DNA of 64,000 bases. Source: an uncultured Rhodospirillaceae bacterium (GTDB lineage: Bacteria; Pseudomonadota; Alphaproteobacteria; Reyranellales; Reyranellaceae). The stretch covers positions 62,001 to 126,000 of the forward strand of contig CAMFGZ010000009.1 in the NCBI GenBank assembly GCA_945952105.1, in the 5' to 3' direction. How positions within the stretch are numbered: position 1 is the stretch's first letter; each line of letters starts with the position of its first letter. The notes below the pieces were generated by a model. The model saw nothing but the letters and a program-made list of their open reading frames with translations. It did no database searches and was not told the origin of the DNA. Position numbers and translations under genes: made by a program. Below, piece by piece: positions 1-64,000 of the stretch.

Positions 1-264
1 CTCTCCTGCGCCATCTGCCACGACGACAATGCCGGCAAGAAGCTGGCGGGCATCGCCATCCCCGAGGCGCATCCCACGGGCTATCCGATCTATCGCCTGG
101 AATGGCAGGCGCTGGGCTCACTGAAGCGGCGGCTGCGCAATTGCCTGGTCGGCATCCGTGCCGAAGCCTGGCCACTCGACGCGCCCGAATACGTCGCGCT
201 GGAACTCTACCTCATGGAGCGCGCCAAGGGCCTGCCGCTCGAGACGCCGGCGGTGCGGCCTTAG
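1..264 (+). CDS. soxA: Sulfur-oxidation diheme/monoheme c-type cytochrome SoxA, C-terminal part (5' truncated)
   Basis: The first frame is open from the window edge and gives 87 residues to a TAG stop. It contains a heme c motif CAICH (visible residues 3-7), then the SoxA-typical block GKKLAG...HPTGYPIYRLEWQ and the RRLRNC segment whose cysteine (visible residue 48) matches the unusual cysteine heme ligand of SoxA, which is also the thiosulfate attachment site. The end LPLETPAVRP is likewise typical. SoxA pairs with SoxX in the periplasm to conjugate thiosulfate to the SoxYZ carrier. The signal peptide and any N-terminal heme domain lie outside the window, so the rest of a sox cluster is expected to the left. 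No other sox gene follows on the right. Confidence 0.95.
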   Translation, partial: LSCAICHDDNAGKKLAGIAIPEAHPTGYPIYRLEWQALGSLKRRLRNCLVGIRAEAWPLDAPEYVALELYLMERAKGLPLETPAVRP

Positions 265-317
265 ACGTTGCTTCGATGGATCGAACGGCCGAAATAGCTG
301 GCGTTCTTGAGGAGAGT

Positions 318-414
318 GAAAGGTCCCTCGCTACGCTCGGGATGACGACTTTGTTGAATTCGCGCGGTGCGCCGATCAAGCAACCGGTGTCATCCCGAGC
401 GTAGCGAGGGACCT
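318..414. repeat. Palindromic intergenic repeat with perfect 26-bp inverted arms
   Basis: The arm at 321-346 (AGGTCCCTCGC...GGGATGAC) is exactly repeated in inverted orientation at 389-414, separated by 42 nt. The same arms and a recognisably similar core (GTGCGCCGATC) recur at 14687-14781, and one half recurs at 20871-20895. This is the organisation of a REP doublet or small non-autonomous palindromic element. It occupies much of the 335-nt gap between soxA (ends 264) and the small ORF at 599. The remainder, roughly 415-598, holds nothing I recognise. Confidence 0.85.
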
Positions 415-598
415 TGCTTCATATGCGATAAGATCGTGGGAGATCGCGTCCCAATAATCGCGCATTGGGCCTTCGTCATGAGAGGGAGGTGAATTTTCTC
501 CCGGCCGCGATCCTTGAAGCTAATCCTGCCGTCCGCATGGGCGGATTCGACCGACCGTTTCATTGCTGCTGTCATGACCCGGCCCGTAGAGTCCGGAC

Positions 599-871
599 AT
601 GCTCAGCCTCGCCAGCACCCTTGTCGCCCGGGCGGTGCGCCTGTTCCAGGCAGCCTACGAAGAGCCCGCTCTGTGGACGATCTCCGCGGAAGGTCGCGTC
701 GTGGGCTCGCTGGTTTGCGAGGCGGGCGCCTGGCGAATTTCCTGGTTCAAGGGCGCCCATCCGCGGCTCGCGAGCTATGGCGGGCATGTCGACGGCGACG
801 TCGACGCCCTCGCGGTCGTCCTCGGCGAGCGGCTGGGAGCTCCGGTTCGCCTGGAGTCGCTTCCGGTCTAG
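599..871 (+). CDS. Small hypothetical protein (90 aa)
   Basis: ATG-started 90-residue frame upstream of, and co-oriented with, the Lrp-type gene that starts 33 nt later. It is not recognised as a known family. The protein is balanced in composition: a helical N-terminus (about residues 1-20), then alternating hydrophobic and turn-rich stretches with GRVVGSL and AGAWRISWFKG suggesting a small beta-rich fold. There is no signal peptide, membrane helix or cysteine pattern. Codon third positions are GC-rich like the neighbouring genes, which supports real coding, but the ribosome-binding site is weak. It could be a small partner of the regulator or a chance frame. Confidence 0.5.
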   Translation: MLSLASTLVARAVRLFQAAYEEPALWTISAEGRVVGSLVCEAGAWRISWFKGAHPRLASYGGHVDGDVDALAVVLGERLGAPVRLESLPV

Positions 872-904
872 ACTGACGGACCTCTGCTTACGGATATTGG
901 GATC

Positions 905-1384
905 ATGGATGCCATCGACAGGAAGATCGTGGCGCTCCTCCAGGAGGATGCGAGCCTCTCGCTTGCGCAGATCGCCCATCGGGTTGGCCTGTCGCAAAGT
1001 CCCTGCTGGAAGCGCATCCAGCGGCTGGAGAAATCCGGCGTCATCCTGAAGCGGGTGGCGCTGATCTCGCCGGAATCGATCGGCGTGGGGCTCACCGTGT
1101 TCGTGTCGATCGAGACCGGCGATCATTCCTCGGCCTGGCTCTCCAAGTTCGCCAGCACCGTCACCGCCATGCCGGAGGTGATGGAGTTTCACCGCATGGC
1201 CGGCGACATCGACTATATGCTGCGCGTCGCCGTTCACGACATGCAGGCCTATGACGCCTTCTACAAGAAACTGATCGACACGATGCCGCTCAAGAACGTG
1301 ACCTCGCGCTTTTCGATGGAGAGGGTGAAGTCGACGACCGCCTATCCGATCGCGTCCGACCTCAAGCCCGTCCGTAAGCGCTAG
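905..1384 (+). CDS. Lrp/AsnC family transcriptional regulator
   Basis: A 159-residue protein of the usual Lrp length. It begins with the classic MDAIDRKIVALLQEDA start, followed by a helix-turn-helix (about residues 16-45, containing RVGLSQSPCWKRIQRLEKSGVI with SPCWKRI as recognition helix) and a C-terminal RAM ligand-binding domain (about 60-150) with the conserved M-E-F-H-RM-AGD-DY-LRV region. Proteins of this family bind amino acids or related metabolites and usually regulate a nearby transporter or catabolic gene. Its 3' end overlaps the convergent DoxX gene by 23 nt. The target is not evident from context. Confidence 0.93.
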   Translation: MDAIDRKIVALLQEDASLSLAQIAHRVGLSQSPCWKRIQRLEKSGVILKRVALISPESIGVGLTVFVSIETGDHSSAWLSKFASTVTAMPEVMEFHRMAGDIDYMLRVAVHDMQAYDAFYKKLIDTMPLKNVTSRFSMERVKSTTAYPIASDLKPVRKR

Positions 1385-1811
1385 CCGCGGGTCGTCCGGC
1401 GAGAAGCCGGTCGAGCGCGAGGCTGCCGGGGCCGAACTTGGCGAGATAAAGCAGCGCGACCGCCCAGACGCCGTGCGTGTCGAAGGCATTGGGATAGACG
1501 AAAATCTCGATCACCAGCGTCATGCCGAGCAGGGCCAGTGCGGCCGGGCGCGTGAAGAGGCCTAGGAAGAGCAGGATCGGCAGGCTGAGCTCCGCACCTG
1601 TCGCCATCCATGACGCTGCTTCAGGCGGAACGAGCGGCAGCCTGTACTCCTCGCGAAACAGCGCCAGCGTGGTCCCGCTGGCCCATCCCTCCAGCTTGAG
1701 CAGTCCTGATCGCAGGAAGATCGTGCCGATCGAGAGACGCGCCAGCGGCGCCATCAGTTCGTGCGGAATCCGCGCGAGGAGCATGTCGAGGCGTCGCAGC
1801 AGCACGATCAT
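1362..1811 (-). CDS. DoxX-family membrane protein of the bufferin cluster
   Basis: A 149-residue protein with four predicted membrane helices (about residues 18-36, 60-85, 86-105, 112-130). It has DoxX hallmarks such as RLSIGTIFLRSGLLKLEGW near the N-terminus and LLFLGLFTRPAALALLG in the middle. Its start overlaps the stop of the BufC gene by 4 nt (ATGA), so it is translationally coupled as the last gene of the bufABC operon. In known bufferin operons a DoxX protein (BufD) is a common membrane component. Its exact role is unclear; electron transfer or redox supply is possible. Its 3' end overlaps the convergent Lrp gene. Confidence 0.88.
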   Translation of the reverse strand: MIVLLRRLDMLLARIPHELMAPLARLSIGTIFLRSGLLKLEGWASGTTLALFREEYRLPLVPPEAASWMATGAELSLPILLFLGLFTRPAALALLGMTLVIEIFVYPNAFDTHGVWAVALLYLAKFGPGSLALDRLLAGRPAASAYGRA

Positions 1812-2605
1812 TCGGATATCCCCTTGAGCAAGCCGACGACGGCGCCGGCGCGGAAGAGCAGGGCGAGCGTCCGCGCAAGGTCGAGGCTGGCGGGCGCTTG
1901 GCCGATCGCCGTGCCGAGGGCGCGGCCCTCTCGGAGAGCTGCGATCAGAAGGTCGCTGCCGGGCGGCAGCACATTGACGAGAACGTCATCCTGCGGCCGT
2001 GTGATCAGGGCGATCTCGCCCGCATGGTCCGGCCCGATCCGCCGGGTTTCCGCGTCGAAGGTGTTGGTCGTCCAGATCGAGACGATGGGCCATGGCGAAG
2101 CGGCGACGGCAGTCGCGGGATGCAGTGTCAGCCGCGTGTCATGGAGGTCATCGGCCGCGAGGGTGGCGAGGCGATCGATCGCGACCGGAGTGGCATCCGC
2201 GGCGTGAAAGGCGCGATGGCGTGCCCATTCGAGGCGGGCGACGTCCGGCAGATAGGGCAGGTCAGCGGCGGGCTCGAAGACTTCCAGGAAAGACGCGAAC
2301 CCGCCTCCGTATTCGGCCAGGACGGGGGAACGGGGAGGGTGCCGCTCGACGAACACGAGAGCGGTCGCTTCGAAGAACTCTTCACCGACGAGACGTTCGA
2401 TGACGGTGAACTTCGCCTTCAGCGCCGCGACCAGGCTTGCCTTTACGTTGTTGCGATAGACGCTGAAGCGTCGTTCGCGCGAGGGGCCGGGCAGTCCGGC
2501 CACGGCAGCGGGCACCTGCAGGCGGGCCTGCAGCACGCCACGCCTGAAACTCTGTTGGGCGTGGGCGAGCGGGCGCATGTCAGGCGGCATGGGCACGCAA
2601 CTCAT
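1808..2605 (-). CDS. bufC: BufC/HvfC-like putative DNA-binding-domain protein (DUF2063)
   Basis: About 265 residues. The N-terminal DUF2063 domain (about residues 15-105) carries the family block RRFSVYRNNVKASLVAALKAKFTVIERLVG, followed by a second domain with PDVARLEWARHRAFHA. In bufferin and Hvf clusters this protein is the partner of the DUF692 enzyme and is thought to deliver or recognise the precursor peptide. Despite its Pfam name there is no proof that it binds DNA. The first ATG at 2605 overlaps the end of the upstream enzyme gene by 26 nt; in-frame ATGs at 2590 and 2578 are alternatives, and the one at 2578 sits one base beyond the upstream stop. It overlaps the DoxX gene by 4 nt. 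Confidence 0.9.
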   Translation of the reverse strand: MSCVPMPPDMRPLAHAQQSFRRGVLQARLQVPAAVAGLPGPSRERRFSVYRNNVKASLVAALKAKFTVIERLVGEEFFEATALVFVERHPPRSPVLAEYGGGFASFLEVFEPAADLPYLPDVARLEWARHRAFHAADATPVAIDRLATLAADDLHDTRLTLHPATAVAASPWPIVSIWTTNTFDAETRRIGPDHAGEIALITRPQDDVLVNVLPPGSDLLIAALREGRALGTAIGQAPASLDLARTLALLFRAGAVVGLLKGISE

Positions 2606-3434
2606 CGCCGTGGCGGAGCACCGATTCGGCCTGCGCTACCTCCGCCTCCAGGATAGGCCAGGCCGGCACGTCGGCGTCCCATTCGATGAGCGTCGGCAGG
2701 GGGCCCAGTCGCTCGATCAGCCGGCGATGGAGGTCCCACACTTCGGGCGGCACGGACCGGTCGTGCGTATCGACGAGAAGGCATCCGTCGCTGTCTTGCA
2801 GCACGGCGTGGCCGGCGAGGTGGATCTCGCCGACATGCTCGACCGGGAAAGCGTCGAGATAAGCCAGCGGATCGAAGCCACGATTGGCGGCGGATACGAC
2901 CACGTTGTTGACGTCCAGCAGCAGCCCGCAGCCGCTGCGCCGCGCAAGGGCGCCCAGGAACTCGGTCTCTTCCATCTCCTCGCCCTTGAAGCGCAGGTAG
3001 GTCGAGGGGTTCTCGATGAGGATTCGCCGGCCGAGGGCCGATTGCACTTCGTCGACATGCCGGATCACGAGCGCAAGCGTGGCGTCGTCGTAGGGAAGCG
3101 GCAGCAGATCGTTCAGGAAGACGCCGTCGTGCGTCGACCAGGCGAGATGCTCGGAGATCAAGAACGGCTGATAGCGCTCGGCCACCGCCCCTAGACGGCC
3201 GAGGTGGCCCGGCGTGAGGCCACCCGCCGATCCGATCGACAGACCGACGCCATGCAGGGATACCGGATAGAGAGCCCGCACGCGCTCGAGAAAGCGATGC
3301 GGCGGACCGCCGGCCCCCATGTAGTTCTCGGCATGCACCTCGAACCAGCCCACGTCGGGCCGGCCGTCGAGAATGTGCCGTTGATGCTGGGGCTTGAGCC
3401 CGGCACCCGCACGAGGGGAGCGATCCGCCGCCAT
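2580..3434 (-). CDS. bufB: BufB, multinuclear non-heme iron-dependent oxidase (MNIO, DUF692)
   Basis: A 284-residue TIM-barrel DUF692 protein. The metal-binding residues of MNIO enzymes are visible along the chain: FEVHAENY near residue 34, SLHGVGLSIGS, ISEHLAWS, LIENPSTYLRF, LLDVNN, EIHLAGHA, DTHDRSVP and LIEWD. Known members oxidise cysteines in a ribosomally made peptide, in bufferins to copper-binding oxazolone/thioamide groups. The reading frame is open farther upstream, but the ATG at 3434 was chosen because it follows an AAGGA ribosome-binding site and lies 11 nt after the bufA stop; upstream codons overlap bufA in another frame. It works in the cytoplasm on the BufA precursor together with BufC. 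Confidence 0.95.
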   Translation of the reverse strand: MAADRSPRAGAGLKPQHQRHILDGRPDVGWFEVHAENYMGAGGPPHRFLERVRALYPVSLHGVGLSIGSAGGLTPGHLGRLGAVAERYQPFLISEHLAWSTHDGVFLNDLLPLPYDDATLALVIRHVDEVQSALGRRILIENPSTYLRFKGEEMEETEFLGALARRSGCGLLLDVNNVVVSAANRGFDPLAYLDAFPVEHVGEIHLAGHAVLQDSDGCLLVDTHDRSVPPEVWDLHRRLIERLGPLPTLIEWDADVPAWPILEAEVAQAESVLRHGDELRAHAA

Positions 3435-3445
3435 GCCGCAGGTCC

Positions 3446-3736
3446 TTACATCGGCGCCAGGGTGCCCTTGCGCTTCATGCCGTCCTTCAGCGTGACTTCC
3501 ATGGTTCCACACGAACCCTTGGCGACGTACTTCCAGGCCTTGGCGTCGTAGTCGGCCTTGGACTGGCCGGCGCAGGAGTTGTTGCCGGTGGCGGCGCAGT
3601 CGTTCTTGCCGGCCATCGAAATGCCGTAGCACCTCTCCTTGTCGGCGTTGGCGGTCTGGGCGTTGGCGCCCGCAGACATCAGGGTCGCGGCGGCGACGGC
3701 GGCGGCGAGGGCTGCAGCGGTGGTGCGATTGCTCAT
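3446..3736 (-). CDS. bufA: BufA, bufferin precursor peptide (DUF2282), secreted, four cysteines
   Basis: A 96-residue precursor. Residues 1-26 are a Sec signal peptide ending ANA, followed by a mature part with exactly four cysteines (C36, C47, C55, C76) in the family context ERCYG, NDCAA, NSCAG and GSCGT. Such DUF2282 peptides are RiPPs: the MNIO enzyme modifies cysteines so that the exported product chelates copper. The ATG at 3736 was selected because an AAAGGA ribosome-binding site precedes it and the signal peptide begins there; the open frame farther upstream runs through the promoter. First gene of the bufA-bufB-bufC-doxX operon, with its own ECF-type promoter about 45 nt upstream. Confidence 0.95.
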   Translation of the reverse strand: MSNRTTAAALAAAVAAATLMSAGANAQTANADKERCYGISMAGKNDCAATGNNSCAGQSKADYDAKAWKYVAKGSCGTMEVTLKDGMKRKGTLAPM

Positions 3737-3782
3737 GGTCGGGTCCTTTGCTCGCGAACCAACATTGGCTCGCAAGGGGTCA

Positions 3783-3808
3783 TTCGGAGGCCCGGCCATC
3801 GCCGTTAC
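3783..3808 (-). promoter_or_regulatory. Predicted ECF (sigma-F-type) promoter of bufA
   Basis: On the minus strand GTAACG (complement 3803-3808) and CGAA (complement 3783-3786) are separated by exactly 16 nt. The divergent sigma-factor gene has the same arrangement (GTAATG-N16-CGAA). As I recall, Caulobacter sigma-F promoters have a GTAACC-like -35 and a CGAA -10 box with the same spacing. Expected transcription start is near 3776, leaving about 40 nt of leader before the bufA ATG. Confidence 0.75.
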
Positions 3809-3842
3809 AGGTCGGACGGTTTCTTTTTCGTGAGGAGGAGCT

Positions 3843-3868
3843 GTAATGTTCGGGCGCTCCCGCACGAA
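3843..3868 (+). promoter_or_regulatory. Predicted autoregulated ECF promoter of the sigma/anti-sigma operon
   Basis: GTAATG (3843-3848), a 16-nt spacer and CGAA (3865-3868) repeat the motif and spacing seen upstream of bufA on the other strand. The start of transcription would fall near 3875, only a few bases before the GTG start codon at 3880, so the mRNA may be almost leaderless. The matching boxes suggest the sigma factor transcribes its own gene. Confidence 0.65.
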
Positions 3869-3879
3869 CATGTGAATGA

Positions 3880-4437
3880 GTGAACTCGTTGGCCGAACCG
3901 GAAGATCTCTCCGCACTGATGCGGGCGGCCCGGAAGGGGGACGACGAGGCGTATCGGCGCCTGCTGGTCCTCGTCGCTGCCTGGCTGCGGCTCGTTGCTT
4001 CGCGGGGACTGGCGGCGGCGGGACGGCCGCGCGCGGATTGTGAGGATATCGTCCAGGAGACTTTGCTGGCCATGCACCTGAAGCGCGATACCTGGGATGA
4101 GACACAGCCGCTCCAGCCATGGCTGCGGGCGATCGCGCGCCACAAGCTGGTCGACCATCTGCGCCGCCGCGGCTTCACCGATCACATCGACATAGACGAT
4201 CATGCCGAAACCCTGGCCGCGCCCGAGGCGGCGGAAGAGGGAAGTGCGCTGGATGCACGACAGATGCTGGCGGGACTGCCGGATCGGCAGCGCCGTATCG
4301 TCGAAGGAATTTCCATCGAGGGACAGAGTGCCCGGGAAGTGGGGGTACGCCTGGGGCTGAGCGAGGGGGCCGTTCGCGTTGCGCTTCATCGCGCCCTTCG
4401 CTCCCTTGCTCACGCCTATCGCAAGGGCAGGACATGA
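3880..4437 (+). CDS. ECF-type sigma-70 family RNA polymerase sigma factor (SigF-like)
   Basis: A 185-residue ECF sigma factor. Region 2 lies at about residues 10-85 (DCEDIVQETLLAMHLKRDTWD...QPLQPWLRAIARHKLVDHLRRRG) and region 4 at about 120-180 (LAGLPDRQRRIVEGISIEGQSAREVGVRLGLSEGAVRVALHRALRSLA). The start is GTG at 3880, because an in-frame TGA lies directly upstream at 3877. Its ATGA overlap with the next gene couples it to an NrsF-like anti-sigma factor, and it is divergent from the bufferin operon, as in the Caulobacter sigma-F system that responds to metals. The promoter pair between the two units supports direct control of bufA and of itself. Confidence 0.93.
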   Translation: MNSLAEPEDLSALMRAARKGDDEAYRRLLVLVAAWLRLVASRGLAAAGRPRADCEDIVQETLLAMHLKRDTWDETQPLQPWLRAIARHKLVDHLRRRGFTDHIDIDDHAETLAAPEAAEEGSALDARQMLAGLPDRQRRIVEGISIEGQSAREVGVRLGLSEGAVRVALHRALRSLAHAYRKGRT

Positions 4438-5069
4438 AGACCGAGCAACTCGTCGCCTCCCTGGTCGCGGACCGTGCGCGTTCCTCCGCCCCGCTCGGAC
4501 GCTCCGTGGTGCGTGCCGTCGCGCTCGGCTCCCTGGTGTCCCTCGCGATCTTCGCCGTCGAGTTCGGTCCTCGCGTGGACCTGGCGGCCGCTTTCGCGAC
4601 ATGGCGTTTCGACCTCAAGCTCGTGCTGGTGCTGGTCGCCCTGTTCGCTGCCTCGGGCGCCTGCATCGCCCTGGCACGGCCGTTGGCCTCGAGGTCGTGG
4701 CGCCGGGGCGTCGCCGCGCTGGCGCTCGTCGCGCTGTCGGGTCTGGCGATCGAACTGATCATGGCGCCGTCCGGCACCTGGGGAACCCGGCTGGTCGGCA
4801 GCAATGCACTCGTCTGCCTGACCGCGATCCCGCTCTTTGCGCTCGCGCCGCTCGCGGGACTGCTGCTGGCGCTGCGCCGCGCGGCGCCGGCCTCTCCCGC
4901 GCTCGCCGGGGCAGCCTCGGGCGCGCTGGCCGCCGCCGCGGCGGCGACCCTCTACGCGTTTCATTGCTTCGACGACTCGCCGCTCTTCGTCCTTACCTGG
5001 TATCCGCTGGCGGCGGTGCCGGTGATCCTTCTCGGTGCTCTGCTGGGGCACCGTTTGCTGCGCTGGTAG
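4434..5069 (+). CDS. nrsF: NrsF-like membrane anti-sigma factor (DUF1109)
   Basis: A 211-residue DUF1109 protein that starts with a short cytoplasmic segment (MKTEQLVASLVAD), followed by six predicted membrane helices between about residues 28 and 208. NrsF proteins hold an ECF sigma factor at the inner membrane and release it on heavy-metal stress. Two cysteines, C128 and C178, sit 50 residues apart, the same spacing I recall for the sensing pair in Caulobacter NrsF (131 and 181); a third cysteine is at 77. The ATG at 4434 overlaps the sigma-factor stop by 4 nt. The gene ends 8 nt before the convergent LysR gene. Confidence 0.9.
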   Translation: MKTEQLVASLVADRARSSAPLGRSVVRAVALGSLVSLAIFAVEFGPRVDLAAAFATWRFDLKLVLVLVALFAASGACIALARPLASRSWRRGVAALALVALSGLAIELIMAPSGTWGTRLVGSNALVCLTAIPLFALAPLAGLLLALRRAAPASPALAGAASGALAAAAAATLYAFHCFDDSPLFVLTWYPLAAVPVILLGALLGHRLLRW

Positions 5070-5076
5070 CGGACAA

Positions 5077-5964
5077 TCAGCCTTTCCGGCGCAGGGCCTC
5101 GTACAAGAGGCGGGCGGGGCGGGGCAGGCGACGGGAGTCGCGCACGATGAGGGTGAGTTCCCGAAGCGACCAGCTCTCGGTGAGTCGCAGCGCGGCGATC
5201 GGCAGGCTGCGCCGATGCCGCAACACGGTCGTCTCGGGCACGATGCCCACGCCGACACCCGCCGCCACCATGGCGCAGACCGCATCGAGGCTTTTGACGC
5301 GGACGCGCAGCCGCAGCGCGCGGCCGAGCCGGGCGGCCTGCATGGCGACGTGTTCGTCGAGGGCGGTGCCGCGCGGAAGCCCGACGAAATCGAGCTCGAG
5401 CAGGTCCGCGAAGCTGACCTTTCGTTTGCGGGCCAACCGATGGTCCGCCGGCACGGCGAGCACGAGACGGTCGGTCCGAAAGGGCTGGCATTCTAGTCCG
5501 GGAACGAGGGCGGCCTGTGAGGCGATGCCGATGTCGGCGTCGCCGGCCTTGATGGCGGCACCGATGGCCGGGCTCTCGCGATCCTCCAGGTCGACGTCGA
5601 CCGTGGGGTTGGCGGCGAGGAAGTGGGCGAGAAGCGCGGGCAGATGCTCCGACAGGGCCGACGTGTTGGCCACGATACGGACGCTGCCCTTCAGGCCGCG
5701 CGAGTAGGTGCCGAGATCGCCGCGCATCGTCTCCAATTGCTGGAGCACGATACGGGAATGGTCGAGCAGACTGCGACCCGCATCGGTCGGTTCCACGCCA
5801 CGGCGGCCGCGCTTCAGTAACGGGACGCCCAGCACCGCTTCCATGCCGCGGATGCGCGCACTCGCGGAAGCGAGCGCCAGATGGGCGCGCTCGGCCCCGC
5901 GCGTGATGCTGCCGGTCTGCGTCACGTGGAGGAAGAGCCGGAGGTCGGTGAAGTCGAAGCGCAT
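5077..5964 (-). CDS. LysR family transcriptional regulator
   Basis: A 295-residue LysR-type regulator. The winged helix-turn-helix is at about residues 1-60 (RFDFTDLRLFLHVTQTGSITRGAERAHLALASASARIRGMEAVLG), and the periplasmic-binding-protein-like effector domain at about 90-290. The ATG at 5964 places the HTH in the normal position; the longer open frame upstream would run through the divergent promoter region. It is divergent from a TauE/SafE exporter gene 90 nt away, the usual arrangement for a LysR regulator and its target. The effector is unknown. Confidence 0.93.
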   Translation of the reverse strand: MRFDFTDLRLFLHVTQTGSITRGAERAHLALASASARIRGMEAVLGVPLLKRGRRGVEPTDAGRSLLDHSRIVLQQLETMRGDLGTYSRGLKGSVRIVANTSALSEHLPALLAHFLAANPTVDVDLEDRESPAIGAAIKAGDADIGIASQAALVPGLECQPFRTDRLVLAVPADHRLARKRKVSFADLLELDFVGLPRGTALDEHVAMQAARLGRALRLRVRVKSLDAVCAMVAAGVGVGIVPETTVLRHRRSLPIAALRLTESWSLRELTLIVRDSRRLPRPARLLYEALRRKG

Positions 5965-6054
5965 GAGGTCGATCCCTGAGCCTTCGGGTAAAACGAAGGC
6001 TGATACCGTATCCTCCACATTGCGGGCCGTCGCGCCTCTGTTCAAGGGTGGGGC

Positions 6055-6795
6055 ATGGTTCTGTCGACTCTCGCCTTCGTCCTCGCGGTCTTCCTGCTGG
6101 CAGGCTTCACCAAGGGCATCATCGGCCTGGGACTGCCCACCATCTCCATGGGCCTGCTGGCCATCGTCCTCTCGCCCGTCGAGGCGGCGACGCTGCTGAT
6201 CCTGCCGTCGCTCGTCACCAATGTCTGGCAGATGGTCGAGGGACCGTGCCTCAGATCCCTGCTGCGGCGGCTCTGGCCGCTCAACCTCGGCGTCTGTCTC
6301 GGCACCTGGGCGGGGGCTGCCTTCCTCTCGGGGCTTGGCGGTCCCTACGGGGCGTTGGCCCTGGGCATTGCGCTGATGGTCTATGCCTCGTTCGGCCTGG
6401 CGGCCGTGAAGCTCAGTGTTCCGGTCCAGGCTGAAGGCTGGATGGGGCCGGCGGCCGGCGCCACGACGGGGGCGATCACCGCGGCCACCGGCGTGTTCGT
6501 GATTCCGGCCGTCCCCTACCTTCAGGCGATCGGTCTCACAAAGGATGAACTCGTGCAGGCGCTGGGCCTGTCGTTCACGGTTTCCACTGTGGCGCTCGCC
6601 GTAACGCTGGCCGGTCGGACCGAACTCCATCTGGACTTGGCGTGGCCCTCCATGGCGGGTGTCGTGGTGGCATTGCTGGGGATGCGACTGGGACAGGCGG
6701 TGCGCGCCCGGCTCTCACCGCAGGCCTTCCGGTTGTGGTTCTTCGCAGGGCTTCTGGCGCTGGGCGCCTATCTCGCAGCGCGCGGTCTCGTCTGA
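6055..6795 (+). CDS. Sulfite exporter TauE/SafE family membrane protein
   Basis: A 246-residue protein with about eight membrane helices and the two-fold TauE/SafE repeat. The first repeat carries LLAGFTKGIIGLGLPTISMG near residue 15, the second GATTGAITAATGVFVIPAVPYLQAIG near residue 140. Family members export small sulfur-containing or organic anions such as sulfite or sulfoacetate. Divergent from the LysR gene, which probably regulates it. A link to the sox gene at the left edge is possible but the distance is large. Confidence 0.9.
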   Translation: MVLSTLAFVLAVFLLAGFTKGIIGLGLPTISMGLLAIVLSPVEAATLLILPSLVTNVWQMVEGPCLRSLLRRLWPLNLGVCLGTWAGAAFLSGLGGPYGALALGIALMVYASFGLAAVKLSVPVQAEGWMGPAAGATTGAITAATGVFVIPAVPYLQAIGLTKDELVQALGLSFTVSTVALAVTLAGRTELHLDLAWPSMAGVVVALLGMRLGQAVRARLSPQAFRLWFFAGLLALGAYLAARGLV

Positions 6796-6863
6796 CCCGT
6801 CAATGGACTGTCGGGGGCGCCGGGGAGTAGGTTCCGGAACCGTTTAATTCCTGGAGCGTTTCC

Positions 6864-7661
6864 ATGACCGTGCACGCCCTCAAGACTTCCAAGGTTGCCA
6901 ACCTCCGGTCGAACGTCTCGCCCGAAGAATGGCAGGCTCGCGTCGATCTCGCCGCCTGCTACAGGTTGATCGACCTGTACGGCATGTCGGATCTGATCGC
7001 CAACCACATCTCGGTTCGCGTGCCGGGCGAGCACGATGCATTCCTCATCAATGCCTACGGCCTTCTCTACGAAGAGATCACCGCGTCGAGCCTCTTGAAG
7101 ATCGACCACGAAGGCAACATCCTCGCCCGGCCGGAGTTCAACGGCGGGCTGGAATACGGCGTCAACCGAGCCGGCTTCGTGATCCACAGCGCCATCCATA
7201 TGGCCAAGCCCGACGTCGGCTGCGTGATCCACACGCACACCTGGCCCGGCATGGCGGTCTCGACCATGGAATGTGGCCTGCTGCCCAACACGCAGACCTC
7301 GATGCGATTCGCAAAGATCAGCTACCACGATTTCGACGGCGTCGTGCTCGACCTGGCGGCCCGCGAGGCGCTGGTGAAGAGCCTTGGCGACAACAACGCG
7401 ATGATCCTGCGCAACCACGGTCTGCTGACGACCGGCGCGACCATTCCCGAGGCGTTCAACGCCATGCACCGGCTGGAGCTGAGCTGCAGGACGCAGATCG
7501 CCGCCATGTCGTGCAACACCAAGCTCATCGAGGTCCCGGCCGATGTGGTCGACGCGACCTATGTGAACTATCAGCCGAAGACCCGCCGGCCGTTTGGCCT
7601 GCTGGACTGGCCGGCTCTCCTGCGGAAGCTCGACCGGATCGATCCGGGCTTCCGCGACTGA
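6864..7661 (+). CDS. Class II aldolase/adducin family protein
   Basis: A 265-residue protein of the class II aldolase/adducin fold. Metal-binding histidines appear in CVIHTHTWPGMAVS (about residue 117) and the later ILRNHGLLTTG (about residue 182); LYGMSDLIANHISVRVP and the acidic residue in ITASSLLKID are family blocks. These zinc enzymes cleave sugar phosphates or decarboxylate keto acids; this subgroup is often found next to uptake systems and has no firm substrate. A good ribosome-binding site (CTGGAG) precedes the ATG. The following ABC-transporter gene begins one base past its last coding position. Confidence 0.9.
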   Translation: MTVHALKTSKVANLRSNVSPEEWQARVDLAACYRLIDLYGMSDLIANHISVRVPGEHDAFLINAYGLLYEEITASSLLKIDHEGNILARPEFNGGLEYGVNRAGFVIHSAIHMAKPDVGCVIHTHTWPGMAVSTMECGLLPNTQTSMRFAKISYHDFDGVVLDLAAREALVKSLGDNNAMILRNHGLLTTGATIPEAFNAMHRLELSCRTQIAAMSCNTKLIEVPADVVDATYVNYQPKTRRPFGLLDWPALLRKLDRIDPGFRD

Positions 7662-9506
7662 TTGGATACACCGCATAGCTCCCTGCGCGCCTTCGCCGCC
7701 GTTGCCAGTGGTTACTGGACGGCGCCGGGATACCGCGCCGTCGCCTGGTCGCTGACCGGCGGTCTCGTCGTGCTCGGCGCGGCCAATGTCGGCATCGCGC
7801 TGTGGCTGAACATCTGGAACAGGGATTTCTTCAACGCGCTCGACAAGCGTGACGTCGGGCAGCTCATGCAGCTGCTCTGGATCCTCGCGGCCATCGTCGT
7901 GTCGGCCGGCGTGGCCGTGGCGATCCAGCTCCACGTCAAGCGGCGCTTGCAGATCAACTGGCGGTCATGGCTGTCGCACGTCACCGTCCAGCGCTGGCTG
8001 CATTCGGGCCGCCAGTACCAGCTCGGCATGCTGGCCGACGAGGTCGACAATCCCGACGGTCGCATCGCCGAGGACATCCGCATCTCGACTGAATACGCGG
8101 TCGAGTTCGCGCAGAGCATCCTGCAGTGCGTGCTTCAGCTCTTCACCTTCCTCAGCGTGCTGTGGATCCTGTCGGGCACGCTGCCGATCAAGCTCTTCGG
8201 ACTCGAATTCAACCTGCCGGGCTACATGGTCTGGGCCGCGGTGGCCTATGCGCTGGTCGGCTCGCTGCTGACGTACTTCCTGGGACGCGGGCTGATCCAT
8301 GCCGGCAACGTCCGCCAGAGCCGCGAGGCCGACTTCCGTTCCGGTCTGACGCGGGCGCGCGAGCATGCCGAGGGCATCGCCCTGATGCGCGGCGAGGATG
8401 ACGAGCGCGAACGGTTGCGCGGCTCGCTCTTCGACCTTCGTTCGGCCTGGAACGTCCAGACGCGCGGCCAGGGCAACCTGTCGCTGCTCACCAGCTCGCT
8501 GGCCTACCTCGCGCCCATCGTGCCGCTCATCGTCGCCCTGCCGCGCTATCTCGGCGGAGAGATAGCGCTGGGCGGCCTGATGCAGACGGCCCAGGCCTTC
8601 TCCAGCGTACAGTGGGCCCTGTCGTGGCTGATCGACAATTTCCCGAAGTTCGCCGAGTGGCGCGCCTCGACCGATCGCGTTGTCCACCTGCACGTGGCGC
8701 TCACCGACCTCGAGGAAAGCAGCGAGGTGGCGGACGAGGAGCGGATCGTCGTCCATCCGGCGGCCGAATCGGACCGGCTGATCATGCGCGAACTCGGTGT
8801 GGCCCGGCCGAGCGGCGAGATGCTGGTGGCCGAGGCCGAAGTCGAGATCCAGCGCGCCGAGCGGGTGCTTATCCGCGGCAAGTCGGGCAGCGGCAAGAGC
8901 ACGATCATGCGCGCGGTCGCGGGCGTCTGGCCGTGGGGTCGCGGCGCGATTCATTTGCCTACCGGCAACATCACGTTCATGCCGCAGAAGCCGTACTTCC
9001 CGCTGGGAACGCTGCGCGAGGCGATGCACTACCCGGTCGCGCCGGAAGGCATCACCGACGACGTCCTGAAGGACGTGCTGCACAAGGTCGGCCTCGACCA
9101 TCTCCGTGACCGGCTCGACGAGACCGAGCGGTGGGACCACATCCTGTCCGGTGGGGAACAGCAGCGCGTCGCGTTCGCCCGCGTGCTGATCCACAAGCCC
9201 GACTGGATCTTCATGGACGAGGCCACGTCGGCGCTCGACGAGGCGGGACAGGAGAACGTGATGAATCTCCTGATCGAGGAGCTGCCCGAGACATCGGTCG
9301 TCAGCATCGGCCACCGGCCGGGCCTCGAAGTCTTCCATACGCGCGAGCTGACCCTGGAGCCCGGCGCCGACGGGACGCGGCTCAGGGCCGAAGCGGGCAA
9401 GCGGTCGCTGGGCGATCTCTACCGCAAGATGGCGGCCGCCAGCCGCTCGGCGCCGCGCGATCCGGGCTTCTGGGCCAACGTCCGGGCCAACCTGCTGGGG
9501 CGCTGA
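7662..9506 (+). CDS. SbmA/BacA-like ABC transporter with fused ATPase domain (ABCD/BclA type)
   Basis: A 614-residue half-transporter. The N-terminal SbmA/BacA-type membrane domain (about residues 15-330, including LNIWNRDFFNALDKRD and YWTAPGYRAVAW) precedes an ATPase domain with Walker A GKSGSGKST at 406-414, the LSGGE signature at 495-499 and Walker B WIFMDEATSALDE. SbmA/BacA proteins import peptides, and the ATPase-fused forms (BclA, Rv1819c, YddA) also move peptides or cobalamin. It starts at TTG 7662 immediately after the aldolase stop, since there is no ATG before the first helix. A role in uptake or resistance to antimicrobial peptides is plausible, but the substrate is not shown by context. 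Confidence 0.92.
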   Translation: MDTPHSSLRAFAAVASGYWTAPGYRAVAWSLTGGLVVLGAANVGIALWLNIWNRDFFNALDKRDVGQLMQLLWILAAIVVSAGVAVAIQLHVKRRLQINWRSWLSHVTVQRWLHSGRQYQLGMLADEVDNPDGRIAEDIRISTEYAVEFAQSILQCVLQLFTFLSVLWILSGTLPIKLFGLEFNLPGYMVWAAVAYALVGSLLTYFLGRGLIHAGNVRQSREADFRSGLTRAREHAEGIALMRGEDDERERLRGSLFDLRSAWNVQTRGQGNLSLLTSSLAYLAPIVPLIVALPRYLGGEIALGGLMQTAQAFSSVQWALSWLIDNFPKFAEWRASTDRVVHLHVALTDLEESSEVADEERIVVHPAAESDRLIMRELGVARPSGEMLVAEAEVEIQRAERVLIRGKSGSGKSTIMRAVAGVWPWGRGAIHLPTGNITFMPQKPYFPLGTLREAMHYPVAPEGITDDVLKDVLHKVGLDHLRDRLDETERWDHILSGGEQQRVAFARVLIHKPDWIFMDEATSALDEAGQENVMNLLIEELPETSVVSIGHRPGLEVFHTRELTLEPGADGTRLRAEAGKRSLGDLYRKMAAASRSAPRDPGFWANVRANLLGR

Positions 9507-9555
9507 ACGCCCGCCTTTTGTCGGGTTCGGAGCGGCGTGATATCCCCGCCGACAC

Positions 9556-10839
9556 ATGATCCGCTGGTTGGCATCTCACGTCGGGCTGGCACGGCCCTAC
9601 CGCTTCGAGCGGACGATCGCCGTGCTGGTGTCGCTGGCGCTGGCGGTCATTACGGTCGGCTTCGTGTGGCGTTACCGGCTCGCCGCCGAACTCATGCCGG
9701 GCTCGCCGCGCAGCTGGTACTTCGCCTATCTCGCGCTCCTGCTTAGCCTCGGCATCGCCTGTGCGCGGTGGCCGCGCATCACCATGGTCGTTCTGTCGCT
9801 GGCGACGCTCGAACTGGGGCTGGGGCTCGGCTCCGTGGCTATGACGCGTCACGAACTGGCGGACAGCGACCTGCTGCCTGGCAGTGGTCCGCGCGAGGTC
9901 GAGCGGACCTGGCATCCGCTGCTGCAGGCCATCAACGTGCCGACGTCGCGGAGCTCCCACGGCAAGTATCATGTCGATTCGCAGGGGCTGCGCGGCCGCG
10001 AGCGCACGCCGCAGGAGCTGCGTGACAGGACCGTCGTTGCCGTCTTCGGCGGCTCGACGACCGAGGACCTCGCCGTGCGCGACGGCGAGACCTGGCCGGA
10101 GCGTCTGGAAGGGCTGTTGAACGGCGATCGCTTTGCCGTGCTGAACCATGGCGCCACCGCCAACAGCACCGTCCAGATCGTGATCCGCACGGCCTTCTAT
10201 CAATTGGCCTACGGCGTTACGCCCGACTGCGCCGTCTATTACGTCGGCGGGACGGACATCAACAGCTCGCACATCAGCGATCTCGATCCGGGCTTCGCGA
10301 CCTACCAGACACCGCTGCTGGTCGATGCGCTGGAGGCGCGCAGGATCGAGCATCTGCTGCCGCAGGCCTCGCCTCTGCTTCGCCTGCTCGGCCGGCTCGC
10401 GGCCTTCGCTTTCGATACGGCGCGCGCGCCGCCGAGGCCGCCGGGGCGGGTGAGCGCCGAACCCGATCCGGCTCTCGAAGCGATTTTCCTGCGCAACGTC
10501 CGCACGATCTCGTCGATCAATCGCGGGCGCGGCATCGCGACCATCTGGATCGGCGAGATCTTCGATTTCGCGTCTCTCGACAAGTCCGGCGGACGCGGCG
10601 GCCTGTGGGGCACCTATCTCAGGGTCGCCGACCTCCAGATGCTGTTGTCGCGGCTGAACGGCCTGCTGCAGCGCGAGGCAGCGACGCTGGGCGACACCTA
10701 CGTCGCACTGGATGAAAAGCAGTTCACGCCAGACGATTTCGCCGATGGTGAGCACTTCTCCTCGAAGGGTGCCGCGAGGTTTGCGTCGCTGATCGCGCCC
10801 GAGGTCGCCGCGGTCTGCCGCAAGAGGGAACGTCCCTAG
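9556..10839 (+). CDS. Membrane-anchored SGNH/GDSL-hydrolase-like protein
   Basis: A 427-residue protein with three N-terminal hydrophobic segments (about residues 20-40, 52-68, 72-95) followed by an SGNH-like domain: block I VFGGSTTEDLAVRDGETWPERL with the nucleophile serine, NHGATANSTVQ as block II, GGTDIN resembling block III, and the C-terminal DGEHFSSKGAARFA providing the Asp-His pair. Such proteins remove or transfer acyl groups on envelope polysaccharides or lipids at the outer face of the membrane. No polysaccharide genes are nearby. It lies 49 nt after the ABC transporter and may be co-transcribed with it. Confidence 0.8.
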   Translation: MIRWLASHVGLARPYRFERTIAVLVSLALAVITVGFVWRYRLAAELMPGSPRSWYFAYLALLLSLGIACARWPRITMVVLSLATLELGLGLGSVAMTRHELADSDLLPGSGPREVERTWHPLLQAINVPTSRSSHGKYHVDSQGLRGRERTPQELRDRTVVAVFGGSTTEDLAVRDGETWPERLEGLLNGDRFAVLNHGATANSTVQIVIRTAFYQLAYGVTPDCAVYYVGGTDINSSHISDLDPGFATYQTPLLVDALEARRIEHLLPQASPLLRLLGRLAAFAFDTARAPPRPPGRVSAEPDPALEAIFLRNVRTISSINRGRGIATIWIGEIFDFASLDKSGGRGGLWGTYLRVADLQMLLSRLNGLLQREAATLGDTYVALDEKQFTPDDFADGEHFSSKGAARFASLIAPEVAAVCRKRERP

Positions 10840-10942
10840 GAAACGACGTCGCTGATAAGCCGTCGCCTCTCCACTCCGCGCTCCGCGCTTCGGTCGAGAC
10901 GACGGCTGTCGTTTGATGTCGGATGAGTTTCGGTCTTCGACG

Positions 10943-11422
10943 CTACAACACCTCGTGGAAGCCGATGGCCACCCTGTCGGGCGCGCGGGTGGCGACGCCG
11001 ATGAAAGTCGCACGTTCCAGCCATTTGAGCGCGGGCTCGGACGTCTCGAAGCGCGGGGCGGTGCGGAAATGGTAGCTGCCCGGCGGCATCGTCTCGCCTC
11101 GCGTCATGCGCTCCAGCACCTCGGGGCTGGCGACACGCAGCCCCTCGTTCTGGACATAGATCATCGCACCCGCCTTGCTGCGGATGGTGTAACGCGCGAC
11201 GACCTCGATCGTGCCGTCGGGTCGCACGATCTGCCAGTCCGCTCCGCCCGGCAGGATCTCGCCGTCCAGCCGGGGACCGTGCACCTCTCCGCCCAGGATG
11301 TCGATGATGCGGCGATGACCGCGCGCGGTCTGGCCGAGATCCTGGACCGGCCCCACCTTCGCCTTGATGGCGAAGGCGAAGCGGAGGGCGGGTGCCGTCT
11401 GGATGAAGGTGTCGACGTCCAT
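10943..11422 (-). CDS. DUF3237 domain protein
   Basis: A 159-residue protein matching the DUF3237 pattern: an N-terminal LRFAFAIKAKVGPVQDLGQTARGHRRIIDILGG, the central beta strands GPRLDGEILPGGADW and DGTIEVVARYTI, and a C-terminal HFRTAPRFETSEPALKWLERATFIGVATR. The family forms a small beta barrel of unknown function and is often placed in catabolic clusters. The ATG at 11422 lies one base after the stop of the acyl-CoA dehydrogenase gene (TGACATG), showing tight co-expression. The open frame upstream of that ATG overlaps the dehydrogenase and is not coding. Confidence 0.88.
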   Translation of the reverse strand: MDVDTFIQTAPALRFAFAIKAKVGPVQDLGQTARGHRRIIDILGGEVHGPRLDGEILPGGADWQIVRPDGTIEVVARYTIRSKAGAMIYVQNEGLRVASPEVLERMTRGETMPPGSYHFRTAPRFETSEPALKWLERATFIGVATRAPDRVAIGFHEVL

Positions 11423-11423
11423 G

Positions 11424-12587
11424 TCAGGCCTTCTGCTTGCCGAGCAGGTGGTCGGAGATGATGCGCTGCTGGATCTCCGAGGTGCCCTCGAAGATCTTGG
11501 TGAGGCGCGCGTCGCGCCAGTAGCGCTCGACGGCATGCAAAGTCGTGTAGCCCGCGCCGCCGAACACCTGCAGCGCCTCGGAGGTGACTTTCTCGGCCAT
11601 CTCCGAGGCGTGGAACTTCACCATTGCCGCCTCCTTGTCGCAGCGCCGCTTCTGGTCGATCTCGTCGCAGACGAAATACATGAGCTGGCGCGACGCCTCG
11701 ATCTCGGTCGCCATGCGGGCGAGGCGGAAGCGCGTGTTCTGGAAGTCGCCGATCGCCTGGCCGAACTGGCGGCGCTCCTGCGCATAGGTGGTGGCGTCTT
11801 CCAGCGCACCGCGGGCGAGGCCGATGGCGCGGGCGGCCGTGTGGGCGCGGGCGCGTTCGAGGCCCGCGGATATGTAGTAGAAGGCGCGGCCTTCCTCGCC
11901 GATCAGCGCCGAGCCGGGCAGGCGGCATTCGTCGAAGGCCAGTTCCCAGGTCTTCCAGCCGAAGTAGCCGATCTTCGGGATCGGCGCGCCCTTCACGCCG
12001 GGTGGCAGCGTGCCGCGAGGCTTCTCGATCAGGAACGAGGAGAGGCCGACATGCTTGCGCTTGGGATCGGGCGCGTCGGAGGTGCGGGCGACCAGCATGA
12101 TGTAGTCGGCGCCGTCGGCGAAGGTGCACCAGTATTTGTTGCCCGTGACCACCCAGTCGTCGCCGTCCCGGCGAGCGCGGCAGGAAATGCTGCCGAGGTC
12201 CGAGCCGACATTGGGCTCGGACATGGCCGCGGCGCCCAGGAATTCACCGCGGGCGGCGCGGGGCAGGAAGACGGCCCTCTGCGCTTCGGTCATGCCGCGG
12301 CCGGCGCTGAGGCCGTTGCCCCGGGCGATGATCGAGGCGACGCTCATCCAGCCGCGCGCCAGCTCCTCGGTGATCAGGCAGTATTCGAAGACGCCGAGGC
12401 CCATGCCGCCATATTCCTCGGGGATCACGATGCCGAAATAGCCCATGTCCGCGAGCTTCTGGATCAGCTCCGGCGGGATGTCGCCCTTCTCCGGATCGAG
12501 CCTGTTCGCGACCGGCAGCACTTCCTTCATGACGAAGGCGCGCGCCGTCTCCTGAATCATGCGGCGCTCGTCGGTCATGTAACCCAT
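11424..12587 (-). CDS. Acyl-CoA dehydrogenase
   Basis: A 387-residue enzyme of normal length with the ACAD domain order: helical N-domain (DERRMIQETARAFVMKEVLP), middle beta domain with AMSEPNVGSDLGSI, and C-terminal helical domain with RAIGLARGALEDA, RRQFGQAI and the final QVFGGAGYTTLHAVERYWRDARLTKIFEGTSEIQ. The catalytic glutamate of the EGTSE type is present. It oxidises an acyl-CoA to the trans-2-enoyl-CoA with FAD in the cytoplasm. ATG at 12587 has GGGGA seven bases upstream; ATG at 12578 is an alternative. It forms an operon with the DUF3237 gene and is divergent from a Bug-family receptor gene. Confidence 0.95.
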   Translation of the reverse strand: MGYMTDERRMIQETARAFVMKEVLPVANRLDPEKGDIPPELIQKLADMGYFGIVIPEEYGGMGLGVFEYCLITEELARGWMSVASIIARGNGLSAGRGMTEAQRAVFLPRAARGEFLGAAAMSEPNVGSDLGSISCRARRDGDDWVVTGNKYWCTFADGADYIMLVARTSDAPDPKRKHVGLSSFLIEKPRGTLPPGVKGAPIPKIGYFGWKTWELAFDECRLPGSALIGEEGRAFYYISAGLERARAHTAARAIGLARGALEDATTYAQERRQFGQAIGDFQNTRFRLARMATEIEASRQLMYFVCDEIDQKRRCDKEAAMVKFHASEMAEKVTSEALQVFGGAGYTTLHAVERYWRDARLTKIFEGTSEIQQRIISDHLLGKQKA

Positions 12588-12640
12588 GGCTTTTCCCCGT
12601 TTCTTGCATAAGCATAGTATCGAACATCGAGGAGACCACA

Positions 12641-13618
12641 GTGCGCAGATTCCTGGCTGGCGCCACGGCGCTTTTTCTCTGTGCGGCATCCGCCGTTTTC
12701 CCGGCGGCGGCACAGGACTGGCCGACGCGGCCCATCACGATCGTCATGGGGTTCCCGCCGGGCTCCGGTACCGACGTGGTCGCGCGTGTGCTGCAACCGT
12801 TGCTCGACAAGGCGCTCAACCAGCGCATCGTGATCGACTACAAGGCGGGCGCGGGCGGGAACGTCGCGTCCGACTTCGTCGCGAACGCCAAGCCCGACGG
12901 TTACACTTTCCTGCTGGGCACGGCCGGCACGCATGGCATCAATGCCGCGCTCTACAGCAAGCTTCCGTTCGACGTGGAGAAGGACTTCACGCCGATCTCG
13001 ACCCTGGTCGACGTGTCGAACGTGCTGGCGATCAATCCCAAGGCGATCGACGCCAAGGACGTTAAGGACTTCATCGCCAAGGTGAAGGCCGCGCCCGGCA
13101 AGTACAACTACGCTTCGACCGGCAACGGCGCCGGCACGCACCTGGCTTTCGCCGAGTTCAATGCCAAGGCAGGCCTCGACATGGTGCACGTGCCGTACAA
13201 GGGCTCGCCCGATGCCATCCAGTCGGTGCTGAACGGCGACACCTGCTGCATCTTCGCCCAGGTGCAGATTGCCATGCCACAGGCGGCGGCCGGCAAGATG
13301 AGGCTGCTGGGCCTGTCGACCAAGCAGCGCGTACCGGCCATCCCCGACGTGCCGACGATCGACGAGGCCGGCCTGCCGGGTTTCGACAGCTACACCTGGT
13401 TCGGCCTCTTCGCGCCCAAGGGCCTCGATCCGGCAATCGCACTCAAGATGAACCTCGCCCTCAAGACGGCGCTGGCCGATCCCGATGTCCAGAAGAAGCT
13501 GGTCGAGCTCGGCAACACGCCACGCTATGAAACGATCGAGCAGTTCCAGGCGACCGTGAAGCGCGACCGGGCCAAGTGGGCCGATGTCGTGAAGACCGTG
13601 GGCGCCAAGATCGAGTGA
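12641..13618 (+). CDS. Tripartite tricarboxylate transporter (Bug/TctC) substrate-binding protein
   Basis: A 325-residue periplasmic receptor. The signal peptide spans about residues 1-24 and ends AAAQDW, followed by the Bug-family start WPTRPITIVMGFPPGSGTDVVAR and the later TPISTLVDV, PGKYNYASTGNGAGTHLAF and MVHVPYKGSPDAIQ motifs. Starts at GTG 12641 with GAGGAGA upstream. Bug proteins bind carboxylates for a TctAB-type transporter, but no tctA or tctB is present in the window, which is common for orphan Bug receptors. Divergent from the acyl-CoA dehydrogenase. Confidence 0.94.
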   Translation: MRRFLAGATALFLCAASAVFPAAAQDWPTRPITIVMGFPPGSGTDVVARVLQPLLDKALNQRIVIDYKAGAGGNVASDFVANAKPDGYTFLLGTAGTHGINAALYSKLPFDVEKDFTPISTLVDVSNVLAINPKAIDAKDVKDFIAKVKAAPGKYNYASTGNGAGTHLAFAEFNAKAGLDMVHVPYKGSPDAIQSVLNGDTCCIFAQVQIAMPQAAAGKMRLLGLSTKQRVPAIPDVPTIDEAGLPGFDSYTWFGLFAPKGLDPAIALKMNLALKTALADPDVQKKLVELGNTPRYETIEQFQATVKRDRAKWADVVKTVGAKIE

Positions 13619-13643
13619 GCCGGACAGTAAGAGGGGACGTTCG

Positions 13644-14669
13644 ATGAAGAAGATGTTTGCCGCGATGGCGCTCGGTGCGGTGCTGGCGCTGCCGGCGGGT
13701 CAGGCGATGGCCGGCAAGGACCTCGATGCGGTGAAGGCCCGCGGCCAGCTCATCTGCGGCGTGGCCGTGGGCGGCATCGCCGGATTCATGATGGTCGACA
13801 ACCAGGGCAAATGGACCGGCATGAACGTCGACATCTGCCGGGGCGTCTCCGCGGCGCTGTTCGGCGATTCGGAAAAGGTGAAGTACGTGCCGCTGTCGGG
13901 CCAGCAGCGTTTCACCGCGCTACAGGACGGCGAGGTCGACCTCCTGTCGAACAACTCGACCTGGACCCTGACGCGCGACACCGCGCTCGGCCTCGATTTC
14001 GTCGGCGTCACCTACTACGATGGCCAGGGCTTCATGGTGCCGAAGAAGCTCGGCGTGAAGAGCGCCAAGGAGCTGAACGGTGCCTCGATCTGCGTGCTCA
14101 CCGGCAGCACGTCGGAACTCAACATCGCCGACTATTTCCGCACCAACAAGATGACCTTCAAGCCGGTCCTGTTCGAGGATCCGGACCAGAGTCGCAGCGC
14201 CTTCTTCGGCGGCCGTTGCGATGCCTATTCCGGCGACCAGGCGCGGCTCTACGCGACCCGCATCGCCAACGCCCCCAATCCCGACGACTATATCGTCCTG
14301 CCGGAAGTCATCTCGAAGGAGCCGCTGGGACCGGTCGTGCGCCACGGCGACAACCAGTTCGCCGACATCGTGCGCTGGACGCAGTATGCGATGCTCGAGG
14401 CCGAGGAGTACGGCATCACCTCGAAGAACGTCGACGAGATGCTGAAGAGCGACAATCCCGCCATCAAGCGCATCCTGGGCGTCACGCCGGGCATGGGCAA
14501 GGCGCTCGGGGTCGACGAGAAGTGGGTCTACAACATCGTCAAGCAGGTCGGTAACTACGGCGAGAGCTTCGACCGCAACGTCGGTGCGGGCTCGCCGCTC
14601 AAGATTCCGCGGGGCCAGAACGCGCTGTGGACCCAGGGCGGGCTGCAGTACGCGCCGCCGATTCGCTGA
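13644..14669 (+). CDS. Polar amino acid ABC transporter substrate-binding protein (AapJ-like)
   Basis: A 341-residue solute-binding protein of family 3. A signal peptide of about 23 residues ends QAMAGK, followed by DLDAVKARGQLICGVAVG, the domain I motif WTGMNVDICRGVSAALFGD and SNNSTWTLTRDTALGLDFVGVTYYDGQGFMV. These features match the general L-amino acid receptor AapJ (about 340 aa). The usual aapQMP membrane and ATPase genes do not follow, so it is an orphan in this window. A ribosome-binding site (AGAGGGGA) precedes the ATG, 25 nt after the Bug receptor stop. Confidence 0.93.
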   Translation: MKKMFAAMALGAVLALPAGQAMAGKDLDAVKARGQLICGVAVGGIAGFMMVDNQGKWTGMNVDICRGVSAALFGDSEKVKYVPLSGQQRFTALQDGEVDLLSNNSTWTLTRDTALGLDFVGVTYYDGQGFMVPKKLGVKSAKELNGASICVLTGSTSELNIADYFRTNKMTFKPVLFEDPDQSRSAFFGGRCDAYSGDQARLYATRIANAPNPDDYIVLPEVISKEPLGPVVRHGDNQFADIVRWTQYAMLEAEEYGITSKNVDEMLKSDNPAIKRILGVTPGMGKALGVDEKWVYNIVKQVGNYGESFDRNVGAGSPLKIPRGQNALWTQGGLQYAPPIR

Positions 14670-14686
14670 TCGTTTTAAGAAGCGAA

Positions 14687-14781
14687 AGGTCCCTCGCCAC
14701 GCTCGGGGTGACACTGGTCTTTGAGTTGGCGCTGTGCGCCGATCCAAACACCAATGTCGCTGAGCGAAGCCGAAGGACCCT
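14687..14781. repeat. Second copy of the palindromic intergenic repeat
   Basis: The left arm AGGTCCCTCGCCACGCTCGG (14687-14706 and on to 14712) differs from the arm at 321-346 at two positions; the core keeps GTGCGCCGATC; the right arm (about 14756-14781) is an imperfect inverted partner. The element has the same length and order as the copy at 318-414. It sits between convergent genes. Confidence 0.8.
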
Positions 14782-14785
14782 TGCG

Positions 14786-15427
14786 TCAGATCGGCTTCAC
14801 CGGCTGACGCAGGATCGTCTTGAGTTTTTCTGCCGCCGTCTTGCGGGGATCGCTGAGATAGATTTCGTGGTGAGGGCCGGCAAAGGTGAGGCCTTGCATT
14901 GGCATGATCTCGTCATGCAGGCAGGCGAGGGTGGGACCTTCGTCGTCGTAGCTGCCTACATGCAGCGTCTGCAGTGACTTTCCTTCGACGAGCGCTTCCA
15001 GGCGCAGGCTCGACGGAGCATCTCCTAGTTTCTTCTTCGTCTTATCGACGGCGGCCTCGAAGGTCGCGCGCTCGATGAAGTCGGGCGCCATGATCATCAT
15101 GGTCCAGCGCCAGCGCTCCTTGCGCCGGGCCACGAAGTCCGCCGGATCGTCGGCCCACCAGAGGCCTTCCAGCGGCGGCACGACATAGTCCCTGCCGATC
15201 GCCTTGGCGGCGAACTTCATCGCGTAGCTCACCGGATAGAGCCACTCGATCGCCTGCCGGTAGGCGGGCACGGTGTTGGGATCACCTGCGCCGTCGATCT
15301 TCACGAAGCCGAGCGGCGGCACGTCGATCTCGACGAACCGGCCGGCGGGCGCGGTGTAGAGCGCCGTCAGCGTCTTGCGGAAGTCCGTCTTGCTCAACGG
15401 GCCAACAGGCGCGTCATGCCGCGGCAT
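14786..15427 (-). CDS. GyrI-like small-molecule-binding domain protein
   Basis: A 213-residue single-domain protein of the GyrI-like/SOUL-related fold. It starts KTDFRKTLTALYTAPAGRFVEIDVPPLGFVKIDGAGDPN, continues with ALEWLYPVSYAMKF-like sequence and RWRWTMMIMAPDFI, and ends with the paired repeat LQTLHVGSYDDEGPTL...PHHEIYLSDPRKTAAEKLKTILRQPV. Family members bind small molecules or hydrolyse cyclopropane-type toxins and can accompany MarR or MerR regulators; no DNA-binding domain is present here. The ATG at 15427 overlaps the stop of the upstream GMC gene by 14 nt; a TTG ten codons later is a possible start. Confidence 0.88.
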   Translation of the reverse strand: MPRHDAPVGPLSKTDFRKTLTALYTAPAGRFVEIDVPPLGFVKIDGAGDPNTVPAYRQAIEWLYPVSYAMKFAAKAIGRDYVVPPLEGLWWADDPADFVARRKERWRWTMMIMAPDFIERATFEAAVDKTKKKLGDAPSSLRLEALVEGKSLQTLHVGSYDDEGPTLACLHDEIMPMQGLTFAGPHHEIYLSDPRKTAAEKLKTILRQPVKPI

Positions 15428-17009
15428 CCTCGCGGATCATCGCCGCGCCCTTTTCGCCGATCATGATCGTGGGGGCATTGGTGTTGCCGGTGGTGAGTGT
15501 CGGCATCACCGAGGCGTCGATGACCCGCAACCCCTGGATTCCGTGCACGCGAAGGCGCGAATCGACGACGGCGCGCGGGTCCTCGCCCATCTTGCAGGTG
15601 CCGACCGGGTGATAGAGCGTGTTGCCGGCGCGGCGGGCATAGGCCAGCAGGTCGGCATCGGTCTTCACGTCCGGACCGGGCTGGATTTCGCCCAGGCTGT
15701 GCTGGGTCAGGGCGGGCGCGGCGAAGATGCTGCGCACGTGGCGGAGGCCGCCCAGCAGCGCCAGCTCGTCGGTATGCGTCGACAGGTAGTTGGGCTTGAT
15801 GTGCGGTCGCGCGAAGGGATCGGGCGAGGCCGCCATGATGGTGCCGCGGCTGTCGGGCTTCACCACGCAGACCACACAACTCATGCCCGGCTGCTCGTCG
15901 AGCTGCCCGAACTTCAGCGGGTGCGTGCTGCCCGGCGTGAACAGGAGCTGCAGGTCGGGCGAGGCGAGGCCCTCGCGGCTGTCGCAGAAGACCTGCGCCG
16001 TCGTCACGCCGAAGGTCAGCGCGCCGCGCCCGGTCAGGGCGAAGCGCAGGATCTCCGGTAGCACGCGCGGGAAGCGCGAGACCTCGTTGACCGTCTCCGC
16101 GCCCTTCACGCGATGCACGACCCGCACGACGTAGTGGTCGACCAGGTTCGAGCCGACGCCGGCGAGATCGTGCACGACCGGAATGCCGAGCGACTGCAGG
16201 TGCGCGGCCGGGCCGATGCCGGATATTTGCAGGATGTGCGGCGAGTTGACGGCGCCACCGGAGACGATGACCTCGCGGTTGGCACGCACTTCCGTGAGGT
16301 TGCCGCCGCGCTGGAAGGTGACGCCGACGCAGCGCTTTCCCTCGAAGATCAGTTTGCCGCTCTGGGCGTCGGTCTCGACGCGCAGGTTGGGGCGGCCGCG
16401 CGCCTCGCGGAGATAGGTCTGCGCCGTCGAGCCGCGCCAGCGCCCGCGCCGGGTCATCTGCGAATAGCCGACGCCTTGGCGCGTCTTGCCGTTGAGGTCG
16501 GGATTGAACGGGAAGCCCGCCTGTTGCGCGCCTTCGACGAAACGATGGGTGAGGGGCAGGATGGTGCGGTAATCCTCAACCTTGAGCGGGCCGTCCTGGC
16601 CGCGCACCTCCTTGTCGCCGCCCTGCACGTACTGCTCCGACTTCATGAAGAACGGCAGCACGTCGTCGTAGCTCCAGCCACGGCAGCCCATCTGCGCCCA
16701 GCCGTCGAAATCGGCCGGTGCACCGCGCACATAGAGCATGCCGTTGATCGAGCTGGAGCCGCCCAGGGTGCGGCCACGCGGCCATTCGATGCGGCGGTCG
16801 CCCGAGCCCTTCTCTGGCTCGGTCGTGAAGTTCCAGTTCACCAGCGGATTGCGGATCAGCGAGCGGATGCCGGCCGGAATGTGGATCATCGGATGCCAGT
16901 CGCTGGGACCGGCCTCGAGCAGGATCACCGAGGCGCCGGTCTCGCTGAGGCGAGAGGCGACGGTGCAGCCGGCCGATCCCGCGCCCACGACGACATAATC
17001 CGCCTGCAT
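15414..17009 (-). CDS. GMC family oxidoreductase (choline-dehydrogenase-like)
   Basis: A 531-residue flavoprotein. The FAD-binding start DYVVVGAGSAGCTVASRLSE is followed by GMC signature 1 around [18 protein letters not shown] (about residue 80), signature 2 GGAVNSPHILQISGIGPA, and the C-terminal active-site region LYHPVGTCKMG with a second polar residue in TGNTNAPT. It oxidises an alcohol to the aldehyde, passing electrons to oxygen or a quinone. The ATG at 17009 has GGGAGAGA upstream, 14 nt after the monooxygenase stop; the long open frame upstream overlaps that gene and is noncoding. Paralogue of the gene at 27723. Confidence 0.94.
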   Translation of the reverse strand: MQADYVVVGAGSAGCTVASRLSETGASVILLEAGPSDWHPMIHIPAGIRSLIRNPLVNWNFTTEPEKGSGDRRIEWPRGRTLGGSSSINGMLYVRGAPADFDGWAQMGCRGWSYDDVLPFFMKSEQYVQGGDKEVRGQDGPLKVEDYRTILPLTHRFVEGAQQAGFPFNPDLNGKTRQGVGYSQMTRRGRWRGSTAQTYLREARGRPNLRVETDAQSGKLIFEGKRCVGVTFQRGGNLTEVRANREVIVSGGAVNSPHILQISGIGPAAHLQSLGIPVVHDLAGVGSNLVDHYVVRVVHRVKGAETVNEVSRFPRVLPEILRFALTGRGALTFGVTTAQVFCDSREGLASPDLQLLFTPGSTHPLKFGQLDEQPGMSCVVCVVKPDSRGTIMAASPDPFARPHIKPNYLSTHTDELALLGGLRHVRSIFAAPALTQHSLGEIQPGPDVKTDADLLAYARRAGNTLYHPVGTCKMGEDPRAVVDSRLRVHGIQGLRVIDASVMPTLTTGNTNAPTIMIGEKGAAMIREDAAA

Positions 17010-17023
17010 CTTTTCTCTCCCTG

Positions 17024-18493
17024 TCAGAGCGTGCCGGTTCGCTTTTCGCGCGGCACGAAATAGTCGGTCGGTGCGAGTTCCGGGTCTTCCTGCGCGAACA
17101 TGTTCTGCACGTGCCGTTCGGCGTCTTCGCGGAACAGCGCATGCGAGATCGCCTGCACGAGGCGCGTCGAGCCGACGAACAGGCCCGGAATGTCGCCCGC
17201 GAGCGCGCCGTGGCTCAGGATGCTGCCCCAGTTGAAGAGATGGATGTCGCTTATGTGCGGTGTGCGGCCCGGCACCTTCTCGACCAGTTCGAAGCCAAAG
17301 CCGAGATAGGGGTAGCGCGCCGCCTCGGCATTGGACTGCGCTTCTTCGGCGGAGCGTCGGTCGCCCCACAGGGTCGCATTGCCGGCGAAGGACGCGAGTT
17401 CCGGCCGGCGCGCCAGGTCGACGTCGAAGCCGGTACCAACCAGCACAGCGTCGAAACGCTCCGCGGCCTTCGACGTCTTCACGGTGACGCCGTTGCCGTC
17501 GACGATCATGTCGAGCCAGGGTTCGGCGAAGCGGAAGGCGAAGCCCGGCAGTTTCTGCGCGCGCAGCACCGATTCGTGCGGCGGCGGCGAGCCCGCGGCC
17601 AGCATGTAGGTATAAATCTTCCAGCGCCAGTCGTCGTCCAGAATGCCCTGGCCGCGCTGGAAGCCGGGAAAGGACACGCCCTTGGACTTGTTGACCTGCG
17701 GCAGGTGCGGCCGCCGCGCGTAGCAGATCGCTTCCGCCGCTCCGGCTTCCAATGCCGTGCAGGCATTGTCGATCGCCGTCGCGAGTACACCCAGGATGCC
17801 GAGTCGCTTGCCCTTGAGCGTCGCGAAGTCGATCTCTTCGAGCGTGTGAAAGACGCGGCCGGCGCGGGCCGGATCTTCCGGATCGAACGAGGGCAGCGAC
17901 GGCCAGCGGAAGCCACCCGATCCATCGCGGCCGTTGGCGAGCACGAGCTTGCGGGTCAGCACCGTCTCGCCGGTCGACAGGCTCGCCTGCAGGAAATCGC
18001 CCGCGGCCTCGACCTTGAGCAGCGACACGCCGTTCTCGACCTTCAGGTCGACGACCTTGCGCACCCATAGAAGGTAGGAGAGCCAGTCGAGGCGCGGGAT
18101 CTTGTAGAGCTTCTCCCAGCCAGCGGCGCCGTGCTGCGCCTCGTACCAGGCGCGAAAGGTGAGGGAGGGCACGCCGAGATCGGGGCCGGTGAGGTGCTTG
18201 GGAGAGCGCAGGATCGGCATGCGCGCCGTGGTGTTCCACGGTCCTTCGTGGCCGTGTGTGTTGCGCTCGATCACGCGGATGTTGCGGATGCCTTCGCGCA
18301 GCAGGCCCCAGCCGACGGTCTGGCCGCACATGCCGGCGCCGACCACCAGCACGTCGAGCACGCGTTTCCCGTCGGGCCCGGTCTTCTCCGGCACCCAGTT
18401 GGCCGCCGGATAGTTCAGCCGCGCCAGGTCGTGGCGCGCGACCTTCTCAAGTTCGTCCAGGCCCGCCGAATGCCGCTCGACAACACCGTCCAT
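17024..18493 (-). CDS. FAD-dependent NAD(P)-binding monooxygenase-like oxidoreductase
   Basis: About 489 residues. The FAD Rossmann motif VLDVLVVGAGMCGQTVGWGLLREG lies near residue 45 and a second dinucleotide site GKRLGILGVLATAIDNACTALEAGA near residue 225; C-terminal GTGFDVDLARRPEL matches the flavin monooxygenase family end motif. It could hydroxylate or Baeyer-Villiger oxidise an organic substrate. I chose the ATG at 18493; an ATG at 18541 would overlap the divergent gene's start codon and a GTG at 18514 is possible. It is co-transcribed with the GMC gene, so the two may act in sequence on one substrate. Confidence 0.87.
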   Translation of the reverse strand: MDGVVERHSAGLDELEKVARHDLARLNYPAANWVPEKTGPDGKRVLDVLVVGAGMCGQTVGWGLLREGIRNIRVIERNTHGHEGPWNTTARMPILRSPKHLTGPDLGVPSLTFRAWYEAQHGAAGWEKLYKIPRLDWLSYLLWVRKVVDLKVENGVSLLKVEAAGDFLQASLSTGETVLTRKLVLANGRDGSGGFRWPSLPSFDPEDPARAGRVFHTLEEIDFATLKGKRLGILGVLATAIDNACTALEAGAAEAICYARRPHLPQVNKSKGVSFPGFQRGQGILDDDWRWKIYTYMLAAGSPPPHESVLRAQKLPGFAFRFAEPWLDMIVDGNGVTVKTSKAAERFDAVLVGTGFDVDLARRPELASFAGNATLWGDRRSAEEAQSNAEAARYPYLGFGFELVEKVPGRTPHISDIHLFNWGSILSHGALAGDIPGLFVGSTRLVQAISHALFREDAERHVQNMFAQEDPELAPTDYFVPREKRTGTL

Positions 18494-18539
18494 GCCGTGC
18501 TTCTGACCCTCCACGCATTTTCTTAGCAGGGCCGCCCGC

Positions 18540-19163
18540 ATGATTGAACTGCCGTGCTTCTACAGCCTGTCCTCGCCCTGGGCCTATCTCATGGGGCCTC
18601 AGCTCGAGGACATCGTGCGGCGTCACAAGGTGCGGCTGGTCCTGAAGCCGTTCGATTTCCAGGAGATCGTTCCGCGGACCGGTGGCGTGCCGCTGCGGAC
18701 ACGGCCGCCGGCCCGCCGCTCGTATCACGAGGAGGAACTGGACCGCTGGCGGCGCTACCTGCAGATGCCGCTGGCGCTCAAGCCCCGATACTATCCCGAG
18801 CAGGTCGTCGATCCGGACTGGAACAAACGGCCGGGCTGGATGGTGATCGCCGCGCAGCTTCGCGGTCTCGATGCCTTCCGGCTGAGCCACGCGCTGCTGC
18901 GCGCCTTGTGGGCGGAGGAGCGCGACACGGCCTCGGCGGACGTGCGGATCGCGATCGCCGAGGAGAACGGGATGGACGGCCGTGAGCTGAACCAGGCCGA
19001 AGCGAGTGACGAGGTTCAGGCGGCCTACCGGACTTTTACGCAGGAGGCCGAGGCGCTGCAGGTCTTCGGGGCGCCGACGTTCATCGTCGACGGCCTGCGC
19101 TTCTGGGGCCAGGACCGTCTTGGGTTTGTCGACCGGGCGCTCGACGCGTTGCGGGCAAAGTAG
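18540..19163 (+). CDS. 2-hydroxychromene-2-carboxylate isomerase-like DsbA-family protein
   Basis: A 207-residue thioredoxin-fold protein of the kappa-GST/HCCA isomerase group. The N-terminal CFYSLSSPWAYLMGP carries the serine that binds glutathione in this family; the helical insert spans about residues 60-150; the conserved VFGAPTFIVDGLRFWGQDRL lies near the end. HCCA isomerases act in naphthalene-type aromatic breakdown with glutathione, but many relatives have other, unknown isomerase roles. It starts the plus-strand pair with the TPP enzyme 20 nt downstream. Confidence 0.88.
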   Translation: MIELPCFYSLSSPWAYLMGPQLEDIVRRHKVRLVLKPFDFQEIVPRTGGVPLRTRPPARRSYHEEELDRWRRYLQMPLALKPRYYPEQVVDPDWNKRPGWMVIAAQLRGLDAFRLSHALLRALWAEERDTASADVRIAIAEENGMDGRELNQAEASDEVQAAYRTFTQEAEALQVFGAPTFIVDGLRFWGQDRLGFVDRALDALRAK

Positions 19164-19182
19164 AAAGCAAAGGGAGAGAAAC

Positions 19183-20835
19183 ATGCGCGGTCGTCAGGTC
19201 CTGTTGGAGACGCTGATCAATCATGGCGTCGATCGAATCTTCGGCAATCCGGGCACGACCGAGAGCCCGCTGCTCGATTCGCTGCCCGACTATCCGCAGC
19301 TCGAATATATCGTGCACCTGCACGAGGGCGTCGCGACCGGTGCCGCAAACTTCTATGCGCAGGCCAGCGGGAAGACCGCCTTCGTGAACCTCCACGTGGC
19401 ACCCGGCCTGGGCAACGCGATCGGCGCGATCTACAGCGCGCTCAAGAACAATTCGCCGATGGTCGTGACGGCCGGCCAGCAGGACACTCGCATGCGCCTG
19501 CGCGATCCCATCCTCGGCCACGATCTCGCGTCGATCGCCGCGCCCGTCACCAAGTGGAGCGTGCAGGTAGAGCGCGCCGACGAGTTGGGTCCGATCCTGC
19601 AGCGCGCCTTCAAGATCGCCAACGAGGCGCCGGCCGGCCCGGTCTTCGTGGCGCTGCCGATCGACGTGATGGAGCAGGAGACGTCCATTCCGGCCGGCAA
19701 GCCCGGCCATTCCTATGCCGCGACGCGTCCCGATCCGGCGGGCATCGCCGCGATGGCCAAGCTGCTGGCGGCCGCGAAGAGCCCGGCCATCGTCGCCGGC
19801 GACGACGTGGCCCGCGCCGGGGCCGACAAGGTGCTGGTCAAGCTGGTCGAGAAGCTCGGCGCGTCTGTGTGGTTCGAGGGGCTGCGCGGCCAGAATTCGT
19901 TCCCGACCGATCATCCGGCCTATTGCGGCACGCTGGCCTTCGATGCGGCTGGCATCGCCAAGCAGCTCGCGGGCAACGATCTCGTGCTGATGGTGGGTGG
20001 CCCCTTCTTCGAGGAAGTCTGGTACGCTGCCGGTTCGCCGTTCGCGGCCGGCACCAAGGTGCTGCAGATCGAGGCGGGCGCGTCGCGGCTTGCTCACAAT
20101 TTCGCGCTCGATGCCGGCGTGGTGGCGGATGCCGGCGCGGCGATCGAAGCGCTCGAGGCCGCGCTGACCGACGTCGATGCCGCGGCGGCGAAGAAGCGCA
20201 ACGACGCGATGAAGGCGCGTAAGGCAGATGACGATGCGGCACAGAAGGCGCGCGTCGAAAAGGCCTGGGCGCGCACGCCGACCTCGATGGCGCGCGCCAT
20301 GGCGGAGATTCGCGCAGGCTCGCCGAAGGATGTCGTCGTCGTCGATGAGACGATCACCGCCAACCTCGATCTCTTCAAGGCCTTCACCTTCAAGGGACCG
20401 GGCGACTATTACAGCGGCCGTGGCGGCGGCATCGGCCAGGGACTGGCCGGCGCCATCGGGGTCGCGGTCGCGCAGACAAAGCGGCCGATCCTCTGCGTGT
20501 CGGGCGACGGCTCGTCGATGTACTCGATCCAGGCGCTCTGGACGGCGGCGCATCACGACCTGCCGATCGTGTTCGTGATCCTGGCGAACCGCGAGTACCG
20601 CGTGCTCAAGCACAATATCGACGCCTACCGCGCGCGCTTCGACGTGAAGTCGAACAAGCCCTACATGCACATGGACCTGACGGGCCCGACCATGGGCTTC
20701 GTCGATCTCGCCAGGGGCATGGGCGTCGCCGGCACCTACGTCGCCAAGGCCGACGACATCAAGGCGGCCATCGAAGCCGCCTTCAAGTCCGGCAAGCCCC
20801 ATCTCGTCGAGATCGAGATCGAGGGGAAGCGCTAG
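19183..20835 (+). CDS. Thiamine pyrophosphate-dependent decarboxylase (benzoylformate decarboxylase/acetolactate synthase-like)
   Basis: A 550-residue ThDP enzyme. The Pyr domain includes IFGNPGTTESPLLDSLPD and HLHEGVATGAANFYAQASGK with the cofactor-activating glutamate; the central domain spans about residues 190-330; the PP domain has GGGIGQGLAGAIGVA and the metal/ThDP motif SGDGSSMYSIQALWTAAHHDLPIVFVILANREY. The H-L-H-E arrangement and PGTTE resemble benzoylformate decarboxylases more than acetolactate synthases. The ATG at 19183 follows AGGGAGAG. It probably decarboxylates a 2-oxo acid in the same pathway as the neighbouring isomerase-like gene. Confidence 0.9.
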   Translation: MRGRQVLLETLINHGVDRIFGNPGTTESPLLDSLPDYPQLEYIVHLHEGVATGAANFYAQASGKTAFVNLHVAPGLGNAIGAIYSALKNNSPMVVTAGQQDTRMRLRDPILGHDLASIAAPVTKWSVQVERADELGPILQRAFKIANEAPAGPVFVALPIDVMEQETSIPAGKPGHSYAATRPDPAGIAAMAKLLAAAKSPAIVAGDDVARAGADKVLVKLVEKLGASVWFEGLRGQNSFPTDHPAYCGTLAFDAAGIAKQLAGNDLVLMVGGPFFEEVWYAAGSPFAAGTKVLQIEAGASRLAHNFALDAGVVADAGAAIEALEAALTDVDAAAAKKRNDAMKARKADDDAAQKARVEKAWARTPTSMARAMAEIRAGSPKDVVVVDETITANLDLFKAFTFKGPGDYYSGRGGGIGQGLAGAIGVAVAQTKRPILCVSGDGSSMYSIQALWTAAHHDLPIVFVILANREYRVLKHNIDAYRARFDVKSNKPYMHMDLTGPTMGFVDLARGMGVAGTYVAKADDIKAAIEAAFKSGKPHLVEIEIEGKR

Positions 20836-20849
20836 GGCAACGCCCTAGC
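20831..20849. terminator. Short perfect hairpin at a convergent junction
   Basis: GCTAGGGC (20831-20838) pairs perfectly with GCCCTAGC (20842-20849) around a 3-nt loop, starting inside the stop codon region of the TPP enzyme gene. There is no T-run, so it may only protect mRNA ends. Confidence 0.4.
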
Positions 20850-20870
20850 GCGCGGTGCAGAATAGATAAA

Positions 20871-20901
20871 GATCCCTCGCTACGCTCGGGATGACAGCTT
20901 C
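20871..20901. repeat. Half copy of the palindromic repeat plus a small hairpin
   Basis: GATCCCTCGCTACGCTCGGG followed by ATGAC (20871-20895) matches one arm of the repeat at 318-414 and 14687-14781. It runs into ATGACAGC-TTC-GCTGTCAT (20891-20909 region), a perfect 8-bp hairpin reaching the stop codon of the convergent aldolase gene. The opposite arm of the element is missing. Confidence 0.65.
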
Positions 20902-20905
20902 GCTG

Positions 20906-21691
20906 TCATTTCTGAAACGCCCGCACCTTCGCCTGATGGCCGCGTGCCGCGGCGGTCAGCATCGGCAGGTCGTTGCCGGCAAGAATGAACTTCATCCCCT
21001 TGTCGGTGTAGATCTTGAGCAGCTCCTCGGTATAGGCGCCGCCCATGCCTGGAAACTTTCCGTGCTTCCTGCAGGCGGCGACGACCTTGTCGACGGCGGC
21101 CTGGACCTTCGGGTTGCCGGTGTCGCCCGGGATTCCCATTTCCATCGACAGGTCGCTCGAGCCGACCAGCAGGCAGTCGATGCCCGGCACCGCCGCGATC
21201 GCCTCGGCGTTCTCGACCGCCTTGGGCGTCTCGATCATCACCACGATCAGCGTGTTCTCGTCCGACTTCGCCGTCATTTCGCCGAGTGGCATCGGCTCGT
21301 AGTCGAACTGCGCCTGGCCGCCGCCCACCGAGCGATGGCCGCGCGGCGGATAGCGCAGCTTGTCGGCGATCTCCTTCGCCTCTTCCGGCGTGTCGACATG
21401 TGGAATGACGATGCCCAGCGCGCCGCCGTCGAGGACGCGCGTGGCCATGGTGAGTTCGCCATACGGCACGCGCACGATCGGTGCGATGCCGGAATCCTGT
21501 GCGGCGATCGCGATCTCGCAAGCCGTCTCGATCGACATGGATCCATGTTCCAGGTCGATGAACAGCCAGTCGAAGCCTGCGGCCTTCATGACCTTCACGA
21601 CGTCGACGTTGCGCACCAGCCGCACGCCGATGCCGATCGACAACTCGTTCTTCTTGAGGCGCGTCTTTGCGGCATTGACTGCAAACGCCAT
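20906..21691 (-). CDS. HpcH/HpaI family aldolase
   Basis: A 261-residue TIM-barrel aldolase of the 2,4-dihydroxyhept-2-enedioate/4-hydroxy-2-oxovalerate class. Family blocks include GFDWLFIDLEHGSMS with the metal-site and catalytic residues, IVRVPYGE, GALGIVIPHVDTPEEAKE, YPPRGHRSVGG, MIETPKAVENAEAIAAVPGIDCLLVGSSDLS and GMKFILAGND. These enzymes split 2-keto-4-hydroxy acids to pyruvate or a related 2-oxo acid plus an aldehyde. The ATG at 21691 was chosen over the ATG at 21703 because GGAGGAG lies just upstream of it. Divergent from the VOC gene by 48 nt. Confidence 0.92.
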   Translation of the reverse strand: MAFAVNAAKTRLKKNELSIGIGVRLVRNVDVVKVMKAAGFDWLFIDLEHGSMSIETACEIAIAAQDSGIAPIVRVPYGELTMATRVLDGGALGIVIPHVDTPEEAKEIADKLRYPPRGHRSVGGGQAQFDYEPMPLGEMTAKSDENTLIVVMIETPKAVENAEAIAAVPGIDCLLVGSSDLSMEMGIPGDTGNPKVQAAVDKVVAACRKHGKFPGMGGAYTEELLKIYTDKGMKFILAGNDLPMLTAAARGHQAKVRAFQK

Positions 21692-21739
21692 TGTCTCCTC
21701 CATTCGATCGTTTCTCTCGGCCGAAGGAGGCTATGCGCC

Positions 21740-22117
21740 ATGACCATCAATGTCGAACGCATCGATCATGTCGTGCTGCGTGTGCGCGATCTCGCCGGCA
21801 TGGTGCGGTTCTACGAGCAGGCGCTGGGGTTCAGGGAGGAGCGCCGCATCGAACGGCAGGGCCTCGTCCAGATGCGGGCCGGTGCGTCGATGCTCGATCT
21901 CGTCGCGAGCGGGGTCGAGGCGGGCGCGCCCAATATGGATCATCTCTGCTTCCGCGTGCAGCCCTTCGATCGTGACGCCATCGTCACTCAACTCGCGCGG
22001 TTCGGGATATCGGTCGGCGAAACCGTCGAACGCTACGGTGCGGAAGGAACCGGTCCCTCGGTCTATTTCCATGATCCGGAAGGCAATCAGATAGAACTGA
22101 AGGGGCCGGCGCATTAA
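21740..22117 (+). CDS. VOC family protein (glyoxalase/dioxygenase fold)
   Basis: A 125-residue single VOC domain. It starts INVERIDHVVLRVRDLAGMVRFYEQALGFREERR, has MDHLCFRV in the middle, and ends SVYFHDPEGNQIELKGPAH. Metal-ligand positions His (IDHVVL), His (MDHLCF) and Glu (QIELKG) are present, so a metal-dependent lyase, isomerase or dioxygenase is possible. An AAGGAGG ribosome-binding site lies 9 nt before ATG 21740. Context with the aldolase suggests a catabolic step, but no substrate can be named. Confidence 0.9.
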   Translation: MTINVERIDHVVLRVRDLAGMVRFYEQALGFREERRIERQGLVQMRAGASMLDLVASGVEAGAPNMDHLCFRVQPFDRDAIVTQLARFGISVGETVERYGAEGTGPSVYFHDPEGNQIELKGPAH

Positions 22118-22204
22118 GGCTTGGACATCGCACATGATGTGATAGCCTGTCGGGCAACGGGGAAGAACGAACACGCCAACGAGCGTGCCTCTGGGAGGAT
22201 GAAA

Positions 22205-23800
22205 ATGCGTAATCGCCTGGCAATCATTGTCGGCGGCCTTGCGGCCGCCGTCGTTGTATCTGCTCCCGCCTTCGCTCAGAAGCAGGGTGGGACTCTCCGC
22301 GTGACCCATCGCGACAATCCGCCGAGCGCCTCGATCCACGAGGAAGCGACGATCTCGACGAACATGCCGTTCATGGCGGTGTTCAACAATCTCGTGTTCT
22401 TCGATCCGAAGGAGAAGATCAACAGCCCCGACAAGATCGTGCCCGATCTCGCCGAGAGCTGGTCGTGGAACGACGACAAGACGAAGCTCACCTTCAAGCT
22501 GCGCAGCGGCGTGAAGTGGCACGATGGCAAGCCTTTCTCGTCCAAGGACGTGAAGTGCACGTGGGATGCCCTGCGGGGTGACGAGAAACAGGAGATGATC
22601 CGCAAGAACCCGCGCAAGGTCTGGTACAAGAACCTGAAGGACGTCACGACCAACGGCGACAACGAGGTGACGTTCACGCTGGAGCGCCAGCAGCCCTCGT
22701 TCCTGTCGATGCTGGCGGCCGGCTATTCGCCGGTCTACCCGTGCCATGTGGAAGCGCGGGTCATGCGCTCCAAGCCGATCGGTACCGGCCCGTTCAAGGT
22801 CGCGGACTTCAAGCGCAACGAGTTCATCAAACTGGTGCGCAATCCGGATTACTGGAAGAAGGGGCGCCCCTATCTCGACGCGGTCGAGTTCAAGATCGTG
22901 CCGAACCGCAGCACGCGCGTGCTGGGCTTCGTCGCCGGCGAGTTCGACCTGACGTTCGACTCCGACATCACCTTCCCGCTGCTGAAGGACGTGAAGAGTC
23001 AGAAAGCGGATGCCATCTGCGAGGCGCGGCCGACGAACGTCCACAGCAACCTGCTGGTCAATCGCGACGCTCCGCCGTTCGACAATCCCAAGCTGCGCGA
23101 GGCGCTGGTCTATTCGATCGACCGCTCGCCATTCAGCGACATCCTGACCCAGGGCAACGATCTGCGCGGCGCGACGATGCTGCCGCCGCCGGCCGGCGTC
23201 TGGGGCATGACTCAGGACGAGCTGCAGAAGCTGCCCGGCTTCGGATCCGACATCGAGAAGAATCGCGAGGTCGCGCGCGGGATCATGAAGGAGCTGGGCT
23301 ACGGCCCCGACAAGCCGCTCAAGATCAAGGTGGCGACCCGCAACATCGCCATCTATCGCGATCCCGCGGTCATCCTCATCGACCAGCTCAAGCAGATCTA
23401 CATCGATGCCGAACTCGAGCCGATCGACACCACGATCTGGTACAACAAGATCCAGCAGAAGAACTACCAGGTCGGCATGAACCTGACGGGCGCCGGCCTC
23501 GACGATCCGGACGGCGTGTTCTACGAGAATTTCTACAGCACGTCGGATCGTAACTACACGGGGTACAAGAACCCCGAGATCGACAAGATGATCGACGAGC
23601 AGTCCGCCGAGACCGACCTGACCAAGCGCAAGGCCCTGGTTTCGAAGATTGAGCAGGCCCTGCTCAAGGACGCGGCGCGGCCGCCGATCACGCATGGCGT
23701 CGCCAACACCTGCTGGGCGCCCGCGGTGAAGAACCTCGTTCTCCAGCACAACAGCATCTACAACGGCTGGCGTCTCGAAGACGTCTGGCTCGACAAGTAA
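22205..23800 (+). CDS. ABC transporter substrate-binding protein, family 5 (peptide/nickel/opine type)
   Basis: A 531-residue periplasmic receptor with a signal peptide of about 24 residues ending PAFAQK. Family 5 blocks include GGTLRVTHRDNPPSASIHE, PDLAESWSWNDDKTKLTFKLRSGVKWHDGKPFSSKDV, GTGPFKVADFKRNEFIKLVRNPDYWKKGRPYLD and LREALVYSIDRS. It delivers its ligand to the permeases encoded next. The start at 22205 sits six bases after GGGAGG; another ATG at 22199 overlaps that site. First gene of a complete five-gene Dpp/Opp-type operon (22205-27632). Confidence 0.95.
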   Translation: MRNRLAIIVGGLAAAVVVSAPAFAQKQGGTLRVTHRDNPPSASIHEEATISTNMPFMAVFNNLVFFDPKEKINSPDKIVPDLAESWSWNDDKTKLTFKLRSGVKWHDGKPFSSKDVKCTWDALRGDEKQEMIRKNPRKVWYKNLKDVTTNGDNEVTFTLERQQPSFLSMLAAGYSPVYPCHVEARVMRSKPIGTGPFKVADFKRNEFIKLVRNPDYWKKGRPYLDAVEFKIVPNRSTRVLGFVAGEFDLTFDSDITFPLLKDVKSQKADAICEARPTNVHSNLLVNRDAPPFDNPKLREALVYSIDRSPFSDILTQGNDLRGATMLPPPAGVWGMTQDELQKLPGFGSDIEKNREVARGIMKELGYGPDKPLKIKVATRNIAIYRDPAVILIDQLKQIYIDAELEPIDTTIWYNKIQQKNYQVGMNLTGAGLDDPDGVFYENFYSTSDRNYTGYKNPEIDKMIDEQSAETDLTKRKALVSKIEQALLKDAARPPITHGVANTCWAPAVKNLVLQHNSIYNGWRLEDVWLDK

Positions 23801-23830
23801 ACCGGCCAGCCGGACGGAGGCACGACGAGG

Positions 23831-24778
23831 ATGGGAGCGTATCTTACCCGCCGCGTACTGTTGATGGTTCTGACACTCTTCGGAATGTCGGTGCTCATCT
23901 TCGTCATGCTGCGTCTGGTTCCCGGCAACATCGCCGACATCCTGGTGGATTCGGCGGGCATCGCCGATCCCAAGGAGAAGGCCAAGATCGCGCGCGAGCT
24001 TGGTCTCGACCGGCCGATCTTCGACCAGTACCTGCAGTGGATCGGCGGCCTGATCCGCGGCGACCTGGGCTTCGCCTATGTCTCCGAGCGGCCCGCCCTC
24101 GAGGAGATCGCGCCGCGCATCCCGATCAGCGCCAAGCTGGCGGGGCTCGCGCTCTTCTTCTCGGTCATCCTGGGTGTGCCACTGGGCGTCATCAGCGCCG
24201 TCCGCCAGAACTCGGGCATCGACTATCTGCTCCGCATCATCAGCCTGAGCGGCCTGTCGCTTCCCTCGTTCTGGCTCGGCCTGCTGATCCTGATGGCGTC
24301 GGTCCAGTGGTTCGGCATGATCCCGATCTACACCAACGAACCCCGAAGTTTCATCGACGAGATGCTGTTGCTCAGCATTCCGGCGGCGGCGGTCGGATTC
24401 CGGAGTTCGGCCCTGATCATGCGCCTCACCAGATCATCCATGCTCGAGGTGCTGCGGCAGGACTATATCCGCACCGCGCGCTCCAAAGGCGCCTCGCAGA
24501 CCTCGGTCAACTACGAGCATGCGTTGCGCAACGCCCTGCTGCCGGTCGTCACCATCATCGGCATCGAGGCGGCGTTCCTGGTCGGCGGCCTGATCGTGAC
24601 GGAGACGGTGTTCAATATCCCCGGCGTCGCGCGCTTCCTCGTCGAGGCCATCCTGTGGCGCGACTATCCGATCGTGCAGAACCTCGTGATGCTGATCGCC
24701 TTCTGCGTGGTCGTCGTCAATTTCCTGGTCGACATGGCCTACATGGCCCTCGACCCTCGCATCAAGTACGCGGACTGA
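23831..24778 (+). CDS. ABC transporter permease, DppB/OppB type
   Basis: A 315-residue inner-membrane protein with about six helices. The N-terminus YLTRRVLLMVLTLFGMSVLIFVMLRLVPGN and the loop QYLQWIGGLIRGDLGFAY are typical of DppB. The EAA coupling loop is RTARSKGASQTSVNYEHALRNALLPVVT (about residues 217-244). It pairs with the permease encoded 7 nt downstream to form the translocation pore for the family 5 receptor. Confidence 0.95.
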   Translation: MGAYLTRRVLLMVLTLFGMSVLIFVMLRLVPGNIADILVDSAGIADPKEKAKIARELGLDRPIFDQYLQWIGGLIRGDLGFAYVSERPALEEIAPRIPISAKLAGLALFFSVILGVPLGVISAVRQNSGIDYLLRIISLSGLSLPSFWLGLLILMASVQWFGMIPIYTNEPRSFIDEMLLLSIPAAAVGFRSSALIMRLTRSSMLEVLRQDYIRTARSKGASQTSVNYEHALRNALLPVVTIIGIEAAFLVGGLIVTETVFNIPGVARFLVEAILWRDYPIVQNLVMLIAFCVVVVNFLVDMAYMALDPRIKYAD

Positions 24779-24785
24779 GGCGCCC

Positions 24786-25679
24786 ATGGCTGTCATCGAC
24801 CATGATGCGGCTCTGGCCAAGGCCGGCGCCAACGTATCGGGCTTCTGGGGTCAGGCGGGCTTCCTCGCCCGGCGCTATCCTCTCGGCGCAGTGGGAGCGG
24901 TCCTCGTCCTGCTCTTCGTCGCAACGGCGCTCTTCGCCAACTTCATAGCGCCGCACGATCCCCTGTCGACGAACTCGCGGGCGTCGCTCGCGATGCCGGG
25001 CGGCACCTATTGGCTGGGCGCGGACTTCATGGGCCGCGACATGTTCAGCCGCATCGTCTACGGCGCGCGAATCTCGCTCGCCGTCGCCGTCGGGGCGACC
25101 CTTCTGGGAGGCGTCCTCGGTGTCGCCATCGGACTGATCACCGGGTTCATCGGCGGGTGGCTCGATCTCGCCACCCAGCGCCTGATGGACATCATGCAGT
25201 CGCTGCCGCTCCTCGTGATGGCGCTGGTGATGGCCGCATCGCTCGGACCGTCGCTGCAGAACACGATCATCGCGATCGCGATCCCGCTGGTGCCCAGCGT
25301 GGCGCGCGTCGTGCGGTCGAGCACGCTGTCGCTGCGCGAGCAGCCCTTCGTCGAGGCGGCCCGGGCCATCGGCATGGGCGAGATCCGGATCGCCGTCCGG
25401 CACGTCCTGCCCAACACGCTGGCGCCGCTGATCGTGCTGGGCACAGCCCAGCTCGGCTCGGCGATCCTCACCGAGGCATCGCTCTCGTTCCTTGGCCTCG
25501 GCATTCCCGAGCCCTACCCGTCCTGGGGGCGCATGCTTTCGGAATCGGCGGCCGAATATGTCCGCACGGCGCCGTGGCTGGTGATCTTCCCGGGCGTCGC
25601 CATCAGCCTCACCGTGTTCGGCACCAATCTGCTGGGCGATGCCCTGCGCGACATCCTCGATCCGAGACAGCGTACATGA
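24786..25679 (+). CDS. ABC transporter permease, DppC/OppC type
   Basis: A 297-residue permease with a DppC-type N-terminal cytoplasmic stretch, one separate first helix (about residues 33-57) and five further helices. The characteristic IAPHDPL and WLGADFMGRDMFSRIVYGARISLAVAV motifs occur near residues 56-105. The EAA loop is VEAARAIGMGEIRIAVRHVLPNTLAPLIV. The stop overlaps the start of the following ATPase gene by 4 nt. Confidence 0.95.
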   Translation: MAVIDHDAALAKAGANVSGFWGQAGFLARRYPLGAVGAVLVLLFVATALFANFIAPHDPLSTNSRASLAMPGGTYWLGADFMGRDMFSRIVYGARISLAVAVGATLLGGVLGVAIGLITGFIGGWLDLATQRLMDIMQSLPLLVMALVMAASLGPSLQNTIIAIAIPLVPSVARVVRSSTLSLREQPFVEAARAIGMGEIRIAVRHVLPNTLAPLIVLGTAQLGSAILTEASLSFLGLGIPEPYPSWGRMLSESAAEYVRTAPWLVIFPGVAISLTVFGTNLLGDALRDILDPRQRT

Positions 25680-26665
25680 GTTCTCTTCTGGAAGTGTCCG
25701 ATCTCGGCACGTGGTTCTACACGCGCCAGGGAATCGTCAAGGCGGTCGACGGTGTCGACTTCGAGGTCGCCGCCGGCGAGACTCTGGCCATCGTCGGCGA
25801 ATCCGGCTGCGGCAAGAGCATGACCGCACTCTCGCTGATGCGGCTGATCCCGGAACCGCCGGGGCGCATCGTATCGGGCTCGATCAAATTGGCCGGACGC
25901 GACCTGCTCAAGATCTCCGAGGAGGAGATGCGCGACGTGCGCGGCAACGAGATCTCGATGATCTTCCAGGAGCCGATGACGTCGCTCAATCCGGTGATGA
26001 CGATCGGCAAGCAGATTTCCGAGGCGCTCATCCTGCATCGGGACATGGACCGCAAGGCGGCGCTCAAGCGGGCGATCGAGATGCTGGACCTGGTACGCAT
26101 CCCCGAACCCGCGCAGCGCGCCAAGGAGTATCCGCACCAGCTCTCCGGCGGCATGCGCCAGCGCGCCATGATCGCCATGGCGCTCGCCTGCAATCCGAAG
26201 GTGCTGATCGCCGACGAGCCGACCACGGCGCTCGACGTCACCATCCAGGCGCAGATCCTCGAGTTGATCGTCGACCTGCAGCGGGAATTCAGCGCCGCCG
26301 TGATCCTGATCACCCACGATCTCGGCGTCGTGGCCGAGACGGCGCATCGGGTCATCGTCATGTATGCCGGCCGCAAGGTCGAGGAAGCGGCGGTGGGCGA
26401 GCTGTTCGCCCGGCCCCTCCATCCGTACACGGTCGGCCTGATGAACTCGATTCCGCGCCTCGACCTGATGCGCGGCCAGACCGATCGTTCCAACGAGCGC
26501 CTGCAGGAAATCCCCGGCATCGTGCCGCCGCTGTTCGACCTGCCACCCGGGTGCGCCTTCGCGCCCCGTTGCAGCAAGGCGGACGATAAGTGCCGCAGCG
26601 AACGTCCCGCGTACGAGGAGAAGCAGCCCGGTCACTGGGCGGCTTGCTGGCACACAAATGGTTAG
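25676..26665 (+). CDS. ABC transporter ATP-binding protein, DppD/OppD type
   Basis: A 329-residue ATPase. Walker [10 protein letters not shown] at residues 41-49 (a methionine follows the P-loop serine), [12 protein letters not shown] signature, Walker [14 protein letters not shown] and the H-loop ILITHDLG. The C-terminal oligopeptide-transporter extension with [17 protein letters not shown] carries cysteines that in DppD proteins can bind an iron-sulfur cluster. ATGA overlap with the upstream permease and 8-nt overlap with the downstream DppF-like gene. Confidence 0.95.
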
Positions 26666-27632
26666 CGCAAATCCCCCCGTCATCGAGGTCAAGGACCTCA
26701 AGAAGCACTTCCCGGTGAAGAAGGGCCTGCTGCGCCGTACGGTCGGCCAGGTCTACGCCGTCGATGGCGTGACTTTCACCGTGCGCGCCGGTGAGACGCT
26801 GGGCCTCGTGGGCGAGTCAGGCTGCGGCAAGACCACCGCCGGCCGCGCCGCCATGCGCCTGGTCGAGCCGACTTCGGGCTCGATCAAGGTCGAAGGCAAG
26901 GAGATCATCGGCCTGTCCAAGGCGGAACTGCGTCCCTATCGCCGGGAAATGCAGATCATCTTCCAGGATCCGTTTTCCTCGCTGAATCCACGCATGACGG
27001 CGGGCGACATCGTGGGCGAGCCGCTGCTGGTCCATGGCGTGGCCAATGCCAAGGAGCGCCAGGAGCAGGTGTCGGCGCTGTTCGCGCGCGTCGGCCTGCG
27101 TCCGGCGCAGATGAAGAACTACCCGCACCAGTTCTCGGGCGGCCAACGGCAGCGTATCGGCATTGCCCGCGCTCTGGCGTTGGGGCCGAAGCTGATCGTC
27201 GGCGACGAGCCGGTGTCGGCGCTGGACGTCTCGATCCAGGCCCAGGTCATCAACCTGCTGATGGACCTGCAGCGCGAGCGCGGCCTGTCCTACCTGTTCA
27301 TCTCGCACAATCTCGCGGTGGTCGAGCATATCAGCCACCAGATCGCGGTTATGTATCTCGGCCGCATCGTCGAGTACGCCGACACGCGCTCGATCTTCAC
27401 CAATGCGCAGCACCCCTACACCGAGGCCTTGCTGTCGGCCGTGCCGGTGCCGGACCCTGCCATCAAGCGCAAGAAGATCGTGCTGCAGGGGGATGTGCCG
27501 AGTCCGGTGAAGCCGCCGTCCGGCTGCCATTTCCATACCCGTTGCCCCTATGCCGAGCCTCGCTGCAAGGTGGAGGTTCCTTCGCTCCGCGAAATCGCGC
27601 CGGGACACCAGGTCTCCTGCCACCTGCGCTAG
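26658..27632 (+). CDS. ABC transporter ATP-binding protein, DppF/OppF type
   Basis: A 324-residue ATPase with the DppF-type start [18 protein letters not shown], Walker [10 protein letters not shown] (residues 52-60), [12 protein letters not shown] signature, Walker [15 protein letters not shown] and H-loop [10 protein letters not shown]. The cysteine-bearing C-terminal [17 protein letters not shown] extension is present as in DppD. Completes the receptor-permease-permease-ATPase-ATPase operon. A GMC oxidoreductase gene follows after 90 nt and may use the imported compound. Confidence 0.95.
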
Positions 27633-27722
27633 GCATTTCGGCATACTCGCCTCTCCCTTGAGAGGGAGTCGCGCCCGGTTACAGACGCGCTACACTGTCT
27701 CCAAAGGGAGAGAGGAAGCGTC

Positions 27723-29339
27723 ATGGCCAATTGGGATTACATCGTCGTCGGCGGCGGCTCCGCGGGGTGCGTGCTGGCCAACCGGCTGACCGAGGATGCC
27801 AACGTCAAGGTGCTGCTGCTCGAGGCCGGTCCGCGCGACAAGTCGATGTGGATCGACATTCCCGCCGGCTTCACCAAGCTGCTGAACCACAAGCAGTTCA
27901 ACTGGAACTTCGAGATGGAAGCGGAAGAGGGCATGGCCAACCGCCGCATTCCCTGTCCGCGCGGCCGTGCGCTGGGCGGCTCGAGCTCGATCAACGGCAT
28001 GCTCTACGTTCGCGGCCAGCCGCTCGACTACGACACCTGGGGACAGCTCGGCAATCGCGGCTGGTCGTACGAGCGGATCCTTCCCTATTTCAAGAAGTCG
28101 GAGAATTACGAGGCGGGCGGCGACGACAGCCGCGGCAGGGGCGGTCCGCTGAACGTCGCGGAGATGCGCGAGACCAACGAACTCTGCGACGCGTTCATCG
28201 ACGCCGCCGAAGCGAGCGGCTACCCGCGCAACAAGGACTACAACAACGGCAACCAGGAAGGCTTCGGCTACTTCCAGGTGACGATGAAGGACGGCAAGCG
28301 CTGGTCGACGGCGCGCGCCTTCCTCGATCCGATCCGCAATCGCCCGAACCTGCAGATCGTGACCGACGCGCTGGTCGACCGCGTCATCCTCGAAGGCAAG
28401 CGCTGCGTCGGTGTCGCCTACACGGTGCACGGCCAGAAGCAGGAGGCGCGGTGTGGCCGCGAGGTCATCGTCTCGTGCGGCGCGGTGCAGTCGCCGGGCG
28501 TCCTCGAACATTCCGGCATCGGCCAGCCCGAGCTGCTGCGCCGCTACGGCATAGAGGTGAAGCACGAGCTGAAGGGCGTCGGCGAGAATTACGGCGACCA
28601 CTTCGCGCCGCGCATGAACTGGCGTGTGAAGCTGCCGGTCACGCTGAACGAGAAGACGCGCGGCGTGAACCTCGTGAAGGAAGTGATCAAATACTACACG
28701 ACCGGCCGCGGCGCGCTCAGCCTCACTGCCGGCGTCGTCTACGGCTTCGTGCGCACGCGGCCTGGCCTCGAGTCGCCCGACATGCAGTTCCACATGGCGC
28801 ACGCCAGCTACGACACGGCGCAGAAGCGCGATCTCGAGCGCGAGCCCGGTATGACCGTCGTGATCGGCCAGTGCCGGCCCGACTCGCGCGGTTCGATCCA
28901 CATCAAGTCGGCGATTCCCGGCAGCGAGCCCGCGATCCGGCCGAACTTCCTGTCGGCGCAGACCGACCGCGACGCCACGGTCGCGGGCATGCAGATCGCC
29001 CGCAAGATCGTCTCCCATCCGTCGCTGTCGAAGTACATCGCCTTCGAGAAGACCCCGGGCGACAAGATTCAGAGCTACGACGAGTGGCTGAGCTTCGCCC
29101 GCGGCAACGGCCAGACGACCTATCACGTCATCGGCACCTGCAAGATGGGATCCGATCCCATGGCCGTCGTCGACGACCGGCTGCGCGTCCACGGCATTGC
29201 CGGCCTCAGGGTCATCGACGCCTCGATCATGCCGACCGTGCCGTCGGGCAATACCAACGCGCCCACGATCATGGTTGCCGAGAAGGGCGCGGACATGATC
29301 AAAGAAGATGCGAAGGCGGGCCTGAAGGCCGCGGCCTGA
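27723..29339 (+). CDS. GMC family oxidoreductase (choline/alcohol-dehydrogenase-like)
   Basis: A 538-residue flavoprotein. FAD motif [24 protein letters not shown] signature [19 protein letters not shown] (about residue 81), second signature [16 protein letters not shown], and the C-terminal catalytic histidine region [11 protein letters not shown] with SGNTNAPT. It oxidises a primary alcohol or polyol. Its sequence closely parallels the GMC gene at 15414-17009, so the two are probably paralogues with different substrates. Preceded by GGGAGAGAGGAAG and downstream of the Dpp-type operon. Confidence 0.95.
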
Positions 29340-29359
29340 GGTCCGGAGATTTGGGGGAC

Positions 29360-29797
29360 ATGATGAAGCCTGTGAGGTCCATTCTCGCCGTGCTGGCGAT
29401 CGGCAGCCTGGTGGCGGCCTGCCAGGGCCAGATGCCCAAGACCGAGTCGAAGCGCGACATGCTGGCCGATTCCGGCTTCAAGGTCGTGTCCCTGAAGACG
29501 CCTGGCCAGGCGGCTTCGTTCAAGAAGCTGCCGCCGCACAAGCTGGTCCGCAAGACGTACCAGGGCAAGCCGGTCTGGCTCTACGCCGATCCCACCATGT
29601 GCGGCTGCCTCTACATGGGCACGCAGGACAATTACAACGCCTACATCAAGGAGGCGTCGAAGCAGATGATCTCCACGGCGATGCGCACCAACTTTGCCGA
29701 CGATCCCTACAGCCCGACCGGCATGGACAATGCCGTCGACAACGACTGGGATTGGGGCGAGTGGGGCAATCCGGGATATTACGGCCTGCCGTACTGA
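29360..29797 (+). CDS. Small predicted lipoprotein (145 aa, unknown function)
   Basis: A lipoprotein signal peptide with positive start MMKPVRS, hydrophobic [11 protein letters not shown] and lipobox VAAC places the mature protein in the envelope with its N-terminal cysteine lipidated. The mature part has [28 protein letters not shown], then [21 protein letters not shown] with a CxC pair, and an aromatic/acidic tail with [18 protein letters not shown] do not recognise the family. The CxC could bind a metal. It starts 20 nt after the GMC gene with TTGGGGGAC upstream and is followed by an intrinsic terminator. Confidence 0.8.
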
Positions 29798-29814
29798 GGA
29801 TGGCCTGAAAACGA

Positions 29815-29847
29815 AACGCCCGGCGGAGCGATCCGCCGGGCGTTTTT
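29815..29847 (+). terminator. Rho-independent terminator
   Basis: A perfect 13-bp stem, AACGCCCGGCGGA (29815-29827) and TCCGCCGGGCGTT (29832-29844) around loop GCGA, runs into TTT. It ends the plus-strand unit of GMC oxidoreductase and lipoprotein, 18 nt after the lipoprotein stop. Confidence 0.93.
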
Positions 29848-29882
29848 CTTTGGGGGGCCTTGGTGTGTTCCAACCTACACCC

Positions 29883-29994
29883 CCTCATCCTGAGGAGGCC
29901 CGAAGGGCCGTCTCGAAGGATGAGCAACAGACGAGGTGCGCGTGCCCACCCTTCAAGACGCGCTCCAAGGGGAGCGCTCCTCACGGTGAGGTCA
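29883..29994. repeat. REP-type inverted doublet, second family
   Basis: CCTCATCCTGAGGAGGCCCG...CTCGAAGGATGAG (29883-29924) and an inverted, diverged partner at about 29946-29994 (in the other orientation CCTCACCGTGAGGAGCGCTC...GTCTTGAAGGGTGG) face each other across a short spacer. Each half can form a hairpin (for example GGCCCGAAGGGCC). This differs in sequence from the repeat at 318-414. It lies in the 235-nt gap between a terminator and a convergent operon end. Confidence 0.75.
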
Positions 29995-30032
29995 TGCTGA
30001 AGTTCGACATGACCTGCTGAAGAGCTCGCTTC

Positions 30033-30641
30033 CTACTTCGCCTGCGTCGCCGGCACGCCGAGCGAGAGCATCAGGCGGTTGGCCCAGTTGAAGAACGAGG
30101 CGGCGCCGATCAGGTCGGCGATGGCGGCGTCGTCGAGGCCGACGGCGCGCAGGCGCTCCACATGCTCCTTGCCGAAGGTCATGGGTAGCGCCGTCAGTGC
30201 CACCGAGGCGGCGACGATCGCCTCCCAACGCTCGTCGAGCTTCGCCTCGACACCTTCGTCGAGCAGGCGTTGCACGTCGTCGACACGCTTTGAATAGGTC
30301 GCGGCGAAGCGGGCGTGGACGGAAGCGCAGTAGATGCAACCGTTGAGGCGCGACGTCGCCGCCGCCGCCAGTTCGCGTTCGGCACGCGGCAGGCCGGCCT
30401 CGGGATTGTAGAAGATGTCCTTGTCGGTCCGCGTGCGCGCTTCCAGCACGTCGGGATCGCGCGCCAGCAGCCGGAAGTAAGGCGACTTCACGCGCGCCGC
30501 GTCGACCAGGCTCTTGATGTGATGCTCGGTCATGTCGGCTTCGGCCATCGGCTCGAGCCAGGGCAGCCAGTCGAGCATGTCGCGGGTGAAGACGACCGGC
30601 TCGGTGTGCGGCGGCGGCGTCAGGGTCTTGTCGGTGCTCAT
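30033..30641 (-). CDS. Alkylhydroperoxidase (AhpD)-like domain protein of the ABC/luciferase operon
   Basis: A 202-residue CMD/AhpD-fold protein. The redox motif is CIYC within RLNGCIYCASVHARFAATYSK (about residue 115), with the accompanying histidine; this is the CxxC-x-x-H active site of AhpD-like peroxidases. The C-terminal FFNWANRLMLSLG is also typical of this subgroup. It is the last gene of the operon and overlaps the upstream CMD gene by 4 nt. It probably reduces a peroxide or disulfide made by the luciferase-like partner. As I recall it corresponds to the NCBI Avi_7169 family. Confidence 0.88.
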   Translation of the reverse strand: MSTDKTLTPPPHTEPVVFTRDMLDWLPWLEPMAEADMTEHHIKSLVDAARVKSPYFRLLARDPDVLEARTRTDKDIFYNPEAGLPRAERELAAAATSRLNGCIYCASVHARFAATYSKRVDDVQRLLDEGVEAKLDERWEAIVAASVALTALPMTFGKEHVERLRAVGLDDAAIADLIGAASFFNWANRLMLSLGVPATQAK

Positions 30642-31213
30642 AGCGTGCTCGCGAGGACGGTCAGGCCGGAAACGACCCGGATCTGGTAGGACAGGAAGGA
30701 AACGAGCTGCGAGATCGTCACGATGTCGTTGGTCGACCAGCCGGCATCGAGCAGCGACTGCAGCGACGGCGCCGACGCATCGCGCGGATGGAACACCAGC
30801 ATGTGCGTGTGCGCGAAGGCGGCTGACAGGCGCGGGCCGAGTGCGGCGCGTCCTGCGTCGCTCACTTTCCAACTCGGACCCGGCGCGTCCTCGACCGAGA
30901 GTGGGCCCTTGGGGAAGTGACCGTAGGGGCCTTTCGTCCTGGCAGCCGCGACTTCGGCGGCGACGGCTGCGCGCAAGGCGGCCGGCAGTTTGGTGGCATA
31001 AAAGGCGTCCGTCTTCGGCTCGCCGTGCAGGCCCGCCACGAACGCCGCGATGGCATGGCGCTCGTCGGCGCTGACGCCCGCAAGGTCTGCCGGTTCGAAC
31101 AGCGACGTGTAGCTCGCCTGAGCGTGCTTGCGCGCCTCGCTGCGCTGGGCGCGGATCGCGTCCAGCCTGGAGCCCGGCGCGATTCCCACCAGGCTGTCGA
31201 TCACGTCTGTCAT
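30638..31213 (-). CDS. CMD-domain protein lacking cysteines (Avi_7170-like)
   Basis: A 191-residue protein predicted to adopt the carboxymuconolactone-decarboxylase/AhpD fold but containing no cysteine at all, so the CxxC active site is missing. Visible blocks: DVIDSLVGIAPGSRLDAIR, LFEPADLAGVSADERHAIAAFVAGLHG, LLDAGWSTNDIVTISQLVSFLSYQIRVVSGL. It overlaps both neighbours by 4 nt. The likely interpretation is a non-catalytic partner of the AhpD-like protein encoded next, giving a heteromer; this is inference. As I recall it belongs to the NCBI CMD Avi_7170 family, which is defined by this neighbourhood. Confidence 0.85.
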   Translation of the reverse strand: MTDVIDSLVGIAPGSRLDAIRAQRSEARKHAQASYTSLFEPADLAGVSADERHAIAAFVAGLHGEPKTDAFYATKLPAALRAAVAAEVAAARTKGPYGHFPKGPLSVEDAPGPSWKVSDAGRAALGPRLSAAFAHTHMLVFHPRDASAPSLQSLLDAGWSTNDIVTISQLVSFLSYQIRVVSGLTVLASTL

Positions 31214-32244
31214 GCGACTTGTCTCGTCCCCGCTTTGACTTCGGGCGCCCAGCCCAATGCGGGCGCCACCTTCTCGGCCAACAGTTCGATCGACCGCAGA
31301 ATATAGGGATGCGGCGGGTCGATCGAGTGAACCTGCATCGTGAGGTCGGTCGCGCGTTGCAGGGTCGAATCGCCCTGAAGCGAGGCGATCACCTCGTCGG
31401 GCGTGCCGATATGCACGTCCATCGCAGCGATCAGGTCGCCGACCAGGCTGCCCGACGTGAAGTTGCCGGTTGCGGCCAGCCGGTGGCGCATGCGCGACAG
31501 GCCGATCTCCGCGAGGCGCATCGCCTCCTTGTGATCGTCGGCCACGAAGATCGTGCGCGAGGCCAGGATGCGCGGCTCCACGCCCTTGGGCAGGGCCTCG
31601 AGATAGGCATCGAGCATCGGATTCTGGATGTCAGCCAGGGACGCCTTCGGCGCGTCGGGCGAGCGCGGCTGGGTGCGCGACAGCATCAGTCCGTCGCCCG
31701 CCAGTCCCGCGCGCCGGGCGCCGGAGACAGTGAAGGTCGCCTGCCAGACGCGGTCGACCAAGGTCGGGCTCGACGGATAGAGCTTGTCGCCGCCGGCCAG
31801 CGCACCGCCCGACCAGGCGGTCTTCAAGGTGGCGAGGTTATGGTCGAACAGGGTATGGCGCTGGTCGCTTTCGAGGCCGAAGGCGGTGAAGGCGGTGAGG
31901 TTGCCGCCGGGGCCGACGCCCACTTCGAGACGGCCGCCGCTCATCAGGTCGGTGACGGCCGCGTCCTCGGCGACGCGGATCGGCAGTTCCAGGGGAAGCG
32001 TGACGATGCCGGTGCCGAGCCGGATGCGCGACGTGTGGGCCGCGGCGTGCGCGAGGAACACGAAGGGTGCCGGCAGGCCGCCTTCGCCCTCGTGGAAGTG
32101 ATGCTGGGCGATCCAGGCTGAATCGAAGCCGAATTTCTCGGCATGGCGGATCTGTTCGGTGGCGAGGCGATAGCGTTCGGCCGCGTCCACCTGATCGAGC
32201 AGGCGGGTGAAGAATCCGAGGCGCTTGATCGGGAACGTGGTCAT
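31210..32244 (-). CDS. Luciferase-like FMN-dependent monooxygenase (LLM class)
   Basis: A 344-residue bacterial luciferase-like TIM barrel. KRLGFFTRLLDQVDAAERYRLATEQIRHAEKFGFDSAWIAQHHF is the usual N-terminal strand and helix set; IRLGTGIVTLPLELPIRVAEDAAVTDLMSGGRLEVGVGPG is the conserved FMN/beta-strand region. It uses reduced flavin and oxygen to oxidise an organic substrate, often cleaving C-S, C-N or C-P bonds in relatives. The gene overlaps the ABC ATPase stop by 4 nt. As I recall it matches the NCBI KPN_01858 family. No flavin reductase gene is adjacent. Confidence 0.92.
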   Translation of the reverse strand: MTTFPIKRLGFFTRLLDQVDAAERYRLATEQIRHAEKFGFDSAWIAQHHFHEGEGGLPAPFVFLAHAAAHTSRIRLGTGIVTLPLELPIRVAEDAAVTDLMSGGRLEVGVGPGGNLTAFTAFGLESDQRHTLFDHNLATLKTAWSGGALAGGDKLYPSSPTLVDRVWQATFTVSGARRAGLAGDGLMLSRTQPRSPDAPKASLADIQNPMLDAYLEALPKGVEPRILASRTIFVADDHKEAMRLAEIGLSRMRHRLAATGNFTSGSLVGDLIAAMDVHIGTPDEVIASLQGDSTLQRATDLTMQVHSIDPPHPYILRSIELLAEKVAPALGWAPEVKAGTRQVA

Positions 32245-33893
32245 GGGCTCAACCTTGGCGGAAGTTCGGGCGGGACGGCAAGGACCGGCGGCAGGCTCCG
32301 GCCCGGGATCGCTTCGATGAGTTCGCGCGTGTAGGCGCTGTCGGGGCGACCGAAGACGGTTTCGATGGGACCGCCATCGACCTGCCGTCCCCTGTGCATC
32401 ACCGAGACCGTATCGGAGATCTGCCGCACCACCGCGAGGTCGTGCGACACGAACAGGTAGGTGAGGCCCAGCGTCTTCTGCAGCTCGTCGAGCAGGGAGA
32501 GGATCTGCGCCTGCACCGTGACGTCGAGCGCCGACACGGCTTCGTCGAGCACCAGCACCCTCGGGTCGAGCACGAGGGCGCGGGCAATCGCAACGCGTTG
32601 TCGCTGGCCGCCCGACAGAGCACGCGGATGACGTTCGAGGAAGCTTTCGGAAAGGCCGACTCTGGCCAGCATGCCGCGCACCTTTCGGGCACGGTCCGCC
32701 GCGGGGATCGGCTCGAAGTTGAGCAGCGGCTCCTCGACGATGCGCGCGATGGTCTGGCGCGGATCGAGCGAACCATAGGGGTTCTGGTAGACGAGCTGAA
32801 TGTGCTTGCGGAACTGACGCAGCTTCTCACCCTTCAGGGTGGTGAGGTCGACACCGTCGATCAGGATGCGGCCGGCGGTGGGCTTGATGAAGCCCACGAC
32901 GCTGCGGATGGCGGTGGTCTTGCCCGATCCCGATTCGCCCACGATCGCGTGCGTGGTGCCGCGCCGGACCTTGAATGACACATTGTCGACCGCGCGGAAC
33001 GACTTCGCTTCGCCGCCCGTCACCGGAAAATCGTGGGTGAGGCCCGTGACCTCGATGGCGAAGTCGTCGCCCTCGGCCGCAGGCCGCGCGGGCCGGGGCT
33101 TGCCGAGCGAAGGCGCGTCGGCCAGCAGGCGGCGCGTGTAGGCACTGCGCGGCGCGGCCAGCACGTCCTTCACGGGCCCCTGCTCCTGGATGCGGCCGTG
33201 CTGCAGCACGACCAGCCGGTCGGCTCGGTCGGCGGCGACGCCGAGATCGTGCGTCACCAAAAGCACGGCCGTGCCGCTTTCGCGGCGCAGCTCGTCGATC
33301 AGGTCGAGGATGCGCCGTTGCACCGTGACGTCGAGCGCGCTTGTCGGTTCGTCGGCCACGATCAGCGCGGGCTTCAGCGCCACGGCGATGGCGATCAGCA
33401 CGCGCTGCTTCATGCCGCCGGAGAGCTCGTGCGGATACTGTTTGGCGCGCATCTCGGCGGGCGTCAGGCCGACCCTCTCCAGCAGCTCGATGACGCGTGC
33501 CTGGATCGCCTTGCGGTCACCGCGCTTGTGGATTTGAAGGACTTCGGCGAGCTGCGAGCCGATGGTGCGCACCGGGTTGAGCGAGCTGCCGGGATCCTGC
33601 GGGATGAGGCTGACGACGGCACCGCGGATGGAATCCAGCCGCTTCTGCGACCAGTTCGTGATGTCTGTCCCGTTGAGGCGGATGGTGCCGCTCTCGACGC
33701 GGCCGTTGCCGGCCAGCAGGCCGAGCGTCGCCTGCGCCGTCGTGGTCTTGCCCGAGCCGGATTCGCCCACCAGCGCCACGACCTCGCCGGGCGCGACGCT
33801 GAACGAGACACCGTGTACGACGCGCTGCTCGTGATCGCCGGTCTTGTAGGCGATCGCCAGATCGTCGACCTGGAGGATGGGGGTGGCGGTCAT
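32241..33893 (-). CDS. Fused double ABC transporter ATP-binding protein (DppD-DppF type)
   Basis: A 550-residue protein with two complete nucleotide-binding domains in tandem. NBD1 has VGESGSGKTTTAQ (about residue 40) and LSGGMKQRVLIA; NBD2 has VGESGSGKTTAIRS (about residue 320) and LSGGQRQRVAIARALVLDPRVLVLDEAVSALDVT. It powers the two permeases encoded immediately upstream. The ATG at 33893 was chosen because it forms an ATGA overlap with the permease stop and precedes the first beta strand ILQVDDLAIAYKTGD; the longer frame overlaps the permease gene. Confidence 0.95.
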   Translation of the reverse strand: MTATPILQVDDLAIAYKTGDHEQRVVHGVSFSVAPGEVVALVGESGSGKTTTAQATLGLLAGNGRVESGTIRLNGTDITNWSQKRLDSIRGAVVSLIPQDPGSSLNPVRTIGSQLAEVLQIHKRGDRKAIQARVIELLERVGLTPAEMRAKQYPHELSGGMKQRVLIAIAVALKPALIVADEPTSALDVTVQRRILDLIDELRRESGTAVLLVTHDLGVAADRADRLVVLQHGRIQEQGPVKDVLAAPRSAYTRRLLADAPSLGKPRPARPAAEGDDFAIEVTGLTHDFPVTGGEAKSFRAVDNVSFKVRRGTTHAIVGESGSGKTTAIRSVVGFIKPTAGRILIDGVDLTTLKGEKLRQFRKHIQLVYQNPYGSLDPRQTIARIVEEPLLNFEPIPAADRARKVRGMLARVGLSESFLERHPRALSGGQRQRVAIARALVLDPRVLVLDEAVSALDVTVQAQILSLLDELQKTLGLTYLFVSHDLAVVRQISDTVSVMHRGRQVDGGPIETVFGRPDSAYTRELIEAIPGRSLPPVLAVPPELPPRLSP

Positions 33894-34744
33894 GGCGCGG
33901 TCCTGCCGAGAGCCTTGCTGATGCGGTCGGCCGACAGCACGACCAGCACGACGACGATGCCGGGCGCGGCGGTGAGCCACCAGGCGCGCGAGAGGTAGTT
34001 GCGGCCCTCGGCAATCAGCAGGCCCCATTCCGGGGTGGGCGGCGGCGCGCCGTAGCCCAGGAAGCCGAGGGTGGAGATCGCGAGGATGGCCGAGCCGAAC
34101 TGGAGGGCGGCCAGCGCGATCACCGAGGTCAGCGAGTTGGGCAGCACATGACGATAGAGCACAGCCCAGAAGGTGCCGCCGCTGCCGAAAGCTGCTTCGA
34201 CGTACTCGCTGCGCCGGACGCGCACGACCTCGGACCTCGCAAGGCGGGCGAAGCGCGCGACGGAGACGGCGCCGACGGCAATGGCGACGTTGATCGTCCC
34301 GAAGCCCAGCAGGACGATGATGCTGAGCGACAGCAGCAGCGAGGGCACGGCCAGCATCGAATCGACCAGGCGCATGATCACTGCGTCGATCCAGCCGCCG
34401 CGCGCACCGGCGATCAGGCCGAGCAGGGTGCCCAACAGGAGGCCGACCGTGACGGCGACGAAGGCGCCCGACAGCGAATGCCGTGCGCCATAGACGATGC
34501 GGGCATAGACGTCCCGGCCGAGCCCGTCGGTGCCGAGTATGTGTTCGGCACTGGGCGGACGCAGCTGCTCGCCCGGCACGCCCTCGGTGCCGCTGTAGCC
34601 GGTGAAGAGCGAAGGCAGGGCAGCCCAGGCGAGCACGACGAACACCACGGCCCAGGCCAGCGCCAGGGTGGGCGGGACGCGCTTCAGGCGGCTGAGCCAG
34701 CCGGGCTGGAGGTCGGCGGCGGCGCTTGCGGCTTCCACGGTCAT
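33890..34744 (-). CDS. ABC transporter permease, DppC type
   Basis: A 284-residue permease with an N-terminal cytoplasmic tail, an isolated first helix (about residues 27-48), the DppC motif ILGTDGLGRDVYARIVYGARHSLSGAFVAV and the EAA loop VEAAFGSGGTFWAVLYRHVLPNSL. It pairs with the DppB-type permease at 34741-35685, overlapping it by 4 nt. Confidence 0.94.
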   Translation of the reverse strand: MTVEAASAAADLQPGWLSRLKRVPPTLALAWAVVFVVLAWAALPSLFTGYSGTEGVPGEQLRPPSAEHILGTDGLGRDVYARIVYGARHSLSGAFVAVTVGLLLGTLLGLIAGARGGWIDAVIMRLVDSMLAVPSLLLSLSIIVLLGFGTINVAIAVGAVSVARFARLARSEVVRVRRSEYVEAAFGSGGTFWAVLYRHVLPNSLTSVIALAALQFGSAILAISTLGFLGYGAPPPTPEWGLLIAEGRNYLSRAWWLTAAPGIVVVLVVLSADRISKALGRTAP

Positions 34745-35685
34745 GCGGGTGCTCCCGACTTCGAACCGAGCCGGGGATCGAGCACCGGATAGAGCAGGTC
34801 GACGACCAGGTTGATCGTTACGAAGGCAAGGGCGGAGATCACGACGATGGCCTGCAGGACAGCCGTGTCATGGTTGCCCACGGCCTGGTAGGTGAGGCCG
34901 CCCAGGCCGCTCAGGCCAAACACGGCTTCGGTGACGACGGCGCCGGCCAGCAGCTCGCCGAACAGGACGCCGGCGATGGTGAGCGTCGGCATGACGGCGT
35001 TGCGCGCGACATGCCTCCACAGCACCCAGTTGCGCGAGGCGCCCTTGGCGCGCGCCACGGCGACGAAGGGCTGTGCCAGTACCTGGTCGACGTTGCGCAT
35101 CAGGATCTGCGCCAGCGGCGCGGAGATCGGGATGGCGAGCGTCAGGACCGGCAGGACCAGCTTCTCGACCGGGCTGGGGCTGATGACCGAGACGAGGCCG
35201 AGCTGGAAGGAGAATATCTGGATCAGCATGATGCCGAGCCAGAAGACCGGCACCGAGATGAACAGCGAGGGCAGGGACTGCAGCCCGGCCCGCAGCCATT
35301 CCATGCCGACCATGTTCGAGACGGTGGCCAGAATGATCGTGAGGACCAGCGCGGCGGCGAAGGCGAGTGAGGCGAGCAGCAGGGTGGGCGGCAGGTTGGT
35401 CTCGAGCTGCTGGCTCACCGGCACGCCGGCCTGGATTGAGAGGCCGAAATTGCCGGTGAGGAAATTGCCGACGGTGGTGAGATAGCGTTCCCACAGCGGC
35501 CGGTCCGCGCCATAGGAGGCGCGGATCTCGGCGATCTGATCGGCCGTGAGACCCATGTCGGGGCTCATGAACTTGATCATGATCGCGTCGCCCGGCAGCA
35601 CCTGCAGCAGCAGGAAGGCCGCCGTGAAGGTGAGCGCCAGGACGGCGAGTGCCTGCCCGACCCGGCCGAGGAGATAGCGCGCCAT
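34741..35685 (-). CDS. ABC transporter permease, DppB type
   Basis: A 314-residue permease. The start ARYLLGRVGQALAVLALTFTAAFLLLQVLPGDA, the loop YLTTVGNFLTGNFGLSIQAGVPV and the EAA loop VAVARAKGASRNWVLWRHVARNAVMPTLT are DppB features. ATG 35685 was selected since it initiates the first membrane helix and lies 14 nt after the receptor gene stop; the longer open frame overlaps the receptor. Confidence 0.94.
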   Translation of the reverse strand: MARYLLGRVGQALAVLALTFTAAFLLLQVLPGDAIMIKFMSPDMGLTADQIAEIRASYGADRPLWERYLTTVGNFLTGNFGLSIQAGVPVSQQLETNLPPTLLLASLAFAAALVLTIILATVSNMVGMEWLRAGLQSLPSLFISVPVFWLGIMLIQIFSFQLGLVSVISPSPVEKLVLPVLTLAIPISAPLAQILMRNVDQVLAQPFVAVARAKGASRNWVLWRHVARNAVMPTLTIAGVLFGELLAGAVVTEAVFGLSGLGGLTYQAVGNHDTAVLQAIVVISALAFVTINLVVDLLYPVLDPRLGSKSGAPA

Positions 35686-35699
35686 CGGTTCCCCCGCGC

Positions 35700-37340
35700 C
35701 TACTTGGGCGCGATCCAGGTCGCGTAGAAGCTTGGGCGGCCCACCGCCTCGAAGGTGAAATCCTTGACCCTCGGCGAAGCCGCGAAGGCCTGCGGCTCCT
35801 CGAAGATCGGGATCGTGTAGCCCTGGTCGATCACATAGGCCTGCACTTCTCCCACCAGCGCGATGCGCTTCACCGGATCGGTGGCGGCGGCGATCTCTTC
35901 GAGAAGCTTGTTCAGCTTCTCGTCGACGAAGTTCTGGACCTTGTTGCTGACGCCGCCCTTCTGCAGCAGCACGTTGCGCGTCGTCGGATAGTACTGGCTG
36001 CGAATCACGTCGGGATCGGCGCGGCCGACCATGGCCGGCGCAACCGGCGTCTTGGCCGGATCGAGGCTGTCGGCGACGCGGCTGCCGGCATCGCCCGCGA
36101 GCACGTTCAGCTTCACGCCGACCTTGGCCCATTGCTGGGCGACGAGCTGCAGGGTCTCCTTGTTCTGCGGCTGCGGCGGCGATTCGTAGGCCGAGAGGAT
36201 CAGCTCCTTGCCGTCCTTCTGGCGCAGGCCCTTCGGGCCGATCGTCCAGCCGGCCTCGTCGAGCAGCTTGGCGGCCAGCGCCGGATCGTAGGCGAGCTTG
36301 GCCGACTGGTCGACATAGCCCTGTGCGGTCGAGGCGATGATCGACTTGGCCTGCGGATAGTTGGCCGAGAACAGTGTCGCCACGATCTCCTTGGCGTTGG
36401 TCGCGTGCAGCAGCGCCTTGCGGACGCGGATGTCGGACACCAGGGGATTGTCCGGCCGGAACACGACAGTGTTGTTCACGCCGCGCGTCGGGGCGGCATA
36501 GATGACGAAGCCCTTCGACTGGACCTGCTTCTCGTCATAGGCCTGCACCTGGCGGATGACGTTGGCCTGGCCGGCCAGCAGCGCGCCGATGCGCACGCTG
36601 TCCTCGGGGGTCACGACGTACTTGATGCCGTCGAGATTGGCGCGGCCCTGATGGGCGAGCTTGGCCGGACCCCATTTGTAGTCCTTGCGCGCCTCCATCA
36701 CGAGCTCGCGGCCCAGCACCTCGCTCTTCACCACGAACGGGCCCGAACCGATGATCTTGGTGGCGTCGCCCAGCGCGTCGAACGGTAGGGCCAGAGTCTT
36801 CAACGAGACCAGGCCCGAGCCGATCACCGACGTGCCCTGCAGGAAGCCGACCGACGGCTTGGTGAAGAAGAACTTCACGGTCAGCGGATCGACGATCTCG
36901 CTGCCCTTGTAGTTGGTGATGACCTCGGAGACCGGCTGCTTGAGTTCCTTGTTGCCGAGCCCGTAGGTGTCGAAATTCTTCGCGACGGCCGCGGCATCGA
37001 GGGGCGTGCCGTCCGAGAAGGTGACGCCCGGCCGGATCTTGAACGTGTATTCGGTCGCGTCAGCGTTGACCGTCCAGCTCTCGGCGATCCACGGCTCGAT
37101 CTCGAGGGTCTTTGGATTCTGGTAGGTGAGCTTGTCGGTGATCTGGTTGAGTACGCCGCCGTTGGGATAGAAGCCGCCGGCCGGCGGATAGAGGTTCGTG
37201 TGGGCCTGCTGCTCGAGATAGATCAGCGTCCCGCCTTTGGTGACGGGGGCCTGCGCTGCGGCGCCACCGGCCAGGATCGCGACGGACGCGAGCGACGCGG
37301 CCGTGCGCGTCAAAAACCGTCGATAATTTGCGTTAATCAC
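35700..37340 (-). CDS. Family 5 ABC transporter substrate-binding protein of the luciferase/AhpD operon
   Basis: A 546-residue receptor with an N-terminal twin-arginine-like or long Sec signal (NANYRRFLTRTAASLASVAILAGGAAAQ) and family 5 motifs such as GGTLIYLEQQAHTNLYPPAGGFYPNGGVLNQITDKLTYQNP, EPWIAESWTVNADATEYTFKIRPGVTFSDGTPL and GSGPFVVKSEVLGRELVMEARKDYKWG. First gene of the seven-gene minus-strand operon. As I recall it fits the NCBI KPN_01854 family, whose members always accompany the luciferase-like and CMD proteins. Ligand unknown. Confidence 0.93.
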   Translation of the reverse strand: MINANYRRFLTRTAASLASVAILAGGAAAQAPVTKGGTLIYLEQQAHTNLYPPAGGFYPNGGVLNQITDKLTYQNPKTLEIEPWIAESWTVNADATEYTFKIRPGVTFSDGTPLDAAAVAKNFDTYGLGNKELKQPVSEVITNYKGSEIVDPLTVKFFFTKPSVGFLQGTSVIGSGLVSLKTLALPFDALGDATKIIGSGPFVVKSEVLGRELVMEARKDYKWGPAKLAHQGRANLDGIKYVVTPEDSVRIGALLAGQANVIRQVQAYDEKQVQSKGFVIYAAPTRGVNNTVVFRPDNPLVSDIRVRKALLHATNAKEIVATLFSANYPQAKSIIASTAQGYVDQSAKLAYDPALAAKLLDEAGWTIGPKGLRQKDGKELILSAYESPPQPQNKETLQLVAQQWAKVGVKLNVLAGDAGSRVADSLDPAKTPVAPAMVGRADPDVIRSQYYPTTRNVLLQKGGVSNKVQNFVDEKLNKLLEEIAAATDPVKRIALVGEVQAYVIDQGYTIPIFEEPQAFAASPRVKDFTFEAVGRPSFYATWIAPK

Positions 37341-37514
37341 AAAAACCCCCTTCGCCTTGAGGCACAGGAGGAGCCATGCAGTATCTGGGCCGAGTCTCGC
37401 CGTGCGGACCGGATATATGGCCGCGCGGTTCCGTCAATTACACAGAGCAGATTGTCAAAATAGGCGGCGGCGCGGAGCAGGGCTTGCTACCTGCCCCGCC
37501 AGAATGAGGAAAAA

Positions 37515-38579
37515 TTATCCTCCGAGCAGCGCGGCCGACGGCTGCAGTTCCTTGCGCTCGACCTTCTTCACGATCTCGGTGAGCTTGGCATGGGTCGGCG
37601 CCTTCACGCCGATATAGTTGCCGCGCTCGGCGATGTAGCCGTTCATGAACTCGATTTCGGTGCGGCGGCCCTTGATGATGTCCTGCGCCATCGAGGGGCG
37701 CTGGATGTCGGCGCGCGGATTCGGGTTGGTGTTGGAGCCCGGCCGCAGGATCGCCTCGACCTCGTCGAGCGCGGCCTTGTCGTCCTCCGAGGCCCGCGCA
37801 AGCAACTCGGGCTCGAATTTGCCGATCTTCTCGATGTGGTAGCCGAGCGCCTGGCCGACGCGCACCGCCTCGCCACCCAGCTTGATGGAGAAGCGGCGCA
37901 CCGCGTCGTTGCGGTCGCAGTCGATGCCGGTCATGCCGGTGGCGGCCGACACGCCGTTCTTCATGCCGTTCTGGCAGAGCTTCGACCAGCGCTCGCCCCA
38001 CAGGTTGGTCGTGGTCTTGGCGCTGTCGATCATGCCGACCATCTCGCGCAGTTCCTCGACCCGCTTGGTGATACGGCCATGGACCTCGCCGACGCGGAAC
38101 ACGGTGTGCTTGTCGCCGCCCTTGGAGACGGTGCGGCGGATCTTGCCGGCCTCGTACATGTCGACCGAGATCAGCGAGGCGACCATGCCGACGGTCTTGC
38201 CCCAGCCGACGATGCCGGCGATGCGCTCCTCGTTCAGGCAGTTCTGCAGGGACACGATGTAGCCGTCGGGCGCGAGGTACTGCTTGATCAGCGCGGTCGC
38301 CCATTCGGTGTCGTAGGACTTCATCGAGACGAAGGCGATGTCGATCGGCTTCTGGCGCGACAGGTCCTGCATCTCGGTGAGATGCATGGTCTTGGCCTTG
38401 GTGACGGTGAACTTCTCTTCCGGCGTCACGCCATCGAGTTCTAGGCCGCGCTTGCGGATGATCTCGATGTTCTCCGGCCAGAAGTCGATCAGCGTGACGT
38501 CGTGGCCCGCATGCGCGAGATAGCCGCCGACATAGCCGCCCAATGCGCCGGTGCCGACGACTGCGATTCTCTTGCCCAT
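37515..38579 (-). CDS. Ketopantoate reductase-like dehydrogenase (2-dehydropantoate 2-reductase family)
   Basis: A 354-residue NAD(P)-dependent oxidoreductase, longer than the roughly 300 aa of PanE. The Rossmann motif is GTGALGGYVGGYLAHAGHDVTLID; VSMKSYDTEWATALIKQYLAPDGYIVSLQNCLNEE is the PanE-type central block; WSKLCQNGMKNGVSAATG matches the catalytic-lysine and asparagine region; the C-terminal PSMAQDIIKGRRTEIEFMNGYIAERG is the conserved substrate loop. Its place at the end of a catabolic operon suggests reduction of a 2-oxo acid intermediate, not pantothenate synthesis. It begins 24 nt after the hydrolase stop. Confidence 0.88.
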   Translation of the reverse strand: MGKRIAVVGTGALGGYVGGYLAHAGHDVTLIDFWPENIEIIRKRGLELDGVTPEEKFTVTKAKTMHLTEMQDLSRQKPIDIAFVSMKSYDTEWATALIKQYLAPDGYIVSLQNCLNEERIAGIVGWGKTVGMVASLISVDMYEAGKIRRTVSKGGDKHTVFRVGEVHGRITKRVEELREMVGMIDSAKTTTNLWGERWSKLCQNGMKNGVSAATGMTGIDCDRNDAVRRFSIKLGGEAVRVGQALGYHIEKIGKFEPELLARASEDDKAALDEVEAILRPGSNTNPNPRADIQRPSMAQDIIKGRRTEIEFMNGYIAERGNYIGVKAPTHAKLTEIVKKVERKELQPSAALLGG

Positions 38580-38603
38580 CCTGCTCTCCCTCGAGGCTGT
38601 TCG

Positions 38604-40487
38604 TTACGGCGCGACGCGCGGTTCCTTGCGCGCGCGGTCGAGATAGCGGTCGGCGTCCTCGGCCAGCAGCAGCCGGTCGGCCATCAGTTGCGTGACCACG
38701 GCCTGGACCCTGGCGACGTAGTCGGCGCTGTCCTTGTAGCGTTCTGCAATCGAGGGCCGCGGATCGCCCGAAGCGTTGCGGGCGGCCTTGTCGACGGGAA
38801 ACGGCAGGCAGCTTCCGTCGCGGTCGGCGATCTCGCCCGCCGGATACGGCGGCTTGTACTCGTTCCAGCCGGTGTAGGTCGCGAGCGGCACGGCGATGTC
38901 GGGCAGGCGGATGCCTGCCGCCTCGTTGCCGTCGGCGTCGACCTTGCTCACCAGCGTGCGATAGACCTTGTCGGACGGGCCGGGCCTCACCCAGTCGCCC
39001 GGCGGCGACACGGTGTTGGTGGTGCGCACGATCGCGGCGCCCGGTACGGCGGGAAAGCCGGTCTTGTCCGGCGCGACAAGCGTGCCGGCCGCTAGAGTGG
39101 GCACGCGGCTGGCCGGCGGTGTCTTGCCCGAGACGGCCCATTCGTCGAGCGCGACCAGCAGGGCGCGGATCGCCGGCATCGGATTGTGCGGGTTGCGCGG
39201 ATTGAGGTTGGGGCCGGGATCGGTCGTCGCCCCGGCGCGACCGCCATGCTGCGTGCCGGCGACCATGTAGACGCGCGAGTTGTCCGGCAGGGTTACGTCC
39301 TTCGTGCCGAGCGGGTCGGTGTGCAGCAGCGACGCGCCCTTCTGCCAGTATTCGGTCGAGGTGTTGGTCTCGATCAACAGCGGGTCGCTGCCATCGCCCC
39401 TGAACAGCGAGCCGCTCTTGCCCGTCAGCGGATCGCTCTGCGTCGCCGTCGAGAACGGGAACTCGTTCTCGGGGAAACCGTGATCCTCGTGCTGGGTGTT
39501 GGTGCGCGCCGGCTGGGCGAAGGGTGTGTTGTAGAAAACGCGGCCGACGCCTGCGATGTGGCTCAGGATGCCGTCGAACACACGGCGTCCCTGTTCGTCG
39601 CGGTTGAAGCCTTCGGAGATGTGATTGCGCAGGTAACGCCCGGCCTGCGAGAAGCCGATGGCCAGCGCATGCGTGATCGGCCGACCCGTGGCCTTCGCCG
39701 CCTCCGGCGAATGGCGCAGCCAGCTCACGACGTCGCGGGTGGCCGCGAAGCCCAGGCCCTGGACCTTCGGGTTCTTCGCTTCGTAGTGGAATTCGTAGAG
39801 AAACCCCGGCTTGGCCTGGGTGCCTTCGCGCAGCCTGATCGAGCGCGCGTCCACGAAGGACCATTGGTTCAGCGGCAGTTCGCGAGGCTCGTCGTCGGCG
39901 CGCTCGCGGACGGTGAGGCGGGCGCGGGGCTGTTCCAGCGTCGCGGCCTCATGCGAGAGCTTGAACGCTTCCAGCACGCCGATACGCGTCCCCGAAACCC
40001 ATTCCTCACGGACCGTCTGAACGATCGGCTGGCCGTTGTCCGTCGCGACCGGCGCGGTGAGCGCGAGACCCATGTTGGCGCGCGGCGCGTCGGGATCCCA
40101 GCCCGACCACACGATCGTGTAGCCGAGGCGCAGCGGGAAGGCGTTGCCGAGATCGGCCAGCGTCTTGGGATCGTTCACGCCCTGCGGGCCGTCGGCGATG
40201 TTGCCGAACAGCATCTTGCGGCCGCGATTGTTCACCTCGTAGAGGATGCGCCCGTTGCCGCGTACCGGGTCCCTGGGCCGCAGGATGAAGACGCTGGTCG
40301 CGTACTCGACCTTGCCCGCTGCGTTGCGCGGCGCCTTGTCGATCAGCGCGATGCCGCGATTGCCGGGCAGCGCCGGATCGACTTCGCCCCTGGCGACGCC
40401 GATGACGCGCTCGTAGGCGCCGACCTCGCCGAACGGTGCGCCGTCGGCGAGCGGCTCGACCTTCTCGATCTCGAACGAGAGAAGCAC
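38604..40487 (-). CDS. Alpha/beta hydrolase domain-containing protein (627 aa)
   Basis: A 627-residue enzyme of the large alpha/beta hydrolase-domain family (Abhydrolase_10 type). The nucleophile elbow GFSQAG appears in ITHALAIGFSQAGRYLRNHISEGFN (about residue 275); RVYMVAGTQHGG near residue 418 is consistent with the catalytic-histidine region. No signal peptide is evident. The family is mostly uncharacterised and is assumed to hydrolyse esters or lactones. Its start overlaps the VOC gene stop by a single base. Confidence 0.85.
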   Translation of the reverse strand: MLLSFEIEKVEPLADGAPFGEVGAYERVIGVARGEVDPALPGNRGIALIDKAPRNAAGKVEYATSVFILRPRDPVRGNGRILYEVNNRGRKMLFGNIADGPQGVNDPKTLADLGNAFPLRLGYTIVWSGWDPDAPRANMGLALTAPVATDNGQPIVQTVREEWVSGTRIGVLEAFKLSHEAATLEQPRARLTVRERADDEPRELPLNQWSFVDARSIRLREGTQAKPGFLYEFHYEAKNPKVQGLGFAATRDVVSWLRHSPEAAKATGRPITHALAIGFSQAGRYLRNHISEGFNRDEQGRRVFDGILSHIAGVGRVFYNTPFAQPARTNTQHEDHGFPENEFPFSTATQSDPLTGKSGSLFRGDGSDPLLIETNTSTEYWQKGASLLHTDPLGTKDVTLPDNSRVYMVAGTQHGGRAGATTDPGPNLNPRNPHNPMPAIRALLVALDEWAVSGKTPPASRVPTLAAGTLVAPDKTGFPAVPGAAIVRTTNTVSPPGDWVRPGPSDKVYRTLVSKVDADGNEAAGIRLPDIAVPLATYTGWNEYKPPYPAGEIADRDGSCLPFPVDKAARNASGDPRPSIAERYKDSADYVARVQAVVTQLMADRLLLAEDADRYLDRARKEPRVAP

Positions 40488-40912
40488 TAGGCCCTGGCTT
40501 CCGCCTGGACCTCTTCCGCCGGGAAGTTCAGTTCCACGCCGACGCCGTCGGGATCGTAGAGGAAGATCTGCGCCGCGCCGGTGCGCGGCACGATCTGCTC
40601 ACGGAACTTCACGTTCTTCGATTGCAGGCGCTTGCGCACGCCGGGCAGGTCGCTGGCGGCGAAGGCGATGTGGTCGAAGCGGCCGGTGTCCTCGAACTTC
40701 TTCTCGGTGCCGCGCACAACGATGCCATCGCGCGGCTTGCGCTCGCCCAGCAGATGCACGGTGGCAACGCCGCCGGAATAGAGCCAGTAGCCTGGGAAGC
40801 CGAGCGGCGGCCGGTCGCCGTTCTCGAGCCCGAGCACGTCGCAGTAGAAATCCTTGGTGGCTTCGAGGTTCGAAGGCTCGATCGTGTAGTGCTGAAGGGG
40901 GCCCAGCGGCAT
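40487..40912 (-). CDS. VOC family protein (glyoxalase/bleomycin-resistance/dioxygenase fold)
   Basis: A 141-residue VOC protein: LQHYTIEPSNLEATKDFYCDVLGLENGDRPPLGFPGYWLY, then GRFDHIAFAASDLPGVRKRLQSKNV, ending GAAQIFLYDPDGVGVELNFP. Metal ligands His (LQHYT), His (FDHIAF) and Glu (GVELNF) are in place. In this operon a ring-cleaving or isomerising role is conceivable. GGAGACC precedes ATG 40912. Confidence 0.9.
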   Translation of the reverse strand: MPLGPLQHYTIEPSNLEATKDFYCDVLGLENGDRPPLGFPGYWLYSGGVATVHLLGERKPRDGIVVRGTEKKFEDTGRFDHIAFAASDLPGVRKRLQSKNVKFREQIVPRTGAAQIFLYDPDGVGVELNFPAEEVQAEARA

Positions 40913-40928
40913 GTCGGTCTCCGTAAGA

Positions 40929-42128
40929 TCAGACGAAGGTAAGGTCGGCCTCGGCGCCCATCATCCAGGCGCCGACGGTCTCGAAATGGGAAAGCCGGCC
41001 CTGCAGTTGCTGGGTCACGGTGTGGATGTCGCGGAAGCGGCGCTCCAGCGGATGGTTCCCGAAGATCGCCGTCGCGCCGGCGGCGTTATAGGCGAAGTCG
41101 ACGGCGTCCTTCGCCTTGTGGATGGCGTTGGTCGCGGCCATGCGGATGGTGATGCGCTGTTCGACGCTGATCGTGTTGCCGGCCGACAGATCCTTCCATA
41201 TGCCGGCCATCGACTGCAGCACGAAGGCGCGGGCCGAGCGGAGATTGACCTCGGCCTGAGCAAGGTTGGACTGGACCACCGCATTGTCGCGGATGGGGCT
41301 CTTGAGGCCGCGCGGGACCTTGTTGCGCGCGACGTCGAGGAAGCAATCGAGCGCGCCGCGGGCGATGCCGCAGGCCACGCCCGCGAAGCCCACCTGGTAG
41401 CAGGTGCCGGCACCCATTCGGTAGAGCGGGCCGCTCTCGCGGCATTCGAGCTCGAACTCGCGGGTGATCGAATGGTCGGCGCGGACGAAGAAGTCGGTGA
41501 GAGCGAACTGGTCGCTGGCCGTGCCGCGCAGGCCGACCGTGTTCCAGATGTCCGTCCATTGGACGTCGCCGGTTCGCACAAGCATGGTGCGCTCCTGCTG
41601 GCGGCCGTTCTCGTCGAGGCGCGGCGAGCCGTCGGCCTTGAAGATCGGGCAGTGGGCGCCGAGCCAAGTCGCGTGGCGGCCACCCGAAGCGAAGGCCCAG
41701 ACGCCCGTCACCTTGTAGCCGCCCTCACATTCGACGGCCTTGACCCTGGGGCCGGGGCCCCAGGCCAGCACGGCGCGCGGATCGTCGCCGAAGATCGCGC
41801 GCGCGACCGGCAGGTCGAGATAGGCGGCCGACATGGCGCAGCCGCCAGCTTGGCTCAGGCACCAGGCGGTCGAGGCGTCGCCGCGGGCGATCGTCTCGAT
41901 CACATGGAAGAAGGTGATGGGATCGGTCTCGATCCCGTCCGAAGAGCGCGGCAGCAGCAGGCGGAACAGCCGCGCCTCGTGGAGCTTGTCGAGAAGCGCC
42001 GGCGGCAGCCGGCGCGTCTCCTCGATTTCGTTCGAAGCGGCCTCGACGGCCGGACGAACGGCCTCGGCCCGCGAGATCACGGCCGGATCGCCGGCAAGAT
42101 CGACTTCAGACGGGATCAGCGTGTCCAA
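40929..42128 (-). CDS. Acyl-CoA dehydrogenase-fold flavin monooxygenase-like protein
   Basis: A 399-residue protein with the acyl-CoA dehydrogenase fold of the group D flavin monooxygenases (HpaB C2-type, IacA, DszC relatives). Features: ASNEIEETRRLPPALLDKLHEARLFRLLLPRSSDGIE, ETIARGDASTAWCLSQ (about residue 87), GGYKVTGVWAFASGGRHATWLGA, and no acyl-CoA dehydrogenase base in the usual place. Starts at TTG 42128, with AGAGG upstream; no ATG lies before the first helix. It likely hydroxylates an aromatic or heterocyclic substrate using reduced flavin supplied in trans. 28 nt downstream of the MFS gene. Confidence 0.85.
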   Translation of the reverse strand: MDTLIPSEVDLAGDPAVISRAEAVRPAVEAASNEIEETRRLPPALLDKLHEARLFRLLLPRSSDGIETDPITFFHVIETIARGDASTAWCLSQAGGCAMSAAYLDLPVARAIFGDDPRAVLAWGPGPRVKAVECEGGYKVTGVWAFASGGRHATWLGAHCPIFKADGSPRLDENGRQQERTMLVRTGDVQWTDIWNTVGLRGTASDQFALTDFFVRADHSITREFELECRESGPLYRMGAGTCYQVGFAGVACGIARGALDCFLDVARNKVPRGLKSPIRDNAVVQSNLAQAEVNLRSARAFVLQSMAGIWKDLSAGNTISVEQRITIRMAATNAIHKAKDAVDFAYNAAGATAIFGNHPLERRFRDIHTVTQQLQGRLSHFETVGAWMMGAEADLTFV

Positions 42129-42156
42129 GATGAACCTCTTCGAACGTGGGTTTTCA

Positions 42157-43524
42157 TCAAGCGGTCGCCAGTTCCTTGTCGATCTGCTCGATCGACTTGC
42201 CCTTGGTTTCCAGCCCGAAGAAATAATAGACCACCCCGGCCATCAGGAACCAGCAGCCCAGATAGAGAAAGGCCGTCGGAATCTGCGGCAGTGGAACGTC
42301 AGGCTTCAGGTAGTTGTTCGACCCGACGATGAGCGCCAGTCCGAGCGGCCCGATGATCTTGCCGATGCCGCCGAAGCCGTAGGCCGAGCCCATGCCGGTG
42401 GTCCGCAGATGCGAGGGCCAGACTTCCGCCGCGTAGGGACCGACGATCGCGAAGCCACCGTCGGCGAAGAAGAAGGCCAGCGCCAGGATCAGCCACAAGG
42501 CCGACATGCCCATGATCGTGGCGTTGTAATTGTAGCCCGCGAGGATGATCAGCACGCCCGCGCCGAGCCCGATCAGGCCGCCGCCCGCTCGCCTTCCGAT
42601 CTTGTCGGACAGGTAAGAGAAAGACAGACGTCCAAGGAAGCCCATGACCGTGAGCAGGATCATCATCTTGGCGGCTTCCTGCGGCGTCACCTTGAGGAGC
42701 AGCACGAACAGCGAGGGCGCCCACAGCGTGACGCCATAGACGCCGGTCTGCGCGCCGGCATTGCCCAGCCATGAGACGAGCAGGCTGCGCGGATACTTGA
42801 ACAGTTCGGCCCAGCTCGCCTTGGGCGGCTCGACCGGAGGCGTCTTGGGCAGCGGCAGGTCCTGCGGCTTCATCTGCAGTGCCCAGGCCAGCGACTTGCG
42901 GGCCTCCTCGTAGCGGCCCTGGCGAACCAGCCAGACCGGCGATTCCGGAACCCACAGGCGAACCAGCAGGACCATGAGCGAGGGCAGCACGCCGATGGCG
43001 AACAGCAGGCGCCACTGGTCGGCGCCCATGAAGGCGCCCAGCACCGCGCCGAGGCCGACGCCCAGCGGGATCACGCAGGTGACGAGGCCGCCGACCCAGC
43101 CGCGCTTGCGCGCCGGCACGAATTCCTGGACCAGCGGGAGGTCGACGCAGTAGAGGCCGCCGACACCGAAGCCCACGAAGAAGCGCATGATGGTGATGTA
43201 GATCCACCCGTTCTCCGGCGTGAAATAGAGCAGGCCGGTGGCGATCGAGAAGTTCAGCACGGTGCCGATGAACACCTTGCGGCGGCCGATGCGGTCGGCG
43301 AGCCAGCCCCAGATGTAGGCGCCGAAGATGGCGCCGATGCCCGACGACAGCAGCACGATGGCCGACTGGCCGAAGGTGAGCTTCCAGGGTCCGATCAGGA
43401 AGGCGAGAACGAAACCGATGAGAAAGTAGTCGAAGAATTCGAGCGCATCGCCGATCACCGCCGCGGCGATAATCTTCTTCTGGTTGCCGGTCAGCTTGGT
43501 CTGCCGGTCGAGAACGTCGAACAT
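42157..43524 (-). CDS. MFS transporter, aromatic acid/metabolite:proton symporter type
   Basis: A 455-residue, 12-helix major facilitator. GDALEFFDYFLIGFVLAFLIG is the helix 1 motif with the acidic residue of organic-acid symporters; GWLADRIGRRKVFIGTVLNF is the loop 2-3 signature; VPESPVWLVRQGRYEEA is the mid-loop motif of the metabolite:H+ symporter/sugar porter families; SYLSDKIGRRAGG repeats the signature at loop 8-9. ATG 43524 has GGGGGAAA upstream. First gene of the 43524-37515 operon, so it probably imports the compound degraded by the following enzymes. Confidence 0.92.
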   Translation of the reverse strand: MFDVLDRQTKLTGNQKKIIAAAVIGDALEFFDYFLIGFVLAFLIGPWKLTFGQSAIVLLSSGIGAIFGAYIWGWLADRIGRRKVFIGTVLNFSIATGLLYFTPENGWIYITIMRFFVGFGVGGLYCVDLPLVQEFVPARKRGWVGGLVTCVIPLGVGLGAVLGAFMGADQWRLLFAIGVLPSLMVLLVRLWVPESPVWLVRQGRYEEARKSLAWALQMKPQDLPLPKTPPVEPPKASWAELFKYPRSLLVSWLGNAGAQTGVYGVTLWAPSLFVLLLKVTPQEAAKMMILLTVMGFLGRLSFSYLSDKIGRRAGGGLIGLGAGVLIILAGYNYNATIMGMSALWLILALAFFFADGGFAIVGPYAAEVWPSHLRTTGMGSAYGFGGIGKIIGPLGLALIVGSNNYLKPDVPLPQIPTAFLYLGCWFLMAGVVYYFFGLETKGKSIEQIDKELATA

Positions 43525-43715
43525 GGTATTTCCCCCGTGCGCTTTGTTTTGGGAGCGCTTGCCGCGCACGTTCACAGCGCTCCTGCCGCCACGCTACGCC
43601 TCGGCCCGCGTCAGCGGCAAGGTTGCCGGCATGGTCCTGTTTGCCCGTCGAAATCCACCGCTGCATGGCAGCCCTCTCGTTTGGTAAGGAGAAGGTAACG
43701 AGGGGGATATTCGTC

Positions 43716-44573
43716 ATGCACTGGACCGATCGCCGGAAGCGTTTCCGGGCACTGCTCGCGGGCGACCGCTGTATTCATCCGGGCTCGGTGTTCGATCCGA
43801 TCTCCGCGCGCATCGCCGAGGATCTCGGTTTCGAAATCGGTATGTTTGCCGGCTCGGTCGCCTCGTTGACCGTGCTGGGGGCGCCCGACCTGATCGTCCT
43901 CACACTGACTGAGTTCGCCGGGCAGGCCTATCGCATCAACCGGGCCGGCAACCTGCCGCTGATGGTCGATGCCGATCATGGCTACGGCAACGCGCTGAAC
44001 GTGCGCCGCACCGTCGAGGAACTCGAGAGCGCGGGCGTCTCGGGCATGAGCCTCGAGGACACCGACCTGCCGACGCCGCACGGCACGACGGCGCCGCGGC
44101 TGGTCTCGATCGCGGAGGGCGTCGGCAAGATGAAGGCCGCACTCGGCGCCCGGCAGGATCCCGACCTCTGCATCGCCGGTCGCACCAGCGCGGTGACGAT
44201 CACGAGCCTCGACGACGCGATCGCCCGCGGCAAGGCTTACGAGGCGGCGGGCGTCGATGCCCTGTTCTTCGTGGGCGTGCGCACCCGCGCCGAACTCGAC
44301 GCGATCTCCGAGGCGACGACCTTGCCGATCATCCTGGGCGGCGTGTCGGGCGACCTCACGGACCTCGCCTATCTGGGCGCGCGGCGCGTCCGCATCGCGC
44401 TGCAGGGCCACCAGCCGTTCGCGGCGGCGGTCAAGGCGACCTACGAGACGCTGAAGGCGCTGCGCGAGGGCGTACAGCCGTCGAAACTGCAGGGCGTGGC
44501 CAGCCCCGAGCTGATGAAGAAGGTCACGCGCGACGCCGACTACGCGCGCTGGACCAAAGACTTTCTAGGCTGA
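43716..44573 (+). CDS. Oxaloacetate decarboxylase (isocitrate lyase/PEP mutase superfamily)
   Basis: A 285-residue barrel protein of the PEP mutase/isocitrate lyase superfamily with sequence features of the PA4872 oxaloacetate decarboxylase group: HPGSVFDPISARIAEDLGFEIGMFAGSVASL, the metal-binding MVDADHGYGNALNVRRTVEELESAGVSGMSLEDTDLP, and CIAGRTSAVTITSLDDAI. It lacks the catalytic KKCGH of isocitrate lyases. It would convert oxaloacetate to pyruvate and carbon dioxide. ATG 43716 follows AGGGGGA. Divergent from the MFS operon; its stop is only 7 nt from the convergent transglutaminase stop. Confidence 0.88.
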   Translation: MHWTDRRKRFRALLAGDRCIHPGSVFDPISARIAEDLGFEIGMFAGSVASLTVLGAPDLIVLTLTEFAGQAYRINRAGNLPLMVDADHGYGNALNVRRTVEELESAGVSGMSLEDTDLPTPHGTTAPRLVSIAEGVGKMKAALGARQDPDLCIAGRTSAVTITSLDDAIARGKAYEAAGVDALFFVGVRTRAELDAISEATTLPIILGGVSGDLTDLAYLGARRVRIALQGHQPFAAAVKATYETLKALREGVQPSKLQGVASPELMKKVTRDADYARWTKDFLG

Positions 44574-44580
44574 GCGAAGC

Positions 44581-45459
44581 TCAGCCCGTCGGCACCAGCG
44601 TCACGGCGACTCCGTAGGAGTGGGAGTCGCCGCCCAGGATGACGCCGCGCAAGGGGCTCACGTCGGAGAAGTCGCGGCCCCAGGCCACGGCGACATGATC
44701 CTCGTGCGCGATCAGGTCGTTGGTCGGATCGAGATGGACCCAGCCGGCGTCCTCGCCGCACCAAACGGCGACCCAGGCGTGGCTCGCATCGGCCCCGCGC
44801 AGCGCGACTTCCTCCTGGGAGTGGATCGTGCGGATGTATCCCGAGACATAACCCGCTGCGAGCCCGTGGGCGCGCAGCGCGGCGATCTCGACATGCGCGA
44901 AATCCTGGCAGACCCCTGCCTTGCCGGCGAAGACGTCGGCGAGCGGCGTCGAGATGTCGGTGGCGCCGGGGTGATATTCGAAATCGGCCTTGATGCGCGA
45001 GGTGAGTTCGCGCGCCGCTTCGAGGATCGGCCGCCCCGGCGTGAGGGACGTGGCGCCGTAGGCGCGCAACGCCTCGACGCTCGGCACGAGCGGCGATTCG
45101 TGAACGAACTCGCTCGCCTCGACGGGCCGGGGGAAGCCGTCGCCGTTGAGTGTCGCGCGGATCTCTTCCCACGGTGGTGTCGAGGCGGCCGGCGGCGGGT
45201 CGGGAAAACGCACTTCGACCTCGGCACGCACCTCGATGTCGAAACGCGTGTGTGGCTTGTCGATGCGATAGATGTCGATGAGGTTGCCGAAGTGATCGAC
45301 ATGCTGCATCGCCAGCGCGGGCAGCGGGCTGGTCACGATGCTGATCGAGGTGACTTTCTGACCGGGAAAGTCCCGCGCGCGCAGGTGGGCGATGTGATGC
45401 GCCGAGTCCACCGTGCTGGCGTAGGTATAGGTCGTGCGGTGCGAGAGCAGGTAGTGCAC
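44581..45459 (-). CDS. Transglutaminase-like cysteine peptidase family protein (short)
   Basis: A 292-residue protein. The N-terminal transglutaminase-associated beta domain (about residues 1-95, with HYLLSHRTTYTYASTVDSAHHIAHLRARDFPGQ) precedes a transglutaminase core with catalytic Cys in GVCQDFAHVEIAALRAHGLAAGYVSGYI, His in ASHAWVAVWCGEDAGW and Asp in LDPTND. Starts at GTG 45459, 2 nt after the stop of the ATP-grasp gene. In this gene set it is thought to form or cleave amide bonds together with the ATP-grasp partner; the substrate is unsolved. Confidence 0.93.
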   Translation of the reverse strand: MHYLLSHRTTYTYASTVDSAHHIAHLRARDFPGQKVTSISIVTSPLPALAMQHVDHFGNLIDIYRIDKPHTRFDIEVRAEVEVRFPDPPPAASTPPWEEIRATLNGDGFPRPVEASEFVHESPLVPSVEALRAYGATSLTPGRPILEAARELTSRIKADFEYHPGATDISTPLADVFAGKAGVCQDFAHVEIAALRAHGLAAGYVSGYIRTIHSQEEVALRGADASHAWVAVWCGEDAGWVHLDPTNDLIAHEDHVAVAWGRDFSDVSPLRGVILGGDSHSYGVAVTLVPTG

Positions 45460-45461
45460 GG

Positions 45462-47963
45462 TCAGTCTCCGCCCGAGGAGCCGACGGCCTGCGCCGCCGG
45501 CACGTGCGAGAAGTAGGCGCGCGTTATCGCTTCCGAGAGCTTGTCGAGTTGCTGCTCGGTATCGGAGGCGACGTCGCGCAGCATGGCGAGCGCCAGCCCT
45601 TCGTGTCGCCAGGCCTGCTCGTCGCCGCCAAACTGCTTAACGACCGCTTCGAGGTCGACCTCCAGCGAGTCCGGCAGCGCGGCGACCGTGACGCCCGAGG
45701 CGCGCGCCAGGTAGTCGAGATGGCCCTTGATGGCGCGAAGCTGGAACACCAGGCCGCGCGGATTGGCGTCGTCGAGGATGACGAGATCGAGCACCGGCGC
45801 CGGCTGGAGCTGGCCGAGATAGCGCGTGCGGTAGGTGATCGTGCTGTCGCAGAGCTCGAGCGCGAGACGCATCGAGGCGTCCCAGTCGATCGGCGAGAGG
45901 GTGAAGGGTCCCAATGCGCCGTTCAGGATGTGCAGCCCGCGTTCGAGGCGGCGGCCAAGGTCGAGGAAGCGCCAGCCGGTGCCGCGCGTCATGTTTTCCT
46001 GGGCGAGGCCCGAGAGCGTGGCGACGAAGCGCACGATCTCGTCGAGCGCGGCGAGCAGCGGATCGAGGTTGCCGCGTGCCGCCAGCAGGCGTTTGCGCAC
46101 CTCGATCATCTCCGGGCCGGCGGCCGTCGTCATGTCGATCGAGAAGCGGTCGCGCATCGTCGCCGTGAGACGCTGGATGCCGTCGAGCACGGTGGCGAGG
46201 CCGCGGTCGTCGGCGGCGACGGCCGCCAGCCCCTGCTGGAACAGGGCGCTCTCCGGCGGCGCCAGCGCCGACGAGTGGTCCATCAGGTTGGCCTGGTCGA
46301 GCAGTCGGCCGAGCAGCCGCAGCTCGGCGGCGTCGCGCGGGCCGACGGCGCCCTGCGCCACGCGCGCCGCCGTGGTGCGCAGCAGGCGCGCGTCGTTGTC
46401 GAGGCGCTCGATGTAGCGGCCGAGCCAGAAGAGATTGTCGGCGACGCGGCTCTGCAGGTCCGCGCTGCCGCGCTCGACGGCAAGCTGGTGAAAGCGCCGC
46501 ATCGGCGGGAGCTGCACGTCGGCGGCGTCCTCGGCGAGGACCCAGACGTCCTTCAGCGTGCCGTGCAGCCGCCCCAGCGAACGCAGTGCCGTGTCGCCGT
46601 CGGGCTCGCGCGCGAGGCCGCCTGGCAGCACATGATAGGTGTCGTGGTCGGCCACCACATAGGCGCGCAGCACGACCGCCGACGGCACCAGCGACTTGCC
46701 GTCCCACTTGGGCGTCAGCGACGGCGTCATCGGATACTGAGCGACGAACTGGCCGGGCTGGGCGCGGATGCGCTCGACCAGCGCCTTTCGCTCGGCCGGC
46801 TCAAGCATGCCGACGATGATCGGCTCGCGGTCCTGGCCGAGACAGGGGCGCACGATCATGAGGTCGAGGTTGGCCAGCGCGAAGCTCAGCGCAGTGGGCT
46901 CGCCCAGCCACCAGACGTCGAGCGACGGCAATGCCAGCGGCTCGCCGAGCAGGCGTTCGCTCACCCGCTCCAGGAACGGCATCATCGCCGGCGTCTCCAC
47001 GACGCCCGACCCGAGCGCGTTGGCGAGCGCGATCCTGCCGCTTCGCGTGGCCTCGACGAGGCCGGTAACGCCGAGCGCCGAATCGGCACGCATCTCCAGC
47101 GGATCGGCGAAGGAGCTGTCGAGGCGCCGCAGAAGCACATGCACGGGGCGAAGCCCGGCCAGCGTCTTGATCGAGACCTGGCCGTCGCGTGCCACCATGT
47201 CGCCGCCCTCGACGAGCGGGATGCCGAGCACGCGCGAGAGATAGACGTGCTCGAAGTAGGTGGCCGACAGCGAGCCCGGCGTCAGCAGCGCCATGTTGGG
47301 CTGGCTGACGCTGGCCGGCGCGACCGAGCGCAGCGATTCGTGCCAGCGGTCGAAGAAGGGCCGCAGGTGGCGCACCGGGATGGAGCGGAACGCCTCGGGC
47401 AGGCTGCGCGCGAGCACGCGGCGCATCTCGAGCGCGTAGCCGGCGCCGGCCGGCAACTCGGTATGATCGGCCAGCACGTGCCAGCGGCCGTTGCTGAGGC
47501 GCACGAGGTCGACGGCGTAGTGGCAGAGGTGGCGTTGCGGTTCGGCGCCGTCGGTGACCTGCGCGGGACGCAGGAAATGCCGGTTGGCGTGAACCAGCAT
47601 CGGCGGCAGCAGATGCTCCTTCAGGAGCGTCTGCGGGCCGTAGACGTCGGCCAGCACCTTGTCGAGCAGGCGAGCGCGCTGGATCAGGCCGCTCTCGATC
47701 TGGGACCATTCGTCGGGCGCGATGACGAGCGGCAGCGGGTCGAAGTTCCAGCGCGCCGCGGCGCGATCGTCGAGCAGGTTGACGGTGGCGCCCGACTCAT
47801 CGAGCTGACGCCGTGCGCTCTCCACCCGTTCGCCCAGCCCGCCCGGAAGTGCGCGGATGACGCTCAGGATGCCTTGCCAGTGATAGCGGATCGACTTCTG
47901 GCCGGTGACCAGTTCGTCGTACGCGCTTGCCGGCGAGGAAGAGAGGCCGCGCAACGACTCCAT
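45462..47963 (-). CDS. Fused circularly permuted type 2 ATP-grasp and alpha-E domain protein
   Basis: An 833-residue fusion. The N-terminal circularly permuted ATP-grasp (about residues 70-480) has RWNFDPLPLVIAPDEWSQIESGLIQRARLLDKVLADVYGPQ, then ALLTPGSLSATYFEHVYLSRVLGIPLVEGGDMV and LPSLDVWWLGEPTALSFAL. The C-terminal alpha-E domain (about 510-820) begins SRVADNLFWLGRYIERLDNDARLLRTTAARV. In many bacteria these are two separate genes; here they are fused. ATP-grasp enzymes ligate a carboxylate to an amine via an acyl phosphate. The gene sits between two transglutaminase genes, an arrangement described in genomic surveys of amidoligases without a known product. Confidence 0.94.
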   Translation of the reverse strand: MESLRGLSSSPASAYDELVTGQKSIRYHWQGILSVIRALPGGLGERVESARRQLDESGATVNLLDDRAAARWNFDPLPLVIAPDEWSQIESGLIQRARLLDKVLADVYGPQTLLKEHLLPPMLVHANRHFLRPAQVTDGAEPQRHLCHYAVDLVRLSNGRWHVLADHTELPAGAGYALEMRRVLARSLPEAFRSIPVRHLRPFFDRWHESLRSVAPASVSQPNMALLTPGSLSATYFEHVYLSRVLGIPLVEGGDMVARDGQVSIKTLAGLRPVHVLLRRLDSSFADPLEMRADSALGVTGLVEATRSGRIALANALGSGVVETPAMMPFLERVSERLLGEPLALPSLDVWWLGEPTALSFALANLDLMIVRPCLGQDREPIIVGMLEPAERKALVERIRAQPGQFVAQYPMTPSLTPKWDGKSLVPSAVVLRAYVVADHDTYHVLPGGLAREPDGDTALRSLGRLHGTLKDVWVLAEDAADVQLPPMRRFHQLAVERGSADLQSRVADNLFWLGRYIERLDNDARLLRTTAARVAQGAVGPRDAAELRLLGRLLDQANLMDHSSALAPPESALFQQGLAAVAADDRGLATVLDGIQRLTATMRDRFSIDMTTAAGPEMIEVRKRLLAARGNLDPLLAALDEIVRFVATLSGLAQENMTRGTGWRFLDLGRRLERGLHILNGALGPFTLSPIDWDASMRLALELCDSTITYRTRYLGQLQPAPVLDLVILDDANPRGLVFQLRAIKGHLDYLARASGVTVAALPDSLEVDLEAVVKQFGGDEQAWRHEGLALAMLRDVASDTEQQLDKLSEAITRAYFSHVPAAQAVGSSGGD

Positions 47964-48026
47964 GGGCCCGCAAACAGAAGTGGGAACGAGAGGACGATGC
48001 CCTTTCGGGCGGGCGAAATATAAGCC

Positions 48027-51000
48027 CTAGGCGCGGCGCAGGTCGAGCGTCAGCGGATGCTCGGGATTGTCCAGCGGACGGGGTTCCGGCGACGTTCCGC
48101 CGGTATGTCCGATCGCGAAGAAACGGGCACGGCGCCGGGCTTCCGCCTCGTTGGCATTGACCGGCACTCGATCGTAGTTTCGGCCGCCCGGATGGGCGAC
48201 GTGATAGGTGCAGCCGCCGATCGACCGGCCGCTCCACGTATCGTGGATGTCGAAGGTGAGCGGGGCATGCACGCCGATCGTCGGGTGCAGCGAGTTGGCC
48301 GCCTGCCAGGCGCGATAGCGCACGCCGGCGACATACTCGCCGGCTGTTCCGGTGGCGCGCAGCGGCAGCTTCCAGCCGTTGCAGGCGATGACGTGGCGCT
48401 GGTCGTTCAAACCGGCAACCTTGACCTGCAGGCGCTCGACCGTCGAATCGACGTAGCGCACGGTGCCGCCACCGCCGGGCTCCTCGCCCAGCACATGCCA
48501 CGGCTCGAGCGCGTGCCTCAGTTCCAGTTCGAGGCCTCGATGCGCGGTCTCGCCCAGCCGAGGGAAACGGAACTCGAAATGCGGCGCGAACCAATCCGGA
48601 GAAAAGCCATAGCCTGCCTCGCCCAGATCGGAGAGCACGTCGTTGAAATCCTGCCAGACGAAGTGCGGCAGCATGAAGTCGTCGTGCAGGCGCGTGCCCC
48701 AGCGGCTGAGCGGGCGCTCGTAGGGGCGGTCCCAGAACTTGGCGACGAGGCCGCGCAGCAGCGCCTGCTGCGCCACGCTCATGCGCCAGTGCGGCGGCAT
48801 CTCGAAGGCGCGCAACTCCAGCAGGCCGCGGCGGCCGGCGGCGGAATCGGGCGTGAAGAGCTTGTCGATGCAGAACTCGGTGCGATGCGCGTTGCCGGTC
48901 GCGTCGACGAGCAGGTTGCGGAACACGCGATCGACCAGCCACGGCGGCGTCTGCCGGCCCGGGGCGATCTGCTTGAAGGCGATCTCCAGCTCGTGCAGCG
49001 CATCGTTACGCGCCTCGTCGACCCTCGGATGCTGACTGGTCGGACCGATGAACAGGCCCGAAAAGAGATACGAGAGCGAGGGATGGTTAAGCCAGTAGCC
49101 CAGCAGGCTCTTCAACAGGTCTGGCCGGCGCAGCATCGGCGAGTCGGCCGCGGAAGGTCCGCCCAGCACGAAGTGATTGCCGCCGCCGGTGCCGGTGTGG
49201 CGACCGTCGATCATGAACTTCTGCGCGCCCAGCCGCGTCGTGCGCGCCTCCTCGTAGACGATCTCCGTGCGCTCGACGAGATCGGTCCAGTTGGCGGAGG
49301 GATGGATGTTGACCTCGATCACGCCGGGATCGGGCGTGACGCTGAAGTTGAGAACCCGCGAATCGTTGGGCGGCGTATAGCCTTCGAGGAAGACCGGCTG
49401 GCCGAGTTCCTCGGCCGTGTCCTCGAGCGCCGTCACGAGGTCGAGATAGTCCTCCATGCGCTCCGTCGGCGGCATGAAGACGTGGAGATGCCCGTCGCGC
49501 GGCTCGAAGGCCATCGCTGTGCGCACGATCCCGGCGGCGGAGGTTCCTACAGCGGGACCGAGTCCCTGGTCCGGTGCCAGTGCCCGCCGCCACGCCTCGC
49601 GCCGAGCTTCGGCGTCGCCGGCTGCATCGGATGCGAGGCCAGGCTCCTGGCGGCGCAGCACCGGCGCGCGCCGGAAGGCGTCGAGCGGCGGCAAGTTGGG
49701 ATGCGGCGCCATCGGATCGGGCTGCATGATGATGTCGGTGTCGCCCGGCAGCGCCCAGGGCAGCGAGTCGAGCGGCAGACGGTAGCCCAGCGGTGAATCG
49801 CCGGGGATCAGGTAGCACTTCTCCGAGCGCAGGAACCACGGGCCGCTCTTCCAGCGTGGCATGTGCCCATGTCCGTTGCCGCGCCCGTTATGATCGCGAA
49901 TTACCGGCAGCACGTAGCCGACCGAGCTTTCGAGGCCTTTCTCGAACACGCGCGCCAGGCGCTCGCGTTCCAGCGGATCCTTCACCTTGGCTTCGTCGAC
50001 CACGACGTTGCTCGGCAGGCGCCGCTCGCGCCACAGATAGTACCAGGTGTCCTCGTAGGCCGGGAAAAGATAGTCGGGGTCGAGCTGCAGGCGCTGCGCG
50101 AAGGCGAGGGCAAAGCGGTGCGCGGCCTCGACGGTGGCGCCGACCGGCTTGGATTCCAGCGCGTAGAGTTGCGGGTTGCGCCAGATCGGTTCGCCGTCCT
50201 TGCGCCAGTAACAGCCGAGCGCCCAGCGCGGCAGTTGCTCGCCGGGATACCATTTGCCCTGTCCGAAATGCAGCAGCGGGCCGGTTGCGAAGCGGTGCGC
50301 GAGCTTGCGGAACAGTACGCCCGCCAGCCTCCGCTTCTCGGGACCGAGCGCCAGCGTGTTCCATTCCGGCCCGTCCATGTCGTCGACCGACACGAAGGTC
50401 GGCTCGCCGCCCATGGTGAGGCGCACGTCATGCTTGCCGATGTCGCTTTCGATGGCCTCGCCAACCTTGAGCAGGGTCGCCCACTGTTCCTCGGTGTAGG
50501 GCTTGGTCGTGCGTGGCGTCTCGCGCACGCGGGCCACCGTCATCGAATGTTCGAATTCGACTTCGGCCTTCTCGAGCGCGCCCTCGATCGGTGCCGCGCT
50601 CGACGGCTCGGGCGTGCAGGCGAGGGGAATATGGCCTTCGCCGGTCAGCAGGCCGGACGTCGGATCGAGGCCGATCCAGCCGGCGCCCGGCAGGTAGACC
50701 TCGCACCAGGCGTGGAGGTCGGTGAAATCGTGGCTGGTGCCCGCGGGCCCGTCGAGCGGCTTCTCGTCGGCCACGAGCTGGATCAGGTAGCCCGAAGCGA
50801 AGCGCGCCGCGAAACCCAGGTGGCGCAGGATCATCACCAGCAGCCAGCCGGTGTCGCGGCAGGATCCCTTGGCGCGGCCCAGCGTCTCCTCGCAGGTCTG
50901 TACGCCGGGCTCCATGCGGACGATGTAGCCGATCTCCTGCTGCAGGCGGGCGTTCAGGCCGACGATGAAGTCGATGGTGCGCTGCTTCTTGCGGTCGACC

Positions 51001-51398
51001 TTGTCGAGCCACGCCTTCAGCTTCGGCCCAAGCGGTTCCAGCTTGCGGAACGGGGCGATCTCCTCGGCCAGCGAGGCATCGTAGGCGAAGGGCCAGGTCT
51101 CGGCGGAGGGCTCCAGGAAGAAGTCGAACGGGTTGATGACCGACATGTCGGCCACGAGGTCGACCGTGACCTCGAACAGGTCGGTCTTTTCCGGAAACAC
51201 CAGGCGGGCGAGGTGGTTGCCCTGCGGATCCTGCTGCCAGTTGATGAAATGCTGGGTCGGCGTGATCTTCAGCGAGTAGGACAGGACCGGCGTCCGGCTG
51301 TGCGGCGCCGGCCGCAGGCGCACGATGTGCGGCCCCAGCTCGATGGGTCGGTCGTACCGATAGGTCGTCCGATGATGCAGCGCGACGTGGATGCTCAT
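48027..51398 (-). CDS. Large transglutaminase / DUF2126 protein (1123 aa)
   Basis: A 1123-residue protein. The N-terminal transglutaminase region includes a bacterial transglutaminase-like N domain (about residues 1-90), then the core with Cys in [31 protein letters not shown] (about residue 173), His in [15 protein letters not shown] and Asp in LDPTSG. From about residue 310 on the chain is DUF2126, with [55 protein letters not shown] and [15 protein letters not shown]; the latter part resembles a glutamine-synthetase/ATP-grasp-like catalytic core. 63 nt upstream of the ATP-grasp fusion gene and likely in one operon with it. Confidence 0.93.
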   Translation of the reverse strand: [1123 protein letters not shown]

Positions 51399-51522
51399 GA
51401 CGGCCTGCTGTTTCGCTCCGAAGACAGACTAAGCAAGTGACATGCCACTAAGCAAGGAAGTGGCGCTATGCTCCTGCCATGATCCTTTTTTGACTGAAGA
51501 CAAATTGCAGGGCGGAGCGTTC

Positions 51523-52266
51523 ATGGCGGACTATTTCGATCTCACGGGCAAGGTCGCCCTCGTCACCGGCGGCAGCCGCGGCCTTGGTTACCAGATGGTG
51601 AAGGCCTTCGCCGCCCACGGCGCCGACGTCTTCATTACCAGCCGCAAGATCGAAACTTGCGAGAAGGTGGCGGCCGAGGTCAAGGCGATGGGCCGCAAGG
51701 CCGCGACCTATGCCTGCAACGTCGCCAACTGGCAGGAGCTCGACGGCATGGTCGACGCCGCCTACGCGGCCTTCGGCAAGGTCGACATCCTGGTTAACAA
51801 TGCCGGGTCCTCGCCGCTCGCGCCCTCGTCGCTGGAAACCTCGGAGCAGCTCTTCGACCGCATCGTGTCGCTGAACTTCAAGGCGCCGTTCCGCCTGATG
51901 TCGCTGGTCGGCAGTCGCATGGCGGCGGGCGACGGCGGCTCGATCATCAACGTCTCGAGCGCCGGCGCTCTGCGCCCGCGGCCGCAGATCGCGCCCTATG
52001 CTGGCGCCAAGGCGGCGCTCAACGCATTGACCGAGGCCTTCGCCTTCGAGTACGCGCCGAAGGTGCGGGTGAACACGATTTCGCCCGGCCGCTTCCTGAC
52101 CGACGTGTCGAAGGCATGGCCCGACGAGCACAAGGCCAATCCGACGGCGGCGCTGAAGCGCAGCGGCCAGCCGGAGGAGATCGTGACCGCCGCGCTCTAT
52201 CTTGCGTCGGGCCGGTCGAGTTTCACCACCGGATCGCTGGTCCGGGTCGATGGAGGAATCGCATGA
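51523..52266 (+). CDS. SDR family NAD(P)-dependent oxidoreductase
   Basis: A 247-residue short-chain dehydrogenase. TGGSRGLGYQMVKAFAAHGADVFITSR is the cofactor-binding glycine motif, NNAGSS follows the central strand, SSAGALRPRPQIAPYAGAKAALNAL carries the catalytic Ser, Tyr and Lys, and a final FTTGSLVRVDGGIA closes the family pattern. ATG 51523 is used; a longer frame starting at 51442 lacks a matching N-terminus. The stop overlaps the zinc alcohol dehydrogenase start (ATGA), so both probably work on the same alcohol/ketone pair. Confidence 0.94.
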   Translation: MADYFDLTGKVALVTGGSRGLGYQMVKAFAAHGADVFITSRKIETCEKVAAEVKAMGRKAATYACNVANWQELDGMVDAAYAAFGKVDILVNNAGSSPLAPSSLETSEQLFDRIVSLNFKAPFRLMSLVGSRMAAGDGGSIINVSSAGALRPRPQIAPYAGAKAALNALTEAFAFEYAPKVRVNTISPGRFLTDVSKAWPDEHKANPTAALKRSGQPEEIVTAALYLASGRSSFTTGSLVRVDGGIA

Positions 52267-53393
52267 AGATGAAAGCTGGCGTTCTCACGGTTTGCGGTGC
52301 GCCCCGCCCCTTCGCCAAGTCCAAGCCCATCCATGTCGTCGAGGTCGATCTCGATCCGCCGGGCGAAGGCGAAGTCCTGGTCAAGGTGGGCGGCGGCGGC
52401 CTCTGCCATTCCGATCTGTCGCTGATCAACGGCGACCGGCCGCGGCCCGTGCCGATCGTGCTGGGCCACGAAGGCTCGGGCGAAATCGTCGAGGTCGGCG
52501 CGGGCGTACACGACGTGAAGGTCGGCGACCATGTCTGCTTCACCTTCAACGTGAGCTGCGGCCGCTGCCGGCGCTGCCTCGAAGGCCGTCCCTACATCTG
52601 CGAGCGCTCGATCAGCCCGCGTGCCGCGGGCCAGCTCCTGTCGGGCAACCACCGTCTGCACCTGGACGGCAAGCCGGTGAACCATCACTCCGGCGTCTCC
52701 TGTTACGCCGAATATGCCGTGGTCGATCGCGGCTCGATCGTGGTGATCGACCGCAGCCTGCCGCTCGACGTGGCGGCCCTGTTCGGTTGCGCCGTCGTCA
52801 CCGGCGTGGGCGCGGTCGTGAATACCGGGCAGATCGAGCCCGGCAGTTCGGTCGCCATCGTCGGCCTGGGCGGCGTCGGCCTCAGCGGCCTGATGGGCGC
52901 GGTGCTCGCGGGCGCCGGCCGCATCGTGGCGATCGACCTCTCCGACGAGAAGCTCGGCCTCGCCCGCCAGCTCGGCGCGACGGACACGGTGAACGCCCGG
53001 GACGCCGATCACGTCACGCAGGTCCGCGACCTCACCAACGGCGGCGTCGACTATGCCTTCGACCTCGCCGGCACCATCAAGGCGATGGAGACCGCCTATC
53101 TCGTGACGCGCTGGGGCGGCACGACGGTGACGGCGGGCCTGTCGCCGATCTCCGCCGACTTCTCGTTCAAGCAGAGCGGGCTGGTCAGCGAGGAGAAGAC
53201 AATCAAGGGCTCCTACATGGGAAGCTGCGTGCCCGTGCGCGACATCCCGCGCTTCATCGCGCTCTACCAGCAGGGCAAGCTGCCGGTCGACCGCATGGTC
53301 AGCCAGCGCATCGGCTTCGACGAGCTGAACGCGGGCTTCGACCGCCTGCAGGACGTCGCCACCGTGCGCCAGGTGCTGGTGCCGCACGGCTGA
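52263..53393 (+). CDS. Zinc-binding alcohol dehydrogenase (MDR family)
   Basis: A 376-residue medium-chain dehydrogenase. The catalytic zinc ligand Cys is in GLCHSDLSLINGD and the His in LGHEGSGEIVEVG. The four-cysteine structural-zinc lobe is CGRCRRCLEGRPYIC (about residues 98-112). The NAD-binding motif is IVGLGGVGLSGLMGAVLAGAGRIVAID. Sequence style (KMKAGVLTVCGAPRPF...) is that of class III-like alcohol/formaldehyde-type dehydrogenases. ATG at 52263 with overlap to the SDR; ATG at 52269 is also possible. Confidence 0.94.
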   Translation: MKMKAGVLTVCGAPRPFAKSKPIHVVEVDLDPPGEGEVLVKVGGGGLCHSDLSLINGDRPRPVPIVLGHEGSGEIVEVGAGVHDVKVGDHVCFTFNVSCGRCRRCLEGRPYICERSISPRAAGQLLSGNHRLHLDGKPVNHHSGVSCYAEYAVVDRGSIVVIDRSLPLDVAALFGCAVVTGVGAVVNTGQIEPGSSVAIVGLGGVGLSGLMGAVLAGAGRIVAIDLSDEKLGLARQLGATDTVNARDADHVTQVRDLTNGGVDYAFDLAGTIKAMETAYLVTRWGGTTVTAGLSPISADFSFKQSGLVSEEKTIKGSYMGSCVPVRDIPRFIALYQQGKLPVDRMVSQRIGFDELNAGFDRLQDVATVRQVLVPHG

Positions 53394-53411
53394 TGAGGGA
53401 GCCTGCTGTCG

Positions 53412-53873
53412 ATGTCCGTCACCATCGCCGTCGAGACGCCGTTGCAGGACGAGGTCCGCGCGCTGGTCTCTGAACTGAACGCGGTGCTGCTCGAGCTGAC
53501 GCCGCCCGAGCACTGTCACCACCTGACCGTCGAGCAGATGGCCGATGAAGACACCACGGTCTTCATCGCCCGCGACGACGGCGCGGCGATCGCGTGCGGG
53601 GCGCTGAAGCGGCATGGCGACGGGATCGGCGAAGTGAAGCGGATGTACACGCGGCCGACCCATCGCGGCCGCAAGATCGGCGAGCAGATCGTGTCGCGCA
53701 TCGAGGCGTTGGCGCGATCGGAAGGGTTGAAGCGCCTGGTGCTGGAGACCGGCGACCGCCATCACGCCGCCTGGAAGGTCTACGAGAATTCGGGCTTCAC
53801 GCGCTGCGGACCGGTGCTCGACTATGCCGACGTGAAGTGGTCGGTGTTCTACGACAAGCGGCTCTCGGGCTGA
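53412..53873 (+). CDS. GNAT family N-acetyltransferase
   Basis: A 153-residue acetyltransferase. The acetyl-CoA-binding motif is in VKRMYTRPTHRGRKIGEQIVSRIEALARSEGLKRLVLETG, followed by AAWKVYENSGFTRCGPV, the usual strand-helix finish. The acceptor substrate cannot be told from sequence. It starts 18 nt after the alcohol dehydrogenase stop and ends 7 nt before the convergent hslO stop. Confidence 0.93.
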   Translation: MSVTIAVETPLQDEVRALVSELNAVLLELTPPEHCHHLTVEQMADEDTTVFIARDDGAAIACGALKRHGDGIGEVKRMYTRPTHRGRKIGEQIVSRIEALARSEGLKRLVLETGDRHHAAWKVYENSGFTRCGPVLDYADVKWSVFYDKRLSG

Positions 53874-53880
53874 TCGTGTC

Positions 53881-54855
53881 TCAGCCGGCCGGGGCGTAGA
53901 CCTTGTCGAGATCGGCGTCGTCGTAGGCGTATTCGGTCGAGCAGAACTCGCACTTCACCGCGACGCGGCCGGTCTTGTCGCGCAGATCGTCGAGCTCCTC
54001 GCGCCGGATCGAGCGCAGGACGCGGTCGATGCGGTCGCGGCTGCAGCGGCAGCGCGCGGCGAAGGCGCGGCGCTCGAAGACCCGCGGCTGTTCCTGGTGG
54101 AACAGGCGATGCAGCAGGGTCGTGCCGGGCAGGGCCGGATCGAGCATTTCCTTCTCGGTGGCCGAGGCCATCAGGATCACCGCCTTGCGCCAGTCGTCCT
54201 CGCGCTGCTCGGGATCGACGTCGAGGCGGCCGGCATCGAACTCCGGCATCTGCTGCACCATCAGCGCCGAGGCACGCCAGTGGTGGCCGTCGGTTCCGCC
54301 GCTGCGACGGGCGGTGATTTTGATGCCGGTCGGGAGCTGCTCGGACTGGCGGAAGTAGGTATGGGCGCAATCGGCGAGGGTCGCGCCCTCGAGCGGCACG
54401 ACGCCCTGGTAGCGTTCGGTGTGCTGGCCCTGGTCGACGGTGAAGGTGAGGCGCCCCTGGCCGAACAGCTTCGGCACGTAGCCGTCGGGCGCGTCCTCGT
54501 TGCCGCTGCCCAGCGCAATGGCGAGCTTCCAGGAATCGAACTGAGCGTAGCCGCGCAGCGCGCCGTCGCTGGTGAGGTCGGTGACGAGCAACTTGATCGG
54601 CCCGTCGCCGCTGATCTGCAGGGTGAAGATGCCGTCGTACTTCAGCGAGGTGGCGAGCGTGGCGCACAGCACCATCGATTCGGCGAGCGGCCGCGCCACG
54701 GCCAGCGGATAGCCGTGACGCTCGATCACCTCGTCGAGGGTCGGGCCCAGCCGCACCAGCCGGCCGCGCACGCCGAGCGCGTCCAGCTGGAAGGGAAGGA
54801 CGCGGTCCCAGTCATCGGAAGGAATTCCTCCCGATGAGGAACTCAAGACAGGCAC
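53881..54855 (-). CDS. hslO: Hsp33 redox-regulated molecular chaperone HslO
   Basis: About 324 residues. The N-terminal substrate-binding domain ([77 protein letters not shown]) is followed by the C-terminal redox zinc switch with CRCSR and CEFC, the CxC and CxxC pairs that bind zinc when reduced. Hsp33 activates on oxidative stress and holds unfolding proteins. No ATG fits: GTG at 54855 and TTG at 54846 (TTGA overlap with the argF stop) are the candidates. Third gene of argD-argF-hslO. Confidence 0.93.
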
Positions 54856-55769
54856 CAGGCCAGGATGCTCTTCTGCGCGTGCAGGCGGTTCTCGGCCTCG
54901 TCGAACACGACCGACTGCGGGCCGTCGATCACCTCGGCGGTCACTTCCTCGCCGCGATGGGCGGGGAGACAGTGCATGAAGATCGCGTCCTTCTTGGCCT
55001 GCTTCATCAGGTGCTTGTCGACCTGGTAGGCGCGCAGCAGGTTGTGGCGTCGCGCGGCGCTCGGGCTGTCCGGATCCTCGTCGCCCATCGACACCCAGGT
55101 GTCGGTGACGACGCAATCGGCGTCCTTCACCAGCTTCTCGGGATCGTGGCCGATCGAGATGCGACCCTTCGACTTCTCGGCCCACTGCACCACGTCGGCC
55201 GGCGGCTTCAGCTCGGTCGGGCAGGCAATGCGCAGCTCGAAGTCGAACTGCACGGCCGCATGAATCCACGACGTCGCCATGTTGTTGCCGTCGCCCGACC
55301 AGACCACCGACTTGCCCTGGATGGGGCCGCGATGCTCCTCGTAGGTCATGACGTCGGCCATGAGCTGGCAGGGATGCGTCTTGTCGGTGAGGCCGTTGAT
55401 CACCGGGACGGTCGCGTACTTCGCCATCTCGAGGAGCTTATCCTCGACGGTGGTGCGCATCATGATGATGTCGACGTAGCGGCTGAGCACGCGCGCGGTG
55501 TCGGCGATGGTCTCGCCTCGGCCGAGCTGCGTGTCGGTGCGGCCCAGCATGATCGTCTGGCCGCCAAGCTCGCGCATGCCGACCTCGAACGACACGCGGG
55601 TGCGTGTCGAGGGCTTCTCGAAGATCATGGCCAGCGTCTTGCCGGTGAGCGGCTTCTCGTGCCCACCGTTGGAACGCGCCTTCTTCATCGCCTTGCCGTG
55701 ATCGAGGATCTGGCGAAGCGTCCTGGGATCGACCTGGTCGAGGTCGAGGAAGTGCTTGGGCGTCGTCAT
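54843..55769 (-). CDS. argF: Ornithine carbamoyltransferase ArgF
   Basis: A 308-residue anabolic enzyme that makes citrulline from ornithine and carbamoyl phosphate. Key motifs: carbamoyl-phosphate site [16 protein letters not shown] (about residue 50), [45 protein letters not shown] and the catalytic [21 protein letters not shown] 55769 follows the argD stop by 7 nt. A longer frame starting at 55838 lies within argD. Confidence 0.97.
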
Positions 55770-55776
55770 GGGCGGC

Positions 55777-56973
55777 CTACTCGGCGGCCTTGGACGCAGC
55801 CTCGAACGACTGGGCGGCCTGCTCGAGGATGGCGACACCTTCGTCGAGCGCGGCCTTGTCGGCGATCAGGGCCGGGAAGATGCGGACCACGTTCTCGCCG
55901 GCCGGCACGACCAGCAGGCCGAGCGACTGCAGCTTGTTCACCATGTCGCCCGCCGGGACCGACGGGGCGCACTGCAGGCCCTGCAGGAAGCCCATGCCGC
56001 GCTGCTCGACGAACACCTTGGGGTGCTTCTTGCAGAGTTCCTCGAGCTTGCCCTTCAGGTACTCGCCGCGCTCGCGCACGCCGTCGATGAAGCCCGGCTG
56101 CAGGAGGATGTCGAGCACGCCGTTGGCGACGCCGGTGGCCAGCGGGTTGCCGCCATAGGTCGAGCCGTGCGTGCCCGGGACCATGCCGACCGCCGCCTTC
56201 TCGGTTGCCATGAAGGCACCGATCGGGAAGCCGCCGCCCATGCCCTTGGCGATCGCCGCGACGTCGGGCTTCACCCCCGACCAGTCGTAGCCCCACATCT
56301 TGCCGGTCCGGCCGAAACCGGTGTGGACCTCGTCGTAGAACAGCAGCAGGCCGAACTCGTCGCAGATCGAGCGCAGGTCCTTCAGGAACTGCGGGGTGGT
56401 GGCGCGGATCCCGCCCTCGCCCTGGATCGGCTCGACCAGGATGCCGGCGGTCTCGTCATCCACCATGTCGCGCACGACGTTGGTGTTGTTGAGCGGCGCA
56501 TGGCGGTAGCCGGGCGCCGGCGGGCCGAAGCCTTCGAGATACTTCTCGTTGCCGGTGGCGGCGAGCGCGTTCAGCAGGCGGCCGTGGAACGCCGCCTGGA
56601 AGGCGATGATCTTGTACCGCTTGGGCTGGCCGTTCATGTACTGATACTTGCGGATCAGCTTGATGCCGCCCTCGATGGCTTCCGCGCCGGAATTGCAGAA
56701 GAACATCGTGTCGGCGAACGAATTCTCGACCAGCCGCTTGGCCAGCTTCTCGCCGTTGCCGACCCGGAACAGGTTCGACGTATGCCAGAGCTTGGAACCC
56801 TGCTCGGTCAGGGTCTTGACCAGGTGCGGGTGGCAGTGGCCCAGCGCGTTCACGGCGATGCCGGAGGTAAAGTCCAAGTAACGTCGGCCGTCCGCCGCGT
56901 AGAGATAGTTGCCCTCTCCGCGTTCGAACACGACGTCCTTGCGACCGTACGTCGGCATAACAGCCGTAATCAC
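55777..56973 (-). CDS. argD: Acetylornithine (or N-succinyldiaminopimelate) aminotransferase ArgD
   Basis: A 398-residue class III PLP aminotransferase. [35 protein letters not shown] is the N-terminal signature, [19 protein letters not shown] the PLP phosphate-binding block, [43 protein letters not shown] contains the Schiff-base lysine. It converts N-acetylglutamate semialdehyde to N-acetylornithine in arginine synthesis. Starts at GTG 56973 with GGGAGG six bases upstream; ATG at 56958 is an alternative. Own promoter and leader hairpin lie upstream. Confidence 0.96.
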
Positions 56974-56994
56974 AGCTAGCCTCCCTCAAAAACC

Positions 56995-57039
56995 AAAAAA
57001 CCCCCGCCGTTTCAGCGATTCCGGAATGGAAACGCCGGG
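56995..57039 (-). terminator. Terminator-like hairpin in the argD leader
   Basis: In transcription direction CCCGGCGTTTC (57039-57029) pairs with GAAACGGCGGG (57013-57003) with one G-G mismatch and a 15-nt loop, followed by GG and six T (57000-56995). It lies between the predicted argD promoter and start codon, so it could act as an attenuator. Confidence 0.6.
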
Positions 57040-57057
57040 TTTTAGCGAGGGCCCGGC

Positions 57058-57086
57058 ACTATCTTATCCGGGTCCGGGTGTGTCAA
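57058..57086 (-). promoter_or_regulatory. Predicted sigma-70 promoter of argD-argF-hslO
   Basis: On the minus strand TTGACA (57086-57081) is a perfect -35 box, with 17 nt before GATAGT (57063-57058), which matches the -10 consensus at 4 of 6 positions. Transcription should begin near 57051 and run first through the leader hairpin. Confidence 0.65.
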
Positions 57087-57117
57087 CTTGGGCCGGATGG
57101 CCGTAGGCCCACGCCTT

Positions 57118-57135
57118 GAGGGGTTTTGACCCCTC
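57118..57135 (+). other. Small hairpin upstream of the sphingolipid operon start
   Basis: GAGGGGT (57118-57124) and ACCCCTC (57129-57135) form a perfect 7-bp stem with loop TTTG, ending just before the TAGGAG ribosome-binding site of the acyl-AMP ligase gene. It may tune translation, but no regulator is evident. Confidence 0.4.
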
Positions 57136-57156
57136 TGCTAGGAGACCCGCCTTCCC

Positions 57157-58896
57157 ATGAAATTGCTGCCCACCCGCAATTCCACGCTCGCCCTGCATCG
57201 CGCCGGCTTCGCCTCCGTGCCTGCGATGCTCGACTATGCGGCGAAGGGCGAGACCGGGGTGACCTTTTATAATGCCAAGGGTGAGCAACTCTCGGCCTTG
57301 CCGTGGCGCGAGATCCGCGAGCGGGCACAGGTCATCGCCCGCAAGCTGATCGGCGCGGGCTTTGCCCGGGGCGAGCGTATCCTGATCACGGCCGACACCT
57401 GGCCGGGCTTCTTCGACTCGTTCTTCGGCGCCCAGTATGCCGGCCTGCTCCCCGTGCCGGTCTCCATTCCGGTCGGTATCGGCGGCAAAGAGGCCTATCT
57501 CGATCAGCTTCGCCGCCAGTTCGCGGCGTCCGGCGCGGTCGCCGCGGTCGGGCTCGACGATCTCGCGGGCTATCTCGCCGATGCCGCACGGGAATTTCCG
57601 GCCGTACGCCTCCATGGCGGCATGGACATGCTGCATTCCCTGCCCGAGAAGCCGGTCGACCTGCGGCCGCTCGGTGCCGACGACCTCTGCTACATCCAGT
57701 TCTCGTCGGGCAGCACGCGGCATCCCCACGGTGTGCAGATCACCCAGCGGGCGCTGATGGCCAACCTGGCCGGGATGGTCGGACCGGCCGGGCTCGGCGT
57801 CGTCGAGGGCGACCGCGCGGTCAGCTGGCTGCCGCTCTATCATGACATGGGTCTGATCGGCTTCCTGATGGCCCCGCTCTCGACCCAGATCTCCATCGAC
57901 TACCTGACACCGCGCGACTTCGCGCGCCGGCCGATGCAGTGGCTGAACCTGATCTCGCGCAATCGCGGCACGATCTCCTACAGCCCGAGCTTCGGCTACG
58001 ACCTCGCCGTGCGCCGCGGCGCGACCCAGGTCCCGGCCGATCTCGATCTTCGCTGCTGGCGGCATGCCGGCATCGGCGGCGACATGGTGCGGGCCGACGT
58101 GCTGGAGCGCTTCGCGACGACCTTCGAGCCGTTCGGCTTCGACAGCAAGGCCTTCATCCCGAGCTACGGCATGGCCGAGGTCTGCCTCGCCATCACCTTC
58201 TGCCCTCACGATACCGGCGTGCGCACCGATGCCGTCGAGCGCACGGCGCTGGCCGAGGCGCAGCGCGCGGTGCCGGCCGCCGATCCGGCCGACGACCACA
58301 AGGCGCGCCGCTTCGTGATCTGCGGTCGCGTGCTGCCGGGCCACAAGCTGGAAGTGCGCGATCCTGAGGGCAAGGTTCTGTCCGACCGCTCGGTCGGCCG
58401 CATCTTCGTGTCGGGCCCCAGCATCATGCCGGGCTATTTCGGTGAGCCCGAGGCCAGCCGCGAAGTCCTTTCCGACGGTTGGCTCGACACCGGCGACCTC
58501 GGCTACATGCTGGACGGCGAGATCGTCGTCACCGGCCGCGCCAAGGACCTGATCATCGTCAACGGCCGCAACGTCTGGCCGCAGGACATCGAATGGGCGG
58601 TCGAGGCCAAGCGCGTTGTGAAGAACGGCGATGCGGCGGCCTTCTCGATCGATACCGGCGAGGGCGAGCGCGTTGTCGTGGCCGTGCTGGCGCGCGTGTC
58701 GGGCGAGGAGGCGCGGGTCGCGCTGGCGCGCGACGTGGCGGGCGCGGTGCGTGAGGCGATCGCCGTCGATTGCGACGTGGCGCTGGTGCCCCCGACGCTT
58801 GGCCTGCCCACCACCTCCTCCGGCAAGCTGTCGCGCGCCCGGACGAAGGCCAACTACCTCGCCGGCCTCTACGCGCCGAAGCCCGCGGCGGCCTGA
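57157..58896 (+). CDS. aasR: Fatty acyl-AMP ligase/acyl-ACP synthetase of the ceramide locus (AasR-like)
   Basis: A 579-residue adenylate-forming enzyme of the fatty acyl-AMP ligase class. The AMP-binding signature is YIQFSSGSTRHPHGVQITQRALMAN (about residue 180), GSTRHPHGVQ replacing the usual GTTGxPKGV; HDMGLIGFLMAPL, PSYGMAEVCLAI and TGDLGYMLDGEIVVTGRAKDLIIVNGRN are further motifs. It activates a long-chain acid for transfer to the dedicated acyl carrier protein, feeding serine palmitoyltransferase. First gene of a plus-strand block including cerR, acp and spt; the Caulobacter ceramide locus has the same set. Confidence 0.92.
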   Translation: MKLLPTRNSTLALHRAGFASVPAMLDYAAKGETGVTFYNAKGEQLSALPWREIRERAQVIARKLIGAGFARGERILITADTWPGFFDSFFGAQYAGLLPVPVSIPVGIGGKEAYLDQLRRQFAASGAVAAVGLDDLAGYLADAAREFPAVRLHGGMDMLHSLPEKPVDLRPLGADDLCYIQFSSGSTRHPHGVQITQRALMANLAGMVGPAGLGVVEGDRAVSWLPLYHDMGLIGFLMAPLSTQISIDYLTPRDFARRPMQWLNLISRNRGTISYSPSFGYDLAVRRGATQVPADLDLRCWRHAGIGGDMVRADVLERFATTFEPFGFDSKAFIPSYGMAEVCLAITFCPHDTGVRTDAVERTALAEAQRAVPAADPADDHKARRFVICGRVLPGHKLEVRDPEGKVLSDRSVGRIFVSGPSIMPGYFGEPEASREVLSDGWLDTGDLGYMLDGEIVVTGRAKDLIIVNGRNVWPQDIEWAVEAKRVVKNGDAAAFSIDTGEGERVVVAVLARVSGEEARVALARDVAGAVREAIAVDCDVALVPPTLGLPTTSSGKLSRARTKANYLAGLYAPKPAAA

Positions 58897-58905
58897 CCGC
58901 TCGCC

Positions 58906-59826
58906 ATGGGCAAGCTGGTCGCCGTCACCGGGGCCACCGGCTTCGTCGGTCCCCATCTCGTCGCTGCTCTCGCCCGCCGTGGCTGGCGGCTGCGGATCCT
59001 GGTCCGGCGCTGGACCCCGCTGCCGTCGCTGGCCGGCGTCGATGCCGATCTCGTCCTGGGCGATCTCTCCTCCGAGGCAGCGCTGCGCCAGCTCGTCCGG
59101 GGTGCGGACGCGGTGATCCATGCAGCCGGGCTGATCAAGGCCCGGCGGGCCGCCGACTTCCTGCCGGTGAACCGGGACAGTGGTGCCCTCCTGTCGGCGC
59201 TGGCACCGGACGCCCACATGGTTCTGCTCTCGTCCCTGGCCGCTCGCGAGCCACAGCTTTCTGCCTATGGAGCGAGCAAGCGCGCAGGCGAGGCAGTCGT
59301 TGCCACCCGCAGCGGTCGCTGGGCCATCGTGCGCGCGCCGGCGGTGTACGGACCGGGCGATCGGGAGACCTTGGCTTATTTCCGAGCGGTTAACTCGGGT
59401 ATTGCGCCGCAGCCCCACCTGCCGTCGGCCCGCCTGTCGCTGATCCATGTCGCAGACCTTGCCGAGGCGCTGGCCCTGACCGTGGAGCGGCCGCCTCCCA
59501 ACGGGACCTACGAGATCGACGACGGCCAGGTCTACACCTACGAAGACATGGCGAGGGCGGCGGGTGAGGCGCTGGGCCGCCGAGCCTTGCGGATCTCGGT
59601 CCCGCGGGGCGTCATGGCTTGTCTCGCAGGGTGGAACGAGATGCGACAGGGTTTGGGGGCCGGCCCCCAGATTCTGACCCAAGGGAAGGTCAACGAGATC
59701 TTCCACCCCGACTGGTCGGTCCGGGATCGCGGCCTGGCCGCAGCGATTGGCCTCCAGCCACGTTATGACCTGACGTCCGGCTTCCGCGACACGATCTTGT
59801 GGTATCGCGCCAAGCACTGGCTATAG
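58906..59826 (+). CDS. cerR: NAD-dependent epimerase/dehydratase, CerR-like (3-oxosphinganine reductase role)
   Basis: A 306-residue extended SDR. The N-terminal cofactor motif TGATGFVGPHLVAALARRGWRLRILVRR and active-site YGASK in AREPQLSAYGASKRAGEAV are present, with PAVYGPGDRETLAYFRAVNSG and SLIHVADLAEALAL in the substrate half. In Caulobacter the equivalent CerR reduces a ceramide-pathway ketone. Starts 9 nt after the ligase stop. The assignment rests mainly on position between the ligase, the acyl carrier protein and serine palmitoyltransferase. Confidence 0.88.
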   Translation: MGKLVAVTGATGFVGPHLVAALARRGWRLRILVRRWTPLPSLAGVDADLVLGDLSSEAALRQLVRGADAVIHAAGLIKARRAADFLPVNRDSGALLSALAPDAHMVLLSSLAAREPQLSAYGASKRAGEAVVATRSGRWAIVRAPAVYGPGDRETLAYFRAVNSGIAPQPHLPSARLSLIHVADLAEALALTVERPPPNGTYEIDDGQVYTYEDMARAAGEALGRRALRISVPRGVMACLAGWNEMRQGLGAGPQILTQGKVNEIFHPDWSVRDRGLAAAIGLQPRYDLTSGFRDTILWYRAKHWL

Positions 59827-59960
59827 GACGCGTGAAACACGGCGTAACAATTTGTCATTTCACTAGGAATCGCTGTTTCTGGCACAAGATGGCCGCCCAC
59901 CCCCGGGCCTTGGAGAGCGTTTTGCGCACTGCCCATCAAATGATCGTCGAAACCGACGGC

Positions 59961-60242
59961 ATGACCGACACCCTCGAACGCGCCCGCATCGTCGGCCAGT
60001 CGCGTGGTGAGGTCATTCGTGAAATCTGCCGTCACCTCGCGCCTTTCCAGACCGGCGAGCGCCCGATCACGGGCGACACGGTGATCGCCAAGGACCTGAC
60101 CATCGACTCGCTCGCCATCATGGACATGGTGATGGAGCTCGAGGACCATTTCGACATCTCGATCCCCATGAACGTCGTGGCCGAGATCCATACCGTCGAT
60201 CAGCTCGCCGACACCATCCAGAAGCTCTGCGCCCGGCGTTAG
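59961..60242 (+). CDS. acpR: Acyl carrier protein dedicated to sphingolipid synthesis (AcpR-like)
   Basis: About 93 residues when started at ATG 59961. The phosphopantetheine attachment serine is S50 in DLTIDSLAIMDMVMELEDHFDISIPM, a typical DSL motif followed by the acidic recognition helix. Other in-frame ATGs at 59940 and 59889 extend the N-terminus; none has a strong ribosome-binding site, so the exact start is uncertain. It would carry the acyl group from the AMP ligase to serine palmitoyltransferase. The gene stop is 2 nt from the next ATG. Confidence 0.9.
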   Translation: MTDTLERARIVGQSRGEVIREICRHLAPFQTGERPITGDTVIAKDLTIDSLAIMDMVMELEDHFDISIPMNVVAEIHTVDQLADTIQKLCARR

Positions 60243-60244
60243 CC

Positions 60245-61471
60245 ATGGGCCTGTTCGATCGGTATGAGGGCCTGCTCGAGGCCTATCGGGACGTTCGGAC
60301 CACCGGGTACGACCCTTTCCAGATTCGCATGGAAAGGGTTCTGTCGCCGACCGAAGCCATCATCAATGGCCGCAAGACCCTGCTGGTCGGCACCAACAAC
60401 TATTTCGGCCTGACCTTCGATCCGAGCTGCATGGAAGCGGCCATCGAAGCGATCCGTGCCGAGGGCACTGGCACGACCGGCTCGCGCATCGCCAACGGCA
60501 GCTACACCGAACACGTGGCGCTGGAGCAGGAGATCGCCGAGTTCTACGGCAAGAAGCACTGCATGGTCTTCACGACCGGCTACCAGGCCAATCTCGGCCT
60601 GATCTCGACTCTGGCGGGCGAGGGCGACCAGCTTCTGATCGACGCCGACAGCCATGCCTCGATCTACGACGCCTGCAAGATGACGCAGGCCGAGGTCGTG
60701 CGCTTCAAGCACAACGATCCGTCGAGCCTCGAGGCGCGCCTGCGCCGGCTGGGCGACCGTCCGGGCAATCGCGTGGTCGTGCTGGAAGGCATCTATTCGA
60801 TGCTGGGCGACAGCGCGCCGCTGCGCGAGTTCATCGATGTCTGCAAGAAGTACAAGGCCTATGTGATCGTCGACGAGGCCCATTCGCTGGGCGCGCTGGG
60901 CGACAACGGCCGCGGCCTCTGCGAATCGACGGGCGTGATCGACGATTGCCACTTCATCGTCGGCACCTTCTCCAAGACGCTGGGTGCCATCGGCGGCTAC
61001 TGCGTCTCGGACGATCCCGACTTCGACATCCTGCGCGTCACCGTGCGCTCCTACATGTTCACCGCCTCGCTGCCGCCGTCGATCGTGGCGTCGGTGCGCC
61101 AGGCGCTCAAGGTGGTGAAGGCCAGGCCCGAGTTGCGCACGCAGCTCTGGTCCAACGTGGCGACGCTCTACGAAGGCCTCGCCGCCAAGGGCTTCAAGCT
61201 GGGTCCCGAGCATGGGCCGGTCGTCGGCGTGCACCTGCCGGACCGCATGATCGCCATCGGCTTCTGGCGTGCCATGCTCGATGCCGGCATCTACGTGAAC
61301 GTCGCCGTGCCGCCCGCGACGCCCAACGGCGTCTCGCTGCTGCGCTGCTCGGTCTGCGCGGTCCATACCAAGGAACAGCTCGAGCACATGGTCGAGGTCA
61401 TGACCGGTATCGCGCGTCAGTTTGGCGTTCTCGAAGACCGCACGCTCCGCGTGGTTGGCGGCGCCCACTAG
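60245..61471 (+). CDS. spt: Serine palmitoyltransferase (alpha-oxoamine synthase)
   Basis: A 408-residue PLP enzyme. The family pattern includes NNYFGLTFDPSCMEAAIEAIRAEGTGTTGSRIANGSYTEHVALEQEIAEFYGKKHCMVFTTGYQAN, the cofactor aspartate in IVDEAHSLGALGDNGRG and the Schiff-base lysine K244 in GTFSKTLGAIGGY. It condenses serine with an acyl thioester to 3-oxosphinganine, the first committed step of sphingolipid synthesis. Neighbouring ligase, acyl carrier protein, CerR and bCerS-like genes make this assignment stronger than the related KBL and BioF possibilities. Confidence 0.95.
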   Translation: MGLFDRYEGLLEAYRDVRTTGYDPFQIRMERVLSPTEAIINGRKTLLVGTNNYFGLTFDPSCMEAAIEAIRAEGTGTTGSRIANGSYTEHVALEQEIAEFYGKKHCMVFTTGYQANLGLISTLAGEGDQLLIDADSHASIYDACKMTQAEVVRFKHNDPSSLEARLRRLGDRPGNRVVVLEGIYSMLGDSAPLREFIDVCKKYKAYVIVDEAHSLGALGDNGRGLCESTGVIDDCHFIVGTFSKTLGAIGGYCVSDDPDFDILRVTVRSYMFTASLPPSIVASVRQALKVVKARPELRTQLWSNVATLYEGLAAKGFKLGPEHGPVVGVHLPDRMIAIGFWRAMLDAGIYVNVAVPPATPNGVSLLRCSVCAVHTKEQLEHMVEVMTGIARQFGVLEDRTLRVVGGAH

Positions 61472-61483
61472 GGCGCGCCTGCC

Positions 61484-62404
61484 ATGTTCACCCTCGCGCA
61501 CCTCTCCGACCCGCATCTGCCGATGCCGCAGGCGCGCGCGCTCGATCTCCTCGGCAAGCGAGCCACCGGCTACTACAACTGGTGGCGCAACCGCGTGCAG
61601 CTTCACCGCCCCGAAGCGCTGGCCGGGATCGTCGCCGACATCAAGGCGCGGAAGCCCGACCATATCGCGCTGACCGGCGACCTCGTTAACATCTCGCTGC
61701 CCGATGAATTCGCCCGCGCCTCGACGTGGCTGGAAGGGCTGGGCGCGCCCGATGAAGTCACGGTCGTTCCCGGCAATCACGACGTCTATGTCGCCACCCT
61801 GTGGCGCGAGGGGCTCGGTCGCTGGGGCGCCTACATGGCGGGTGACGGGCAGCCGCCCGCGGCCGACTTCGAGGTCTTCCCGATGCTGCGCCGGCGCGGG
61901 CCGGTCGCGCTGGTCGGGCTGAACAGCGGCCTGCCGAAGCCGCCCTTGCTGGCGACCGGCACGCTGGGCGACGCCCAGATCGCCGCCACCGGGAAGTTGC
62001 TCGCCGAACTGGGACGCGAGGGTCTCTGCCGCGTGGTGATGATCCATCATCCGCCGCTCACCACCGAGTCGCGCTTCAAGCGCCTGACCGACGCTGCCGC
62101 CTTCCAGGCGATGATCCGCCGTGTCGGCTGCGAGATCGTGCTGCACGGCCACAACCATCGCAGCGAGGTCGCGCGCATCGCGGGACCGCAGGGGCCGGTG
62201 CCGGTGGTCGGCGTCACCTCCGCATCGGCGGCGCCCGGCAGCAAGTACGGCCGCGCGCGCTACCACCTGATCGGCATCGAGCGCGAGATCACGGGATGGC
62301 GCATCACCGTCGACATTCGCGCTCTCAAGGCCGACCTCACGGGCTGCGAGCCCGACGGCCGGTTGGTGTTCAACAGCGGCGCGCCGGCCGCGCTGGCAGC
62401 TTGA
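61484..62404 (+). CDS. Metallophosphoesterase (calcineurin-like) inside the ceramide locus
   Basis: A 306-residue calcineurin-like phosphoesterase. Metal-ligand motifs: LAHLSDPHLPMP (Asp, His), ALTGDLVNI (Asp), VVPGNHDVYV (Asn, His), RVVMIHHPPL (His) and VLHGHNHRSEV (Gly-His-x-His). No signal peptide. It lies 12 nt after spt and 7 nt before the bCerS-like gene, so it is probably co-expressed with ceramide synthesis. A UDP-2,3-diacylglucosamine-, lipid-phosphate- or cAMP-phosphodiesterase activity is possible; a step on a phosphorylated sphingoid intermediate is my inference. Confidence 0.9.
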   Translation: MFTLAHLSDPHLPMPQARALDLLGKRATGYYNWWRNRVQLHRPEALAGIVADIKARKPDHIALTGDLVNISLPDEFARASTWLEGLGAPDEVTVVPGNHDVYVATLWREGLGRWGAYMAGDGQPPAADFEVFPMLRRRGPVALVGLNSGLPKPPLLATGTLGDAQIAATGKLLAELGREGLCRVVMIHHPPLTTESRFKRLTDAAAFQAMIRRVGCEIVLHGHNHRSEVARIAGPQGPVPVVGVTSASAAPGSKYGRARYHLIGIEREITGWRITVDIRALKADLTGCEPDGRLVFNSGAPAALAA

Positions 62405-62411
62405 GGCGGCA

Positions 62412-63563
62412 ATGGCTTCGTCCGACATCATCGTCAGCCCGGTCGACTCGAAGGCCGACCTGAAGGCCTTCATCGCGGTTCCGAAGCGGCTCTACGCCGG
62501 CCACAAGGGCTACATCGCGCCGCTCGACCTCGAGCGCATGGAGGCCTTCACGCCGGGCAAGAACCCGCTGTTCGAGCATGTCGAAGTGCGCTTCTTCCTG
62601 GCGCGTCGGGCGGGCAGGGTGGTCGGCCGCATCTCCGCGCAGATCGACCGCGCCTATCTCGAACGCTACCAGGACAGTACCGGCCATTTCGGCTGCCTCG
62701 CCGCCGAGGACGATCCGGCGATCTTCGCCGCGCTGTTCGAGGCGGCCGAGGACTGGCTGCTCTCCAAGGGCATGAAGCGCGCGACCGGCCCGTTCAGCCT
62801 CTCGGTCAACGAGGAGGTCGGCCTGCTGATCGACGGCTTCGACAGCCGGCCGGTCCTGATGGTGCCCTACGATCCCCCTTACGCCGGACCTCGGGTCGAG
62901 GCCTGCGGCTATGCCAAGGCCAAGGACGTCTTCTCCTACGACTACGACGTCCAGAACGCGCCCGAGACGATTGGCGCCAAGCTGCTGAAGCGTGGCGGCC
63001 TGGAGGGCCGGGTCAAGGTGCGCACCGCCAACATGAAGATGTTCGACGCCGAGGTCCGCACCCTGGTGAACATCTTCAACGATGCCTGGAGCGACAACTG
63101 GGGCTTCGTGCCCTTCACCCAGGCCGAGATCGACCATGCCTCCAAGGCCTTCGGCCCGGTGATCGTGCCCGAACTGGCCGTGTTCGTGGACGTCGACGAC
63201 GAGAGCGTGGCCTTCATCGTGGCGCTCACCAACCTCTACGAGGCGGTCAAGGAATTCGACGGCAAGCTGGGGCCGGTGAAGCTCGCCAAGCTCCTGTGGC
63301 GCCTCAAGATCGCCGGCGTCGGCAGCACGCGCGTGCCGCTGATGGGCGTGAAGAAGAAGTTCCGCAACCATCCGCTGCTGGGCGCCGGGCTGGCGATGAT
63401 CGCCATCGATCACCTGCGCGCGAACGGCAAGCGGCTGGGCAAGACCTCGGCCGAGCTGGGCTGGATCCTCGAGGACAACAAGGCGACCAACAACATCATC
63501 CGCTCGGTCGGCGGGGTGCACTACAAGACCCACCGCATCTACGAGAAGGCGCTGGCGGGGTGA
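62412..63563 (+). CDS. bcerS: Bacterial ceramide synthase-like acyltransferase (GNAT-type, bCerS)
   Basis: A 383-residue protein starting IIVSPVDSKADLKAFIAVPKRLYAGHKGYIAPLDLERMEAFTPGKNPLF, the start block shared with the Caulobacter bCerS group of GNAT-like proteins (often annotated hypothetical). Central ATGPFSLSVNEEVGLLIDGFDSRPVLMVPYDPPYAG and C-terminal GKTSAELGWILEDNKATNNIIRSVGGVHYKTHRIYEK are GNAT-fold segments. It would attach the second acyl chain to the sphingoid amine. The GTGA overlap with the next gene indicates translational coupling to the MFS transporter. Confidence 0.88.
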   Translation: MASSDIIVSPVDSKADLKAFIAVPKRLYAGHKGYIAPLDLERMEAFTPGKNPLFEHVEVRFFLARRAGRVVGRISAQIDRAYLERYQDSTGHFGCLAAEDDPAIFAALFEAAEDWLLSKGMKRATGPFSLSVNEEVGLLIDGFDSRPVLMVPYDPPYAGPRVEACGYAKAKDVFSYDYDVQNAPETIGAKLLKRGGLEGRVKVRTANMKMFDAEVRTLVNIFNDAWSDNWGFVPFTQAEIDHASKAFGPVIVPELAVFVDVDDESVAFIVALTNLYEAVKEFDGKLGPVKLAKLLWRLKIAGVGSTRVPLMGVKKKFRNHPLLGAGLAMIAIDHLRANGKRLGKTSAELGWILEDNKATNNIIRSVGGVHYKTHRIYEKALAG

Positions 63564-64000
63564 GCGCGACGGCGCCTCCACAGCCGCCCCAAAGGCCGCC
63601 CTCCGCCTTCGCGCCGCTCGCCAACCGGTCGTTCCTGGCGATGTGGATCGCCAACCTGATGTCGAACGTCGGCGGCTGGATGCAGACCACGGGTGCGGCC
63701 TGGGAGATGACCAGCCTGACGCAGGAGCCCATCTTCGTGGCCCTGCTGGCCGCGGCAGGCACCCTGCCGATGTTCCTGTTCTGCTTCTTCGCCGGCATCC
63801 TCGCCGATCGTTTCGACCGCCGCCGCTACATCATCTGCTGCCAGGTCTGGATGATGGCCGTCGCCGCGACGCTGGCGGCCCTGGCCTTCTTCGGCCTGCT
63901 CAACCACTGGAACCTGCTGGCGCTGTCCTTCTGCATGGGGCTCGGCAACGCGATGAATGCGCCGGCCTGGCACGCCGTCGTGCCGGAGATCGTCACCGGC
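63560..64000 (+). CDS. MFS transporter, EntS/DHA3-like (3' truncated by window edge)
   Basis: Starts at GTG 63560, overlapping the bCerS stop by 4 nt, and stays open to the window end (147 residues). After a proline-rich tail, NRSFLAMWIANLMSNVGGWMQTTGAAWEMTSLT is the start of the enterobactin-exporter-like MFS_3 group, with GTLPMFLFCFFAGILADRFDRRRYI as the loop 2-3 motif. At least four helices are visible. It may export a lipid precursor or an unrelated compound; the coupling to ceramide synthesis is the only hint. Confidence 0.88.
   Translation, partial: MSATAPPQPPQRPPSAFAPLANRSFLAMWIANLMSNVGGWMQTTGAAWEMTSLTQEPIFVALLAAAGTLPMFLFCFFAGILADRFDRRRYIICCQVWMMAVAATLAALAFFGLLNHWNLLALSFCMGLGNAMNAPAWHAVVPEIVTG

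Follow-up and report, generated by a model that had tools for sequence, protein, structure and literature searches.

The closest described systems are the loci of Caulobacter vibrioides (crescentus) and Sinorhizobium meliloti, in both of which sigma dependence has been demonstrated (PMC3511200, PMC6180224). The sigma-F regulon of Caulobacter belongs to the small number of gene sets induced by copper whatever the condition, and mutation of sigF makes the cells copper-sensitive. Besides its own locus, CC3252–CC3257 (PMC3511200, PMC8224329), in which sigF–nrsF is paired with the Buf1 genes CC3254–CC3257, Caulobacter sigma-F controls the DUF2282–DUF692–DUF2063 operon CC2907–2905 and MsrP CC2748. 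Thiooxazoles have been assigned in Caulobacter bufferin 1, and bufferin chelates Cu(I)/Cu(II) (PMC12452194). Buf1 clusters, but not Buf2 clusters, are listed as including sigma and NrsF genes (Antoine et al., PMC12452194). In the S. meliloti locus rpoE7–ecfR7/SMb20527–20532 (PMC6180224) the sigma pair adjoins an operon, SMb20530–20527, with DUF692 and DUF2063 genes; we read the first and last genes of this operon, both annotated as hypothetical, as bufA and doxX. The gig operons of Legionella and Cupriavidus, studied for their response to gold and copper, also have bufferin genes in common with the locus reported here. An ECF16 sigma factor, a DUF1109 anti-sigma factor and the cysteine pair C129/C179 are likewise shared by Bradyrhizobium EcfF–OsrA and Brucella B0022/B0023, which are linked to oxidant defence.

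The window, i.e. the whole stretch of DNA that was analysed, covers positions 62001–126000 of contig 9, is 64 kb long and contains a locus with the same gene set, gene order and divergent layout as CC3252–CC3257. The promoter motif and the two NrsF cysteines of the Caulobacter sigF–nrsF locus are also shared, and no substantial difference in gene content from S. meliloti is apparent as far as the table in PMC6180224 shows. The features of the locus are as follows.

1362..1811, minus strand: doxX, membrane protein (Pfam DoxX, 61 bits)
1808..2605, minus strand: bufC, DUF2063 partner protein, 265 aa (Pfam DUF2063, 84.2 bits)
2580..3434, minus strand: bufB, MNIO (DUF692) maturase, 284 aa (Pfam, 340.7 bits; NCBIfam NF050167 MNIO_BufB, 375 bits, cut-off 310)
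3446..3736, minus strand: bufA, 96-aa Buf1 precursor (Pfam DUF2282, 75.9 bits, cut-off 22.4)
3745..3778, minus strand: stable hairpin predicted at the 5′ end of the bufA mRNA, with its end beside the ribosome-binding site (fold z −3.61)
3783..3809, minus strand: putative sigma-F promoter of bufABC-doxX, TGTAAC-N17-CGAA (= TGTAACG-N16-CGAA)
3842..3868, plus strand: putative sigma-F promoter of sigF-nrsF, TGTAAT-N17-CGAA (= TGTAATG-N16-CGAA)
3889..4437, plus strand: sigF, ECF16-type sigma factor (NCBIfam PRK12512, 225.8 bits, cut-off 198)
4434..5069, plus strand: nrsF, 211-aa membrane anti-sigma factor of the DUF1109/NrsF family (Pfam NrsF, 155.9 bits)

The four minus-strand genes are closely packed: bufA and bufB are separated by 11 nt in the ORF listing, bufB and bufC overlap by 26 nt, and bufC and doxX overlap in ATGA. 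BufA has cysteines at positions 36, 47, 55 and 76 and an N-terminus that was read by eye as a Sec signal, with likely cleavage at ANA-QT (26/27); it scores above the cut-off in no NCBIfam model. In an alignment BufB retains the conserved His/Glu/Asp/Asn positions of the MNIO family. BufC and DoxX fall under the cut-offs of the NCBIfam models for HvfC and HvfX, respectively, both of which were built for oxazolin relatives, and BufC gives an HvfC-like RRE match, also below the NCBIfam cut-off. A four-cysteine DUF2282 peptide with a Sec signal, a BufB-type MNIO, a DUF2063 partner and the optional DoxX, all in one operon, characterize a Buf1 cluster, and the locus is on its sequence a Buf1-type bufferin biosynthesis operon. 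An earlier note on this DNA had placed the DUF2282, DUF692, DUF2063 and DoxX genes in one minus-strand operon, with which the positions and HMM matches agree; HMM comparison of families confirmed all six genes of the locus (Pfam/NCBIfam). From the rule for central and outer cysteines in bufferin modification (PMC12452194), the central Cys47 and Cys55 would be expected to become thiooxazoles and Cys36 and Cys76 to form a disulphide. The calculated monoisotopic mass of the mature peptide starting at Q27 is 7365.4, which two thiooxazoles would lower to 7357.4 and the additional disulphide to 7355.4. The expected destination of BufA is the periplasm and not the outside of the cell, so that its description as secreted is better replaced by periplasmic export with no release from the cell.

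On the plus strand sigF and nrsF overlap in ATGA, which together with the family matches bears out the description of an ECF sigma factor translationally coupled to a DUF1109 anti-sigma factor and divergent from the operon. For sigF the probable start is TTG 3889, which is conserved in the congeners apart from one that has GTG there. The frame is also open from GTG 3880, but with a −10 box that ends at 3868 a start at this codon would leave the gene almost leaderless. Several transmembrane segments are indicated by the hydropathy of the encoded NrsF (the DUF1109/NrsF class has six). Its cysteines are located at positions 77, 128 and 178, of which C128 is kept in 37 of 39 homologues and C178 in 35 of 39. 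Their counterparts among described sensor cysteines are C131/C181 in Caulobacter NrsF and C129/C179 in OsrA. Replacement of the matching pair increases sigma-F activity in Caulobacter (PMC3511200), and in OsrA it alters binding and the H2O2 response. The protein scores 77 bits against the NCBIfam equivalog NF042994 (cut-off 300) and so lies outside NCBI's narrow set, which strictly speaking makes the label NrsF less secure but does not touch its membership of the Pfam family. It is encoded by the only NrsF gene in the genome. Two congener genomes (G005 and G024) have NrsF genes, one of them with five matches, and lack a DUF2282 gene; there the NrsF-type switch serves a purpose other than bufferin.

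The two promoters were compared with the Caulobacter sigma-F site GTAACC-N16-CGAA (Kohler et al., PMC3511200) and with the ECF16 consensus tGTAACc-N16-CGAA quoted in PMC3420878. Relative to the published motif the bufA side (GTAACG) has one mismatch and the sigF side (GTAATG) has two. With two mismatches allowed the motif occurs 29 times in the 64 kb window against 29.5 expected, and it therefore counts only through position and conservation. Across ten congeners the spacer between the divergent genes is variable except for the two hexamers and the two CGAA boxes, which show little or no change. Among bufferin loci of named genomes the motif precedes bufA in 16 of the 21 that have a sigma gene linked to them versus eight of the 57 that have none (Fisher P = 4e-7 for the 78 loci, an optimistic value as the loci are related). 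The earlier note's appeal to sigma-F/NrsF control in Caulobacter is thus well placed: the layout is the same and both promoters bear the published sigma-F motif.

A genome-wide search with one mismatch gave 34 matches versus 25 for a reversed control pattern. None of the 17 matches inspected clearly lies upstream of a metal or redox gene, and for this reason no additional regulon member is claimed. MsrP was considered as a member and rejected, the three Oxidored_molyb homologues in the genome having no upstream site. As judged from these searches, the sigma-F regulon seems to be limited to sigF-nrsF and bufABC-doxX; in the same way RpoE7 of S. meliloti has seven target genes with TGTAAC-N17-CGAA promoters and is as self-contained as the window locus.

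A second complete bufABC operon was found on contig 8 of the same 5.46-Mb genome at about 127.0–128.8 kb (L006:6968–8836), with Pfam scores of 87.6 (DUF2282), 327 (MNIO) and 77.6 bits (DUF2063). It has no doxX, no adjoining sigma gene and no sigma-F motif; its two neighbours, one on each side, are nucleotidyltransferase-like and DksA/TraR-like. Operons of this second type occur in most congeners, and the sequence in front of them, read by eye, mostly carries a TATA-like −10 box instead. The earlier note had described the whole regulon as self-contained in less than 4 kb. This appears to hold for the sigma-F regulon, for which the genome search gave no third convincing site, but not for the bufferin system, which exceeds the 4 kb locus because the second operon sits on another contig. 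The second bufABC and the MsrP homologue both lack the motif, unlike their counterparts in Caulobacter. The genus consequently lends itself to comparing, in a simple setting, bufferins that are induced by stress with others that do not depend on sigma-F.

That genus is almost certainly Reyranella, since the BufB of the window is closest to that of R. aquatilis (83% identical) and the R. aquatilis promoter is identical to that of a genome classed in the same genus as the window (loci L027 and L097). Reyranella are soil and water bacteria. Homologous loci with this layout exist in roughly ten species of the genus as well as several other genera, and the arrangement is therefore not due to chance. 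The locus is real but not new in kind, the arrangement having been published for Caulobacter and Sinorhizobium; Reyranella can now be counted among the bacteria that have such a locus under sigma-F control.

We consider it very likely that the locus is a Buf1 bufferin cluster under its own ECF16 sigma-F/NrsF switch, with copper as the most likely signal. Around the observed genes, conserved promoters and sensor cysteines, analogy with the described systems would place a copper function that operates as follows. In unstressed cells NrsF in the inner membrane would hold sigma-F. Excess metal, most likely copper, would be sensed at C128/C178 and sigma-F would be freed, transcribing sigF-nrsF and bufA-bufB-bufC-doxX from the two TGTAAC/T-N17-CGAA promoters. 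BufC would then present BufA to BufB, an iron enzyme that would convert Cys47 and Cys55 to thiooxazoles, and the modified BufA would be exported by Sec and bind copper in the periplasm. Against a copper role, the Cupriavidus gig operon is without effect on copper resistance, and in other species related NrsF-type pairs respond to H2O2, HOCl, chromate or cadmium.

Such responses bear on two other readings of the switch. It might be tuned to oxidants (H2O2, HOCl or singlet oxygen), with the peptide guarding against oxidant damage or against metal loosened by it. EcfF–OsrA and B0022/B0023, which have the same two cysteines, respond to H2O2 or HOCl, but the main targets named for EcfF are methionine sulfoxide reductases, and no bufferin genes are among those named. 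Moreover, the MsrP homologue in the window genome is without a sigma-F site, and the buf-linked pair of Caulobacter is copper-induced, its targets being uninduced by agents that generate reactive oxygen species (PMC3511200); an oxidant switch is accordingly improbable. A cluster that deals chiefly with chromate, cadmium, gold or silver, copper being secondary, is more improbable again: chromium and cadmium do induce the Caulobacter sigma-F genes (PMC3511200), and the homologous Cupriavidus gig operon is gold-induced (PMC12452194), but in Caulobacter mutation of sigF brings sensitivity to copper, and none to chromium or cadmium (PMC3511200), and the ions that bufferin is reported to chelate are Cu(I) and Cu(II) (PMC12452194). 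We give marginally less credence still to the view that the second, sigma-free bufABC does the standing copper work and that the window operon is redundant or decaying. Congeners with the second type do outnumber those with the window type, but all window genes are intact, and the retention of promoter motifs and of the four cysteines across ten congeners speaks for selection on the window operon.

The copper-responsive Buf1 reading might be extended by the structured leader of bufA. In ten related congeners the bufA leaders have a mean fold z of −2.0 versus 0.0 for the sigF leaders of the same loci, and bufA leaders with the sigma-F motif beyond the genus average −1.7 (n = 20); the relatedness of the congeners makes the P value of the comparison optimistic. 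A comparable hairpin was seen in loci L020–L024, L027, L036, L037, L177, L122 and L152. Covariation leaves the structure unproven, as the observed base-pair covariation equals that of shuffled leaders. No mention of the hairpin was found in the bufferin and sigma-F literature cited here, in which no dedicated search was made. In many single folds an anti-Shine–Dalgarno pyrimidine stretch pairs with the ribosome-binding site, in differing registers. Tentatively, the hairpin could be a second, post-transcriptional control of bufferin, by mRNA protection or translation, common to Alphaproteobacteria and some Betaproteobacteria; we regard this as possible rather than probable, and the structured bufA leader as a small testable lead.

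Follow-up and report, generated by a model that had tools for sequence, protein, structure and literature searches.

Can a ceramide-based lipid take the place of lipopolysaccharide (LPS), and do so in bacteria that are also without the LPS exporter? Caulobacter without LPS is supported by sphingolipid, and lipid A is missing from Sphingomonas (PMC12275187, PMC10964400); why some Gram-negatives can lose lipid A is an open question (PMC10964400). The issue is raised here by a locus in a 64,000-nucleotide stretch of DNA, the whole of which is referred to as the window, and whose source organism is a Reyranella species. That the locus is the ceramide operon of that organism is shown as regards the identities of the genes, and is inferred as regards the production of ceramide. 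An initial annotation, made from the sequence alone, had claimed a plus-strand block of acyl-AMP ligase, CerR-like reductase, acyl carrier protein, serine palmitoyltransferase (SPT) and bCerS-like acyltransferase at 57157-63563, together providing the five functions of ceramide synthesis. Both claims held, the one by confirmation of six open reading frames and the other by family models and homology to E. coli B proteins. Absent from it was the larger point, that the genus is without genes for LPS synthesis and export, and that a phosphoesterase gene, pde, is found at the position of Caulobacter CC_1158 with its neighbours lost.

A conserved operon

The six open reading frames of that interval, all on the plus strand, are tightly packed in the order aasR-cerR-acpR-spt-pde-cerS, with gaps between consecutive members of 9, 62, 2, 12 and 7 bp. 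Could such clustering be due to chance? That is ruled out, since the gene order is kept across Reyranella and dN/dS values of 0.05-0.41 place all six genes under purifying selection; SPT itself was found in 37 of 37 Reyranella genomes. On the upstream side lies the divergent argD (55777-56973, minus strand), which is outside the pathway and adjoins the locus also in Vineibacter, in G196 (a genus of the same family) and in G037. The 183 bp between argD and aasR (56974-57156) are likely to be the control region of the operon; a promoter-like site was sought on the plus strand of this intergenic region and none was found. Downstream, the gene for an MFS_3 transporter of 417 amino acids (PF05977, 362 bits), only the start of which is in the window (63560-64000, plus strand), comes after cerS across Reyranella. 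As it overlaps cerS by 4 bp (63560-63563, a GTGA junction), the operon probably continues into it. That its product is a flippase is no more than a possibility, inferred without direct evidence.

The five ceramide proteins

The first gene, aasR (57157-58896, plus strand), encodes a fatty acyl-AMP ligase / acyl-AcpR synthetase of 579 amino acids, identified by its score with NF006624 (746 bits, cut-off 600), its match to the PDB fatty acyl-adenylate ligase 3pbk (482 bits) and its 41% identity to E. coli B AasR. The product of cerR (58906-59826, plus strand; 306 amino acids) is an SDR-type ceramide / 3-ketosphinganine reductase. It carries GATGFVG and YxxxK motifs, has the Epimerase/NAD-binding Pfam matches of the SDR superfamily, and is 32% identical over 310 columns to its E. 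coli B homologue, the position of the gene being conserved. The dedicated acyl carrier protein gene, acpR, ends 2 bp before spt, and its product matches PF00550, has the DSL serine and is 43% identical over 51 amino acids to E. coli B AcpR. Where it begins is uncertain. The initial annotation had it at 59799, where a GTG start overlaps cerR and yields a poorly conserved N-terminal extension; the ATG at 59889 (giving 59889-60242, plus strand), or a later one, is the likelier start, and that part of the annotation is corrected.

The key enzyme is encoded by spt (60245-61471, plus strand; 408 amino acids), and is 48% identical to E. coli B SPT. All alpha-oxoamine synthases being related, is it not rather a BioF or KBL enzyme, the outcome that the initial annotation had named as one that would refute it? 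The SPT equivalog NF047599 scores 648 bits (cut-off 500), versus 317 bits for BioF and 268-296 bits for KBL, both under their own cut-offs. The best PDB match is likewise an SPT chain, 2x8u, at 442 bits versus 223 for a KBL chain, and the BioF/KBL identity is thus ruled out. Alignment places the PLP lysine at K244, and likewise picks out H137, D210, H213 and R367.

The last of the five, cerS (62412-63563, plus strand; 383 amino acids), encodes a bacterial ceramide synthase. It has no Pfam, NCBIfam or PDB match, and even a profile search gave no PDB sequence relative; its identification rests on 41% identity over 377 amino acids to YghO of E. coli BL21 and on a fold search in which its predicted structure is a tandem GNAT fold. 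The annotation had proposed a BLAST comparison with the Caulobacter proteins; it was made instead with those of E. coli B, at 32-48% identity. The presence of all five functions has the support of family models and of this homology, and synthesis of ceramide by the known pathway is well supported, its production being itself inferred without lipid data. AasR would load a fatty acid onto AcpR, and SPT would condense the acyl-AcpR with serine to 3-ketosphinganine. CerS, in the cytoplasm, would then add the second acyl chain, and CerR, which is periplasmic in Caulobacter, would reduce the CerS product to dihydroceramide (for the compartments of these enzymes see PMC11087976).

The phosphoesterase and a collapsed locus

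Between spt and cerS is pde (61484-62404, plus strand), encoding a calcineurin-like, GpdQ/Rv0805-like metallophosphoesterase of 306 amino acids (PF00149). Its metal-binding motifs are kept in at least 97% of 72 homologues, and its AlphaFold model (pLDDT 91) has Lmo2642, GpdQ and Rv0805 as the closest folds. No significant similarity was found between it and the LpxH-like protein encoded on contig C14 of the genome. The gene has the same place in the clusters of Dongia, Vineibacter and several other families, which rules out a random insertion, and it is also the place of the Caulobacter phosphoesterase CC_1158, a likeness of family and position only, without sequence comparison. In its inferred role, Pde likely has as substrate a sphingolipid intermediate that bears a phosphodiester or a phosphate.

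The annotation had remarked that the order spt, phosphoesterase, bCerS is unlike that of Caulobacter, where bCerS lies apart, and this held: there cerS (CC_1154) is eight genes from spt (CC_1162) (PMC11324152). How did cerS come to be near spt? In G196, with the same flanks (argD on one side, MFS-odc on the other), the locus has extra genes for a flippase-like protein, cpgA, cpgC, lptF2, lptG2, a CDP-alcohol transferase and a fatty-acid hydroxylase. The Reyranella locus is a collapsed form relative to those of G196, Vineibacter and Dongia: the genes on either side of pde were lost, the ceramide genes and pde were retained, and the unusual order is due to loss of the intervening genes. Relocation of LptF2/G2 or cpg genes elsewhere in the genome was considered and rejected, searches for LptF/G, CpgA-, CpgB- and CpgC-like proteins all being empty. 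No CpgA-like protein was found in searches of the genus, and no CpgC-like protein is among the three CDP-alcohol transferases of the window's genome. A CpgB-like ceramide kinase was not found either, the sole DAGK protein being YegS-like and matching the Dongia CpgB homologue over 102 amino acids only. With the genes for the phosphoglycerate head group and LptF2/LptG2 lost, Reyranella must use another head group and another route of transport; sequence analysis identified neither a head group nor a transporter for the Reyranella ceramide lipid. If pde and CC_1158 are orthologues, the retention of pde where CpgA, CpgC and a CpgB-like kinase are all absent calls into question the role proposed for CC_1158 in CPG2 synthesis.

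Loss of genes for LPS synthesis and export

In family-model searches, mostly of draft genomes, LptF/LptG were absent from all 37 Reyranella genomes, and LpxC and LptD each from 36. The positive controls, E. coli and Caulobacter, gave matches, and so did most other genera of the class. In Reyranella these proteins are missing in parallel, including from two single-contig genomes (G016 and G022). The two exceptions are both incomplete metagenome-assembled genomes (MAGs). The one LpxC, in a MAG that is 75% complete (G034), lies next to a fragment of FtsZ on a contig of 3 kb. The one LptD is partial, at a contig end in a MAG with 6% contamination (G013); the GC content of that contig resembles its bin, and contamination is not proven. 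The usual site of lpxD, lpxA and lpxB, between bamA, fabZ and gltA, is without them in the window's genome, the bamA-fabZ gap there being 19 bp; the same search found bamA, rseP, fabZ, uppS, cdsA and dxr. BamA and a second Omp85 protein indicate that an outer membrane is present. There is strong support, then, for loss by the genus of the lipid A pathway (LpxC, with lpxD/A/B in the window's genome) and of the LPS exporter LptF, LptG and LptD, the gene losses being shown. The literature searched yielded no sphingolipid or LPS analysis of Reyranella.

SPT and LpxC across the class

A 2020 class survey described sphingolipids as apparently confined to Sphingomonadales (PMC7179689). Among 387 Alphaproteobacteria, SPT is present in 33 of 47 genomes without LpxC versus 23 of 340 with it (p 6e-22) and, by genus, in 18/29 versus 17/234 (p 2e-11), in tests without phylogenetic correction. 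Three families (f71, f84, f30) each have an SPT-plus genus without LpxC and an SPT-minus genus with it. Because 23 LpxC-plus genomes also have SPT, LPS loss does not follow from the presence of ceramide genes. With the class-wide link, one can put to the test the proposal that it is sphingolipids that allow LPS to be lost.

What stands in for LPS?

Since the genus is without the lipid A pathway and the LPS exporter, a ceramide-based lipid most likely replaces LPS, and would take its place in the outer leaflet, like the glycosphingolipid of Sphingomonas. Our favoured reading is that the known pathway produces ceramide and that LPS is replaced by a sphingolipid, with neither Lpt nor the known phosphoglycerate head group involved. 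We regard it as likely, with replacement, head group and transport all inferred. Where the initial annotation placed sphingolipids in the outer membrane, this is still a prediction, lipid production and location being inferred.

Could it instead be that ceramide is made in small amounts only, that other lipids (glyco-diacylglycerols, hopanoids, phospholipids) make up most of the outer leaflet, which would be free of LPS, and that the collapsed locus is what is left of an earlier phosphosphingolipid system? The head-group and Lpt genes are gone, the genome has a GT4 glycosyltransferase beside the LpxH-like phosphoesterase and a lipid kinase, and Enhydrobacter aerosaccus, a Reyranella relative, was studied for hopanoids (PMC12583986). 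However, purifying selection on all six genes, which are together across the genus, the universality of SPT in it and the class-wide link to LpxC loss make this unlikely. Less likely by far is that LPS is still made, by genes that escaped the models through divergence or that the assemblies lack, with ceramide accessory as in Caulobacter. The LpxC and partial LptD of the two MAGs favour it, but the parallel absences extend to the single-contig genomes, and the lpx genes are gone from a conserved operon whose flanking genes are intact. That an alpha-oxoamine product other than a sphingolipid (a BioF/KBL-like metabolite, a sulfonolipid or a signal) comes from the SPT-like enzyme and its partners has in its favour the relatedness of these synthases, cysteate acyltransferase also aligning. 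It is all but excluded by the equivalog scores and by the dedicated carrier protein, ligase, reductase and YghO-like acyltransferase adjoining spt.

With replacement of LPS by a sphingolipid still the preferred reading, Reyranella, a genus that is common in the environment and has type strains in culture, is a natural test of it. Ceramide genes everywhere with no LpxC, LptF/LptG or LptD suggest that delivery need not use Lpt. There is a bolder version, on which we would not wager in either direction: an outer leaflet derived from ceramide, with neither LPS nor Lpt exporter, and with a head group and a route through the envelope that are both unknown, in a class where ceramide synthesis came first and made possible the repeated loss of LPS.

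Comparison with known systems

With the Caulobacter crescentus ceramide/CPG2 cluster, CC_1165-CC_1152 (PMC11324152, PMC9386255), the Reyranella locus shares the order aasR-cerR-acpR-spt, the five functions and the position of the phosphoesterase, but it has cerS two genes from spt, and Reyranella is without cpgA, cpgC, a CpgB-like kinase, LptF/LptG and LpxC. The cluster of E. coli BL21 (yghO, aasR, epi, acpR, spt), one of two reported to hold all five genes (PMC9386255), has five homologues 32-48% identical to those described here. There, in contrast, yghO is divergent, LptF/LptG are beside the cluster, no phosphoesterase is in it, and LPS is made. With Sphingomonas, whose glycosphingolipid replaces LPS, the likeness is the presence of SPT and absence of LpxC, as in the genomes of family f14, which we take to be probably sphingomonads; one of these (G049) keeps LptF, LptG and LptD, whereas Reyranella has lost all three. 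The loci of Vineibacter, G196 (also without LpxC) and Dongia type are colinear with that of Reyranella and, in the first two, have argD as common neighbour; between spt and cerS they keep the cpgA, cpgC, lptF2, lptG2, second CDP-alcohol transferase and fatty-acid hydroxylase genes that the Reyranella locus is without.

The ceramide genes and their products

The six plus-strand genes proposed at 57157-63563 by the initial annotation are real, with aasR, cerR, acpR, spt, pde and cerS following one another at gaps of 9, 62, 2, 12 and 7 bp, and an MFS gene downstream has a 4 bp overlap with cerS. Family models identify the first five products as a fatty acyl-AMP ligase, an SDR protein, an acyl carrier protein, a serine palmitoyltransferase (SPT) and a calcineurin-like phosphoesterase. 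The sixth, CerS, has no match in family models or the PDB; it is 41% identical to YghO of E. coli BL21 across 377 residues, and its AlphaFold model predicts a tandem GNAT fold (pLDDT 76). Identity to the E. coli B homologues is 41% for AasR, 32% for CerR, 43% for AcpR (51 residues only) and 48% for SPT. In PMC9386255 the E. coli BL21 ACP and SPT were examined experimentally, and of the genomes compared there only C. crescentus and E. coli BL21 had all five ceramide genes clustered.

Is the fourth product really an SPT? A closer match of 60245-61471 to KBL/BioF would have refuted the proposal; the test was run and there was no refutation. NF047599 (serine palmitoyltransferase) scores 648 bits against a cut-off of 500, and SPT chains top the PDB ranking at 442 bits, with KBL behind at 223. 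The rival BioF and KBL models do reach 317 and 268-296 bits, respectively, all below their own cut-offs, and that identity was rejected. In the SPT, the PLP lysine aligns as K244, and the catalytic residues H137, D210, H213 and R367 are also retained. At the position of arginine R378 of Sphingomonas SPT there is a valine, and since E. coli B SPT carries leucine there, that arginine is apparently not required.

With steps and compartments taken from PMC9386255 and PMC11087976, AcpR would be loaded by AasR, 3-ketosphinganine would be made by SPT and acylated by CerS in the cytoplasm, and the acylated product would be reduced by CerR in the periplasm. That the Reyranella enzymes perform these steps is inferred from homology, with good reason. 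Transport of the lipid across the envelope would have to do without Lpt; the MFS_3 gene is a candidate for a flippase on grounds of position only, and in G196, a genome of the same family and another genus, the MFS gene lies farther from cerS.

Conservation in Reyranella

SPT was found in 37 of 37 Reyranella genomes, the closest being that of Reyranella aquatilis (99%), followed by R. massiliensis, R. soli and Enhydrobacter aerosaccus. Counting only loci long enough to show it, nearly all retain the six-gene order, the exceptions (L057, L077, L084, L090, L100) having other DNA between spt and pde. dN/dS against five relatives is 0.05-0.41 for the operon genes.

Several side observations concern these loci. 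Transporter-like gene inserts split the operon after spt in several Reyranella relatives (L057, L063, L077, L084), and for L063 the 10 kb examined stops short of pde. MAGs named for other genera, L062, L079 (titled Asaia bogorensis) and L066 (titled Rhizobium sp. Q54), have SPT 88-89% identical to that of Reyranella along with its flanking genes, and their names look wrong. Across Reyranella the MFS gene is followed by two further genes, for a PLP-dependent decarboxylase of the ornithine/DAP/arginine type and for a protein resembling saccharopine dehydrogenase and homospermidine synthase (L009 17224-19892; G000:C9:127224-129892). On the minus strand at 44581-51398, genes for large proteins of 292, 833 and 1123 aa, transglutaminase-like ones among them, form a run with no evident connection to the ceramide locus.

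Loss of LPS genes

LptF/LptG were not found in the window's genome or in any of the 37 Reyranella genomes, and LptD and LpxC are each missing from 36 of 37, in searches positive in E. coli and Caulobacter. The LpxC exception is a MAG (G034; 75% complete, 3% contaminated) with LpxC on a 3 kb contig alongside an FtsZ fragment; that for LptD is another (G013; 87% complete, 6% contaminated), in which a contig of GC matching the bin ends in a partial LptD. The rpsB-tsf-pyrH-frr-uppS-cdsA-dxr-rseP-bamA-fabZ run is intact in the window's genome, and fabZ starts 19 bp past bamA, followed by glyoxalase and citrate synthase (L149; G000:C18:60001-80000). In this neighbourhood, the conserved place of lpxD, lpxA and lpxB, tblastn gave no match to any of the three; E. 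coli rseP, bamA, fabZ, uppS, cdsA and dxr all matched. An outer membrane is present, as BamA and a second Omp85 protein were found. From the LPS loss, and by analogy with Caulobacter and Sphingomonas precedents (PMC12275187, PMC10964400), a ceramide lipid probably fills its outer leaflet.

Among 387 Alphaproteobacteria, each at least 90% complete, SPT is in 56 and LpxC in 340. Thirty-three genomes have SPT without LpxC, 23 both, 14 neither and 317 LpxC only (Fisher test, odds ratio 32, p 6e-22); by genus the counts are 18, 17, 11 and 217 (odds ratio 21, p 2e-11). Families f71, f84 and f30 each have an SPT-plus genus without LpxC and an SPT-minus genus with it. Of the genomes with neither, those examined are nearly all small (1.2-2.5 Mb). 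The results fit a reading in which ceramide synthesis came first and then permitted LPS loss, though neither test was corrected for phylogeny.

Head group and phosphoesterase

A CpgA-like protein is absent from Reyranella, the sole trace being a marginal 20-bit match containing a stop. The one DAGK protein of the window's genome is YegS-like, its alignment to a CpgB homologue spanning only 102 residues, and none of its three CDP-alcohol transferases is CpgC-like. Could Pde remove a nucleotide from CPG2, the role proposed for CC_1158? It is retained, with metal-binding motifs, and a confident structure model predicts a GpdQ/Rv0805-like fold (pLDDT 91). With no ceramide phosphoglycerate route detected (CpgA-like in Reyranella, CpgB- and CpgC-like in the window's genome) and Pde nevertheless kept, that role is unlikely in Reyranella.

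Elsewhere (L151; G000:C14:20001-40000, about 6200-9130) a GT4 glycosyltransferase gene adjoins one for a phosphoesterase resembling LpxH, and a gene for a YegS-type lipid kinase is oriented divergently to them; these might be lipid-remodelling genes and a source of glycolipid head groups.

Comparison with known clusters

The ceramide pathway itself is already known, and a 2020 survey found that, within Alphaproteobacteria, sphingolipids appear confined to Sphingomonadales (PMC7179689). As far as could be checked, Reyranella is a new taxon for the pathway, with a reduced cluster; no report of its sphingolipids or missing LPS was found in the literature searched, which did not cover subscription papers, including Zik 2022.

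In G196 the order is argD, ELM1-like, flippase-like, aasR, cerR, acpR, spt, cpgA, cpgC and pde, then lptF2, lptG2, CDP-alcohol transferase, fatty-acid hydroxylase and cerS, followed by MFS and odc. Vineibacter and Dongia loci resemble it, the cpg names on the Dongia genes resting on position and domain without comparison to Caulobacter protein sequences. LptF/LptG are retained inside the ceramide locus of Vineibacter and G196 (L101, L152). As G196 is without LpxC, its pair presumably transports sphingolipid only. Clusters in further families (f28, f30, f36, f41, f54, f67, f84, f118, f133) also contain Pde homologues, and CC_1158 of Caulobacter has a phosphoesterase domain.

The Reyranella locus is flanked as in G196, with argD at one end and MFS and odc at the other. 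Between spt and cerS, however, it has only pde, so the short operon is most simply explained as an older cluster that has been reduced. The initial annotation's view that the gene order differs from that of Caulobacter held, and such reduction is its simplest explanation: the Caulobacter stretch from CC_1162 to CC_1154, going by its description in PMC11324152, is colinear with the G196-type locus.
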